Shown here piece after piece: positions 1-60,000 of a stretch of DNA of 60,000 bases. The notes under the pieces are model-generated. The model was not told where the DNA came from and searched no databases. It worked only from the letters and a program-made list of their open reading frames with translations. The position numbers and the translations under genes were made by a program. Where the stretch lies: positions 27,453,118 to 27,513,117 of the forward strand of contig OX442314.1 of NCBI GenBank assembly GCA_949358305.1. Reading direction: 5' to 3'. The number at the start of each line of letters is the position of its first letter. The stretch's first letter is position 1. Origin of the DNA: Strigamia acuminata. Taxonomy: Eukaryota; Arthropoda; Chilopoda; Geophilomorpha; Linotaeniidae.

Positions 1-1321
1 CGGTTGTTTATAAACGTTGGTGGTCGCTTGGATGTGTTTGTTATCCAATGCAAGCAGATCTGACTGTCGGTCCAGTAATGGTATCGGTTGCAGTCCATCA
101 CCTCTATTAATTGGTCTCTGAGGCGTACTGCAAGAAGGGCGCCCATTAGTTCTAGCTTGGGCAGCGTCAATGGTTTTACTGGAGCCACTCTAGATTTAGA
201 AAATAAAAAACTTATTATTATTAAATTTTCTTCCTTTCTGCGCATATAAGCCACAGCGCCATAAGCTCTCGGGCTGGCGTCGCAGAATATGTGAATCTCG
301 TTTTCTTGATGTGGTTTAAATCCAATCCATCTTGGCAGTTGGACTTCTCTCAATTTGGGGACTTGATTCGCCCATTTTTTCCAAGTTTCTTGCATTTCTT
401 CATTTAATTTCTCGTCCCACTTCAGGTTTCTTAGCCACAAGGTTTGGAAAAAAATCTTTGCCGTAATGGTAAATGGACTTGCGAATCCCAATGGATCGAA
501 AATTTGTGCAGTCATGCGGATGACTTCTCGTTTAGTGATTTGGTTGGTTTTGACGTCGTCTGTAATTTCCACAGCAAGGCTTATTTGGTCTGTGTTTGGA
601 CTCCATCGTAATCCCAAAACTTTGGTTTCGTCATCGTTCATCAGATCGCAGTCGGATGGGACTTCTTGTCGCATTATTGCTCGCAATTTGGTCGAATTTG
701 TCTGCCATTTTACAAACTCCATTCCCGCTGCGGCCATGATGATGCGCGCTTGTCGAAAAATTTCTTCCGCCTTTTCCTCATTGTCCAGTGAGGAAATCAA
801 ATCGTCCATATAGAGAAACTGATGTATAAATTCGACAGCTTGTGGAAATTCGTCCTTAAACTTCTCCAGGTGGTGCTTTATGGTCGCACTCAGCAGGAAT
901 GGGCTGGGGGCAGCGCCAAACAGCACTCGAGTTTGTCTCAAAATCTTGATTATTGCTCGTCCAATTCCGTCCCACATCTCATCGATCCAAAAAAAACGAG
1001 TTGCATCGCGATCCCTCATGACAATCTCTATTTGATGAAATGCTTTCTTGATATCGGCTATTAATGCAAACTCATGAGTTCGAAACTTCAGCAAAATAAA
1101 AATCAAAGATGGGAGTAAATTGGCTCCTTTTGATAAACAGTCATTTAGAGACAATTGGCCCTTTTTATGTGAAGAAGCGTCGAATACTATTCGCAATTTG
1201 GTCGTCACTCGCTCTTCCTTGACCACAGGCCTATGTGGCATGTAGTAGACTGGACCAGGAGCTTCGCCCTTTGGCACCTCTTCAACAATGTTTTGCTCGA
1301 TCTGCTCATCAATGACTTTTT
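1..1321 (-). CDS. BEL/Pao reverse transcriptase region, partial and frame-shifted
   Basis: Open minus-strand frame from the T-run at 1317-1321 to the window edge, about 440 codons without a stop. It carries RT landmarks of the BEL/Pao class: LRIVFDASS, the KGANLLPSL block, a DIKKAFHQIEI block, then FLYMDDLISS (the YMDD-type catalytic loop) and FCDASPRAYGAVAY, the start of the RNase H. It copies element RNA to DNA. It lies in a different frame from the gag-protease part, which otherwise runs straight into it. BEL/Pao elements usually have one continuous gag-pol frame, so the shift is most simply an inactivating indel. Confidence 0.85.
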
Positions 1322-3487
1322 ATATTCGAGATATAAATTGGGCTGCTTACGGAAACGTCGCACCAGGTTGAGAAATCTCTGCTCGGCGATTTGATAATTG
1401 TCAGCAAGCTCCTCCGGATTCACGGTCCACGGCAGCTGGACGGAATAATGGCTCCCTGTCCAGTTGATGGTTTGGTTAAATTTTTTGACTATTTCCTCAT
1501 CTCCCGTGGCGGTCATGGATTCATGCTGCACCCCAATCGATTCGAGCTCCCAAAAATTTCGTAACAGGTCATCTGTGGAAGGGACAATGGTTATTTTGTT
1601 GGCTTGTGTCGGCGACGCGATGATCTGTGTCCCCTGCGTCGTTTGTCCGTGCAACGTCCATCCCAAAATTGTGTTTACAGCAGCCAAATTTTCCTCGATA
1701 AATTTGGATTGACCCGTGGTAATTTTATTGTAGTGGTCTACGCCAAGAAGAATGTCCACTTCGCTCGAATGTAAGGCGGCCTGTTTGCAGTTCACTTGGA
1801 TTCCCAAGTCTTTTAATTTGCTGCTTAACTGGGGGGTCGGAATTTCAGTTGGAGTGGTCGTGCATCGTGGCGTTTCAATTGCGTCGATTAATATGGCTGG
1901 AGACGTTCCATTGATCGGTTGTATCTTCACCTGGACTCGGTTTCTCACTTCCATCTTGGGATGCTGACCAAAAGTGGCGAGGTTTATTTTTTCCGTGCCC
2001 AATTTTTTCAATTTCAGTTTTTGAGCCACGTCAGCGCGGATAAATGTGCGCTGTGCTCCGCCATCGATGTAGCAGACGCCCTTGGTTTGCAGCTTCTCTC
2101 CGCTCAATTGTGCCATCTGGATCATCAAAAATTCAACAGCTGGTCGATTTACGCTGACAACTGCATTTTGTTTGATTTCAGTCACTTCAATCTGTCTGCC
2201 GGAATTCGAATCGTTGGTCGCCGTCGATTTTGGCTTGGTGCACAAATATGTGTGGTGCTGTCCCTCGCATCGAAAGCACTTCATTGATGTGCGGCATTCT
2301 TTGGTCGGGTGCGGTGTTCGTCCGAGACACCGAAAACAAACGTTTTTTGCTTTTAATTTCGCCATTCGTTCCTCGGCGTTGAGTGGGCAGACTTTTCGAT
2401 CATGGCTCTTCGATTCGCAAAATTGGCAGGTCTTGACTGCAATCGACATCATTGACGCGGAGCTTTCTTGGACTCTTTTGTCTCTCTTGTCGAATCGTTT
2501 CTTCTCCTTCTTGAAGCTCGGGGCGTCGGGAGTCGCATTCGATTTTTGATGTGATGCAGTCTGTTTTGATTGGTTCGCCATCATTTCGTATTGTGCTTCT
2601 TTCGTCACGAAATCGTGCAGCCAGTTCATGAGGCGGGGGACCGATCGTTCTGCAGCGTTCTCTCGATCATACTCACGCATCAGTGTGCGTGGAATTGCCG
2701 TGGCCAGCGTGGGAAAGAGCGTTCTTTGGTACTCCTCGAGATTCACGTCAATATTGCTTAAATTCTCGATGTTTATTTCGACGTGGCGGTGCAAACGCTG
2801 CAGCCCAGCTTGATCTTTCTCGTCCTTCACTGCAGGTAAAACAGACAAATTATTTATGAATCGATTCTCCAACAAAATTTTATCGCCGTATTTTCTTTTC
2901 AAGCGATCAATTGCGACCAGGTAATTTGGTTCGGTAATTTCCAACGCTTTGATGTCATTCAAAGCGTCCCCGTGCAGATACGTGCGCAGGTGAAGTAATT
3001 TGTTCACATTGTCCAACTGTGCATCGTCTCCATACTGCACGCTAAATGTTCTCCAGAACCCACTCCAATCCTCTGGCCGCCTACCGTCAAATTTTGGCAC
3101 TTCCAACGGCTTCCTTTTTATAGAATTGTTAATTGTTGGATTTAATGGTAGCGGCAAATTTTGAGGCACAGCGGGCTGAACTGGATAATTCCGAGCAGTG
3201 TACGTCATAATGGCGGCTCTAGTTGATGCAGCGCGGTCCTCTATGGCGTCGATCGCGTTGCTCACCTCGTCCACCTCAAGGTCACTTTTTGCCAAGTCCA
3301 TGGCCAAATCACTGGCTTTTGTAACGCGGAGCATTTTGCCCGCCAGTTGATCTGTCCAGATGCTGAGCACGTCTTTGGTCACCACCGGCACGCCAGCAAA
3401 GGCAGTTGTAATGGCGGCCATTAATGTCTCTGCAGCCTGGATGGCTGTGGTCAAGGCCCTTCTTTTCAATTCAAATTTCGGAGGCAT
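1317..3487 (-). CDS. BEL/Pao gag-protease and start of pol
   Basis: About 720 codons, read from the ATG at 3485-3487 (the open frame reaches 3544 but runs back into the LTR edge). In order: an N-terminal capsid-like region of the DUF1759 type (KFDGRRPEDWSGFWRTF), two or three cysteine/histidine knuckles (CQFCESKSHDRKVC, CFRCLGRTPHPTKEC, CFRCEGQHHTYLC) that would bind RNA, then a retropepsin-like active site in the variant YIDGGAQRTF (DUF1758 group), and the leader of the A17/RT region. The frame ends in a run of five T (1317-1321). Reverse transcriptase continues in another frame beyond it, so either a one-base indel broke the gene or the base count is wrong. Confidence 0.88.
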
Positions 3488-3532
3488 TTTTTTACTTGCA
3501 GTTTGGGGTACTCCCGGGTTTCGGCACCAAAA

Positions 3533-4101
3533 TGTAGATTCCAATCGCTTTTAGTTGGTCTTCTAAAGTCTCTGGCTTCTTTGTAATTTTAAGTGTATGT
3601 TTTAAATAAATCTGCAGCTTGCTTCCACCATGAATTTTGTACACTCACTGGGGTTAAACTTTATTGTCTTCAAAAAGATATATACAAAAACGCTCCTATT
3701 GGAGCACCACTAATCCGATAATTGGCTTCAGCTGCATTCCTAGAAGGAGAGCTGAAGCCAGGTCATGTGACAATAATCTAACCCTCTTTAAATAAAAGGT
3801 TAATGACACTAAATTGTAAATAAACAAATAAAAAACATAATAAATGGAAATATTAAATATCAAATCAAAAAATATGGAAATTAGCAAATAAAGACACTAA
3901 AATATTATAATAAGAATTAATAAGAACAAATATCAAATAGAAAACATTATTAAATCAAGGTTTACAAAATAGCAATAATAATGGCACATTAAAGGGAATG
4001 TGCACCCAAATTAAAATGTTATGAAATCAAAATACAAAAATATCAAATAAAATGACACATTAAAGGGAATGTGAACCTGAGGTAAAACGCCAGTTTTCAC
4101 A
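3533..4101 (-). repeat. 5' LTR of the BEL/Pao element
   Basis: On the minus strand it starts TGTGAAAACTGG at 4101 and ends TCTACA at 3533. It is followed directly by TTTTGGTGCCGAAACCCGGG, the primer-binding-like sequence typical of this class. It is AT-rich with loosely repeated ATATCAAAT/AAAGACACTAAA strings. No protein-coding frame in it is convincing. The second LTR is outside the window, so the five-base target duplication (expected ACTAC, 4102-4106) cannot be verified. Confidence 0.8.
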
Positions 4102-4373
4102 ACTACATAACCTACGTACAGTTTAACGTCGATGGTACTTAAATGATGAAAACTAATTATATTTTAAATTAATTTTCGTATTTGGAAAGTAATTTTAAAT
4201 TAATTTAATTTCTTTTTCACACGAACTGAAAATGATTATGGTTGTAAAACTCAGAAAGTTAATTTGTTTCTAACTTAATGTTTTCTAAGTCATGACTCTT
4301 TTCAATTTGTCAACAGCAATGAAAGGAACTAAAGTCATTAAAGTTTAATGAAATATTGACGTTTCAAAACTAT

Positions 4374-4803
4374 CACTAGAAAAAAAAGTAAATTTCCAAA
4401 CATTTCCAAGTTGGAAATTAATATGGAAAATTTGAATTTCCTATTATGAGAAAATTTGTTGGAAATGTGTTGTAAATATTCATACATTTCCACACTTTTG
4501 GAAATGAGTAGTAAAAGTGAAATCTATATTTCCAATAAATTGTAAATTTGTTTTTAAAATATTATATTTACAATCAGTTTTTTTTCAGATGAAAATGTTG
4601 TTTGGATATTTCCAAAACATTGTAAATATAAAGGTAGATGGATCTTACAAGTTTGGAAATTAGATTTACAAACAATTGAAAAAACGTTTTTTCTCAATAT
4701 ATTTACAACCTATTAAAGAGACCATTTACATGACTTTTATATTTACATGACCTTTATATTTACAATGTTTTACAAAAATGTAAATCTACTTTTTTTTCCA
4801 GTG
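4374..4803. mobile_element. AT-rich MITE with repeated TTTCCAA / TTGGAAA motifs
   Basis: Ends are inverted repeats, CACTAGAAAAAAAAGTAAAT on the left and the complement CACTGGAAAAAAAAGTAGAT on the right, flanked by TAT on both sides. The corresponding place near 11415 (CAAAACTATAAGCTG) lacks it and gives the empty site. The interior is dense in short ATTTCCAA, TTGGAAAT and TTGTAAAT strings and has no coding frame. It is present in the unit at 4.1 kb and in the one at 44.1 kb. Confidence 0.7.
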
Positions 4804-4879
4804 TATACTTGTAAGCTGGATTTATGATGGTTGTTTGCGAGAGAGGAGTCCGTTTACATCATTTTTTACTATGAATTTT

Positions 4880-4935
4880 TTGAAAGTATAAATACCTCGC
4901 CACGGTCATTTATTTTGTCTCGTCCTTTGCAGGTA
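4880..4935 (+). promoter_or_regulatory. candidate core promoter, conserved in the units
   Basis: A TATA-like element (AAGTATAAATACC) is followed about 25 bases on by GGTCATTTATTTTG, then by TTTGCAGGTAATG, which would serve as a splice donor. The same block recurs near 44880, 11485 (slightly altered) and 52565. Conservation in otherwise drifting flanks and plus-strand orientation suggest the start of a plus-strand transcript running toward the METTL4 pieces. This is inference from motif spacing. Confidence 0.3.
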
Positions 4936-5029
4936 ATGTTAAATAACCAGTTCAAGGTGTAACTTTCGTGGTTTGTTTTATCTGATAGTTTCTACCAAAA
5001 TAATATTCTACAATATACTTAAAGGAATA

Positions 5030-5345
5030 AAGTGTTTGTGACGTGTGCAGTCTTGTCCATAGCAAACTGGGGATTGATTACTATGGGTGGGACTGGCCTT
5101 CACGTAAATAATGGAGACAGGGATTCCGGATTGTTGGGTTTTGGTCTGTAATCCGCAGTTCCCATCACCCGTGTCGGCGATGCCCTTAGAGCATTCCACA
5201 CCCGCAACCGACCCATCACACATGGGCGTTTGCCCGTGAGTGACATGGTCGGATAATACTGTTGCATTTATGATGTGTGCAACTCCGACTGCAGGAATGC
5301 AGTCGTCATGTTTGTCTTCCTGTTTGGGCATGAAACCCAAGAGAA
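5030..5345. other. conserved GC-richer block, unrecognised
   Basis: About 315 bp that recur almost unchanged at 45030-45345 and in a mutated form at 11620-11945. A 110-codon minus-strand frame is open here and in the 45-kb copy (one residue different) but is broken at 11.7 kb. The plus strand reads like a broken frame that ends at GAGAAAGTAAGACG, a possible donor. I recognise neither protein. It may be a remnant of a third gene duplicated with the unit. Confidence 0.4.
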
Positions 5346-5580
5346 AGTAAGACGTGTTACGTATATGAGTCGGATTTTGAAGTCGACTAGTTTATTTATT
5401 GCATTAAGAATGGTTGGTTGCCTAGGAGAATCCGTACATGATTGTTGTTAGTCAAAATGGAGTGTGTGATACACAACATGCCTTCCCCCTGTAATAATTT
5501 TAGAAGGGGAAGACAGTGCGAGCGGTGGCTTGGCGTCCTGCGACGGGTGTAGCGTCCCACGATGAGCGGTGACGGAGTTA

Positions 5581-5899
5581 CTTTAGAATATGGCCCGCTT
5601 CAGAATGGGCCAAAAATTTGGTTACATGCCAAACAAACCTCCCTAAGTCCGAAAATGACACTTAAAAATGTCGGAAATGAACCTAACTTGACATGGCCTA
5701 GCCTATCCTTAACATAACCTAACCTAACCTAACAATACCATTAAGATTAGGTTAGGTTAAGGATAGGCTAGTCCAGGTTAAGTGAGGTTAAAGTTAGGTT
5801 CATTTCCGACACTTTTGAGTGTCATTTTCGGACTCAGGAGGCTTTATTTGGTAAGTAACCAAATTTTGGGCTCATTCTGAAGCGGGCCATATTCTAAAG
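5581..5899. mobile_element. palindromic mariner-like MITE with CCTAA-rich stem
   Basis: A near-perfect fold-back of 319 bp. The left end CTTTAGAATATGGCCCGCTT is the complement of the right end, and TA flanks both ends. The stem near the centre contains CCTAACCTAACCTAAC facing GATTAGGTTAGGTTAAGG. No coding capacity. A second copy is at 45581-45899 in the duplicated unit. Confidence 0.8.
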
Positions 5900-5968
5900 T
5901 AAACCCGCGGTGACTGTGGCAACAAGATGCTCGGACTGGTGGCAGGGTGTGGCGGCTATGTCGCCAGT

Positions 5969-6035
5969 GGCGGATGCGACGATGACTCACCGGATGCGAC
6001 GATGACTCACCGGATGCGACGGCGACTCGCAGATG
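5969..6035. repeat. 20-bp tandem repeat
   Basis: Two and a half head-to-tail copies of CGGATGCGACGATGACTCAC, the last drifting to GGCGACTCGC. Also present at 45969-46035. Confidence 0.75.
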
Positions 6036-6051
6036 AGGCGGCGATGTGCTT

Positions 6052-6410
6052 TGTGAAATCGCAAATGTTTCCTCATTGGGGCGTGGAATACATCACAGAT
6101 TGGCACTGGCTTAAAGTATTTTTAACGAGAATGTGTAATTTTGAATTAATATTTACAGCTGTTTATTGGTTTTAGGTGACGCGTTGTGGAGAGTTTATTG
6201 TCCCGTTGGACAATCATACAAAGAAACCGTACGAAAACTTTATTCTCGGTCGAGTAATGGGCTCGACGATAAACATACCAAAGGATTTGATTTTTGTCAG
6301 CGTTCCTAGATTTATTGGAGGATTTTGTTCCAGCGAAGGCGAAATATTTGGAGATTTGGAGATTTCGAATGGAGTAATGACCGCAAACAGTGAGCACCGA
6401 CTAATTAATT
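6052..6410 (+). pseudogene. METTL4-like: METTL4-like 3' fragment, internally deleted
   Basis: Two exons of an MT-A70 family N6-adenine methyltransferase can be read. The first ends YITDWHWLK at 6115. The second starts at 6176 (VTRCGEFIVPLDNHTKKPYE, then LILGRV-type sequence). A 60-base GT-AG intron lies between. METTL4 proteins have the same W-V-K / GEFVFPLD / KKPYE / LGRV succession near the C-terminus. After FVSVPR the sequence jumps past the SHKP and GWTSFGDE parts into what is 3' flank in the 37-kb copy, so this copy has lost its end. The catalytic DPPW exon is absent. It is a pseudogene duplicated with the channel unit; the twin is at 46834. Confidence 0.75.
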
Positions 6411-6464
6411 TATTTCAAAATACAAATTTGGTAACTACAATATTCAAAATAAAACAGTAGGGCC

Positions 6465-6680
6465 ATGTTAGCTGCAAAACGTGTTAAAAGTGGAAAAACA
6501 TTACACGGATTTATTAGTACGGTATGTGCGAATAACTTTGCAGCAAGTGATAAAACAAACATGACTCAATTGGTATTTTGTGCATTACATAAATCATTGC
6601 ATGCTATTATGGCAAATCTGAATAATAATGTCCAAAAAGCAAACACAAAGACAAGTGAACTCTCTGTGTTACGGACATAA
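6465..6680 (+). other. 71-codon ORF, unrecognised, decayed in sister units
   Basis: Begins MLAAKRVKSGKTLHG and lies between the METTL4 piece and the 3' end of the channel gene. The same DNA occurs at 47248 (intact), near 26070 (stop after about 20 codons) and near 38083 (broken). In another frame of the 38-kb copy CTLCGADISLGQACESC looks like a small zinc-binding motif, so the block may be a relic exon of a third gene whose true frame differs. I do not recognise it. Confidence 0.25.
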
Positions 6681-6822
6681 GCTTAGGACAGGCATCTGAA
6701 AGGTGTCAGGTCCAGCAGTGATACGTTTACACAATATGAGGCTCCAAGGTGCAGTGTAACTTCTGGACCCTTCGTAGTAGCCCTTTTCGGTGCCCTAATT
6801 ACATATGACTTGACACAGATGG

Positions 6823-9800
6823 TTAGTATGTTTTCTTTAATTTAACTAACTCAGAAATCAGCTTTTGCAAGAGTTGTGGAATTGCAAGAATAGAAAGGCC
6901 AAGCATCAGTGAAAAACAATTTCCAATGTCACAACACAGTGCAACTCTAGTGTAGGATAATACTTGTGAATACTCTTCAATTATGTTATTCAGTGGAACT
7001 ATTGAAAGAACTTTGATTGGCCATGCATCGGGATGTTGAAAGTAAACATATGTGTCAAACACTGGTTCTTCACAAAGTGGATGACAACCGCACTCTTTCA
7101 TTACATCAGTAGTTAAAGATCTGTTCAAGAACAATCCCAATGAAGTTTTAGCGTTTTCAATATTGCTACAATCATTCTTTTTGATGTTGACCAAAAATGG
7201 TAACCTAAAAATATTTGAATAACTTATATTACAGACTACATCGTAGAACGTTTAGTACAAAGTTCGTAAGTGTAATTTCTTTGGGTTTTTTTTATTTTGT
7301 AAACAAAGAAAAACCAAGCAAATGATACGTATGACAAATTTCTGCGTAAATACTAAAAGAAAAAATACTCACTTGCACTGAATTTCATTATAAATCTTCT
7401 TTTCGTAGCAATCGTCTTGGCATCTTTGGTGTTTGTCTCGGTCAAGGCAAGGTTGAGATTGTAAATTCAATCGGATGGTCTAAATTAAAACAACTGGTTA
7501 AGCAGTTTTGTTTAGAATTGTCTGCAAACATACTTTAAACATTTTGAATGTGAGAATGGTAAACGTGTTTGCTTTAATTCTTCTTCTGCTTCTGAGAATT
7601 GAGGGAATTGATGGGATTGTTGCTTCGCTTTGTTGAAAGTACACCTGCAGAAAGAAAATTATATTTTATCATTATTAAAGATCAGTTTGCTTCTAATGAA
7701 ATAGCATTGCAGTTAACTAAAATACAAGATGGTGCAGGTATATTTTATCTCCGTGCATTCTGCTAAGCTCTATAGTAAATTTCTTACAACATTATTTAGT
7801 TGGATTATGAGTGTATGACAATGAGTTTTTGCAGTTAGCTAAGGTCGAGCTTAGCAGATAGGGTAGTATCTGCCAAGTGCAATGTACTTATTCGAGTTCT
7901 GTGCATGATCAACAGTTGATGACAAATGAAATTTATTCCTTACTTCATACACATCTGGCTTACAGATTTGACGACTGTTTGGTCGAAAACTAAAAAATAT
8001 TGTTGTAGTAGCACCTGCATATGTTACTGGACCTAAGAAAACAATGCCGTTTTAGTCGTTCTATAACTTTTGCACAAATTTTTAATTACTAATATGAGAT
8101 TGATAGCATGTTCCTGTGTGCATTGGTATTTTGCTCCAAGATACATTAGATCTCAACCCTGTGTTCTGATAAGAAAATACAATTTTGTTAAATTTGGGAG
8201 AATTTGATTAAAGGCACGAGTTTCATCTAACACTCGCACATTTTATCTTACGGGTAACGACTTACATTTATCAAATGTCTTTTGATTCAATGGCTTTGTT
8301 TACACAATGCTTATTGACTCATTGACTCAACAGACATTTTTAAATATCGGACCAAACACTTACACTTTCAGCAATATCCATGGTGACCTTATCCATTACG
8401 GGTGTTTGAAATCTCCATACATCTTCCATCGATGATTTTTTCCCTCTGGTAGTCTTATTCATTAAATCAATGAAGTGAATTTTACATTCTGGAATGCCTG
8501 TAGTCTTGGCGTATTGGCTTCTGTAGTGTGTCATTAAGGGTCCGTCCATACATGCAATAATGTTGGGCAGATACAATGTGTCATTTTCTTGAATATTTAC
8601 TACATATCTTGTCGGTTCGCTCAAATATAATGTGATTCTTTCTTTGCTAACATAAACTGCTAGCAAGCCGGAAATAAAAACAAGAATACGATACAACGTG
8701 CGTTGAAGCATGGGCGAAGTTTTCATTGTCTTTTTCTTCAAATTTTCCAAATTGATTTGTTTAACAACTTTTGTTTTTATCTGAGTTTGTAGTCGAATAG
8801 GTCTGATATAATTGCAGAAGAGGAGCAAACCAAAGTGTACAATTTCGATTATATAGAGGAGAGACAATCCCAAGCAAAATCCTAGGTTGCCGCCAAAATC
8901 GATCACCAAATCAGGAATTTTGTAAATGTAGATTTCTGTCATTCTGACAAATGTTTCTTCCATCACTTTAAGATTTAAACTTGCTAAATCTTTACTACTG
9001 GGTTCATCTTCAAAATCTAACAGTGAAAGATGAATAATTTTGTTATAATTACACGTAAAAATGATATCGTTTGACTTAACTAGTATCGGTGTTCACTATT
9101 AGGAGATAAACTCTTGTTTGACAAGGTCTTAAGCAACCACATTCAATTGTCGCCAGTGTGGATGTTTCGGGATGGTAGGAGTCGTCATACACTTTAAACA
9201 CAATTGATTTGTTTGCTTCTAAACTGCAGTCTGGCAGATTTTTGTCAGCCATGTAAGGCAACCTAAGTTAACAATCTATCAGCATTATCAATTGTTTCAG
9301 TGAACTAAGTTTACAGACCTGCATGGTGGATGTTTTTTTAGAGTTTGTTTTGTCACACAGTCTTCGTAACATTGGGTTTGCTTTATCAGGCTGGGCTCAC
9401 AGAAGGGCTTTCTTGAAGGCAAAAATTGATACTTGCAGAAAAGAAATACAATATCACTATTTTAGTTATATGTATCGATGTACAAATCAAATGTATTATA
9501 AATGCATAGAGATAACTGATTATGCGACGCGATTCACAGTTGAATAAGCTGCAAGATATATACAAATAATCAATTATAACTCACTTGACGCAAAATAAAT
9601 TGAAATTCAACTTCAATTCCCATCTGTATTGGCATAGTATATCTATACGGCATGACACCATCCTTTATTGACATCTAGCATTAAATGGTGTTATGTATAT
9701 TATATTAATTTTACACTGCATTCAAAAAGTCATGTTTTAAATGTTTTAGGTGTTTGTTTTTCTTATTCTTTTTTAAACATCAGAAATCAAAAACACAAAC

Positions 9801-11127
9801 ACATACAGTGGTCGCCAAAAGTTTAGCACCACTACTGTCAGTTGTGTTATTTAGTGCTTTTACAACAAGTAAAGCCTGCAGCGTCTTTCTGATACAAAAT
9901 ATGAATTTGGCATTAAATTTTAATCATTGAAATGATGTAATGTTGTTTGTATTTTCTAAGTAAATGTATCTTGAAGTCATAAAATAAAGATTTATGTTGG
10001 TTTATTTCAACATTCCTGTTTATTAAGTTTATTGATTGCTTCTTCCAGGGAACAAAAGAATTTTCAAATTTTTTTATTGGTTGTTTTGTCTGGAAAGCAG
10101 TCAAAATGGCAACCATTGTTTTGATCTATTTTTGGTATCACTATACAAGTGAAAAGGCTCTGCCAATCGGAAATAGGCCCAAGTTACACATGGACAGAGT
10201 ATATAATAAGTTGATTTGACGTATCGATTGTGACAAAATAAACTGACCGTAATCATTGGTGCTTTACAGGTCCCATTTTTCTTAAAGACGGCATTAAATT
10301 TTCTGTTTAGAGCTAGTTTTACATCTAAAAAAATAGCTTAGTCAAAATTTATATAAACAGACAAGATAATTATCGTATATTAATTTTACCTGTTGTTATA
10401 GTCAGTGTACGGCCAAAAACATAATCGTTGTGTTTTAATGCAATTGTTTTACCCTGACTTGTATAATTGCCACTTTTTATCTTAGTGCCAAGTAACACAG
10501 TTTTGCCCTAAAAAACGTTATTGGCAAATTATTGGAAACAATATTTATTAATATGGCTTTTTTACGTATCCAAAAGAACATGTAGTAAATATAATTTCTT
10601 TTTAAATTGCATAAAGGAATAAGGTTACTTACCTGTCTGAATTTTATGTGCTGCAAATTGTCTGAAATGTTGGAATGTTTCCACAAGTGAGAATAATTTT
10701 CAACCTTGACTTGCTTTAAGATGATTCCTCTCACTGGGAGCCTGCAATCTCTCATTAACTCTTTTGTACCTTCAATTGTGTTAGGTTCTGGTATTTTGTC
10801 CCAGCACTTCGACATAAATGGAGTATCAAGAGCCATGAGTCTCACTTTAGGGAATCCGTTTTCCTGTATTGGAACAAATTCGATTTCAACTTTGTAAGGT
10901 CCAGTCATGTAGAAGCGAAATCTTTCCCAAGTTTGATAACTGAAGATGCCGAAACAAACGACCAAACCAAGCAACCAAATGAAACGAAGTATTCCAGTGT
11001 TCGCGAGAACTTGGTTTATAAATTGAAAACTATCTTTGCCCATCAGTGAAGTTTGCATTTTTTGTTGCACATATTGGCGAATACGGTTACGGGTCCGACG
11101 AATAAGCAACGCTCTAGGAGCCGTCAT
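6823..11127 (-). CDS. tandem-fused double DEG/ENaC channel, copy 1
   Basis: Sodium-channel family (pickpocket/ASIC/ENaC) with two subunits in one chain. Exons on the minus strand: 10633-11127, 10390-10507, 10248-10324, 9585-9674, 9319-9431, 9081-9262, 8364-9016, 8090-8165, 7944-8032, 7534-7644, 7373-7479, 6823-7204. Total 2493 nt, about 830 residues; all junctions are GT-AG and in phase. Module A: TM1 about 46-64, cysteine motif CGCLRPC at 339-345, TM2 about 397-424 with pore motif GLS at 408-410. Linker about 425-465, basic. Module B: TM1 about 466-481, CGCHPLC at 742-748, TM2 about 790-818 with GLS at 806-808. The start ATG follows AGAAAA. Family members are normally single ~450-700 residue subunits that assemble as trimers in the plasma membrane. 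No HG gating motif is evident in either N-terminus. Function as a channel is inferred. Confidence 0.85.
9907..10205. mobile_element. truncated mariner-like MITE in intron 3 of copy 1
   Basis: Right half of a ~400-bp MITE that is complete at 50881-51279. It ends GGACAGAGTATA at about 10204. The left half is deleted, joining intron sequence (TTTGGCATTAAATTTTAAT) directly to the interior. The 67-codon minus-strand frame inside it (9913-10116) belongs to the element, not to the channel. Confidence 0.6.
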
Positions 11128-12030
11128 TTTTCTTCAAATCAACTTTAAAAGCTAAAACTACACAACTTACGTGCAGTTTAACGTCGATGGTACTTAAATG
11201 ATGAAAACTAATTATATTTTAAATTAACTTTCGTATTTGGAAATAATTTTAAATTAATTTAATTTCTTTTTCACACGAACTGAAAATGATTATGGTTGTA
11301 AAACTCCAAAAGTTAATTTGTTTCCAACTTAATGTTATCTAAGGCAATGACTTTCTTCAATGAAAGGAACTAAAGTCATTAAAGTTTAATGAAATATTGA
11401 CCTTTCAAAACTATAAGCTGAATTTATGATGGATGTTTGCAAGAGAGGAGTCAGTTTATATCATTTTTTACCAATAATTTTTTGAAAGTATAAAATATCT
11501 CGCCACGGTCATTTATTTTGTCGCGTCCTTTGCAAGTAATGTTAAATAACCGTGGTTTGTTTTACCTGATCGTTTCTACCAAAATAATATTCTACAATAT
11601 ACTTAAAGGAATAAAGTGTTCGTGTCAGGTGCAGTCTTGTCCATAGCAACCTGGGGATTGATTACTATGGGTGGAACTGGACCTCACGTAAATAATGGAG
11701 ACAGGGATTCCGGATTGTTGGGTTTTGGTCTTTAATCCGTTGTCAAGGGGTCGGAGTTCCCATCACCGTGTCGGCGATGCCCTTAGAGCATGCCACACCC
11801 GCAACCAACCCGTCAAACACAGAGCGTTTTCCCTTGAGTGACGTGGTCGGATAATACTGTTGCATATATGATGCGTGCAACTCTGACTGCAGGAATGCAG
11901 TCGTCATGTTTGTCTTCCTGTTTGGGCATGAAAGCCCAAGAGAAAGTAAGACGTGTTATCTGAGTGGGATTTTAGAGTCGATTAGTTTATTTATTCCATT
12001 AAGAATGGTTGGTTTCCTAGGAGAATCCTG
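11128..12030. other. 5' flank of channel copy 1, shared unit sequence
   Basis: Begins with the short channel leader, then AT-rich sequence that matches 4102-4370, 32460-32770, 44100-44370 and 52202-52500. It next has the candidate plus-strand promoter block (about 11485) and a drifted version of the GC-richer block (11620-11945). It lacks the 430-bp MITE present at 4374 and 44374. No gene recognised. Confidence 0.5.
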
Positions 12031-12034
12031 GGCA

Positions 12035-12186
12035 ACCAACAAAATGGCTTCCCGTGGTTCGAGCGTTTGCTCTCCATCACCGCCATTGCATTTTGGGTAT
12101 TTTGGCCTACTTTTATGTATACATACACCAGTGAAATGGCTCAGCCAATAGGAACTTCCTACTATCTAACAGTGAGTCAGAGTATA
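12035..12186. mobile_element. MITE remnant, right part
   Basis: AACAAAATGGCTTCCCGTGG through GAGTCAGAGTATA matches the right part of the MITE at 55877-56286 (ACAAAATGGCTTCCCGTAAC through GAGCCAGAGTATA). The left part is missing. It abuts the METTL4 fragment and truncates its upstream exon. Confidence 0.55.
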
Positions 12187-12206
12187 GGAGAATTTGATTA
12201 ATTGTG

Positions 12207-12763
12207 TGAAATCGCAAATGTTTCCTCATTGGGGCGTGGAATACATCACAGATTGGCACCAGTTTAAAGTATTTTTAACGAGAATTTATAATTTTGAATT
12301 AATATTTACAGCTGTTTATTGTTTTTAGGTGACACGTTACGGAGAGTTTGTTGTACCATTGGATAATCATACAAAGAAACCGTACGAAAACTTAATTCTC
12401 GGTCGAGTAATGGGTTCGACGATAAATATGCCAAAGGATTTGATTTTTGTCAGCGTTCCTAGTTGTTTTCATTCGCACAAACCACTGATCAAGGGTGAGA
12501 AAGTGATTAATGTGTTAATTGTAGGATATATACATTAGAATATTTAATTTTTCATTACTTAAGATTTATTGAAGGATTTTGTTCCCGCGAAGGCGAATTA
12601 TTTGGAGATATTCAGTCGTTCGCTTTGTTCAGGCTGGACCAGCTTCGGCGATGAGGTAAACAAACAATGTGCTCTGTGCAGTTTTTTAATTTAATTGAAT
12701 TCTAGTCTAACAAAACAATTCATTTCTAGAGGTACTAAAATTTCAACAATTTGATCTATACGT
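12207..12763 (+). pseudogene. METTL4-like: METTL4-like 3' fragment, split by a retrotransposon
   Basis: Carries the last four exon segments. KSQMFPHWGVEYITDWH is followed by an intron. Then VTRYGEFVVPLDNHTKKPYE through SCFHSHKPLIKGEK. A short intron of about 45 bases (GTAGGATATATAC to TTTATTGAAG) follows. Then a segment whose correct frame gives YLEIFSRSLCSGWTSFGDE, an intron, and VLKFQQFDLY. The last two codons and the stop lie beyond the Gypsy-like insertion (25948 onward), after the ACGT target duplication. METTL4 proteins end in the same GWTSWG-E-VLKFQH-D-Y succession. The N-terminus and DPPW exon are missing, so it cannot encode an active enzyme as seen. Confidence 0.75.
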
Positions 12764-13942
12764 TGTTGCGTTCCTGATGGTTCCAATTGACTTTTCACAA
12801 CAACACTAAATTTATATTTAGTCACTATGGGATTTTTCCAATTGCAAGAGATCCCGGCGTTCACCTGTGGAAGCAGTTGAATGCCGTTTATAGGTCTTCT
12901 ATCGGGTGGGTTAGCCGTTAAGTCGGTGTCTAGGGATTTGATCTCGAATAAAGGCTAGTTTAGTTATTTTAAATCAAACAGTTAATCAATTTATTGAGCG
13001 TTAATTACAGGTTCAATTGAAGTGAATGTTAATAAAATGGGTTCTATGAGGATAAGATCGTCGGCGTAGAAGGCGACGTGCTCGAAGCAGCGCGGGACTC
13101 CTTCGGGCGGGAAAAAGCAGTGCAGAAATGGCGACACGTCGCCGCGCAAATTCTGCGAAGTGAGAAAGGAAGCGTGAAGCCGAAAGACTTCACAAAGAGT
13201 GTCGGCTGTTAAGCCTGACAAGACGGGAAATCTTGGGTTAAACCCTAGATTGCAACGGGAGATTTCCGTTGGAGACAAGTAGTCAAACGGCGGGTACCGC
13301 CGATCGTTAAAACCTGACTGGAGATCCGCTACAATCTGAATCGGAATCGTCGTCAACAGGTCGAGGAGCGGCGACGATGGCTCTGCAATCCTCGGCGGCT
13401 GGCTGGCGTCGATCTTCAACGGCGTGGGCGCGTTGGTCTTCGGGCGGCGGCGGGAACGACGGTGGTTTGGGCCGTCGTGCGTCGTCTTCGCAGCTCGGAA
13501 AGTGATTCGTTTGAACGTTGGTCCAAACAAATCGGGTTGAAACTTTGGCAAAACTCACGAGTCACGGACAAAACAGTGTTTTTGGGTTGAACAAAGCTGT
13601 GTCGGTGTGAACGGTATGAGTGTGATGCAAAGAGTGAGTAATAATTCGAATTATTACTCGGAATATGGCCGGAAAACGGCCAGTGCGCAGGCGTGGCGTG
13701 TGCCAAGGCACGCTTCAGCCCTAGCAACGGTGCAAAATTTGGGGATTGACTTAGCAACGCCCCAATCCAGGGCTCAAAATGCCAGGGCAGCCGTTACAGC
13801 TTCTGGGCCAATTGCCCAAAAGCGCAACAGGTGCATGGCAAAAAACACAATTCTAATGATTATGGTTAAAATATAAATAATATGTTAAAAACGTGGTAGA
13901 AAAACTTCTCCACAAATGAAGTGAACATTTGAGATCGCAACA
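12764..13942 (-). repeat. 3' LTR of the Gypsy-like element
   Basis: 1179 bp, TG...CA ends. On the minus strand an AATAAA polyadenylation signal (about 12987-12992) overlaps the stop codon of the LTR-internal ORF. A GTGAGT that could act as a splice donor lies just ahead of that ORF's ATG. Confidence 0.92.
12991..13551 (-). CDS. 186-codon ORF inside the LTR
   Basis: Starts MPKFQPDLFGPTFKRITFRA and ends IEPVINAQ, wholly within the LTR. The first third is basic and proline-rich (NHRRSRRRPK); the rest looks globular (CFFPPEGVPRCFEHVAFYAD). An overlapping 83-codon frame (13307-13558) is proline-rich and ends in acidic DDDSDSD. One of the two may be real. No homology is recognised, and it need not be translated. 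An identical copy is in the other LTR. Confidence 0.35.
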   Translation of the reverse strand: MPKFQPDLFGPTFKRITFRAAKTTHDGPNHRRSRRRPKTNAPTPLKIDASQPPRIAEPSSPLLDLLTTIPIQIVADLQSGFNDRRYPPFDYLSPTEISRCNLGFNPRFPVLSGLTADTLCEVFRLHASFLTSQNLRGDVSPFLHCFFPPEGVPRCFEHVAFYADDLILIEPILLTFTSIEPVINAQ

Positions 13943-13960
13943 CTTCCCCCCAATTAACTT
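13943..13960 (-). promoter_or_regulatory. polypurine tract
   Basis: Minus strand TTGGGGGGAAG ends directly at the 3' LTR boundary, the expected plus-strand DNA primer site of an LTR retrotransposon. Confidence 0.7.
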
Positions 13961-14197
13961 TTACAATTTTTTGTTTGTTTCTTAGTTAATTACAACAAGA
14001 CCAGGTAATTTTCTTTTTTCAAATTTGACATAGATATTTTTTAATATTCGTTATATAATAATAGATACATGCATTAAAAGAAAACATTGGTGATTAAATA
14101 ATTAAACGAAAGGAATGTACATGAAAATAAACGTTCCCCGAAAAGACTTATTTTCGGAAACAACCAGATTTGTTGCTGTTTTCTGGCCGCAATCGGC

Positions 14198-16831
14198 CTA
14201 CTCGGGTGTTTTCGGTGAAGGTAAGTCTATTGACATCATGTCCGTCTCGTCGGACAACGGATTTCCGCTCTCGTTAACATTGATGAACGGTTGTCCCGTA
14301 TTCGGCCCTGATGAAAGGCCGGGGTTAACGTGTATCCACACACTTCGGATAAGTCGGGATAAGGCGTCATCTCCAAACGCCATCTCATAAAATTCTTGCG
14401 GGTTGGACGGGCGTCGGCGAGCTCGGATCAGCCGTTGGTGCAACATCCACGGCCTCTTCTTTCGTATTTTCCGCTCAAGCCAGTTGAAAACGTGGTGGCA
14501 AAGTTCCACATTGTGTTTGAGCAAAATCCTCGTATGCGGATGCATCTCGAGTCTTGGGTAAGTTCTTCGCAGCTTAATGTAGATTGGGCTGCTTTCTTGC
14601 TTCTTGGTTTCGGCAGCTCCGGCCGCCGATTGAATCTGCATCTTCGGATCGTCTTTTCCGGGCGATGGTGTGGGTGCTCGGATAGGCGAATGAACGCTCC
14701 TTGGTGGTGTTGGCGGGTTGGGCGCCGCAGCTGACTCGTCTGGACGTTTTACGTAACAAGATCGGCCCCCTGGCCGGAGGGTCAAAGCTCCGCGCGGTTT
14801 CGGTCGCGTTTTGGGTCGCGCCCCTGAATCGGTGTTTTCGACGTGCGTGAAAAACGTGGTTGAACTTGAGGTCGTAGCTCGACCTCGACTCGGTCCAGGT
14901 CTCGGGTCGTCGAAATTTTCTATCTCCATAGGGACATGACCATTGGACGGTTCAGTCGTGGTTTGGGCAACAGCTCGGCTTTCGATTGCGGCAGCAGTTG
15001 GCGTGTAAGTGGCTTCTGGCGTCTTCCTTCTAGGCGTCTGATCCCTCGGCGGCATTCCTGCCGGTCGAATTGTTTTCAGCTCTTGCTGGAACGTGATCTT
15101 GCGCATGTCCCACTCGCGTCGGAGACGAATGGCCGATGCGGCCGGATTTTCCCCAATGACGGCGACTTGGCGCATCAATTCGCTGCACATGGTGGGCGGA
15201 TCCAATTGGATGGACCGCCAACAATCTAGAAATTCTGGTTTAACGGCCATGGCGGCCGTTCTTAGGCACGTGGTGGCAGCGAAGCCTGGCCTTGGGCTGT
15301 CGAACACCCCGGGAAACAAAATTCTCCGATAACTCGGCACAAGCTGTCGCTGTAACTCGTTCAAACGTGGGTCGTCGGGTCCCGTCGGCTCCATTCGGTT
15401 TAGTAAGCCGGCGACACGACGACTACCTTTCAAACTCTCGGTGACTTGAGCTATTTGGTATAAATCCATATCAGACAACTCAATCTCCTGAGTCTCTAAC
15501 GGCGCTTCGCAGAACCCCTGCCACATGGCGTCGTAATGCTGATCGAATCCCTTTTTCAGAATTTGGGATACCATTCCGAATTTTCTCGTGGGCAATCGAG
15601 GCTCTGGGAGACTTGGGTCCGGATTTATCGAATCCGTGTACTCTCTACACTCTACAGGAATCGGCCCTTCGATTGGCCGGTGGTTCGCCTGGTCATTCGA
15701 ATTTTGTGCGTTTGGAAGACTCTTCCATTCACAGGCCGTGTTGTCGGCCATCGCGGGGGGTGAAATTCTGTAGCTTCGGTCTACGATGTGGACTTCTGCG
15801 GAACTTCCTCCCTCCAAGGCGGACACTGACGTTGGTGTATTTAACATCAAAGTCTCATTAGATCCTATCGTTGGTTCTTCTGCATCAGGCGATTGGAAAC
15901 AGGCATCCCAATCGGCTTGCTGTTGTTCCAACGCTGCTTTCTTGCGAAGGGTGACTTGCATGGAATGCTCTTCGACTTCGCGATCCCATCTGCCAGGTAC
16001 TTCGTCGTCCTTGGGCGGTGGTGGCATCAGGGCCAAACGTTCGCGCTCTAACTTTTCACGGTTTTGTCGGCCTGCACGATGCTTGAGTCGGCCGTTGGCA
16101 CGAAGCAATTCTGGTCTGGTTCCTGGGCGAGCGACGTATGGATCCACTCCTCCAGGGTATCGGCAAGCCGCGTCCCATCGTGAGACTCTGGCTTCCGAAA
16201 CATTATCAACGGCTCTTGAAGCCGTATTGTGGTGATTGCCACAGGTCATCTTGGCACGTGGTTCGTTTGATGCAACTGAACTCGATCGCTCTCGCTTATC
16301 ATTGCGTCCTTGGTCGTGATATGCGTCTCTTTGACGTTCCCAGTCTCGGAATCGGGCACGAGCGTGGCCGAAATGTCCGGCCATTCCCAGAATATGCATC
16401 TCATATTGGGAACTGGCGAGATCTGCCAAATCGTAATGTTTATGTCGATCGGCCCACCAGGCCTGCTCTTCTTGTAGCTTTCGCATAACTTCATCCTTCC
16501 GGGCCTTGAGTTTCTCCCAAATGGCATCCAAATAATCGTTCCTTTTGGCGTGTGGGATTCGGAAAAACCCGTAGAAGTCCGTGTCTTCCTCCTCCGTGGG
16601 AAAGAGCCAGCCAAAAAGCAATCTGGATCTCAACGGTGATGGCGGATCGATCCTTAGGTTCCAGGAAACGGGGTCGGCTACCATTAGCCGTCCACAAATT
16701 CGGCATCTACAGCCCCAATGTGCGGCGATGGCATTTGAGAACTCTTGTCTCACATCTTCCCACGTCTGACCAAGTTGTCGTAAACGTCGGACTTCGGCGG
16801 ATAATTCGCCTCTAAAAATTCCTGTTACCAT
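14198..16831 (-). CDS. 877-codon ORF of unknown function, 3' of integrase
   Basis: Fills the position where retroviruses and errantiviruses carry env. It shows no N-terminal signal peptide, no hydrophobic fusion-type stretch and no C-terminal membrane anchor. The N-terminus has a cysteine cluster (WGCRCRICGRL, about residues 39-49) that could bind zinc. Next comes a charged, helix-prone region rich in Arg/Lys/Glu. The middle part is compact (about residues 480-620: FCEAPLETQEIELSDMDLY, RRILFPGVFDSPRPGFAATT). Then comes a long Pro/Thr/Ser/Arg-rich tail ending in ETDMMSIDLPSPKTPE. An ORF this long in a young copy implies selection. It could be a second nucleic-acid-binding structural protein or an accessory factor. 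I do not recognise a family. Confidence 0.6.
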   Translation of the reverse strand: MVTGIFRGELSAEVRRLRQLGQTWEDVRQEFSNAIAAHWGCRCRICGRLMVADPVSWNLRIDPPSPLRSRLLFGWLFPTEEEDTDFYGFFRIPHAKRNDYLDAIWEKLKARKDEVMRKLQEEQAWWADRHKHYDLADLASSQYEMHILGMAGHFGHARARFRDWERQRDAYHDQGRNDKRERSSSVASNEPRAKMTCGNHHNTASRAVDNVSEARVSRWDAACRYPGGVDPYVARPGTRPELLRANGRLKHRAGRQNREKLERERLALMPPPPKDDEVPGRWDREVEEHSMQVTLRKKAALEQQQADWDACFQSPDAEEPTIGSNETLMLNTPTSVSALEGGSSAEVHIVDRSYRISPPAMADNTACEWKSLPNAQNSNDQANHRPIEGPIPVECREYTDSINPDPSLPEPRLPTRKFGMVSQILKKGFDQHYDAMWQGFCEAPLETQEIELSDMDLYQIAQVTESLKGSRRVAGLLNRMEPTGPDDPRLNELQRQLVPSYRRILFPGVFDSPRPGFAATTCLRTAAMAVKPEFLDCWRSIQLDPPTMCSELMRQVAVIGENPAASAIRLRREWDMRKITFQQELKTIRPAGMPPRDQTPRRKTPEATYTPTAAAIESRAVAQTTTEPSNGHVPMEIENFDDPRPGPSRGRATTSSSTTFFTHVENTDSGARPKTRPKPRGALTLRPGGRSCYVKRPDESAAAPNPPTPPRSVHSPIRAPTPSPGKDDPKMQIQSAAGAAETKKQESSPIYIKLRRTYPRLEMHPHTRILLKHNVELCHHVFNWLERKIRKKRPWMLHQRLIRARRRPSNPQEFYEMAFGDDALSRLIRSVWIHVNPGLSSGPNTGQPFINVNESGNPLSDETDMMSIDLPSPKTPE

Positions 16832-17153
16832 GGGTACGTAATCTGGTAATTCGTACGGTTGATTGATTGCGTTTAAAATCTACAGAAACGTTTGAAAGTT
16901 TTAATTATTAACTGGTAAATATTATTTGGTTTAAATATTTTCTAGCAAAAGGCAATTGAGCGCCGTCGTCATGGCAACTCCCTCACAACGCTTACTAGCC
17001 GTCGGGCGAAGTCACATGATCATAAAAAATGGCGCCATTTAAAATTTGTTAAGTGATTTTTTGAACTGACAAAGTTTTTCTTGAATTTTTTCGGCCTTTT
17101 TAGCCAACTTTCGTGATAGAAAAGTGGAACGTAACTACGTGAAATTCAACGAG

Positions 17154-17468
17154 CTATTCGTTTAACATACTTTTAATACGATCTGACTCAGTTTTTACGA
17201 ACTTTCGGTATTTTTCGAGCGTCCGTCGGGCTTGATTATAAATTCGTTTGTCAGCCGATTTCAACATTTCAACGGCTTTTTTAATTTTTTCAATGGCGAT
17301 ATTCACCTGATTTTGCAGATCGAACTCTTCATTTAACATTTCGTCGGGTGGATTCATCACGAGATTTCTTTCGGGCTCCGAGTCCGAATCAATGTTGGGC
17401 GGTCCTTCGCCACCTTCGGCCATGATTCTGTGAATGGGCCGTTCGTTTTTCATGACAAATCTAATCAT
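17154..17468 (-). CDS. 104-codon acidic/coiled-coil ORF
   Basis: Small frame between integrase and the 877-codon ORF. The N-terminal half is acidic (NIDSDSEPERN). The second half is an amphipathic helix (VNIAIEKIKKAVEMLKSADK) with heptad-like hydrophobics, suggesting oligomerisation. The first internal ATG at MAEGGEGPPN could also be the start. It might be a small accessory protein or a 5' exon spliced to the 877-codon frame; a sequence such as GGTACGTAATC upstream of 16831 leaves this open. Confidence 0.4.
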   Translation of the reverse strand: MIRFVMKNERPIHRIMAEGGEGPPNIDSDSEPERNLVMNPPDEMLNEEFDLQNQVNIAIEKIKKAVEMLKSADKRIYNQARRTLEKYRKFVKTESDRIKSMLNE

Positions 17469-17636
17469 TTCAAACTAACTGTTTCACTTACGAAGTTGAA
17501 TCTATTCTTTTCCTTCGTTAATCGGCGGATCGTCCCAATCAGTGTGTTGTCGGAGTGGTTTCACTTTGGAAAGTAACAGATTTTTGCAAAGTCCCCCAAC
17601 TTGATGCTGATTGGTCGCCGTATGAACTACGTCATT

Positions 17637-19082
17637 TTAATTACTATTTTTAGAATGATGTGACATCATTATGTCTCCATCACTCACTAGAGTACTGTCT
17701 TGTCGTTCGCGTTCTGCGCAGAATCGACTAGTTACTCTCTGTTTTGGTGATTTCCGGCTTCTCAAGTTATATTTTTTAGCCGTTTTTTCAGTATTTTTGT
17801 CACCATCTGAATTTTTTGGTACTACTGGGTGTAGCATGGATCTTCGCTTTGCTTTTTTCGGCTTTGTGGCCGGTTCCAGCGTGGTTTGTAGGTCATCCTG
17901 GGCTATTTGAATGTTCTCAAAACTAATCGCCACGTGTTCAACTTCGTCATCGGAATTTGGCAGCGACGGTAACGTTTGTACTTCGTCTTCAACTAATGTA
18001 TTAATTTTATTTTCAGTGGGTTGTCCCACCACCTCTCCCCTCCGCCAAATTTCCTGAGTAAATTGAGGGAAATATGGTGTAAGTTCGGATGCGTGGATAG
18101 ACGGGAATTTTGCATTATCTTCCAAGCGCTTTAATTCAAAGGCATTGCCTTGATGTGCACGAATAATGGCAAAAGGTCCGGTTCGGCGATCAGCGATCCC
18201 TGCTGAAATTCCTTTAACGGCGCTGGATAATACGTGTGCATTTTTCCAGACTAAGTCGTTTACTTTGAAATTATCGAACTTCTTTTCTGATTGGTGATCT
18301 TGTACTCTTTTTTGTAGATCAAATACATGTGACATCATGTGTTGATATGTGCTTGCGAGCACTTTCTCCAGTTGATGAATGTAAATATGAGGATTTTTTG
18401 GGTCCACGACAAGAACTTCATCTGGCAAGCGCGGATCCCACGGCACTCTCAATTCTCTGCCGAAATTTAAATAAGCCGGTGAGAATTCTCTTCCGGCTGC
18501 GACCGTAGTTCGCAGACTAAAGGCAAATTCTCGTAAATATTCATCCCAACGGGTGTGAACATCAGTGTATAAAGCAATCAAATATTTAATATCTCTGTTG
18601 GTTCTTTCAACAGGATTCGCCTGAGGATGGTACGGCGAAGTATAAGCCGGTAACATTTTGAATTTCTCGCAAAACTTCTGGTATACTTGCGATCTAAATT
18701 GCGAGCCATTATCAGACAGTATTTTGCGTGGAAAGCCAAATTGCAGTGATAAATTATAAATACAATCAGCTATTTTAGCCGAAGTTGGTTTCGACATTGG
18801 CCGCATCTCTGGCCATTTTGTAGCGACATCGATTATAACGAGTATGTGAGTGTTACCTCGTGGAGTTTTTGGTTTTGGCCCCATGAGATCAGCACTCAAG
18901 CAATCAAAGGGAGCATATGGACCCATTTGAGCTGCTTCAATTTCTAATTTTTGCCTTGGCTTGCAAGCCTGGCAGCGTTGACAATGTTTGATAAAGCGAG
19001 TAATATCTCGTTTCATCGTCGGCCATGCGTAGATTCTTCTAGCTCGATACATCGTTCGAGTAATACCACTGTGTCCAGACAA
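17637..19082 (-). CDS. Gypsy-like integrase region of pol
   Basis: 481 codons as an open frame. It begins inside the HHCC zinc domain (HPLSGHSG...CQRCQACK, residues about 1-45). The DDE catalytic core follows: D in SADLMGPKPK, D in ILSDNGSQFRSQ, E in HPQANPVERTNRD. Then comes a C-terminal module with DRRTGPFAIIRAHQ (GPY/F type) and a basic tail. It joins element DNA to the genome. It is in the same frame as the upstream RT/RNase H part, separated only by a TAG at about 19101-19103, so it is probably the 3' part of one pol polyprotein. Confidence 0.9.
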   Translation of the reverse strand: MSGHSGITRTMYRARRIYAWPTMKRDITRFIKHCQRCQACKPRQKLEIEAAQMGPYAPFDCLSADLMGPKPKTPRGNTHILVIIDVATKWPEMRPMSKPTSAKIADCIYNLSLQFGFPRKILSDNGSQFRSQVYQKFCEKFKMLPAYTSPYHPQANPVERTNRDIKYLIALYTDVHTRWDEYLREFAFSLRTTVAAGREFSPAYLNFGRELRVPWDPRLPDEVLVVDPKNPHIYIHQLEKVLASTYQHMMSHVFDLQKRVQDHQSEKKFDNFKVNDLVWKNAHVLSSAVKGISAGIADRRTGPFAIIRAHQGNAFELKRLEDNAKFPSIHASELTPYFPQFTQEIWRRGEVVGQPTENKINTLVEDEVQTLPSLPNSDDEVEHVAISFENIQIAQDDLQTTLEPATKPKKAKRRSMLHPVVPKNSDGDKNTEKTAKKYNLRSRKSPKQRVTSRFCAERERQDSTLVSDGDIMMSHHSKNSN

Positions 19083-19100
19083 CGGGTGTCCGTGAGCTGT

Positions 19101-22064
19101 CTAGATGACTCTGTAAACGAGATTTTCCGGTACAACCACTTTCAACGCTCTTCCGTTTTCTCCTAACTCGTCGGTGAGAGTTGGATGGAATTTCAGAAGT
19201 AAATCTTCTTCAATTAGATAAGCGGACGCCTTTCGTTTAAAACGTCTCTTGCTCATCGCGTGCTTAAGTTCAGGAGGGTAACAGCCATTGAGCAGGAAAT
19301 TTCGAATTTTTTGACATTCTTTATCTTGTTTTTGCCCAACAATAATTTCTTCTCTTGTAGGTGGCTCACATTCTAATTTCTTCACAACGTTGGCTGCAAA
19401 AGTGTGGACGAGGACATTTGATGACGGGAATTCAAACTCTTGAGTCATCATGAGATGAATTTTTTCATCGGATTCAACATTAGGAGGATCATAAGCATGC
19501 GACCAAAAATTGATTATTCTCTCGTCTTCAACAACTTCCGATGTGGGAAGCTGATTTGGTCCCCCCAGCTTCCAGTGTCGATATGGCGATGGACAATACG
19601 CCAATAAATCGTCATCTTCACCGTCTACGTTGTCTTCTTCGGGCGTGCAGACAGGAGCTCGAGACAAAGCATCGGCCAACACGTTTAACGGCCCTTTAAT
19701 ATACTGGATTTCAAATGTATACGCCATTAATTCGAGTTGCCATCGCGCCAGACGTCCTGCCGGTTCTTCCAGAGACATTAGCCATTTCAAGGCCTGATGA
19801 TCCGTTTGAACGGTGAATTTGGTAAATTCGATGTAAGGGCGATATTTTCTCAGCGCCCAAACAACGGCCAAACACTCTAATTCAGTAGCTGTGTAATTTA
19901 CTTCAGCCGGCTGCAAGCTACGGCTTGAATAAACGCACGGTAGTTCTTCTTGTCCACCTTTTTCAGGCTGGATTTGCATTAATGCGGCGCCCAATCCTTG
20001 ACGACTGGCGTCCGTATGAATTATGAAAGGTCGATACAGATCTGGCATGGCCATGGTTCCCGAATCTGTGAGGGCCTTCTTAATTTTTTCAAAAGACTCT
20101 TGATGACTGGGTTGCCAATTGAAATCCATATCCTTTTTTAATAAAGGCCTCAGTGGCTCTGCCATGACCGATAAATTTTTTAGAAGTCGATGGAAAAAGT
20201 TAACCATCCCCAAAAAACGCTGAAGTTCTTTTAAATTAGTTGGGGTTGGGAATTTCGTAATTGCATCCAACTTCTTGGGGTCAACGGCGAGTCCGCCGGT
20301 TCCTAATTTGTACCCAAGAAAAATCAATTCTTTTCTGCAGAATTTCGACTTATCCGGGTTGACGCACAAATTAGCTTGCTCTAATTTTCCTAAAATTTTA
20401 TCGACATTGATTAAATGTTCTTCATATGTTTTCGAAACAGTTATGATATCGTCTAGGTACGCCCAAGCTTGTCGCCTATACATTTCATCGAGGACCTTCT
20501 CAATTAAACGTTGGAAACTAGTCGGCGCATTTTTCAGTCCAAATGCCATAACTAAAAACATCAATCGGCCTATAGGGCTCCAAAAAGCCGTTTTCGGCTG
20601 TGCAGACGGGGTTAAACCTATCTGCCAGTAGCCTTTTGTCAAGTCGATCGTGGTGACCCACTCAAATGAACCAATTTCTCTTAAAATTTCTTCGATTGTC
20701 GGCATCTGAGGAGGATCATATTCTGTATGCTCGTTTAATGGCCGGTAATCTACACAGAGGCGTGGTTCGGCCCCCGGTTTGACCACTAAAACAATTCGCA
20801 TGGCATAATCTCCAGTGGCAGGCACAGCGATTCCCTTGTCCACCATATCCTGACAGATTTGCCGAATTATTTCCCTTTTCTGAGGGTTATAACTTTTAAA
20901 TGGTACCCTTATAGGTTTATCAGTTGTCAGCTTGATATCGTGCTGCACTATGTGTGTACGGCCAGGAACTCTTGATAGAATTCTCTGTCGTCTCTTTAAT
21001 ATTTCCGCCAATGAGAGTGCTTGCTCCAATGTTAGATTGGCATCATTCACCATTTTGGTGATATCATCTCCCATTTTCAGAGTAGCTGCACCAGCCAAAA
21101 TTCCTTCATGACATACAAATGTAGCATTGTCTGGCGGTAATTCTTCAATTTTGGTTTTATATCTGTCCAAAACTGACTGCGGTATATATGGTAGAGTTTC
21201 GGTCAATGGAGTAATAAAATTCCATGACAGCGTCTTCGGATTCGGCTGTATACTTAGCCGCTTCATGAAATCATTTCCCAATAAAATCATCGGGAAACGG
21301 TGTTCGATAACTATGAAAGGATGCACAAGGACTCCATGTGTCCATCGAAATGATAACAACAGGGTTCCGACTGGTTGAATATCTTTGCCAGCCGTTCCGA
21401 TACAGAGACCTGGTGAGATGTACCGTAATTCTTTTTCCAATTTCAGATTTTCCATTACCGAAGCCGCCATAAAGCTTCTATTGGCTCCAGAATCTAACAA
21501 TCCAGTAATTGGTCCTTTCATGGTTTGTAGTTGTATTTTCGGAATTCCCGTAAAATCTTCCATGTTCAAATTGCAGGTGACTCTACGTATCCGATGTTCT
21601 AATGCAGGATAATCAATAGGTAGTTCGTCCATTTCATCGTTATAGGATAGAACGACTTTTTCCATAGGTCTAGTCATTTCTTCAATTTCATCGACCTCTT
21701 TTGACCTGGGACGGAATTTTTCCCAAAGTTTATCCATCCAATTTTTACTTGGTTTGGGATAGCACTGTAGCGCTTTCCTAACGTGATATTGAAAGTATCG
21801 TTTGTCGGCCGTTTTTTCGGCCAAGACTTCGTTAAGTTTTGCAATGTCAACTTTAGGAAATCTCAGGTCACATGGCTTAAACTGAGCTACCATCAAATGT
21901 TTCTTGTCTACTGAATCCCAGTAGTCTAAATAGTTTTTGTCCAATGGTTCACGGTAATCATGGGTTACTTCCATCTTGGGACAAACGTCGACGTCTATCT
22001 CCTTAATTGTTTCCGAGGCAACGGGCGCGAGTTTCAGCGTATTCGCTGCCAAACCCGCGCTCAC
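19101..22064 (-). CDS. Gypsy-like protease, reverse transcriptase and RNase H
   Basis: About 987 codons in the -1 frame relative to gag. Protease active site GLLDSGANRSF (about 165-175). RT blocks include RLCVDYRPLNEHT and the catalytic AYLDDIITVS. RNase H has FIIHTDASRQGLGAALMQ, then TELECLAVVWAL and VQTDHQALKWL. There is no separate ATG at the start; expression is expected by -1 slippage from gag at 22067-22073. The frame ends at a TAG right before the integrase HHCC domain. That stop is either read through or is a single C-to-T mutation. Confidence 0.92.
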   Translation of the reverse strand: MSAGLAANTLKLAPVASETIKEIDVDVCPKMEVTHDYREPLDKNYLDYWDSVDKKHLMVAQFKPCDLRFPKVDIAKLNEVLAEKTADKRYFQYHVRKALQCYPKPSKNWMDKLWEKFRPRSKEVDEIEEMTRPMEKVVLSYNDEMDELPIDYPALEHRIRRVTCNLNMEDFTGIPKIQLQTMKGPITGLLDSGANRSFMAASVMENLKLEKELRYISPGLCIGTAGKDIQPVGTLLLSFRWTHGVLVHPFIVIEHRFPMILLGNDFMKRLSIQPNPKTLSWNFITPLTETLPYIPQSVLDRYKTKIEELPPDNATFVCHEGILAGAATLKMGDDITKMVNDANLTLEQALSLAEILKRRQRILSRVPGRTHIVQHDIKLTTDKPIRVPFKSYNPQKREIIRQICQDMVDKGIAVPATGDYAMRIVLVVKPGAEPRLCVDYRPLNEHTEYDPPQMPTIEEILREIGSFEWVTTIDLTKGYWQIGLTPSAQPKTAFWSPIGRLMFLVMAFGLKNAPTSFQRLIEKVLDEMYRRQAWAYLDDIITVSKTYEEHLINVDKILGKLEQANLCVNPDKSKFCRKELIFLGYKLGTGGLAVDPKKLDAITKFPTPTNLKELQRFLGMVNFFHRLLKNLSVMAEPLRPLLKKDMDFNWQPSHQESFEKIKKALTDSGTMAMPDLYRPFIIHTDASRQGLGAALMQIQPEKGGQEELPCVYSSRSLQPAEVNYTATELECLAVVWALRKYRPYIEFTKFTVQTDHQALKWLMSLEEPAGRLARWQLELMAYTFEIQYIKGPLNVLADALSRAPVCTPEEDNVDGEDDDLLAYCPSPYRHWKLGGPNQLPTSEVVEDERIINFWSHAYDPPNVESDEKIHLMMTQEFEFPSSNVLVHTFAANVVKKLECEPPTREEIIVGQKQDKECQKIRNFLLNGCYPPELKHAMSKRRFKRKASAYLIEEDLLLKFHPTLTDELGENGRALKVVVPENLVYRVI

Positions 22065-24673
22065 AAGTTTTTTCGGAGCAGTTCCCCCAACTTGCTGACA
22101 AGACCTTCTATCTCGGCAGCTACCGGACTTCTATCAGGACACTGATTGGACCAATGCCCCAACTTTCCACATCTATGGCACGGATCGGTTTCCGGTGACT
22201 TGCGCCTAGGACCGTTTCCTGAAGTGGGCGACTTTGAACGAGGTTCTACGGCCTTTTTATCTGTAGCCGATTCCTTTTCAGTATCCGGCATCACTTCGGG
22301 CTTGATGGGTAGCGGCAAAGGTGATTTTGATCGAGCATCTGTATTAAGGTTTGCTGTATTAAAAGTAACGTTTTTACCAACCATTTTTGGTCTAAATTTA
22401 TTCTCAGTGACATGCTTCGCGAGTAATACAATAGCATTCTCAACTAAAGGGTCTAGCCCTGGGTCGTCTTCTTCGACTACATCAGTGCTGTCTTCCGACA
22501 AGGCAAGATTCGCGTAAGCTCGAGAATTTTTGGGTAGTTTGTGGGGGTTCGGAGGTCCGGCACTTGTAGTTTTATCCGTCTTCTCCGCAAAGTAATCCCC
22601 TCGATCTCGGGGTTGCATTAAAGGAGCTTGTCCAAGCCTAGCTTCTTTCACATATTCTTTAATGCGTAACTGCCGTTTTTTAATAGCTGCAGTCTCCTCC
22701 GGAGTCAAATATTCATTATACTTTTCTTCAATTCTCAGGTCATTATCCCTTAAGAATTGGGAGAGTTCTTTGAATGATCCGACCGGCGGTGCATCAACAT
22801 TTTGCAGAATACTTCGGGAATATGGTGTCATCGCCTTTCGAAATTTTCTGTCCACATCATGGTCAGTAGATGGCGTTGGTAATGATGACAACAAATCTTC
22901 GGTTCGGCGGAGATAGGAACGAATGTCTTCTCCCGCTGATTGAGCTAAATTGTCCCATAATTGATAAATGTCTTCAGTGGGTTCAGCGTATTCTCGCATG
23001 AACGCTTCTACAAATTGATTCCAGTGCACGAATTCTCGTTCAACGAACCAATTTTCGGCGCGTGCCACCAATGATTTTGGGACTAACTTCTCCAAAGTAT
23101 CTTGAGGTGTTATACCATTTAGTCGAGCCATTCTGGTAATTTCTTCCAAAAAGGTTGATCCCATTTGGAATTCTCCATTAAAACGATCAGGGACTAATCG
23201 ATCCCATCGAATTGTTTTCACATCGGCAATTTTATGCCGCCACTTATCAGTGGTGTATTTTGCAATTTTGCGCTTCAAGTCGAATTTACGTAACTCTGCC
23301 AGTCGTGTGGTTCGACTTGCTGACTGCGCTTGTTTTTGAAACATCGCGTCGATCTGTTCAGCGGTGTAATAACGTTCGTCGCTTGACTGAGATCTTCTTG
23401 ATCTCGTCCTTGAACGACTCTTTCGCTCTTTCCGCGTCTCGGATCGAGTAGATTTTTCGCCTTCCGAAAGGGATTCGTCCTTCGACCCTCGTGGCGGAGG
23501 TACATCGTCATGGTTCCGACGTTCATCCCCCTTGTCACGATCTTCGGGATCTGGAGACGCACTTCGACTTCCAGGTTGGTCGTAATTATCGTAATTATCG
23601 TTGGACCGATGCGAATCGTTTTGTATCTTCATACGATTTCTCTCATCCATCATGGTCATGAGTTTGTCGCTATTAGTGAAAATTTCGGCGTCTGAAGCGC
23701 CGTTCTTTTTGGAAGTAGGCCCTTCAGCATTGGAACATCTTCTTTTGCGCGACTGTCGCTCATCTTCACTTGATGATTGAGACGATTCGTCGTTTGCAGC
23801 ATCTCCTAGCCGCACGACTTTCTTTTTCACCTTGGCGGCAGGACTTTTCTGTTTAGAGGCGAATTCAGCAACACGTATTCGTTCTTGTTCCTCCTCAAAT
23901 TCCTCTTGTTCTCTCAGCAGTTTGGCTCGCCGTAGCTCATCTTCAGTTTCTTGAGCTTTTTTGTCGGCGGCTGCCATTTGTCTGCGGAGTTCTTCATTAG
24001 ATGATTCCTGTTGCTTTATGGAATCCCAAGCAATCTTCTGCTCTCTATTAAAGACTTCATTCTCTTTTTTAGACAAATGTTTCTTTCGAGCATCGAATTC
24101 CATGCGTTGGCGCTCCAGTTCGTCCGATTGTTTTTTCAGCTTTTCTTCACTGTGACGGTACTGAGCGTTTATTTCTCGCAAAGCTTGATTCGATTTTTCA
24201 GCAATTTCCTTGGCTTGAGACTCTAAGTTCATTTTTCGAGTAACAGCAGCCATCTGCTCGTTCATATGATCGACCAGGCGTTTTCTTTCATGATTAGACA
24301 TTGCTTCGTAAATTTCCATAATCGTCATCTGATCAGTCACTTGTACCCCCTGGAGAATTGCTCGATCCAGAAGTTCCTTGTAACCCACCGGTTGCGTGTC
24401 AGGAATCTCGATGGTGTCCAAATCCATGGAAGAATCGCCCCAGTTCGTTGGTCCAGTGGAAATCGCTACTTCGCGTTCTTCACCGCCTGTTCCAACGTCC
24501 TTAGTCGTGGCACCCTCGGCGGCAACAGCGTCAATAGTTTCGGCCAAATGTTGAGCCGTTAGACTATTACGTGCCGTTCGAGGACGACCCGATCTACGGC
24601 GCTTAGCGCCCGTTTTCGTACGAGTCTGTACTCCTTCATCATCAATAGGAATTTCTCCTTCTGAGTTAGACAT
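22061..24673 (-). CDS. Gypsy-like Gag polyprotein, unusually long
   Basis: 870 codons. Acidic/basic N-terminus (AKRRRSGRPR). A long coiled coil about residues 120-285 (KKQSDELERQRMEFDARKKH). An Arg/Ser-rich stretch (RKSRSRTRSRRSQSSD, about 430-450). The retrotransposon gag capsid domain about 500-650 (ENWFVEREFVHWNQFVEAFM). A single CCHC knuckle CHRCGKLGHWSNQC at about 832-845. Gag packages element RNA into virus-like particles. Typical Gypsy gags are 300-500 residues; the extra length is the coiled coil and RS-like region, which suggests an added role in assembly or nuclear RNA contact. The stop overlaps the pol frame. Confidence 0.9.
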   Translation of the reverse strand: MSNSEGEIPIDDEGVQTRTKTGAKRRRSGRPRTARNSLTAQHLAETIDAVAAEGATTKDVGTGGEEREVAISTGPTNWGDSSMDLDTIEIPDTQPVGYKELLDRAILQGVQVTDQMTIMEIYEAMSNHERKRLVDHMNEQMAAVTRKMNLESQAKEIAEKSNQALREINAQYRHSEEKLKKQSDELERQRMEFDARKKHLSKKENEVFNREQKIAWDSIKQQESSNEELRRQMAAADKKAQETEDELRRAKLLREQEEFEEEQERIRVAEFASKQKSPAAKVKKKVVRLGDAANDESSQSSSEDERQSRKRRCSNAEGPTSKKNGASDAEIFTNSDKLMTMMDERNRMKIQNDSHRSNDNYDNYDQPGSRSASPDPEDRDKGDERRNHDDVPPPRGSKDESLSEGEKSTRSETRKERKSRSRTRSRRSQSSDERYYTAEQIDAMFQKQAQSASRTTRLAELRKFDLKRKIAKYTTDKWRHKIADVKTIRWDRLVPDRFNGEFQMGSTFLEEITRMARLNGITPQDTLEKLVPKSLVARAENWFVEREFVHWNQFVEAFMREYAEPTEDIYQLWDNLAQSAGEDIRSYLRRTEDLLSSLPTPSTDHDVDRKFRKAMTPYSRSILQNVDAPPVGSFKELSQFLRDNDLRIEEKYNEYLTPEETAAIKKRQLRIKEYVKEARLGQAPLMQPRDRGDYFAEKTDKTTSAGPPNPHKLPKNSRAYANLALSEDSTDVVEEDDPGLDPLVENAIVLLAKHVTENKFRPKMVGKNVTFNTANLNTDARSKSPLPLPIKPEVMPDTEKESATDKKAVEPRSKSPTSGNGPRRKSPETDPCHRCGKLGHWSNQCPDRSPVAAEIEGLVSKLGELLRKNL
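22067..22073 (-). promoter_or_regulatory. -1 ribosomal frameshift heptamer A AAA AAC
   Basis: Minus strand CGA AAA AAC TTG TGA in the gag frame. The heptamer A-AAA-AAC is the classic slippery site and lies two codons before the gag stop. Pol is open in exactly the -1 frame from here. Confidence 0.75.
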
Positions 24674-24739
24674 ACTGAGTTAGACAGATAAGAGAGAAAG
24701 ATGATAGGAAAGTAGGAATAAATTCTAAGTTTAAACAAT

Positions 24740-24764
24740 TGGTTATCCCGGCCAGGCCCCCAAG
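24740..24764 (-). promoter_or_regulatory. primer-binding site
   Basis: Minus strand, two bases after the 5' LTR: TGGGGGCCTGGCCGGGAT. The ends of this string match a proline-tRNA type primer site while the middle four bases differ, so the tRNA identity is uncertain. Confidence 0.5.
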
Positions 24765-25943
24765 TGTTGCGTTCCTGATGGTTCCAATTGACTTTTCACA
24801 ACAACACTAAATTTATATTTAGTCACTATGGGATTTTTCCAATTGCAAGAGATCCCGGCGTTCACCTGTGGAAGCAGTTGAATGCCGTTTATAGGTCTTC
24901 TATCGGGTGGGTTAGCCGTTAAGTCGGTGTCTAGGGATTTGATCTCGAATAAAGGCTAGTTTAGTTATTTTAAATCAAACAGTTAATCAATTTATTGAGC
25001 GTTAATTACAGGTTCAATTGAAGTGAATGTTAATAAAATGGGTTCTATGAGGATAAGATCGTCGGCGTAGAAGGCGACGTGCTCGAAGCAGCGCGGGACT
25101 CCTTCGGGCGGGAAAAAGCAGTGCAGAAATGGCGACACGTCGCCGCGCAAATTCTGCGAAGTGAGAAAGGAAGCGTGAAGCCGAAAGACTTCACAAAGAG
25201 TGTCGGCTGTTAAGCCTGACAAGACGGGAAATCTTGGGTTAAACCCTAGATTGCAACGGGAGATTTCCGTTGGAGACAAGTAGTCAAACGGCGGGTACCG
25301 CCGATCGTTAAAACCTGACTGGAGATCCGCTACAATCTGAATCGGAATCGTCGTCAACAGGTCGAGGAGCGGCGACGATGGCTCTGCAATCCTCGGCGGC
25401 TGGCTGGCGTCGATCTTCAACGGCGTGGGCGCGTTGGTCTTCGGGCGGCGGCGGGAACGACGGTGGTTTGGGCCGTCGTGCGTCGTCTTCGCAGCTCGGA
25501 AAGTGATTCGTTTGAACGTTGGTCCAAACAAATCGGGTTGAAACTTTGGCAAAACTCACGAGTCACGGACAAAACAGTGTTTTTGGGTTGAACAAAGCTG
25601 TGTCGGTGTGAACGGTATGAGTGTGATGCAAAGAGTGAGTAATAATTCGAATTATTACTCGGAATATGGCCGGAAAACGGCCAGTGCGCAGGCGTGGCGT
25701 GTGCCAAGGCACGCTTCAGCCCTAGCAACGGTGCAAAATTTGGGGATTGACTTAGCAACGCCCCAATCCAGGGCTCAAAATGCCAGGGCAGCCGTTACAG
25801 CTTCTGGGCCAATTGCCCAAAAGCGCAACAGGTGCATGGCAAAAAACACAATTCTAATGATTATGGTTAAAATATAAATAATATGTTAAAAACGTGGTAG
25901 AAAAACTTCTCCACAAATGAAGTGAACATTTGAGATCGCAACA
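24765..25943 (-). repeat. 5' LTR of the Gypsy-like element
   Basis: 1179 bp, same length as the 3' LTR and with identical translated frames throughout. Right boundary GATCGCAACA at 25943 is followed by the ACGT duplication. Confidence 0.92.
24992..25552 (-). CDS. 186-codon ORF inside the LTR, second copy
   Basis: Identical in translation to the frame at 12991-13551. In the 5' LTR it would lie near or downstream of the transcription start and upstream of gag, so it is the copy more likely to be expressed, if either is. Confidence 0.35.
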   Translation of the reverse strand: MPKFQPDLFGPTFKRITFRAAKTTHDGPNHRRSRRRPKTNAPTPLKIDASQPPRIAEPSSPLLDLLTTIPIQIVADLQSGFNDRRYPPFDYLSPTEISRCNLGFNPRFPVLSGLTADTLCEVFRLHASFLTSQNLRGDVSPFLHCFFPPEGVPRCFEHVAFYADDLILIEPILLTFTSIEPVINAQ

Positions 25944-26452
25944 ACGTCAAGAAATGATAATTCATCGATTTCGAATGGAATAATGACCGCAAACAGTGAG
26001 CACTTACGAATTTATTTATTTTTAAATACAAATTTGCTGACTACAATATTCAAAATAATACAGGGGGGCCATGTTAGCTGCAAAACGTGTTAAAAGTGGA
26101 AAAACATTACACGGATTCATTAGTATGTGCGAATAACTTTGCAGCAAGTGATAAAACATGACCCAATTGGTAGTTTGTGCATTACATAAATCATTACACA
26201 TTCACTCGGAATGCTATTATGGCCAAAGTGAATAATAATGTCCAAAAAACAATAACAAAGACAAGTGTACTTTCTGTGGTACGTCCATAAGCTAAGGACA
26301 TGTGTCTGGAAGGTGTCAGATCTAGCAGTGATGCGTTTAGTCTTTAGACCATGTGAGGCTACAAGGTACAGTGTAACTTCGGGGTCCCACAGGCGAATTT
26401 ACGGTCTGACGGCCTTCTTAGCAGTCTTTTTCGGTGCCCTTCACACAGATGG
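25944..26452 (+). other. METTL4 terminal codons and 3' flank
   Basis: ACGTCAAGAAATGA restores the last codons (YVKK and stop) of the METTL4 piece interrupted at 12763. Next is the unit's conserved intergenic DNA, including the decayed 71-codon block near 26070 (stopped after about 20 codons). It ends at the 3' end of channel copy 2. No other gene seen. Confidence 0.6.
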
Positions 26453-29400
26453 TTAGTATTTTTTCTTTAATTTTAATAACTTAGAAACCAGCTTTTGCAA
26501 GAGTTGTGGAATTGCAAGAATCGAAAAGCCAAGCATCAGTGAAAAACAATTTCCAATGTCACAACACAGTGCAACTGCAGTGTAGGATAATACTTGTTTA
26601 AACTCTTCAATTATGTTATTCAGTGGAATTATTGAAAGAACTTTGATTGGCCATGCATCGGGATGTTGAAAGTAAACATATGTGTCAAACACTTGTTCTT
26701 CACAAAGTGGATGACAACCGCACTCTTTCATTACATTAATAGTTAAAGATCTGTTCATGAACAATGCCAATGAAGTTTTAGCATCTTCAATATTAGTACA
26801 ATCATCCTTTTTGATGTTGACCAAAAATGGTAACCTGAAAATATTTGAATAACACATTACAAACTACATCGTAGAACGTTTAGTACAAAGTTCGAAAGTG
26901 TCATTTCTTTGGGTTTTTTATTTTGTAAAGAAAGAAAAACCACTAAAATGATACGTATGACAAATTTCTGCGTGAATGCTAAAAGAAAAAATACTCACTT
27001 GCACTGAATTTCATTATATATCTTTTTTTCGTAGCAATCGTCTTGGCATCTTTCGTGTTTGTCTCTGTCAAGGCAAGGTTGAGATTGTAAATTCAATCGG
27101 ATGGTCTAAATTAAAGCAATTAGTTAAGCAGTTTTGTTTAGAATTGTCTGCAAACATCGTACTTTAAACATTTTGAATGTGAGAATGGTAAACGTTTTTG
27201 TTTTAATAGATCTTCTGCTCTTGAGAATTGATGGAATGGATGGGATTGTCGCTTCGCTTTGTTGAAAGTACACCTGCAGAAAGAATAATATAATTTATTG
27301 TAGTATTCAAGATCAGTTTGCTTCTGATGAAATAGCCTTGCAGTTAACTAACAAGGGGAGCACATGAATAACACACTCACAGATTGTTGTCATATTAAAC
27401 AAGAAGGATTGTTATATCATGCTGAATGAGACCCTAAAGTTATTTCATTCCATAAACAGCCAACAATGCAAACAATGAGCTGAAAGTTGGCACTATTTTG
27501 TCTGTGTATACATCCAATCTGAGCAATCAGGCCTAGTGTATGAATACGATAAACAACAGTTGCTAGGTAAAAAGTAGTTCCAAGATCCAAGTTGAATTTT
27601 ATCATTTGATATTCAATGATGTCATTTCATCATTTGAGATTTAACGATGTCATGACATCAGAATTTTGTTTACCAACATGACTGTCTTCATGAAGACAAC
27701 AATAGTTTGTAGTGGTGGTCCAGTGGTTAAGGCAATGGACTAGGAATCTTTCTACACAGGTTCAAATCCTGATGTGTTTGAAAATTTTTACTCCTATATT
27801 TTAAATTTTTTTTGCAGTAATTTTAATGTTTGTAATTTTATGTTTGTTAAAAAATTAAAATTAATTAATTATTAAAGTTTTCTAAAAACAAACATAAAAT
27901 TACAAACATTAAAATTACTGCTAAAAAAAATTAAAAAACAAAAGTAAAAATTTTCACAGACAGCAGGATTTGAACCTGTGTGGAAAGATTCCTAGTCCAT
28001 TGCCTTAACCACTGGACCACCACTACAAACTACTATTGTCTTCATGAAGACAGTCATGTTGGTGAATAAAGTTGTGATGTCATATGTCATGAGATATCAA
28101 ATGATGAAATGACCTCATTGAATATCAAATGATAAAATTCAACTTGGATCTTGGAACTACTTTTTACCTAGCAACTGTTGTTTATCGTATTCATACACTA
28201 GGCCTGATTGCTCAGATTGGATGTATACACAGACAAAATAGTGCCAACTTTCAGCTCATTGTTTGCATTGTTGGCTGTTTATGGAATGAAATAACTTTAG
28301 GGTCTCATTCAGCATGATATAACAATTCTTCTTGTTTAATATGAAAACAATCTGTGAGTGTGTTATTCATGTGCTCCCCTTGTAAGCGTCTACAGCAGCG
28401 GTCGACAATAGGCGGATGCGGAAGGTCGAAACTTGGACCGCGGTGACGTTTTAGCGACGTTTTTCTTTCGGTTTCTTTGGTTTTTCTTTTTCGGTGTTTT
28501 TTTCTTGTTTTTCCTGTTTTTTTTTCCGTGTTTTTTTAGGTTTTATTGGTATTTTTTGGGTTGTGTGTGTTTATTGGGGGATTTTTTGGTTTTTAAATGT
28601 TTTTTCCGTTTTCTTAGGTTTTTAGTAAGGCTTTTAAGTGTTTTTTTTTTCTACACCGGGATAAAAATTTTCAATAGTATCCGGACCCCACTTAAAATTA
28701 ATTCCCAACCCCTGGCCTACAGTATATGCCAAGTGCAATGCACTTATCTGAGTGCAAATGACAAATGGAACTTATTCATTACTTCGTAGTCATCTGGCTT
28801 ACAGATTTGGCGACTGTTTGGTCGAAAACTAAAATATATTGCTGTAGCAACACCTGCATATGTTAGTGGACCTAAGAAAACAATGTTGTTTTAGTAGTCC
28901 TATAATGTTTGCACACATGTTTAATTACCCATTTGAGATTGATAGCATGTTCCTGTGTGCATTGGTATTTTGCTCCAAGATACATTTGATCTGAATCCTA
29001 AGTTCTGATAAGAAAATACTTTTACCGGTCTACATAATTTTCTTAAATTTGGTTGAATTTGATTAAAGTCACGAGTTTCATTTAGCACTCACATTTTATC
29101 TAATAAGTTACATTTATCAAACGCCTTTTGAATCAATGGCTTTGTTTACATAATGCTTATGGACTCAATAGTGAGTTTGCGGTTGCCAATTGTTCCTTAT
29201 AATTATGAGTTACAAGCTCATAATTATAAAATTGGACTTATAACATAACGTAACTCCTCAATTTTTACACTATTTTGTAAAATAAGGGAGCCAATCAGAT
29301 CGCTTAACACTATTTTAAGCTCCTCCCACTATTGCAAATGGCGCTGATGGTGCTAATAGAAATTCAAAATGGCTGCCTGACCTGTTTCAACAATCAGCCT

Positions 29401-32400
29401 CAATCACAATTTCTTTCTGCCATCGAAGGATAGAAACAACTAAAATCATTCCAGGTAAGCAAATAAATGAACTGGAAGACAATTTCATGTCTGAAAACTG
29501 TCAAATTAGTAAAACTACAGATTTTCATTTTCTTTTGCATATGGATTTGTTCTACCATTACATGCAAGAGATTTGTACTGTTCACATGGTATTTATAAGT
29601 ATAATTTATAAAATGTTTATTGTACCGCAAGTGCCTATTTCAAGAAGGAATTATAATTATAATTATGAGCTTGTAACTCATAATTATAAGGAACAATTGG
29701 CAACCGCAAACTCACTATTGACTCAACAGACATTTTTAAATATCGGACCAAACACTTACACTTTCAGCAAATTCCATGATGACCTTATCCATTACGGGTG
29801 TTTGAAATCTCCATATATCTTCCATCGATGATTTTTTCCCTCCGATAGTCTTATTCATTAAATCAATGAAGTGAATTTTACATTCTGGAATGCCTGTAGT
29901 TTTGGCATATTGGCTTCTGTAGTGTGTCATTAAGGGTCCATCCATACATGCAATGACGTTGGGCAAATATAATGTGTTATTTTCTTGAATATTTACTACA
30001 TATCTTGTCGGTTCGCTCAAATATAATGCGATTCTTTCTTTGCTCACATAAACCGCTAGTAAGCCGGAAATAAAAACAAGAATACGATACAAGGTGCGTT
30101 GAAGCTTGGGCGAAGTTTTCATTGTCTTTTTCTTCAAATTTTCCAATTTGATTTGATTAACAATTTTGGTTTTTATCTGAGCATGTAGTCGAACAGGTCT
30201 GATATAATTGCAGAAGAGGAGCAAACCAAAGTGTACAATTTCAATTATAGAGAGGAGTGACAATCCCAAGCAAAATCCTAGGTTGCCGCCCAAATCAATC
30301 ACCAAATTAGGGATTTTGTAAATGTAGATTTCTGTCATCCACACAGATGTTTCTTGTGACACTTTAAAATTAATACTTGTACGATTTATATCACTGGGTT
30401 CATCTTCAAAATCTAGCAGTTAAAGATAAATAATTTCATTATATTTATGCGTTAAAATGATATTGTTTGACGTAACTAGTATCGGTGTGCACTATTAGGA
30501 GATAAACTCTTGTTTGACAAGGTCTTAAGCAACCACATTCAATTGTTGCCAGCGTGGATGTTTCGGGTTTATACGAGTTTTTGTACACTTGATCCACGAT
30601 TGATTTGTTTGCTTCTAAACTGCAGTCTGGCAGATTTTTGTCAGCCATGTAAGGCAATCTATCAAGTAAGTTAACCATCTATTAGCATCCTAATGAATGA
30701 TCAATGTTTACGTTAAGTAAGTTTAAACCTGCACTTAGGATTGGCTTTGAGATTTTGCTTGGTCACACAGTTTTTATAACATTCGGTCTGCTTCTTCAGA
30801 CTGGGCTCACAGTAGGGGTTTCTTGAAGGCAAAAATTGATACTTGCAGGAAAGAAATACAGTTTTACTATTTTGGTTATACAAGTATGTGTTGATTTATA
30901 AATTAAATGTATTATAAAAGATTTATAAATCATATGTATTATAAAAGCATAGAGATAACTATTTATTCAATGCGATTCACAGTTGAATAAGCTGCAAGAA
31001 CTATACAAACAAGCAATTATAACTCACTTGACGCAAAATAAATTGAAATTCAGCTTCAATTCCCATCTGTATTGGCATAGTATATCTATACGGCATGACA
31101 CCATCCTTCATTGACATCTAGCATTAAATGGTGGTATGTATATTATTTGTCTTGTGTGCGGTAGCGGTATACCGCACCGCGGTAATTTTTTGGGACGCAA
31201 CACTGCGGTATTCAGCAAAATACCGCAAAACGGTATACCGCAATACCGCAAATACCGCAATACCGGATAATACTACAATACCGCAAATACCGCAATACCG
31301 GATAATACTACAATACCGCAAATACCACAAAAAGCTGCAACAAACTAAATGGCGCTTTAACCAATTGATCTGAAATTCTATCTAAACGCATAATGCCTTA
31401 TACCAAAACGGGTACATTTTACTTTTATCTTTCCAACGGTTAAAAATACCGGATAAGGCTACCGATAGGTGCAGGCTATTTTGTCTAATCAGTTTATTTG
31501 ACGCCATCTTTATGGCAACGACTATAGCAAGCTGATTTGACGAATCGATTTTGACAAAATAAACTGACCGTAATCATTGGTGCTTTACAGGTCCCATTTT
31601 TCTTAATGACGACATTAAATTTTCTGTTTAGAGCTAGTTTTAAATCTAGAAAAAATAGTTTAGTCAAAAATTATTTAAACAGACTAGATGATTATCGTAT
31701 ATTAATTTCACCTGTTATTGTTACAGTCAGTGTACGGCCTGCTACATAATCGTTGTATTTTAATGCAATTGTTTTACCCCGATTTGTATAATTGCCACTT
31801 TTTATCTTAGTGCCAAGTAACACAGTTTTGTCCTAAAAAAATTATTGGCAAATTATTGGAAACAATATTTATTAATATGACTTTTTTACGTATCCAAAAG
31901 AACATACTGTATAGTAAATATAATTTCTTTTTAAATTGCATAAAGGAATAAGGTTCCTTACCTGTCTGAATTTTATGTGCTGCAAATTTTCTGAAATGTT
32001 GGAATGTTCCCACAAGTGAGAATAATTTTCAACCTTGACTTGCTGTGAGATGATTCCTCTTACTGGGAGCCTGCAATCTCTCATTAACTCGCTTGCACCA
32101 TCAATTGTGTTCGGTTCTGGTATTTTGTCCCAGTACTTTGACATCAATGGAGTATCTAGGCCCATGAGCATAACTTCAGGGAATCTGTTTTCCTGTATTG
32201 GAACATATTCAATTTCAACTTTGAAAGGTCCAGTCATGTAGAAGCGAAATCTTTCCCAAGTTTGATAACTGAAGATGCCGAAACAAACGACTAAACCAAA
32301 CAACCAAATGAAACGAAGTATTCCAGTGTTCTCGAGAACTTGGTTTATAAATTGAAAACTATCTTTGTCCGTCAATGAAGTTATCATCTTTCGTTGCACG

Positions 32401-32456
32401 AATTGGCGAATACGATTACGGGTCCGGCGAATAAACAACGCTCTAGGAGCCGTCAT
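26453..32456 (-). CDS. tandem-fused double DEG/ENaC channel, copy 2
   Basis: Same twelve-exon plan as copy 1, about 831 codons. Checked exons: first 31962-32456 (495 nt), fusion exon 29760-30412 (653 nt), last 26453-26834 (382 nt). The rest lie near 31730-31835, 31570-31645, 31030-31120, 30730-30845, 30480-30660, 28950-29010, 28785-28870, 27165-27275 and 27000-27110. Module A: TM1 ILRFIWLFGLVVCFGIF, ECGCLRPC, TM2 LGGNLGFCLGLSLLSIIEIV. Linker, then module B: TM1 TLYRILVFISGLLAVYV, ECGCHPLCEEQVF, TM2 DIGNCFSLMLGFSILAI with GFS instead of GLS at the pore. The gene is stretched by four transposon insertions, all intronic, so coding capacity is kept. No stop or frameshift seen. Confidence 0.82.
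27709..27780 (+). repeat. tRNA-Ser-like segment in left arm
   Basis: Has an A-box-like TGGTCCAGTGGTTAAGGC and a B-box GGTTCAAATCC with the D-arm and anticodon-stem order of a serine tRNA (GACTAGGAATC). The variable arm and acceptor stem are degenerate, so it is a pseudo-tRNA with a possible internal RNA polymerase III promoter. Confidence 0.55.
27958..28027 (-). repeat. tRNA-Ser-like segment in right arm
   Basis: Inverted copy of the left-arm segment (B-box GGTTCAAATCC on the minus strand at about 27968-27978). The two face each other across the fold-back centre. Confidence 0.55.
28396..28714. mobile_element. hAT-like MITE
   Basis: Ends CAGCGGTCGACAAT and, complemented, CAGGGGTTGGGAAT. Flanked by eight-base near-duplicates GTCTACAG (28388-28395) and GCCTACAG (28715-28722). 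Interior is T-rich low-complexity DNA; a Phe-rich frame through it is not a gene. Confidence 0.7.
29171..29715. mobile_element. 545-bp mariner-like MITE
   Basis: Ends GTGAGTTTGCGGTTGCCAAT and exact complement, with TA on both sides. The TTGACTCA...CAACAG site seen uninterrupted in copies 1 and 4 is the empty site. The arms also contain TATAATTATGAGTT/AACTCATAATTATA. It sits in intron 7 of channel copy 2, close to the fusion exon. Confidence 0.75.
31145..31530. mobile_element. insert rich in GCGGTATACCGC with 35-bp tandem repeats
   Basis: Replaces intron 3 sequence of the sister copies. It opens with the palindrome-rich GCGGTAGCGGTATACCGCAC. It contains two and a half copies of a 35-bp unit (31243, 31278, 31313) made of ATACCGCAA/ATACCGGATAATACTACA. 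Probably a transposon or satellite-like insertion; no coding frame. Confidence 0.5.
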
Positions 32457-32770
32457 TTTTCTTCAAATCAACTTTTAAAGCTAAAACTACATAACAGTTT
32501 AACGTTGATGGTACTTAAATGATGAAAACTAATTATATTTTAAATTAACTTTCGTATTTGGAAGTAATTTTAAATTAATTTAATTTTTTTTTCAAACGAA
32601 CTGAAAATGATTATGGTTGTAAAACTCCAAAAGTTAATTTGTTTTGAACTTAATATTATCTAAGGCAATGACTCTTTTCAATTTGTCAACATTAATGAAG
32701 GAAACTAAAGTCATTAAAGTTTAATGAAATATTGATGTTTCAAAACTATAAGCTGAATTTATGATGGATG

Positions 32771-35353
32771 TTGTGACGGTTTATAGGTGCTATTTATTAA
32801 TAACACGGCTGAATTTTAAGTGTTTTCGGCAAAACCTGCATTTGTCAATGCTCCGAGTCGCCACTATATGGCGCGATTACAATTCAGCAGTAAATTTGAA
32901 TTACGAGTTAAAAAACTGGTAAATAAATATAAGAATATATTTATGAGAATGAAACGAAGCTTTACTAGTATTAATATAAATATATATTAATAATTAGTAT
33001 TAATAATAATTGACTTGAATCTCCAGTTCGGCAGAAAAAGGAGATTTGGCGATCAATCGATCAACCGATCGATCTGATTGGTGGATCCATTTCCGGTCCT
33101 AGGTATCCAGTTCCGGTTGTGGTGAGAATTAGCATAATGTTCCTCCGTATCCACTTCCGGTGATACGGGATTGGAGGGATTCGTGGAACCAATGTTCCAA
33201 TTGGATAACTGGATTAATCCTTAATCCAGTCAGGTTATATAAACCCGAACAACAGGCCATTCCGGGGCTCTGTTTGATTATTTCTGTTTGGTATTATTAC
33301 TTAAGAAATATGATTCGTTGTCCATGAAAACCATTTGGTTCTTTGTTGATTTATTCGCAAAGAACCGCGGCATGATTCTACCGAATCATGCAACCCCCGG
33401 CAACTGAAGCCGACGTATTGGATAATTATGTAGCATAACTGTTTCAATCTACGGTCTTGCCGAGGAGAACCTGCTTTCTATGCAACTCAGTATCCTCCGG
33501 GCAGGTCCAAGTGGTCATTTTCGGTATGAACACATTTCGTAACCGTGAGTAAGCACCGGGACTGTTGAGAATTGGTTCCTTCACCTGATGGTGCCAAAGC
33601 AGTCTGTTTTACAGTAACCACGAGTAGCACCAAGTGTTTGGCAAGCTGATTCTCATGGTATTCGGTGCCAAAAGTAGTCGGTTTGTTACTAGTACCGCGA
33701 AGGACTAAACTGCTGTGCGGAGCCGCGAGCTATCGACTCCTGTGAAGTGGTGCCGTCAATCGCCAGACGAACGACCGCGCTGCGATGCAGGGGACGCTTG
33801 ATACCGTTCTGCATGGCAAGGCGTATTCTATCGATGGCAACTGTGTGATTGCGACGGGAAGCTTAATATATTTATCTTTTCCATTTATATAGCAAAAGCT
33901 AACTTGAAGACAAGTTGGCTACTCAAGTCAGAAGACTTGATTACAATACATTTGACACCAATGTAAAACAATAAGTTGACAACAGCTTATTGCGCGAAAT
34001 ATCTAATAGGAAATCACAACGATACGAATTAAATATAATTCGTATATCGGACTATGGGTAAGTAAATGAAATGCATTTACTTACACCAATATCCAACCTA
34101 AGTTGTGGTGGTGCACATGAGTCAACCGCACCTCTCAGATCTCTCGATTCATCGACGTGCGATGATTTACACAAGCGAACCAGGGAACCAGCGAAGCTGT
34201 ATCAGAATCCAGGACACAGCCAGCCGGTTTAGATGACATCTGTAACCAGGTCGAGCGATGGGGAAACCGCTTCCATATTCCAGACACGTAATGATATTAT
34301 TTTAGGGCCAATTGGCCAACTCATTGTATAGTTTAAATAGTCAGTTAACTTGCCAAATGTCGGCATTAGTCTTATGTATAATTTAGCCTCGATTCCATTG
34401 TTTGCCAACAATAAACTGTCATGTATCGATAACCATTCTTGTCTTGTATTTATCTCTCGTTATATTCACTGTTTATTTATGCGATCTATTCCCGGTACCA
34501 TTGTCAAATGGGAGTTGTGGTCGTCACCGTCACACGTGGAGGTCCCACCGAGATAGGTTGCAATTAATCCGATTGAATTGTAAAAGTGAATTTCCTGAGA
34601 TAAATAAAAAGACAAAAAACTTTAAATAAGTTTTACAAGTTACAAGTTTTAAAAGGTACATTTTATTTTCTCGAGGAAAATGAATAATTCAATTCTGAAC
34701 GAAAGAATTGCAACCAGATTTCTAAATCTATCACATGATAATTGAGATAGGTTTATTCGAAGTGTTAAAGATTAAAATTCGGAGAATTCGATGAATATAA
34801 ATACAGAATAGTATATTTTGATATTTGCTTTATTTTCGTGAAAAAGTAAAAGTAAGAACAACTTTAGACATGTTTAACGAATCACAAGAAAAGAAAATCT
34901 TGCAAAAAAATTGGAATTTTGAAGTAAATCCAGTATTAAGGAGAAGTTACAATAATTGGAAACAATTGACAAAAATTGAAAGTGAATTTATTTTATTCTC
35001 GTGAAAAATACAATTTTGGGAATATTTACGAATATCTCTCGAAGGAATTTTATTTTATCGGTAAAACTAAAATGTCGAAGGGAACGGACTTAGTAGAAAA
35101 CAACTAACAAAAATATTACGTCTGTTATACTATTGGTTGATAGCAAATCGGCCAATCAGGAGCTAGGAGATCTAGGGATCCCCAGCCCCCTGCTATTAAA
35201 GAAGAGCCAGATCAGACAGTGATCATTCGCTTCCAGACCAGACCAGCAGACGTGTTCCAGTAACCATCCTGACCGCGCCATCCGATTCTAGTTACGATTC
35301 GAAGTTTTCCACCGCAAATTAGTAAACGACTGATTCAATTATATTTATATATA
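32771..35353 (+). mobile_element. insertion, probable LTR/leader of a truncated retrotransposon
   Basis: Unit sequence stops at TGATGGATGTT (32770) and does not resume. The new sequence begins TGTGACGGTTTATAGG, a plausible LTR start. Two promoter-like places occur: GGTTATATAAACCCG near 33233 and CTATTAAAGAAGAGCCAGATCAG near 35193, the latter about 160 bases before the ATG of the gag-like frame. I could not find a matching second LTR or a firm LTR end. Confidence 0.4.
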
Positions 35354-36472
35354 ATGGATCCGAACAATCTTCCTAACGAAGAGAAAGCCGCAAAAGAAGT
35401 ATCTAGCTTGAATTCAAGTTATGTAAAACTTTGTGATCAAACGGAAATGATTCCCAATGATTTCACACTGTTTTGTATTCATAATGAACTGGATAAAACC
35501 CAGTTCAAAAACATAATCGAAGCTTCCGACTTTGTGACAAAGCGGGCGCTACGTAACGTGCGTATTAATCCAACTCCTGAACCACGCGTAGAACTTTCAA
35601 AAGAAAGCTTGGCGAACCATAATTCTAAATTGGACCCGATACCTTCGCCAAAAGATCTACCCGAAGAAACCAGATTACGATCAAAGACTCCACAACGAAA
35701 ATTGGGAGATCAAGCGAGAATTAAAACCTCGTCAATTCGAAATCAAGACATTCGAGAACTATTTCGAACATCAAGCAAAGGATCACTTGATCAATCAAGC
35801 TTAGAAAGTGGATCTCCTCCTTCCCGCCACGACAGTTGCAACCATTCTCCTAATATCCCAAAGACGGGAGGATCTAATTTTTCGTCTTTTCAACCAGACA
35901 ACGTTAAAAAGACTTCAAATCCACATATTTATACAGAGAATGGAAATAGACATTTTGCCAAACAAACCCCTAAAGGGCGAGGAGGCAAATCGGTGATTCG
36001 ACGGAGAAAATCTCCACTTCCATCACCTGTCTTAACTCAAACTCGACAAGAACAATTGAGATTAGACGAAGTAGAAAAAGAGCGACTTCGGCAAGAAGCA
36101 ATTAATCAAAAGAAGATTAACGACGAAAAGATTTGTCAAGATAAGCTCAGCGAAGAAACTACTAAACAAAACGAAATTCGCAAGAAAGCAGCGGAAGATG
36201 AAGAGATCCGACAAGCTGCTATCAGCCGAGATAAGATCCCCCAATATCAAGAACCAGCTTTAGATCTAAACAAGTTCATGGATGAACTCAAAAGACAACA
36301 GGATGAGCTCAACAGACAACGAGAAGAACTCGAAGAAAAATCGAAGGATTTATTCAACGCCGAAACCAACCAACGAGCAAGAGAAGAACTCTTAAACTCT
36401 CGTCTTAGTCTCGCCTCATCCACTCATGTTAATCATTTTGATGCTTCAAATCGCCGCCAGATTGTTTCGTGA
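35354..36472 (+). CDS. gag-like coiled-coil protein, truncated
   Basis: 372 codons starting MDPNNLPNEEKAAKEVSS. The middle part is Ser/Pro/Arg-rich. The C-terminal third (about 230-350) is a charged coiled coil (KRQQDELNRQREELEEKSKD). That coiled coil resembles the one in the Gypsy-like Gag at 22061-24673 (KKQSDELERQRMEFDARKKH), so I read it as the N-terminal part of a related gag. There is no capsid domain, zinc knuckle, protease or RT. The frame runs out where a LINE-like 3' end begins, consistent with truncation or replacement. Confidence 0.5.
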   Translation: MDPNNLPNEEKAAKEVSSLNSSYVKLCDQTEMIPNDFTLFCIHNELDKTQFKNIIEASDFVTKRALRNVRINPTPEPRVELSKESLANHNSKLDPIPSPKDLPEETRLRSKTPQRKLGDQARIKTSSIRNQDIRELFRTSSKGSLDQSSLESGSPPSRHDSCNHSPNIPKTGGSNFSSFQPDNVKKTSNPHIYTENGNRHFAKQTPKGRGGKSVIRRRKSPLPSPVLTQTRQEQLRLDEVEKERLRQEAINQKKINDEKICQDKLSEETTKQNEIRKKAAEDEEIRQAAISRDKIPQYQEPALDLNKFMDELKRQQDELNRQREELEEKSKDLFNAETNQRAREELLNSRLSLASSTHVNHFDASNRRQIVS

Positions 36473-37010
36473 TTCTGATTGCCGTGATCGTGCCAAAAAA
36501 ACTTTCATAAAAGTACTTTTTCTAAATAATATTAAAAAATATATATATATGGGCAGATAGGAATTTTTGTTTTAACCAGGTTTAGCCTGGTTTCAGAATT
36601 TTTAAGTCTTATTTTAATGCCGAAAACATCAAAATTCGCATCGGACGAACATTTTGGCATCCATTAAAGGACACGTGTTCCGCCAGGTGGCGCTGCAGTT
36701 TGAAAAGTTACATTACAGGTCACGTGACTGGACGTTGAACCACACATTTCCGGAAGCAGTATGTAATAGACGGCTAAAAGTGTACTAAAACCAATTTTTT
36801 AATTCAACCGGAGGTCGGAGAAATACGAAAATACCTTAAAAACCCAATACAGGTATGCTGAGTTCATTGCCGTTGCCCGTTTGGCTTTACCTGCTATAGT
36901 TTTTGAGATGTGGATGCAGACAGACGGACAGAACCGTTTCATTAGACTTTCTAAACATCAGGTTTAGAAGTCTAATAAAAGCCTTTAATAAAGCCTTTAA
37001 AAATGGTTTG
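36430..37010 (+). mobile_element. LINE-like 3' end, copy 1
   Basis: Shares blocks with 38930-39480 in the opposite orientation: GATTGTTTCGTGATT, GGGCAGATAGGAATTTT, GGCATCCATTAAAGGACA, CGCCAGGTGG. It ends in loose repeats of TAATAAAGCCTTTAA, like the short tail repeats at 3' ends of some non-LTR retrotransposons. No transposase or RT frame here. Confidence 0.5.
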
Positions 37011-37063
37011 TATTTAGAGTTAATGAATTCAAAATTGGTCAATTAATTTCCTTTTTAAATATT

Positions 37064-37885
37064 CAGTTATAACATGTCATCAGAAGTGGAATTTCTCAAT
37101 TTGCCGGTTAGAAGTTTAGCGGATAAAAGTTGCCTGGTGGGTGTGTGGACAACAAACAATAGTTATTTGATTAATTATGTGAAATCGCAAATGTTTCCTC
37201 ATTGGGGCGTGGAATACATCACAGATTGGCACTCGGTTAAAGTATTTTTAACGAGAATTTGTAATTTTGAATTAATATTCACAGATGTTTATTGGTTTTT
37301 AGGCAGTGCTGGACTGGCCCGGCGGGCTACCGGGAGTTTCCCGGTGGCCCGTGGCCGCTGTGGCCCGTCGCAGCCGGCTGTAGCCTGTCCCGACTTCATT
37401 AATTGTGGCCCGGACACCCAGATTTCCCGGCCATAAATTTGTTCCCAGTCCAGCCCTGTTTTTAGGTGACGCGTTATGGAGAGTTTGCTGAAACAAAGAA
37501 ACCGTACGAAAACTTAATTCTCGTCGAGTAGTGGGCTCGACAGTAAATATACCGAAGGATTTTATTTTTGTCAGCGTTCCTGGTTGTTTTCATTCGCACA
37601 AACCACTGATCAAGGGCGAGAAAGTGATTAAAGTGCTTATTGTAGGATATATATTAGAATATTTAATTTTTCATTTTATTGAAGGATTTTGTTCTGGCAA
37701 AGGCGAAATATTTGGAGATATTCAATGGTTCGCTTTGTTCAGGCTGGACCAGCTTCGGCGATGAGGTAAACAAACAATGTGCTCTGTGCAGTTTTTTTAG
37801 TTTAATTGAATTCTGTTATAACAAAACAATTCATTTCTAGGTACTAAAATTTCAAAAAATTGATCTATACGTCAAGAAATGATAA
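37064..37885 (+). pseudogene. METTL4-like: METTL4-like 3' fragment, longest copy
   Basis: Best preserved piece. First segment reads MSSEVEFLNLPVRSLADKS, then WTTNNSYLINYVKSQMF and FPHWGVEYITDWH. After an intron enlarged by a hAT MITE comes a segment with KKPYENLIL, INIPKD-type sequence and SVPGCFHSHKPLIKGEK, though the VPLDN portion is shortened here. A ~43-base intron follows, then YLEIFNGSLCSGWTSFGDE, another intron, VLKF and YVKK stop. These match the C-terminal half of METTL4 (MT-A70 family, DNA/snRNA N6-adenine methyltransferase). The upstream exon with the catalytic DPPW is replaced by LINE-like DNA. Small deletions (GGAGAGTTTGCTGAAACAAAG; CTCGTCGAGTAGTGGG) break the frame. Confidence 0.75.
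37304..37458. mobile_element. 155-bp hAT MITE exactly at a splice acceptor
   Basis: Ends CAGTGCTGGACTGG and complement CAGGGCTGGACTGG. Eight-base target duplication TTTTTAGG on both sides (37296-37303, 37459-37466). The duplicated octamer contains the 3' splice site (TTTTTAG|G) of the METTL4-like intron. GC-rich interior. Confidence 0.85.
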
Positions 37886-38474
37886 TTCATCAATTTCGAA
37901 TGGAGTAATGAGCGCAAACAGTGAGCACAATACGAATTTATTTTTTTCGAAATACAAATTTGTTGACTACAATATTCGGTCCTGTCTTTCCCCCTGTAGG
38001 CTATGGCTGTTGGGAGGGACAGGATTACTTAGGTAATATCAATAAATTATTACGGAGTATATTATTATTAATACAAGGGAGCCATGTTAGTTGCAAAACG
38101 TGTTAAAAGTGGAAAAAATTCCACAGATTCATTAGTATGCGCAAATAACTTTGCAGCAAGTGATAAAACATGACTCAATTGGTAGTTTGTGCATTACATA
38201 ACTGATTGCACATTCACTCGGCATGCAATTACGGCAAAACTGAATAATAATGTCCAAAAAGCAATAACAAAGACAAGTGTACTCTCTGTGGTGCGGACAT
38301 AAGCTTAGGACAGGCGTGTGAAAGTTGTCAGGTCCAGCAGTGATGCATCTACATCATGTGAGGCTCCGAGGCCCAGTGTAACTTTGAGGCTTCACATGCG
38401 AATTTCCGGTCGGACAGTCTTTTTAGCAGCCTTTTTTCGTGCCCTAATTATATACAACTTCACACAGATGGTGA
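37886..38474. other. intergenic, shared unit 3' flank
   Basis: Conserved DNA between the METTL4 piece and the channel 3' end, with a ~65-base extra stretch near 37980-38045 (CCTGTCTTTCCCCCTGTAGG) absent from sisters. The 71-codon block is broken here; another frame shows CTLCGADISLGQACESC. No intact gene. Confidence 0.45.
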
Positions 38475-41400
38475 CTATTTTTTCTTTACTTTTAGTAACT
38501 TCGAAACCAGCTTTTGCAAGAGTTGTGGAATTGCAAGAATAGAAAAGCCAAGCATCAGTGAAAAACAATTTCCAATGTCACAACACAGTGCAACTCCAGT
38601 GTAGGATAATACTTGCTTAAACTCTTCAATTATGTTATTCATTGGAATTATTGAAAGGACTTTGAATGGCCATGCTGCTGTGTGTTGAAAGTAAACATAT
38701 GTGTCAAACACTGGTTCTTCACAAAGTGGATGACAACCACACTCTTTCATTACATTAGTAGTTAAAGATCTGTTCATGAACAATGCCAATGAAGTTTTAG
38801 CGTCTTCAATATTGGTACAATCATTCTTTTTGAGGTTGACCAAAAATGGTAACCTAAAAATATTTGAATAACATATATTATAAACTACATCGTAGAACGT
38901 TTAGTACAAAGTTCGCGAGTGTCTTTTTAAAAGCTTTTATTAAAGGCTTTTATTAAAGGCTTTTATTTAACTTGACTTGAATGTTTGTGTGTGGGGTTCA
39001 ACCTTGGACTAATGAGTCCAAGGTTCAACTTCCGGTTTGTGTAATGTCCACAAACAATGAATTAAAAAATTAATCGTAAGATTGGGAAGTAGACTTTTCC
39101 GGTGCAGTTTTTGATCTACTTTTCAATTATAACAATAAAATTAATATTAAAAGTAGTTAAAGGGAGAAAATGTTAAATTACGGCGAAATGTAATGGAAAA
39201 CAGTGTCACCTGGCGGAACCTATGTCCTTTAATGGATGCCAAAATGTTCGCCCGATACGAATTTTGATGATTTCGGCACAAAAAAAGAATTTATAAATTC
39301 TAAAACTAAGCTACCGTAAATCTGGTTAAAATGAAAATTCCTATTTGCCCATATATTTTGTTTTTTAATATTGTTAAGAAAAAGTACTTTTTTGAAATTT
39401 TTGTTTCAATCACGAAACAATCTGCGGTAGTAGCGCACTCTGGTGGCGATTTGAAGCCCCAAAATGACGTCACCCATTCGTGATTTATGCGGCGTATACG
39501 TTTTTGATTGACGCCAACTCTGTCACCGATAGGCCTCTTTCTCTTAGTACCGCTCTTGCATCGTTTTGGCTTGCACCCTCTCATAGTTTCCAGCATATCT
39601 ACCGCCAACGCCTCAATACGCTCGCGTAACTCTTCCGACGGACACCGACCCAGATCCGCGAAGAGAACCTTAACCCTCTCGCAGACGGAAGGTGCACCGA
39701 AGAATAGCATAAAAGCCTTTTTCCAAAAACGTACCATAGTTCTTTTGTTTTACTTGTTTTGGTTTTTTTTATTTTGCTGAACAAAGAAAAACCGAACAAA
39801 TAATACGTATGACAAATTTCTGCATAAATATTAAAAGAAAAAATACTCACTTGCACTGAATTTCATTATAAATCTTTTTTTCGTAGCAATCTTCTTGGCA
39901 TCTTGTGTGTTTGTCTCGGCCAAGGCAAGGTTGAGATTGTAAATTCAATCGGATGGTCTAAAATAAAACAATTGGTTAAGCAGTTTTGTTTAGATTTGTC
40001 TGCAAACATACTTTAAACATTTTGAATGTGAGAATGGTAAACGTGTTTGCTTTAATACTTCTTCTACTTCCTAGAATTGAGGGAATTGATGGAATTGTTG
40101 CTTCGCTTTGTTGAAAGTACACCTGCAGAAAGAAAATTATATTTTATCACTGTATTAAAGATCAGTTTGATTCTGATGAAATAGCCTTGCAGTTAACTAA
40201 AATACAAGATGGTGCAGGTATATTTTATCTTCGTGCATACTGCTAACTTGTAAGGTCTATAGTAAATTTCTTACAGCATTAATTAGTTAATTATGACTAG
40301 ATCTTGGATAAATGCATAAATGCATAGAATATATTTATATTGAATAAAAAGCCGAAATTGGCTTAAATTGCATATTTTGCGAAAATCGGTAAATAAATGC
40401 AAACCGGTAAATTGCCTTTTTTCCAGGAAAAAACGGCGATTTGTGTCTTTTTTTAATGATATGTAACATGTACGTATCAATTTTTGCCTTTTTTTTAAAG
40501 ACGTGTATCGTGTACATATGCTTTATATTCGGAAAACTGAGGACTTCGCCAATAACAGACACCAAGGGAATCACTAAATGAGTGTCTAGAAAATATTTTC
40601 AGAAATAAACAAAAAAAAAATTAAAAAAAAGAAAGAAATGAATTGTAATTACTAATTATAATTCATTTACATCAAGAACACTTGGAAATAGCATTACTTC
40701 AGAGCTTTGAACTAGAAGGAGCTCTCGAGTGAACTTTGAACTAGAATGAGCTCTCAGTTCAAAGTTCAAAGTTCACTCAAATAAATTTTTTTATTTTGCA
40801 TAAAATGGAATTTTTGGTGCATATAAAACGAAATTTATTTTTCATAAATATCTGGGGTCTAAATGACGGAGTTTGTGTAGTTAGCTAAGCTCCTATTTGC
40901 CAAGTGCAATGTGCTTATTTTAGTGCTGTGTAAGATCAACAGTTGGTGAGAAATAGGAATTTATTCATTACTTCGTACTCATCTGGCTTACAGATTTGAC
41001 GACTGTTTGGTCGAAAACTAAAAAATATTGCTGTAGCAACACCTGCATATGTTAGTGGACCTAAGAAAACAATGTTGTTTTAGTAGTCCTATAATGTTTG
41101 CACACATTTCTAATTACGCATTTGAGATTGATAGCATGTTCCTGTGTGCATTGGTATTTTGGTCCAAGATACATTCGATCTGAATCCTGTGTTCTGATAA
41201 GAAAATACCTTTTACCAGTGAATTCAGTTACCTTAAATTTGGGAGAATTTAAGTAAAGGCACGAGTTTCATCTAGCACTCACATTTTATCTAATAAGTTA
41301 CATTTACCAAATGCCTTTTGAATCAATGGCTTTGTTTACACAATGCTTATCGACCCATTGACCCAACAGAATACAGAAAATTTTAATTATCGGATCAAAC

Positions 41401-44072
41401 ACTTACACTTTCAGCATATTCCATGGTGACCTTATCTATTACGGGTGTTTGAAATCTCCATACATCTTCCATCGATGATTTTTTCCCTCTGATAGTCTTA
41501 TTCATTAAATCAATGAAGTGAATTTTACATTCTGGAATGCCTGTAGTGTTGGCGTATTGGCTTCTGTAGTGTGTCATTAAGGGTCCGTCCATACATGCAA
41601 TAATGTTGGGCAGATATAATGTGTCATTTTCTTGAATATTTACTACATATCTTGTCGGTTCGCTCAAATATAATGCGATTCTTTCTTTGCTCACATAAAC
41701 TGCTAGTAAGCCGGAAATAAAAACAAGAATACGATACAAGGTGCGTTGAAGCTTAGGCGAAGTTTCCATTGTCTTTTTCTTCAAATTTTCCAAATTGATT
41801 TGATTAACAACTTTTGTTTTTATCTGAGCTTGTAGTCGAACAGGCCTGATATAATTGCAGAGGAGGAGCAAACCAAAGTGTACAATTTCGATTATAGAGA
41901 GGAGAGACAATCCCAAGCAAAATCCTAGGTTGCCGCCCAAATCGATGACCAAATTAGGAATTTTGTAAATGTAGATTTCTGTCATTCTGACAAATGTTTC
42001 TTCCATCGCTTTAAATTTTATACTTGCTAAATCTTTACTACTGGGTTCATCTTCAAAATCTAACAGTGAAAGATGAATAATTTTGTTATAATTACACGTC
42101 AAAATGATATTGTTCGACTTAACTAGTATCGGTCTGCACTATTAGGAGATAAACTCTCGTTTGACAAGGTCTTAAGCAACCACATTCAATTGTTGCCAGC
42201 GTGGATGTTTTGGGTTTGAACGAGTTTTCGTACACTTGAGCCACGATTGATTTGTTTGCTTCTAAACTGCAGTCTGGCAGAATTTCGTCAGCCATGTAAG
42301 GCAACCTAAGTTAACCATCTATTAGCATACTAATGAATGATCAATGTGTACGTTAAGTAAGTTTAAACCTGCACTTTGGATCGGTTTTGAGATTTTGCTT
42401 GTTCACACAGTCTTTATAACATTGGGTTTGCTTTATCAGGCTGGGCTCACAGTAGGGCTTTCTTGAAGGCAAAAATTGATACTTGCAGAAAAGAAATACA
42501 ATTTTACTATTTTAGTTATATGTATTGATTTACAAATCAAATGTATTATAAATGCATAGAGATAACTAATCATGCAACGCGATTCACAGTTGAATAAGCT
42601 GCAAGAAATATACAAGCAAGCAATTATAACTCACTTGACGCAAAATAAATGGAACTTCAACTTCAATTCCCATCTGTATTGTAAAAGTATATCTATACGG
42701 CAGGACACCATCCTTCGCAGACATCTATTATTAAATTGTGTTATGTATATTATATTAATTTTACACTAGGTGCATTCAAAATATCATGTTTCAAATGTTT
42801 TGTTTGTTTTTCTTATTCTTTTTTTGACATCAGAAATCAAAAACACAAATCCATACAGTGGTCGCCAAAAGTTTAGCACCACTACTGTCATTTGCACTAT
42901 TTAGTGCTTTTACAACAAGTAAAACCTGCAGCGTTTTTGTGATATAAAATATAAATTTGCCATTAAATTCTAAATTCTTAAATGCTAAAACATTTAAACA
43001 AATCATACATTGTAATTAACAATAGTAATTTTTAGTGTTTGTATACAAATTGTTGCTGGACAAAGGTTTAGTACCAAATTCAAAAATGCACAAAAAACCT
43101 GGTTTCTTCAGAAAATCATTATTTATTTGAACAATATATTTCAATATTTTGTTGGCTAACCAACTAATAAGTTGATTTGACTTATCGATTTTGCAAAATG
43201 AACTGACCGTAATCATTGGTGCTTTACAGGTCCCATTTTTCTTAAAGACGACATTAAATATTCTGTTTAGAGCTAGTTTTACATCTAAAAAAAATTGCTT
43301 AGTCAAAAATTATATAACCAGACAAGATAATTATCGTATATTAATTTTACCTGTTGTTACAATCAGTGTACGGCCAAAAACATAATCGTTGTATTTTAAT
43401 GCAAATGTTTTACCCTGATTTGTATAATTGCCACTTTTTATCTTAGTGCCAAGTAACACAGTTTTGCCCTAAAAAAGTTATTGGCAACAATATTTGTTAA
43501 TACGGATTTCTTAGGTATCCAAAAGAACAGTATATATAATTTCTTTTTAAATTGCACAAAGGAATAAGGTAACTTGCCTGTTTGATTTTGAGGTACTGCA
43601 TATTTTCTGATATGTTGGAATGTTCCCACAAGTTTGTATAATTTTTAACCTTGACTTGCTGTGAGATGATTCCTCTCACTGCGAGCCTGCAAGCTTTCAT
43701 TAACTTTTGTGCACCATCAATTGTATTCGGTTCTGGTATTTTGTCCCAGTACTTCGACATCAATGGAGTGTCAAGAGCCATGAGTCTCACTTCAGGGAAT
43801 CTGTTTTCCTGTATTGGAACAAATTCGATTTCAACTTTGTAAGGTCCAGACATGTAGAAGCAAAATCTTTCCCAAGTTTGATAACTGAAGATGCCGAAAC
43901 AAACGACCAAACCAAGCAACCAAATGAAACGAAGTATTCCAGTGTTCTCGAGAACTTGGTTTATAAATTGAAAACTATCTTTGCCCGTCAGTGAAGTTTG
44001 CATTTTTTGTTGCACATATTGGCGAATACGGTTACGGGTCCGACGAATAAGCAACGCTCTAGGAGCCGTCAT
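38475..44072 (-). CDS. tandem-fused double DEG/ENaC channel, copy 3
   Basis: Twelve-exon plan kept, about 829 codons. First exon 43578-44072, fusion exon 41407-42059 (653 nt), last exon 38475-38853. Other exons fall near 43367-43484, 43209-43285, 42630-42718, 42370-42485, 42125-42302, 41115-41185, 40975-41060, 40015-40130, 39850-39965. Module A has ECGCLRPC and LGGNLGFCLGLSLLSIIEIV. Module B has ECGCHPLCEEPVF and DIGNCFSLMLGFSILAI (GFS pore). The donor after exon 1 is GC (CAG|GCAAGT), a tolerated GC-AG intron. Two insertions, at 38930-39752 and about 40285-40860, lie in introns. No stop or frameshift seen. Confidence 0.82.
38930..39752 (-). mobile_element. LINE-like 3' end, copy 2, inside channel copy 3 intron
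   Basis: Inverted relative to 36430-37010 and sharing its blocks. It begins (plus strand) with TTTTAAAAGCTTTTATTAAAGGCTTTTATTA tail-type repeats, as the other copy ends. A 143-codon minus frame (39306-39737) starts MVRFWKKAFMLFFGAPSVCE and is basic in the middle (KPKRCKSGTKRKRPIGDR); I do not recognise it. It may be the C-terminal remnant of the element's ORF. Confidence 0.5.
40285..40865. mobile_element. unclassified insertion in channel copy 3 intron
   Basis: Absent from copies 1 and 4 at the matching place. AT-rich with CGGTAAATAAATGCAAACCGG and a direct-repeat stretch GAACTAGAAGGAGCTCTC / GAACTAGAATGAGCTCTC near 40710-40750. No coding frame, ends not resolved. Confidence 0.4.
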
Positions 44073-44373
44073 TTTTCTTCAAATCAACTTTAAAAGTTAA
44101 AACTACATAACCTACGTACAGTTTAACGTCGATGGTACTTAAATGATGAAAACTAATTATATTTTAAATTAATTTTCGTATTTGGAAAGTAATTTTAAAT
44201 TAATTTAATTTCTTTTTCACACGAACTGAAAATGATTATGGTTGTAAAACTCAGAAAGTTAATTTGTTTCTAACTTAATGTTTTCTAAGTCATGACTCTT
44301 TTCAATTTGTCAACAGCAATGAAAGGAACTAAAGTCATTAAAGTTTAATGAAATATTGACGTTTCAAAACTAT

Positions 44374-44803
44374 CACTAGAAAAAAAAGTAAATTTCCAAA
44401 CATTTCCAAGTTGGAAATTAATATGGAAAATTTGAATTTCCTATTATGAGAAAATTTGTTGGAAATGTGTTGTAAATATTCATACATTTCCACACTTTTG
44501 GAAATGAGTAGTAAAAGTGAAATCTATATTTCCAATAAATTGTAAATTTGTTTTTAAAATATTATATTTACAATCAGTTTTTTTTCAGATGAAAATGTTG
44601 TTTGGATATTTCCAAAACATTGTAAATATAAAGGTAGATGGATCTTACAAGTTTGGAAATTAGATTTACAAACAATTGAAAAAACGTTTTTTCTCAATAT
44701 ATTTATAACCTATTAAAGAGACCATTTACATGACTTTTATATTTACATGACCTTTATATTTACAATGTTTTACAAAAATGTAAATCTACTTTTTTTTCCA
44801 GTG
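44374..44803. mobile_element. AT-rich MITE, second copy
   Basis: Almost base-for-base the element at 4374-4803, same ends and TAT flanks, carried by the duplicated unit. Confidence 0.7.
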
Positions 44804-45029
44804 TATACTTGTAAGCTGGATTTATGATGGTTGTTTGCGAGAGAGGAGTCCGTTTACATCATTTTTTACTATGAATTTTTTGAAAGTATAAATACCTCGC
44901 CACGGTCATTTATTTTGTCGCGTCCTTTGCAGGTAATGTTAAATAACCAGTTCAAGGTGTAACTTCCGTGGTTTGTTTTATCTGATAGTTTCTACCAAAA
45001 TAATATTCTACAATATACTTAAAGGAATA

Positions 45030-45345
45030 AAGTGTTTGTGACGTGTGCAGTCTTGTCCATAGCAAACTGGGGATTGATTACTATGGGTGGGACTGGCCCT
45101 CACGTAAATAATGGAGACAGGGATTCCGGATTGTTGGGTTTTGGTCTGTAATCCGCAGTTCCCATCACCCGTGTCGGCGATGCCCTTAGAGCATTCCACA
45201 CCCGCAACCGACCCATCACACATGGGCGTTTGCCCGTGAGTGACATGGTCGGATAATACTGTTGCATTTATGATGTGTGCAACTCCGACTGCAGGAATGC
45301 AGTCGTCATGTTTGTCTTCCTGTTTGGGCATGAAACCCAAGAGAA
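45030..45345. other. conserved GC-richer block, second copy
   Basis: Matches 5030-5345 with very few changes. Preceded near 44880 by the same TATA-like promoter candidate. Function unknown. Confidence 0.4.
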
Positions 45346-45580
45346 AGTAAGACGTGTTACGTATATGAGTCGGATTTTGAAGTCGACTAGTTTATTTATT
45401 GCATTAAGAATGGTTGGTTGCCTAGGAGAATCCGTACATGATTGTTGTTAGTCAAAATGGAGTGTGTGATACACAACATGCCTTCCCCCTGTAATAATTT
45501 TAGAAGGGGAAGACAGTGCGAGCGGTGGCTTGGCGTCCTGCGACGGGTGTAGCGTCCCACGATGAGCGGTGACGGAGTTA

Positions 45581-45899
45581 CTTTAGAATATGGCCCGCTT
45601 CAGAATGGGCCAAAAATTTGGTTACATGCCAAACAAACCTCCCTAAGTCCGAAAATGACACTTAAAAATGTCGGAAATGAACCTAACTTGACATGGCCTA
45701 GCCTATCCTTAACATAACCTAACCTAACCTAACAATACCATTAAGATTAGGTTAGGTTAAGGATAGGCTAGTCCAGGTTAAGTGAGGTTAAAGTTAGGTT
45801 CATTTCCGACACTTTTGAGTGTCATTTTCGGACTCAGGAGGCTTTATTTGGTAAGTAACCAAATTTTGGGCTCATTCTGAAGCGGGCCATATTCTAAAG
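45581..45899. mobile_element. palindromic mariner-like MITE, second copy
   Basis: Same fold-back and TA flanks as 5581-5899. Confidence 0.8.
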
Positions 45900-46059
45900 T
45901 AAACCCGCGGTGACTGTGGCAACAAGATGCTCGGACTGGTGGCAGGGTGTGGCGGCTATGTCGCCAGTGGCGGATGCGACGATGACTCACCGGATGCGAC
46001 GATGACTCACCGGATGCGACGGCGACTCGCAGATGAGGCGGCGATGTGCTTTGTGAAAT

Positions 46060-46833
46060 GGCTCTGAACAAAAGGCAGGGTACACCCAAAATAGGGTACC
46101 CAATTTGGGTACCCAAGTAAAACGAAATTTATTTATTTTTTAATAAAAAGTTTTACATTTCTATAAGATATGTTATTACGGGAAATTATTTAACACATTT
46201 ATATACTTGATGACATTGATCGTGAATTATTTTTTCCACAAATATAACTTCTTCGTTTTGTTTAGAGAAATCATTTCTCCTTTTTGGTTTTACAAAATCA
46301 GGAAGAGGTAAACAATCGAAAAAAAGAAATGACGCCTGTGTTTGAGAAACACAGCACTGATTTTTAATGAATTTAAATCGATTTTGATGAATTTTTAACG
46401 AATTTAAGTCAGTTTTCAACGAATTTAAGTCGGTTTTCAACGAATTTAAGTCAATTTTTAACGAATTTATGTCGATTTTTACCGAACTTAAGTCGATTTT
46501 AACAAATTTAAGTCAATTTTTAACGAATTTAAATAGATTTTTAACGAATTAAGTTGATTTTAATAATTTATAATAAATTTAAATCGATTGTGATAACTTT
46601 TTAAAATGATTTTGATGATTTTTTGAAATGATTTTTATAATTTTATGTCAATTTCATGTTTAATGCTGACAATTTTGTGTTTAATTTTGTTTAATTTTTA
46701 ATATTTGTGTCATAATAAAAATTATATTGATTACTGAAAATTGTAAAAAAAAGTTAATTAATCAATCCAGGAAATCTTGGGCACCCAAATTGGGTACCCC
46801 ACATTGGGTGTACCCAGCGTTTTGTTCAGAGCC
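46060..46833. mobile_element. 774-bp Mutator-type MITE with internal repeats
   Basis: Inverted ends of about 58 bp (GGCTCTGAACAAAAGGCAGG on the left; complement GGCTCTGAACAAAACGCTGG on the right, both continuing through GGGTACACCCAA). A nine-base target duplication TTGTGAAAT flanks it (46051-46059, 46834-46842). The empty site is at 6051-6060 in the sister unit. Interior 46360-46560 is a drifting tandem array of about 20 bp (TTTTTAACGAATTTAAGTC). Nine-base duplications with long inverted ends are typical of MULEs. Confidence 0.88.
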
Positions 46834-47195
46834 TTGTGAAATCGCAAATGTTTCCTCATTGGGGCGTGGAATACATCACAGATTGGCACTGGCTTAAAGT
46901 ATTTTTAACGAGAATGTGTAATTTTGAATTAATATTTACAGCTGTTTATTGGTTTTAGGTGACGCGTTGTGGAGAGTTTATTGTCCCGTTGGACAATCAT
47001 ACAAAGAAACCGTACGAAAACTTTATTCTCGGTCGAGTAATGGGCTCGACGATAAACATACCAAAGGATTTGATTTTTGTCAGCGTTCCTAGATTTATTG
47101 GAGGATTTTGTTCCAGCGAAGGCGAAATATTTGGAGATTTGGAGATTTCGAATGGAGTAATGACCGCAAACAGTGAGCACCGACTAATTAATTTA
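46834..47195 (+). pseudogene. METTL4-like: METTL4-like 3' fragment, internally deleted, second copy
   Basis: Same content as 6052-6410: segment ending DWHWLK, intron 46899-46958, then VTRCGEFIVPLDNHTKKPYE, ending after FVSVPR with the same internal deletion. The MITE at 46060-46833 now replaces its upstream neighbour. Confidence 0.75.
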
Positions 47196-47247
47196 TTTCA
47201 AAATACAAATTTGGTAACTACAATATTCAAAATAAAACAGTAGGGCC

Positions 47248-47463
47248 ATGTTAGCTGCAAAACGTGTTAAAAGTGGAAAAACATTACACGGATTTATTAG
47301 TACGGTATGTGCGAATAACTTTGCAGCAAGTGATAAAACAAACATGACTCAATTGGTATTTTGTGCATTACATAAATCATTGCATGCTATTATGGCAAAT
47401 CTGAATAATAATGTCCAAAAAGCAAACACAAAGACAAGTGAACTCTCTGTGTTACGGACATAA
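47248..47463 (+). other. 71-codon ORF, second copy
   Basis: Identical translation to 6465-6680 (MLAAKRVKSGKTLHG...). Unrecognised; identity reflects the recent duplication and is not by itself evidence of function. Confidence 0.25.
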
Positions 47464-47605
47464 GCTTAGGACAGGCATCTGAAAGGTGTCAGGTCCAGCA
47501 GTGATACGTTTACACAATATGAGGCTCCAAGGTGCAGTGTAACTTCTGGACCCTTCGTAGTAGCCCTTTTCGGTGCCCTAATTACATATGACTTGACACA
47601 GATGG

Positions 47606-50600
47606 TTAGTATGTTTTCTTTAATTTAACTAACTCAGAAATCAGCTTTTGCAAGAGTTGTGGAATTGCAAGAATAGAAAGGCCAAGCATCAGTGAAAAAC
47701 AATTTCCAATGTCACAACACAGTGCAACTCTAGTGTAGGATAATACTTGTGAATACTCTTCAATTATGTTATTCAGTGGAACTATTGAAAGAACTTTGAT
47801 TGGCCATGCATCGGGATGTTGAAAGTAAACATATGTGTCAAACACTGGTTCTTCACAAAGTGGATGACAACCGCACTCTTTCATTACATCAGTAGTTAAA
47901 GATCTGTTCAAGAACAATCCCAATGAAGTTTTAGCGTTTTCAATATTGCTACAATCATTCTTTTTGATGTTGACCAAAAATGGTAACCTAAAAATATTTG
48001 AATAACTTATATTACAGACTACATCGTAGAACGTTTAGTACAAAGTTCGTAAGTGTAATTTCTTTGGGTTTTTTTTATTTTGTAAACAAAGAAAAACCAA
48101 GCAAATGATACGTATGACAAATTTCTGCGTAAATACTAAAAGAAAAAATACTCACTTGCACTGAATTTCATTATAAATCTTCTTTTCGTAGCAATCGTCT
48201 TGGCATCTTTGGTGTTTGTCTCGGTCAAGGCAAGGTTGAGATTGTAAATTCAATCGGATGGTCTAAATTAAAACAACTGGTTAAGCAGTTTTGTTTAGAA
48301 TTGTCTGCAAACATACTTTAAACATTTTGAATGTGAGAATGGTAAACGTGTTTGCTTTAATTCTTCTTCTGCTTCTGAGAATTGAGGGAATTGATGGGAT
48401 TGTTGCTTCGCTTTGTTGAAAGTACACCTGCAGAAAGAAAATTATATTTTATCATTATTAAAGATCAGTTTGCTTCTAATGAAATAGCATTGCAGTTAAC
48501 TAAAATACAAGATGGTGCAGGTATATTTTATCTCCGTGCATTCTGCTAAGCTCTATAGTAAATTTCTTACAACATTATTTAGTTGGATTATGAGTGTATG
48601 ACAATGAGTTTTTGCAGTTAGCTAAGGTCGAGCTTAGCAGATAGGGTTGTATCTGCCAAGTGCAATGTACTTATTCGAGTTCTGTGCATGATCAACAGTT
48701 GATGACAAATGAAATTTATTCCTTACTTCATACACATCTGGCTTACAGATTTGACGACTGTTTGGTCGAAAACTAAAAAATATTGTTGTAGTAGCACCTG
48801 CATATGTTACTGGACCTAAGAAAACAATGTCGTTTTAGTCGTTCTATAACTTTTGCACAAATTTTTAATTACTAATATGAGATTGATAGCATGTTCCTGT
48901 GTGCATTGTTATTTTGCTCCAAGATACATTAGATCTCAACCCTGTGTTCTGATAAGAAAATACAATTTTGTTAAATTTGGGAGAATTTGATTAAAGGCAC
49001 GAGTTTCATCTAACACTCGCACATTTTATCTTACGGGTAACGACTTACATTTATCAAATGTCTTTTGATTCAATGGCTTTGTTTACACAATGCTTATTGA
49101 CTCATTGACTCAACAGACATTTTTAAATATCGGACCAAACACTTACACTTTCAGCAATATCCATGGTGACCTTATCCATTACGGGTGTTTGAAATCTCCA
49201 TACATCTTCCATCGATGATTTTTTCCCTCTGGTAGTCTTATTCATTAAATCAATGAAGTGAATTTTACATTCTGGAATGCCTGTAGTGTTGGCATATTGG
49301 CTTCTGTAGTGTGTCATTAAGGGTCCGTCCATACATGCAATAATGTTGGGCAGATACAATGTGTCATTTTCTTGAATATTTACTACATATCTTGTCGGTT
49401 CGCTCAAATATAATGTGATTCTTTCTTTGCTAACATAAACTGCTAGCAAGCCGGAAATAAAAACAAGAATACGATACAACGTGCGTTGAAGCATGGGCGA
49501 AGTTTTCATTGTCTTTTTCTTCAAATTTTCCAAATTGATTTGTTTAACAACTTTTGTTTTTATCTGAGTTTGTAGTCGAATAGGTCTGATATAATTGCAG
49601 AAGAGGAGCAAACCAAAGTGAACAATTTCAATTATAGAGAGGAGAGACAATCCCAAGCAAAATCCTAGGTTGCCGCCAAAATCGATCACCAAATCAGGAA
49701 TTTTGTAAATGTAGATTTCTGTCATTCTGACAAATGTTTCTTCCATCACTTTAAGATTTAAACTTGCTAAATCTTTACTACTGGGTTCATCTTCAAACTC
49801 TAACGGTGAAAGATGAAGAATTTTGTTATAATTACACGTAAAAATGATATCGTTGACTTAACTAGTATCGGTGTGCACTATTAGAAGATAAACTCTTGTT
49901 TGACAAGGTCTTAAGCAACCACATTCAATTGTCGCCAGTGTGGATGTTTCGGGAAGGTAGGAGTCGTCATACACTTTAAACACAATTGATTTGTTTGCTT
50001 CTAAACTGCAGTCTGGCAGATTTTTGTCAGCCATGTAAGGCAACCTAAGTTAACAATCTATCAGCATTATCAATTGTTTCAGTGAACTAAGTTTACAGAC
50101 CTGCATGGTGGATGTTTTTTTAGAGTTTGTTTTGTCACACAGTCTTCATAACATTGCGTTTGCTTTATCAGGCTGGGCTCACAGTAGGGCTTTCTTGAAG
50201 GCAAAAATTGATACTTGCAGAAAAGAAATACAATATCACTATTTTAGTTACATGTATTGATGTACAAATCAAATGTATTATAAATGAGAGATAACTAATT
50301 ATGCAACGCCATTAACAGTTGAATAAGCTGCAAGATATATAGAAATAAGCAATTATAAGTTAACTCACTTGACGCAAAATAAATTGAAATTCAACTTCAA
50401 TTCCCATCTGTATTGGCATAGTATATCTATACGGCATGACACCATCCTTCATTGACATCTAGCATTAAATGGTGTTAAGTATATTATATTAATTTTACAC
50501 TAGCTGCATTCAAAAAGTCATGTTTTAAATGTTTTAGGTGTTTGTTTTTCTTATTCTTTTTTAAACATTAGAAATCAAAAACACAAACATACAGTGGTGG

Positions 50601-52201
50601 GCAAAAGTTTAGCACCACTATTGTCATTTGCAGCGGCTTTCTAATACAAAATATGAATTTGGCCTTAAATTTTGCTTTTAGAAAATGCTAAAACATTTAA
50701 ACAAATCATACATTGTAATTAACAATAGTAATTAACAATAGTAATTTTTAGTGTTTGTATACAAATTGTTGCTGGACAAACGTTTAGCACCGCATTCATA
50801 AAAGCACAGGAAACCTGGTTTTTTCAGAAAATCATTGTTGATTTGAACAATACATTTCAATATTTTGTTTGCTAACCGACTATACTCTGTCCATGTATAA
50901 CTTGGTCCTATTTCCCATTGGCTGAGCCTCATAACTCACTTTGTGCTGCCACCAGGAAAAATAGTTCAGAGTGATCTTAAATTTGTTTGATGATTTTAAT
51001 CATTGAAATGATGTAATGTTGTTTGTATTTTCTAAGTAAATGTATCTTGAAGTTATAAAATAAAGATTTATGTTGGTTTATTTCAACATTCCTGTTTATT
51101 AAGTTTATTGCTTGCTTCTTCCAGGAAACAAAAGAATTTTTAAATTTTTTTATTGGTTGTTTTGTCTGGAAAGCAGTCAAAATGGCAACCATTGTTTTGA
51201 TCTATTTTTGGCATCACTACACAAGTGAAAAGGCTCTGCCAATCGGAAATAGGCCCAAGTTACACAAGGACAGAGTGTAATAAGTTGATTTGACGTATTG
51301 ATTGTGACAAAATAAACTGACCGTAATCATTGGTGCTTTACAGGTCCCATTTTTCTTAAAGACGGCATTAAATTTTCTGTTTGGTGCTAGTTTTAAATCT
51401 AAAAAAAATAGCTTAGTCAAAATTTATATTAACAGACAAGATAATTATCGTGTATTAATTTTACCTGTTGTTACAGTCAGTGTACGGCCAAAAACATAAT
51501 CGTTGTATCTTAATGCAATTGTTTTACCCTGACTTGTATAATTGCCACTTTTTATCTTAGTGCCAAGTAACATAGTTTTGCCCTAAAAAAGTTATTGGCA
51601 AATTATTGGAAACAATATTTATTAATATGGCGTTTTTACGTATCCAAAAGAACATGTAGTAAATATAATTTCTTTTTAAATTGCATAAAGGAATAAGGTT
51701 ACTTACCTGTCTGAATTTTATGTGCTGCAAATTGTCTGAAATGTTGGAATGTTTCCACAAGTGAGAATAATTTTCAACCTTGACTTGCTTTAAGATGATT
51801 CCTCTCACTGGGAGCCTGCAATCTCTCATTAACTCTTTTGTACCTTCAATTGTGTTAGGTTCTGGTATTTTGTCCCAGTACTTCGACATAAATGGAGTAT
51901 CAAGAGCCATGAGTCTCACTTTAGGGAATCCGTTTTCCTGTATTGGAACAAATTCGATTTCAACTTTGTAAGGTCCAGACATGTAGAAGCGAAATCTTTC
52001 CCAAGTTTGATAACTGAAGATGCCGAAACAAACGACCAAACCAAGCAACCAAATGAAACGAAGTATTCCAGTGTTCGCGAGAACTTGGTTTATAAATTGA
52101 AAACTATCTTTGCCCATCAGTGAAGTTTGCATTTTTTGTTGCACATATTGGCGAATACGGTTACGGGTCCGACGAATAAGCAACGCTCTAAGAGCCGTCA
52201 T
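47606..52201 (-). CDS. tandem-fused double DEG/ENaC channel, copy 4
   Basis: Exons: 51707-52201, 51465-51582, 51322-51398, 50369-50458, 50101-50213, 49863-50044, 49147-49799, 48873-48948, 48727-48815, 48317-48427, 48156-48262, 47606-47987. Lengths equal those of copy 1 exactly (495, 118, 77, 90, 113, 182, 653, 76, 89, 111, 107, 382), about 830 residues. Both pore motifs are GLS. The second residue block reads MTALRALLIRR versus MTAPRALLIRR elsewhere. Nearly identical to copy 1 in exons 7-12 and introns, more diverged in intron 3, which here holds a complete MITE. Upstream sequence resembles other units to about 52500. Confidence 0.85.
50881..51279. mobile_element. complete ~400-bp mariner-like MITE in intron 3 of copy 4
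   Basis: Ends TATACTCTGTCCATGTATAA and complement TACACTCTGTCCTTGTGTAA, followed inward by CCTATTTCC(C/G)ATTGGC on both arms. Relatives: 9907-10205 (truncated), 12035-12186 (fragment), 55877-56286. The 71-codon frame inside (50977-51192) is not recognised. Confidence 0.65.
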
Positions 52202-52720
52202 TTTTCTTCAAATCAACTTTAAAAGTTAAAACTACATAACCTATGTGCAGTTTAACGTCGATGGTACTTAAATGATGAAAACTAATTATATTTTAAATTA
52301 ACTTTCGTGTTTGGAAAGTAATTTTAAATGAATTTAATTTCTTTTTCACACGAACTTAAAATGATTATGGTTGTAAAACTCCGAAAGTTAATTTGTTTCA
52401 AACTTAATGTTTTCAATTTGTCAACAGCAGTGAAAGGAACTAAAGTCATTAAATTTTAATGAAATATTGACGTTTCAAAACCATAAGCTTAATTTATGAT
52501 GGTTGTTTGCTAGAGAGGAGTCAATCCATATCACTTTTCACCAATAATTTCTTTGAACGTACAAAAATACAAAATACCTCGCCACGGTCATTTCTTTTGT
52601 CGGGTTCTTTGCTGGTGACGTTACCAACTCAAGGTGTAATTTCCGAGGTTTGTCTTACCTGATCGTTTCTACCAAAATAATATTCTACAATATACTTAAT
52701 GGAATAAAATGTTTTATTAA
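52202..52720. other. 5' flank of channel copy 4; end of the array
   Basis: Shared unit sequence through the promoter-like block (CCTCGCCACGGTCATTTC near 52575) and TTCTACAATATACTTAATGG. Similarity stops near 52720 and no METTL4 piece follows, so this is the right edge of the tandem array. Confidence 0.5.
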
Positions 52721-53214
52721 ACAGGCTATATGTTTTAAAAATATTAATGTAATAATTTATTAACAATGGCGTCTAAGAATTCGGATGTCGTGTTGGTTCC
52801 TTTCGTGTCGTCTTCGGGTCCGATCGTCGGATGCGGTGGAATGCGCAGATTTCTTAATTCAATTCTCGCGTCCATTTGTTTTTCAACAGTTCTAGTGGCA
52901 TGCTGCGCTTTCAAAATTTTCCCAACCCTTTTCGAGTTTTTCTCTCAGGTAACCGGTCGCCTCTTCTTCAGATGGTGAAGACGATTATTCCTAACCCCTC
53001 GTTATTTTGCTTAGACCATTCCTTGTGGGCCTTCTCCTTAGTATCAAAATCAGCGGCTCGTCGAGCAGGCTGTTCCGGTTCGTCATCAGTAATTACACTG
53101 TTCCTTGGCGGACAGCAATGCTTCGACTTTATATTGCCATAGGAAGTAGTTGCTTACATCAAGCAAATTAATTCTGCTTTTAATTACAGTCTCAAACGAT
53201 TCATTTTAAATTAT
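52721..53214. other. unresolved region
   Basis: Minus-strand strings such as MDARIELRNLRIPPHPTIGP and RRAADFDTKEKAHKEW look protein-like but sit in different frames with stops. Possibly a decayed retroelement or gene fragment. Nothing firmer seen. Confidence 0.25.
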
Positions 53215-53446
53215 TTAACCCTTTCAACCGTAAGATGGGTCATTTTGTGACCCCATTTTAAAAAAATCATTATTCTTATAATTATGTGAAATAAATTTTT
53301 TTTTATCTGTTTTTTTTGCTGACTATTCCTTTGAAACATCACTAGACACTACCACAATTGAAATTTTTATAATTTTTTAATTTTATCTGTAATTTCAGCC
53401 CAAAGATTAACTGGGTCAAAAAAGACCCATCTTAGGAAGGAGTCTA
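53215..53446. mobile_element. piggyBac-like MITE
   Basis: Starts TTAA-CCCTTTCAACCGTAAGATGGGTC with an inner GGGTCATTTTGTGACCC. The right end, complemented, reads CTCCTTCCTAAGATGGGTC. TTAA is intact only on the left (CTAA on the right). Confidence 0.45.
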
Positions 53447-53454
53447 AAGGACAT

Positions 53455-53680
53455 AAATCATGATCATCAGCAGGCTCCGCTAATGTCAATCATGCCCATT
53501 GCCCACCATATAATTTTAGTACTTAAAACGTCCATATGACGTTCACTACATGAATAGTCAATCTAACCCCATTGGCTAGATTGACTGAAAACGTCCAAGC
53601 GACGTTTGTATTATTTGGGGTATATAAACCCCCCTACATCCTGAATAAAATATCAGTTGTTTTGTAAACATTCCTGTTGT
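53455..53680 (+). repeat. solo-LTR-like sequence
   Basis: Contains GGGGTATATAAACCCCCC (TATA box), AATAAAATATCAGTTG (poly-A signal overlapping an initiator-like TCAGTTG) and ends CCTGTTGTACA, the layout of an LTR. A duplication ACGTCCATATGACGTTC / ACGTCCAAGCGACGTTT lies upstream. No adjacent coding region, start not fixed. Confidence 0.35.
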
Positions 53681-53738
53681 ACACTCCTTTGGGATTCCCT
53701 AAAACCCGGATCTTGCACGTGCGGCAGGATCTGAGAAA

Positions 53739-54040
53739 GCGATTTCATGGGGCGTATTTCTCCGAAGTTAATCGCGATTTTCGAGTCGGTGATGATGCCA
53801 AATTATTTGAAGCGGCCTACTGGGGATGATCTTTTGGCGTTACCGGAAGTAGTGGACGTGTGGCAAAAGAGGAAAATTATTTATTAGCGGTGAAATAAAT
53901 AATTTTCCTCTTTTGCCACACGTCCACTACTTCCGTTAACGCCAAAAGATCATCCACACTAGGTCGCTTCAAATAATTAGGCATCATCATCGACTCGACA
54001 ATCACGATTAATTTCGGAGAAATACGTCCCACGAAATCGC
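53739..54040. repeat. 300-bp inverted duplication (hairpin)
   Basis: Left arm GCGATTTCATGGGGCGTATT to TTATTTATTA and right arm AAATAAATAATTTTCC to CACGAAATCGC are complements with scattered changes, meeting near 53888. One arm encodes SMMMPNYLKRPSVDDLLAL inside an 85-codon minus frame (53877-54134), which may be a gag-like or gene fragment duplicated in inverse orientation. Confidence 0.7.
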
Positions 54041-54839
54041 GAGGACTTTTTCGCCTTCTCTCCCGGAAATTCAAATTGCACGCCAATTCCAATATGGTGA
54101 TCTCTAAACTATAACAACTGTTCAAAACACTCATCTAGAAAAGTTGTTTTTCTAGGTTAGTGTTTTGAACATTTCATGGATTGTAGTCCCGCTAGGCCGA
54201 AGTACTTTTCTCGACCCCAACATTTGTCTGGAAGTCAAAATTATTAATTAATTAAATCAATCACCAGCGCCACATTCGTAGCTCGGGAAAGACGGACAGC
54301 AGGACGATTGTTTTTGGCGTGACGTATTTGCCGCTGTCGGATGTAAAACATTTAAATGGCTTATGAGGGCTTCTGTAAAACACTCAATGTTCGTGAAATA
54401 TAATTTGTAAAATTGATGCCTTTTTAATTTAATTTAATGTAATCGGTATCTTTTGTATCGAATAAAATGTTGACAATTTGCTGAGCCAACACTTAACTTA
54501 TCCTTCAATGTCACAATTACTTGTAATATCGTACAGAGAGAGTGTAGCTGCACAATCAGAACACATGTAACTTACACAATGTCAACATGCTTGAACGCCG
54601 TACTGTACAAGCTGCGGTGAAGACTAAATGCGTGTACACAATAAAGCTGCATTCGAAAAGCGAGCTTCAAAGTGCTCAGGTCATGTGAAAACTTTATTTA
54701 ACTATAATTTTAACAATTGTGAGGGACACACTCCTCCAGTCTCCTTGTCAGTTCGTGCGGCGTGCCAAATTACATACTAATGTCCACTTACTTGTTAATA
54801 CCAGGTATTTTGGCAATCAAAAAGTCTTTAACAAACCTG

Positions 54840-55204
54840 AGTCCAAAGCTATACCATTGTCAACACAATCCAACTATCCACGACCGATTTCGCATGCAGT
54901 TGGAAGCATTCCGGCGATCCTTTCAAAAATGGCGAGTCAATTTCAAATTGGGCTCATCATTACGATCAAACGCAAAAAAGAATAACACCATTAGTTCAGC
55001 CAAAAGCTCAATTAGTATACAGCAAAGAGACCGCATTTTCACTCGAAAAGGAGGAAATATATGTGACGCCTGCACGCCGCTTTACGGATGACAGCCACGC
55101 TGGTGAGTGGTGCACTGTGCACTGGCCAACTGGCAATCTGTTTCGAAAATTTCTTGGCGCAAAAACCAAGAGGAAATTTGACGATCTCCCGTGGAGTAAT
55201 AAAA
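54840..55204 (+). CDS. candidate exon of an unrecognised gene
   Basis: About 120 open codons. The frame contains STTDFACSWKHSGDPFKNGE, SNWAHHYDQTQKR, VTPARRFTDDSHAGEWCTVH and KFDDLPWSNK. It ends at a donor AAAA|GTATGT (55204/55205). Trp/Cys content is unlike chance AT-rich DNA. Upstream the frame is closed by TGA near 54838, so an acceptor (CCTGAG|) would be needed. Family unknown. A following exon containing GCTGATTTGGATTGGAATTT appears near 55285. Confidence 0.3.
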
Positions 55205-55228
55205 GTATGTTTAAAATTAATTAAGTTT

Positions 55229-55253
55229 TGATTGATTGATTGATTGATTGATT
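55229..55253. repeat. (GATT)n microsatellite
   Basis: Five to six perfect GATT units in the intron after the candidate exon. Confidence 0.9.
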
Positions 55254-55284
55254 ATTGTTTTTAGTATACAGAATTGTTACAATA

Positions 55285-55595
55285 CAGAGTAATGCTGATT
55301 TGGATTGGAATTTTAGGCGCAAACCGTAAGTAATTAAGAATTAAATTTATTTTTCATCAGTGTAGAATTCATATATTATAAATATGGAATTCCATGGGTT
55401 TAATCCTCATATAGTTTACTTGACGATTAGGGCTGAGTTCAGGTCTCGGCCCTAATTATGGAAAGAAATAAAAGAAAGTGTTTTTAGTGTAACTTATGTC
55501 CAGACTGACGTTCGAATTGACAAAAGTGGTTTCTAAGTAATCCACCTTGGCAACGAGATACATTGTTTGCAAAACAAATGATTACAATAAGGATT
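55285..55595 (+). pseudogene. duplicated 3' exon pair, broken copy
   Basis: Matches 57470-57775: a small exon ending GGCGCAAACC|GTAAGT, an intron, then ATGGAATTCCATGGGTTTAA. CCCTAA replaces CCCCAA, giving an in-frame stop after about 24 codons. Frames beyond it also shift. A decayed duplicate of the downstream exon. Confidence 0.45.
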
Positions 55596-55876
55596 ATTTG
55601 TTACTAAATCATAAAATAGTTTAACGTGGTTGAAGTTTTCAAATTATTAAACTAAAATACTCAAAACTATACAAGGTGTTGCTAATATTATAGTGCTCAC
55701 AACTACAGGGAGAGACTTAAAACAGTATAAATAGAACATATTCACGTTGCTTAAATCACATATACTAGAGTACAAAACCAACAATCCTAACTGCACAAAC
55801 TATGCCAGAATATGCGAGTTTGATATGCAGAGCAAGAAAGCGAGCCTGAAATAAGAAATATTGATAAAATTACGTC

Positions 55877-56286
55877 TATACTCTGACTCATGACCTCTTC
55901 TTATTGGTCGAGCCTATTTACTCATCAGTCATCACTGTTATCTGTATACTTTCACAAGGAGAAGTGGTTTTGTTGTTGTTATAATTAGTTTGATTATTTT
56001 AGATGCATGAAATGATGTAAAATGACTAATATTTAATAATAAAATGTATTTTAAAGTCTGGAAGCAATGTAACTTTTTCTGAATTCAAGATTCTTCAGTT
56101 CGCTCAGTTTATCGATTGCTTTGTCCAGCTGTTTTTGAATTTGATGATTGATTGTTGCATCTGGACACAAAATGGCTTCCCGTAACTCGAGCGTTTGTAT
56201 TTTGGCCTACTAATATGTAACCCTACACCAGAGAATAGGCTCGACCAATCAGAAGAGGTCATACTCTTGTGATGAGCCAGAGTATA
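55877..56286. mobile_element. 410-bp mariner-like MITE
   Basis: TATACTCTGACTCATGACCT on the left; the right end is the near complement (GGTCATACTCTTGTGATGAG then CCAGAGTATA), with TTGGTCGAGCCTATT / AATAGGCTCGACCAA inside. Same family as 50881-51279. Confidence 0.7.
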
Positions 56287-56488
56287 TTTTTAAACTTGTG
56301 TTACTAATTTCCCACCTACATAGAAGATTGGTTAAATAAATTAATAAATCCATTTCAATTCCAAAGGATTGGTGACTTTAAATAACAATTGTAAATTATT
56401 GTTCATGTTAACCGGTCCCAGCATTCACAGTGAGAAGCAAAATGACACAGAATGACCAGGCGGCCCTCTGCAACCCAATAATACCGTT

Positions 56489-57458
56489 CCGTCCCATTTC
56501 CGTCTCATTTTCGTCCCATTTTCGTCCCATTTCCGTCCCATTTCCGTCCCATTTCCGTCCCATTTCCGTCTCATTTCCGTCTCATTTCCGTCTCATTTCC
56601 GTCTCATTTCCGTCTCATTTCCGTCTCATTTCCGTCTCATTTCCGTCTCATTTCCGTCTCATTTCCGTCTCATTTCCGTCTCAAATCCGTCTCATTTCCG
56701 TCTCATTTCCGTCTCATTTCCGTCTCATTTCCGTCTCATTTCCGTCTCATTTCCGTCTCATTTCCGTCTCATTTCCGTCTCATTTCCGTCTCATTTCCGT
56801 CTCATTTCCGTCTCATTTCCGTCTCATTTCCGTCTCATTTCCGTCTCATTTCCGTCTCATTTCCGTCTCATTTCCGTCTCATTTCCGTCTCATTTCCGTC
56901 TCATTTCCGTCTCATTTCCGTCTCATTTCCGTCTCATTTCCGTCTCATTTCCGTCTCATTTCCGTCTCATTTCCGTCTCATTTCCGTCTCATTTCCGTCT
57001 CATTTCCGTCTCATTTCCGTCTCATTTCCGTCTCATTTCCGTCTCATTTTCGTCTCATTTCCGTCTCATTTCCGTCTCATTTCCGTCTCATTTCCGTCTC
57101 ATTTCCGTCTCATTTCCGTCTCATTTCCGTCTCATTTCCGTCTCATTTCCGTCTCATTTCCGTCTCATTTCCGTCTCATTTCCGTCTCATTTCCGTCTCA
57201 TTTCCGTCTCATTTCCGTCTCATTTCCGTCTCATTTCCGTCTCATTTCCGTCTCATTTCCGTCTCATTTCCGTCTCATTTCCGTCTCATTTCCGTCTCAT
57301 TTCCGTCTCATTTCCGTCTCATTTCCGTCTCATTTCCGTCTCATTTCCGTCTCATTTCCGTCTCATTTCCGTCTCATTTCCGTCTCATTTCCGTCTCATT
57401 TCCGTCTCATTTCCGTCTCATTTCCGTCTCATTTCCGTCTCATTTCCGTCTCATTTCT
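56489..57458. repeat. 11-bp tandem array (CATTTCCGTCT)n
   Basis: About 88 units, almost all identical. The first few read CATTT(C/T)CGTCC, and single variants lie near 56683 and 57050. Because 11 is not a multiple of three and the unit lacks stops, all plus frames stay open, giving a spurious 362-codon frame with an 11-residue period. The array is pure pyrimidine-rich on the plus strand and ends right before TCTCTCCCATTCTGCAG. Confidence 0.95.
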
Positions 57459-57473
57459 CTCCCATTCTGCAGA

Positions 57474-57774
57474 ATAATGCTGATTTGGATTGGAATTTTA
57501 GGCGCAAACCGTAAGTAATTAAGAATTTATTTATTTTTTATAAGTGTAGAATTTATATGATACAGATATGGAATTCCAATACGGGGTGGATGGGTTTAAT
57601 CCTCATATAGTTTACTTGACGATTAGGGCTGAGCTCAAGTCTCGGCCCCAATTATGGAAAGAAATAAAGGAAAGTGTTTTTGGTGTAACTTATGTCCAGA
57701 CTGACCTTCGACAAAAGTGGTTTCCAATTAATCCAGTAAATCCACCTTGGCAACGAGATACATTGTTTGCTTAA
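57474..57774 (+). CDS. candidate terminal exons of the unrecognised gene, open copy
   Basis: Acceptor CCATTCTGCAG at 57471, short exon to CAAACC|GTAAGT (57510), intron, then a frame from ATG 57568 to TAA 57774. The frame includes YGVDGFNPHIVYLTIRAELK, SRPQLWKEIKESVFGVTYVQ and NPPWQRDTLFA. It stays open where the duplicate at 55.4 kb has a stop, which supports it as the functional version. Phase across the intron did not resolve cleanly by hand. Family unknown. Confidence 0.3.
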
Positions 57775-58520
57775 TACAAGTAATTACAATATGGATAATT
57801 TGTTAAGAAATCAGAAAATAGTTTAACGTGGTTGGAGTTTTTTGAAATAACAAATATTGATAAAATCACAAATTTTTAAACATTTACCACCTACATAGAA
57901 ACGACAAATGTATTTAGAGATGCATTCCAAAACTGACAAGTCTTTTGTGTGTCCATCCAGTCCAATGTGTTAGTAAAAGTGAAATCCGTGAGAAACACGT
58001 TAAAAGATTAGTTTCAGTTAGTTTACGTGTGTTACTAGGTGACCAAATTAGCTTTTGATTATCTTACAATTCTTTCAAATTATACTAGTCAATACGTGAT
58101 CTATCTCGAGTGCATTGATGAATGCATTCGTAAATGTGTCAAAGTTTAGCTTGAGCTGAGATAAAACTGGAGGTAAAAGTAAGAGCGGAATGTTTGGAAT
58201 GCATCTTGTACATAATGTTATTACGGTATTGCTATTGTGCATGCACTGTAATACGTATTGGGCACCGACAACGGATATACACATTTATAACTTAGAAGAG
58301 CGAGTAGGATTATATTTTTGATGCAGAATTACGTCAAAGAGGGCATCATCACCCACAGAAGTAACAACCAGGATATTCAATATCACAATAAAAAACAATT
58401 TCAGGAATAAACAGTGCCAATAGAAAGCAATTCCCATCAAGAGAGGGCATTAAAAGCACAACAAACAATCCCCTCTGAATCTTTTTTTAGCCTCAATTTC
58501 TTTTGACCTGGATTCCTATC
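57775..58520. other. no feature recognised
   Basis: AT-rich intergenic DNA; a 69-codon minus frame (58075-58284) has no supporting signal. The last stretch is the target flank of the Copia element (CTATC before 58521). Confidence 0.4.
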
Positions 58521-58681
58521 TGTGAGTGTACGTGTGTGTGCAGAAAATGTAGGAAGAAGAAAGCTTTTTCAACAAGAAACTGATGAGATGTATATTCAAT
58601 ACAAGTAACACAATAATACAGAACATGCGCGCAGTGCGCGTTACCAAGCAACTTAAACTATGATAACATATATATCTCACA
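58521..58681 (-). repeat. 3' LTR of a Copia element
   Basis: 161 bp. On the minus strand TGTGAGATATATATGTTATC at 58681 to ACACTCACA at 58521. Preceded in element orientation by the purine tract TGAGGGGGATT. Short LTRs are common in Copia elements. Confidence 0.75.
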
Positions 58682-58785
58682 AATCCCCCTCATAGGTTAT
58701 CATTTGTTTAAACTTAAAAAGAAAACTAACTCTAACAACAAACATGAATGAAAGAGAAAAACGAATAAAATATTAACAACAAAAA

Positions 58786-60000
58786 TTATTGTTCTTCTTC
58801 TTTCATCTTGGCATCATCTTGAAGACCCACACGATCACGGCCTTCTTCAAACTTGTCCTTTGCCAGCGGTTTAGTCAAGAAATCCGCAACCATTTCTGCT
58901 GAAGGAAGGTGGACCAGCTTGATATTTCCCAATTTTAGATCGTCCTTAATAAACATCATATGTCGATTCATATGCTTGGTCCGCCCAAACTGGTTTGAAC
59001 CACAAAGAACTTGAATGCCGGGTGTGCAGTCAGTGTAGATTGGTACGCATCTTGGCACGCAATCCCCCTCACCGACCTCGCTTAGGAAATCTCTTGCCCA
59101 TTTGATTATTTTGAGCAGTTCACAAATCGCAAGTATCTCGCTCTCGGTGGTGGACATCGCCACCAAACGTTGTCTTTTCGTTTTCCATCCGATAGTTGCG
59201 TCGCCGATCTTTAAAATCAAGCCCGTGTGTGACTTAGCATCTTGGGTTACACACCAACTTGCGTCCGCGAATCCTTGTAAGCTTCCTTCTTTGCTTGAGA
59301 AGAACAAACGCAAATCTTTTGTACCGTTGACATAACGCAAAACGCGTTTCGCTGCTCGAAAGTGCAGTTGGCGAGGATCTTTGGAGAAAGCTGAGAGAGC
59401 GCTCACAGCATATGACAAATCCGGACGAGAAACAATCATCAGGTGCATCAAAGAACCGATGATCTGCTGGTATAAATTCTGATCAACCTTCTTTGATTTG
59501 TCGAAGTCCTCCAAATCCTGTCCTGTTGCCATCGGCGTTTTCGCAGTGATCCCATTGAGTAAGTCAAATTTTGTCAAAATGTCGTTTACATATTTTTGTT
59601 GTCCCACGTATACTCCGTCCTTAGTGACCGAAATTTCCATTCCGAGAAGGAAGTGAACTTCCCCCATGTCGACTATTTCGAAAACCTTCTTTAGTCGTTT
59701 TAGTATCCGATCAAGAATTCTTTGTCTCGTGAAAGCAGCCAAAATATCGTCCACGTACACGCCCAAAATTATGTAGTCATTTTTATGTCTATAAATATAG
59801 ACACACCGGTCGTTTATGAGCGGTTTCAAGCCAATCTTGATCAGTTCCTGGTCAAGTCGCTCGTTCCAGCATCGCCCCGACTGGCGCAACCCGTACAGGC
59901 TGCGTTCCAGTCGGCAAACGAGATCGTCTTGCTCGTAACCTTCCGGTTGTTCCATAAAGATGACTTCGTCCAACAATCCGTAAAGGTACGCGGTCTTAAT
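58786..60000 (-). CDS. Copia reverse transcriptase and RNase H, partial
   Basis: Frame open to the right window edge (it reads KTAYLYGLLDEVIFMEQPEG at the edge), so the ATG near 59976 is not the real start. RT core: LVCRLERSLYGLRQSGRCWN and the catalytic GVYVDDILAA. Connection region: MGEVHFLLGMEI. RNase H: GFADASWCVTQDAKSHTG, VAMSTTESEILAICE, YTDCTPGIQVL, then TKHMNRHMMFI. Ends KMKEEEQ and stop. Typical RVT_2 C-terminal half of a Copia polyprotein; no stop or frameshift in the visible part, so the copy may be young. Confidence 0.92.
   Translation of the reverse strand: MKTAYLYGLLDEVIFMEQPEGYEQDDLVCRLERSLYGLRQSGRCWNERLDQELIKIGLKPLINDRCVYIYRHKNDYIILGVYVDDILAAFTRQRILDRILKRLKKVFEIVDMGEVHFLLGMEISVTKDGVYVGQQKYVNDILTKFDLLNGITAKTPMATGQDLEDFDKSKKVDQNLYQQIIGSLMHLMIVSRPDLSYAVSALSAFSKDPRQLHFRAAKRVLRYVNGTKDLRLFFSSKEGSLQGFADASWCVTQDAKSHTGLILKIGDATIGWKTKRQRLVAMSTTESEILAICELLKIIKWARDFLSEVGEGDCVPRCVPIYTDCTPGIQVLCGSNQFGRTKHMNRHMMFIKDDLKLGNIKLVHLPSAEMVADFLTKPLAKDKFEEGRDRVGLQDDAKMKEEEQ

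What the first reader, a model, noticed from the sequence alone, without database searches (positions are those of the whole stretch)
8364..9016. Natural tandem fusion of two DEG/ENaC subunits in one exon
One uninterrupted 653-nt exon encodes TM2 of one channel module (FGGNLGFCLGLSLL), a basic linker of about 40 residues, and the N-terminus and TM1 of a second (TLYRILVFISGLLAVYV). Hand splicing extends this to an 830-residue, four-TM, two-ectodomain protein. DEG/ENaC channels are known as trimers of single two-TM subunits. Two modules per chain would force a new stoichiometry (for example paired trimers or 3 A + 3 B). I know of no described natural concatemer in this family.
Basis: partly seen in the sequence, partly recalled or inferred. 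Interest (0 to 1): 0.92.

Follow-up and report, generated by a model that had tools for sequence, protein, structure and literature searches.

The report
Centipede channels built two-in-one
In a soil centipede, hundreds of genes each appear to encode two sodium-channel subunits joined into one protein, an arrangement we did not find described for this channel family, which is known as three separate subunits.

Summary
The 653-nt exon at 9016-8364 (minus strand) joins TM2 of one DEG/ENaC module to TM1 of a second through 37 open, basic codons. Twelve GT-AG exons splice to 830 aa, and both halves pass the Pfam ASC cut-off (73 and 42 bits; cut-off 23.6). The window holds four intact tandem copies with identical intron phases. 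The assembly is Strigamia acuminata (longest scaffold matches to the base). Four own-genome searches together list 416 distinct loci with the TM2 and TM1 sides in one frame, 404 without a stop, at identities down to 22%; the lists are capped, so this is a lower bound. The linker shows weak purifying selection (pN/pS 0.67, p=0.012). The 12 genes read exon by exon all have two modules, none three. Two Strigamia maritima database proteins cross the same junction. Single-module genes exist in the same genome. A and B share intron phases 0,1,0,0,2, so fusion followed a tandem duplication. No natural DEG/ENaC concatemer appeared in the paper listings searched. Transcripts and stoichiometry are untested. 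A novel stoichiometry is possible but not forced: one A-B chain plus a single-module subunit would make an ordinary trimer. Sensory use is inferred.

The parts
6823..11127 (-). Copy 1: two-module DEG/ENaC gene, 12 exons, 830 aa (module A about residues 1-427, linker 428-464, module B 465-830)
10633..11127 (-). Copy 1 exon 1: start codon, TM1 of module A
10390..10507 (-). Copy 1 exon 2, module A ectodomain
10248..10324 (-). Copy 1 exon 3, module A ectodomain
9585..9674 (-). Copy 1 exon 4, module A ectodomain
9319..9431 (-). Copy 1 exon 5, module A ectodomain
9081..9262 (-). Copy 1 exon 6, module A ectodomain
8364..9016 (-). Copy 1 exon 7, the fused exon: end of module A ectodomain, TM2 with GxS, linker, TM1 and start of module B ectodomain
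8090..8165 (-). Copy 1 exon 8, module B ectodomain
7944..8032 (-). Copy 1 exon 9, module B ectodomain
7534..7644 (-). Copy 1 exon 10, module B ectodomain
7373..7479 (-). Copy 1 exon 11, module B ectodomain
6823..7204 (-). Copy 1 exon 12: TM2 of module B (DIGN...LGLS) and stop
26453..32456 (-). Copy 2: intact 12-exon two-module gene, 831 aa; fused exon 30412-29760
38475..44072 (-). Copy 3: intact 12-exon two-module gene, 829 aa; fused exon 42059-41407; exon 1 donor is GC
47606..52201 (-). Copy 4: intact 12-exon two-module gene, 830 aa; fused exon 49799-49147; exons 99.0% identical to copy 1

Best explanation
These genes encode natural concatemers: one polypeptide with two DEG/ENaC modules (N-in, TM1, ectodomain, TM2, cytosolic linker of roughly 40-60 residues, TM1, ectodomain, TM2, C-in). 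An ancestral single-module gene with intron phases 0,1,0,0,2 was duplicated in tandem. The stop codon and intergenic DNA between the copies were then lost, so the last exon of A and the first exon of B became one exon. The fused gene was amplified to more than 400 loci in Strigamia. Both modules keep a GxS filter, so both TM2 helices probably line pores. Most likely assembly (inferred, about 40%): one A-B chain fills two neighbouring places of a trimeric pore and a single-module subunit, or one module of another chain, fills the third, fixing stoichiometry and order. Paired trimers made by three chains (about 25%) are the main alternative. Function (inferred, about 50%): sensory, probably chemosensory, receptor channels. 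Shown: the gene architecture, its number, constraint on the linker, and presence of the junction in a second species. Inferred: translation as one chain, assembly, and function. The stated confidence is for the single-chain two-module protein.
For: Intact 12-exon models in 4 of 4 window copies, with identical phases 0,1,0,0,2,1 | 0,1,0,0,2. Both halves of copy 1 pass the ASC cut-off. Four own-genome searches: 149 of 150, 145 of 150, 137 of 150 and 150 of 150 listed rows span both sides; the union is 416 loci, 404 without a stop. Linker pN/pS 0.67 against 0.39 (A side) and 0.45 (B side) over 15 disjoint pairs, p=0.012. Linker columns P72, L103 and Q104 are invariant in 30 rows that include three about 30% identical to the window exon. 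Exons are more alike and less gapped than introns of similar length. The order N exon, fused exon, terminal exon recurs in 12 genes: 4 in the window, 4 in 30 kb of C6, 4 in two C1 stretches. S. maritima T1ITA9 and T1ILX1 cross the junction at 66% and 55% identity to S. acuminata fused exons. 10 B modules from three subfamilies group together (88/83) apart from A modules and the segments found by the ASC profile.
Against: No transcript or protein was seen. 12 of the 416 loci carry a stop in the match, and one of the 4 genes scanned in the C6 stretch has TGA right after TM2. Selection on the linker is weak; in the window copies alone there are too few changes, and copies 1 and 2 even show 7 nonsynonymous to 1 synonymous. 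Module A of copies 1 and 3 has dN/dS 0.97, which would also fit relaxed constraint. The second Gly of the B pore motif is N or S in 12 of 12 terminal exons read. In both S. maritima proteins Pfam reports ASC on the TM2 side only; the TM1 side rests on the alignments. AlphaFold on exon 7 alone failed (pLDDT 36). In the own-genome ASC search the profile also rang in 1 of 14 control genomes, a bacterium, which I did not follow.
Confidence: 0.85

Rival explanations
1. One locus, two separate subunits: an internal promoter or internal start in the linker yields module B alone, and alternative polyadenylation yields module A alone.
For: The window copies have a Met in the linker (KKKTM) with A at -3 in copy 1. 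One C6 gene has a stop directly after TM2 of A while B stays open.
Against: No Met is invariant or nearly invariant in the linker of 30 aligned rows, whereas P72, L103 and Q104 are invariant. Starting at that Met leaves about 10 residues before TM1. A free A module would not need an open, constrained linker in 404 of 416 loci.
Confidence: 0.08
2. Single chain, but cleaved in the cytosolic linker after synthesis, so ordinary single subunits assemble in a fixed 1:1 ratio.
For: The linker is basic and variable in length (10 K/R among 37 residues in copy 1; gaps), like a flexible processing site. Engineered ASIC chains also gave smaller bands, which the authors ascribe to cleavage or incomplete synthesis (PMC4529235, passage).
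Against: By eye I saw no conserved cleavage motif in the alignment; no motif search was run. The linker lies on the cytosolic side, where secretory-pathway furin does not act (established knowledge).
Confidence: 0.07
3. Only module A forms the pore; module B is a divergent accessory or dominant-negative domain.
For: The TM2 of B has N or S in place of the second Gly of DxGG in 12 of 12 terminal exons read.
Against: B keeps GxS in all 10 B rows used in the tree (sequences; tree), and the B part of exon 7 is under purifying selection (0.45).
Confidence: 0.2
4. Assembly or gene-model artefact: two neighbouring genes joined by a missed stop.
For: Protein databases are known to hold gene-model fusions (recalled, not checked).
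Against: The fusion lies inside one uninterrupted exon in genomic DNA, in hundreds of diverged loci and in a second species' proteins. Single-module genes in the same genome do show a stop after TM2 and a separate TM1 exon.
Confidence: 0.01

Closest known systems
BRTNaC1, centipede thermal receptor (PDB 8ymr-8ymx)
   Same: Best solved relative by sequence: matches module B residues 557-823 (E 3e-19 for the whole chain) and, weakly, TM1 of module A. DEG/ENaC from a centipede (same species as PDPNaC1). Three chains per entry.
   Different: One module of about 430 aa; DIGG at the pore.
PDPNaC1, antennal proton-gated channel of Scolopendra (PDB 9jf7, PMC12714832, passages seen)
   Same: Centipede DEG/ENaC; matches residues 471-821 (E 1e-8); the paper's passage also notes the lack of a canonical HG motif.
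   Different: 421 aa, single module, homotrimer, nine exons.
Engineered ASIC concatemers (PMC10329638 and PMC4529235, passages seen)
   Same: Several DEG/ENaC subunits in one chain joined by short cytosolic linkers (19 residues, or N plus seven Q); functional channels.
   Different: Made in the laboratory. The natural linker is longer and evolving, and the two modules of copy 1 are only 23% identical over 143 positions.
Two-pore-domain (K2P) potassium channels, two-pore channels, Nav/Cav (recalled)
   Same: Natural concatemers in other channel superfamilies, made by internal gene duplication.
   Different: Their pores have four places or repeats, which two or four modules fill evenly; a DEG/ENaC pore has three places.
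Insect pickpockets, C. elegans degenerins, ASIC/ENaC
   Same: ASC domain, GxS, Cys-rich ectodomain.
   Different: One module per chain; families of tens of genes (all 30 in C. elegans, from the start of an abstract listed), not hundreds.

Membership tests
DEG/ENaC (ASC, PF00858) | Significant match to the ASC profile above the gathering score, in each half | tested here: met
   Copy 1: A 73.4 bits, B 42.2 bits, cut-off 23.6. The 6 exon frames from other subfamilies that were scanned also pass
DEG/ENaC (ASC, PF00858) | GxS selectivity filter at TM2 | tested here: met
   A: GLS in 4 of 4 window copies; B: GLS in copies 1 and 4, GFS in 2 and 3. A side GLS, GMS or GYS in 18 of 18 diverged loci
DEG/ENaC (ASC, PF00858) | Cys-rich ectodomain between TM1 and TM2 | tested here: met
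   Conserved Cys between TM1 and TM2 in both modules, by eye; pairing not tested
DEG/ENaC (ASC, PF00858) | HG motif before TM1 | tested here: not met
   A has TSLMG, TSLTG or TSLTD; none seen in B (by eye). PDPNaC1 is also said to lack it, so it is not decisive for the family
DEG/ENaC (ASC, PF00858) | One module (two TM) per chain | tested here: not met
   Two modules, four TM. This is the variant feature
DEG/ENaC (ASC, PF00858) | Trimeric pore, amiloride block, cation current | not testable with these tools
   Needs expression and recording
Natural ion-channel concatemer | Two homologous pore modules in one continuous open frame under selection, not just adjacent genes | tested here: met
Natural ion-channel concatemer | Transcribed and translated as one chain | not testable with these tools
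   Only two S. maritima database proteins across the junction

The most novel reading that the evidence does not exclude
Geophilomorph centipedes evolved a family of more than 400 naturally concatenated DEG/ENaC receptor channels, the largest DEG/ENaC repertoire known to me, serving as a main contact-chemosensory gene family. The two-module chains assemble in a way not seen before in DEG/ENaC, either as two linked trimeric pores made from three chains or as obligate A-B plus single-subunit heterotrimers with fixed order.
Probability: 0.3. Interest if true: 0.95.

Novelty: new variant of a known kind. Interest (0 to 1): 0.87.

Why it matters
DEG/ENaC pores have three places, so a two-module chain cannot fill one evenly. 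Working out how it assembles tests what sets stoichiometry in this family and gives hundreds of natural linkers for concatemer design. The size of the family, in a genus whose sequenced relative S. maritima is reported to lack insect odorant receptors and apparently odorant-binding proteins (PMC4244043, passage seen), makes it a candidate sensory receptor repertoire. I found no report of it in the listings searched.

Tried and rejected
AlphaFold of exon 7 alone with the four window copies gave pLDDT 36 and pTM 0.24, so it was discarded and not searched against structures. Full spliced chains were not sent, since the tool admits only letter-for-letter translations. Three-module genes were looked for by spacing among the listed loci and by scanning the two tightest pairs: none found. 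Four weak partial TM2 hits after terminal exons in the C6 stretch were left unexplained. Module identity of A to B (23% over 143 positions) speaks against a recent duplication of one unit. The full-length protein search gave no hit among 4,079 candidates, and with a mixed alignment only T1ITA9. Literature: none of the listings showed a natural DEG/ENaC concatemer or a centipede DEG/ENaC expansion, but they are partial: one search listed 15 of 579 papers, searches found no paper with enough of their narrow terms, two, six (three on other channels or DNA use the phrase; none was opened), ten, six. bioRxiv and most subscription journals are not in that library. Errors of mine: one search used a wrong frame; one search printed its result, then failed when saving and was redone; the saved file kept, for some loci, a chance open frame in place of the true one. 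That fed the profiles and the tree. The tree was redone; one search was not redone, its frames being clear by eye. Rows dropped: L015 and L017 (same search scores as L014 and L016) were left out, and L009 (the window exon itself) and L011 also out.

Full report
WHAT IS THERE. The minus strand at 9016-8364 is one open exon of 653 nt. It encodes the end of a DEG/ENaC ectodomain, TM2 with the GxS filter (FGGNLGFCLGLSLL), a basic linker, and TM1 plus the first part of the ectodomain of a second module. Twelve exons with GT-AG borders from 11127 to 6823 splice to a complete 830-residue frame with start and stop. Module A (residues 1-443 as submitted) scores 73.4 bits and module B (444-830) 42.2 bits with Pfam ASC, cut-off 23.6. 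The four hydrophobic stretches are at about 45-63, 403-425, 465-483 and 793-815. The two modules are 23% identical over 143 C-terminal positions. By sequence, the nearest solved structures are the centipede channels BRTNaC1 (E 3e-19) and PDPNaC1 (E 1e-8), then FaNaC1 and pickpocket 26.

FOUR COPIES IN THE WINDOW. A search of the window with the protein found three more copies. All 12 exons of each copy align, giving intact frames of 831, 829 and 830 residues at 32456-26453, 44072-38475 and 52201-47606. Intron phases are the same in 4 of 4 copies: 0,1,0,0,2,1,0,1,0,0,2. One donor is GC instead of GT (copy 3, exon 1). Exons of copies 1 and 2 are 92.2% identical with 3 gaps, and introns of similar length 82.2% with 56 gaps. 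The first five phases (module A) equal the last five (module B). The phase-1 intron before exon 7 is extra; in the C6 genes and in the C1 genes at 7.8 and 15.9 Mb its place lies inside one open frame. I infer that A and B came from a tandem duplication of one gene, and that the terminal exon of A and the first exon of B were then fused at the DNA level, not through a splice junction.

ORGANISM. The window lies in a held assembly, contig C1 of 66,985,994 bases, total 237,517,015 bases in 157 contigs. The genome note for the centipede Strigamia acuminata gives a longest scaffold of 66,985,994 bp, 237,534,282 bp in all and 158 scaffolds (PMC10556566, passages seen). The totals differ by 17 kb and one sequence; the exact length of the longest scaffold I take as identification.

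FAMILY SIZE. Searching the whole genome with the fused exon gave 150 listed matches. 149 of 150 span both the TM2 and TM1 sides, 146 of those 149 without a stop, and 111 of the 149 are below 50% identity. Three more queries from other subfamilies gave 145 of 150, 137 of 150 (151 found, 150 listed) and 150 of 150 spanning rows. The rows that do not span are halves or fragments, some with stops. The union of spanning rows is 416 distinct loci, 404 without a stop: 214 on C1, 132 on C6, 33 on C8 and 37 elsewhere. Identical or near-identical rows at different places count separately. In 18 of 18 diverged loci that I read, exactly one frame holds both TM2 and TM1, with 37-63 residues between the two profile hits.

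ONE CHAIN, TWO MODULES. In 12 genes (4 in the window, 4 in 30 kb of C6, 4 in two 10-kb stretches of C1) the profiles of TM1 and TM2 recur in the order N exon (TM1), fused exon (TM2 and TM1), terminal exon (TM2, stop). For one of the 12 the N exon lies outside the fetched stretch (L060), and in one C6 gene a TGA just after TM2 of A splits the fused frame. The closest neighbouring fused exons among the 416 loci are 3.6 kb apart, and the scan of that pair shows two separate two-module genes. As a control, 5 of the 8 loci brought in by the ASC profile (L002, L003, L005, L007, L008) show a TM1 exon and then a TM2 exon with a stop, that is, single-module genes; some of the TM1 hits are weak by E-value (up to 0.013) but clear by eye. 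In L007 the next gene begins with its own TM1 exon. The other three (L001, L004, L006) show no TM1 exon upstream of TM2 within the stretch.

THE LINKER IS CODING. Across 15 disjoint pairs drawn from 31 fused exons, the ratio of nonsynonymous to synonymous change per site, uncorrected for multiple hits, is 0.39 on the A side, 0.67 in the linker (123.8 against 50.2 changes; one-sided p=0.012) and 0.45 on the B side. One distant pair (L010 and L026) supplies 41.2 of the 123.8 linker changes. In the window copies alone the linker has too few changes to decide (7 nonsynonymous and 1 synonymous between copies 1 and 2), and module A of copies 1 and 3 shows dN/dS 0.97. Linker length varies by whole codons, and P72, L103 and Q104 are invariant in 30 rows, while no Met is. 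A shuffled linker is open in 980 of 20,000 trials.

SECOND SPECIES. A protein search with 30 fused exons returned 2 proteins, both from Strigamia maritima: T1ITA9 (66% identical over 219 positions to the window exon) and T1ILX1 (55% identical over 209 positions to a C6-type fused exon). Both read through TM2, linker and TM1, though Pfam marks ASC on the TM2 side only. They are partial database entries (346 and 362 aa). I infer that the arrangement, in two subfamilies, is older than the split of the two species.

ONE ORIGIN. In a tree of 44 TM2-side segments, the 10 B modules from three subfamilies fall on one side of a branch (support 88/83, below the tool's star limit), apart from 26 A modules and 8 segments brought in by the ASC profile, 5 of which are the clear single-module genes. 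In 12 of 12 terminal exons read, B has N or S where A usually has the second Gly of DxGG. This fits one fusion followed by amplification, but does not prove it.

HOW IT PROBABLY WORKS. Both ends of a DEG/ENaC subunit are cytosolic (established knowledge), so joining C-end to N-end keeps both modules in their normal orientation. Engineered ASIC chains with linkers of 8-19 residues give functional channels (PMC10329638 and PMC4529235, passages seen), so a linker of about 40 can span two neighbouring places of one pore. A trimer has three places. Hence either a single-module subunit, or one module of a second chain, takes the third place, or three chains build two linked trimers. I favour A-B plus one (about 40%) over paired trimers (about 25%). 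Module B as a non-conducting or regulatory partner, and a tetramer-like form as argued for ASIC1a in PMC4529235, remain open. The tandem arrays, high copy number, divergence and some interrupted members resemble chemoreceptor families (recalled). A related centipede channel sits in antennal sensory neurons (PMC12714832, passages). Sensory function is inference.

WHAT IS KNOWN. Seven literature searches listed no natural DEG/ENaC concatemer and no report of this centipede expansion; their limits are told under Tried and rejected. The S. maritima genome paper has no occurrence of ENaC, pickpocket, ppk, degenerin or sodium channel in its held main text. Protein databases may hold two-ASC proteins; I did not check them.

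VERDICT. A real, repeated variant of a known channel family, present in two Strigamia species. It is strongly supported at gene level and untested at transcript and protein level.

Noticed in passing
genome G000 (Strigamia acuminata), C1, C6, C8 and others: At least 416 fused-exon DEG/ENaC loci besides single-module genes (for example on C4 near 7.37 and 7.89 Mb), a very large expansion of the family.
   Followed up: yes
window 4101-6062 and 44101-46062; 6048-9844 and 46831-50630: Long segments 99.7% and 98.7% identical: recent segmental duplication or gene conversion; the second pair makes copies 1 and 4 near-identical.
   Followed up: partly
window 1-4373: DNA like the upstream region of the channel genes (4101-4373) is followed by a retroelement-like frame (DUF1759, DUF1758; 1205-3550 minus). 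The fused exon of the next gene copy lies 3.8 kb left of the window, so an element may sit between that copy's upstream region and its first exon.
   Followed up: partly
window 17637-24679, minus strand: LTR-retrotransposon-like frames with integrase, RNase H, reverse transcriptase and zinc-knuckle matches inside the array; described only.
   Followed up: no
window 12764-13942 and 24765-25943: Identical 1,179-nt direct repeats on either side of the retroelement frames, possibly its long terminal repeats.
   Followed up: no
window 56487-57457: An 11-bp tandem repeat, 88 copies, 98% matches, open in three frames.
   Followed up: no
L039, L040 and L041, after the terminal exons of the C6 genes: Four partial TM2-like frames without TM1; decayed or alternative last exons.
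   Followed up: partly
C6:4136641-4137210: A two-module locus with a TGA right after TM2 of module A and module B still open: an interrupted copy or a natural split.
   Followed up: partly
control genomes: The ASC profile rang above its cut-off in one of 14 control genomes, Thermotoga maritima, where a DEG/ENaC channel is not expected.
   Followed up: no
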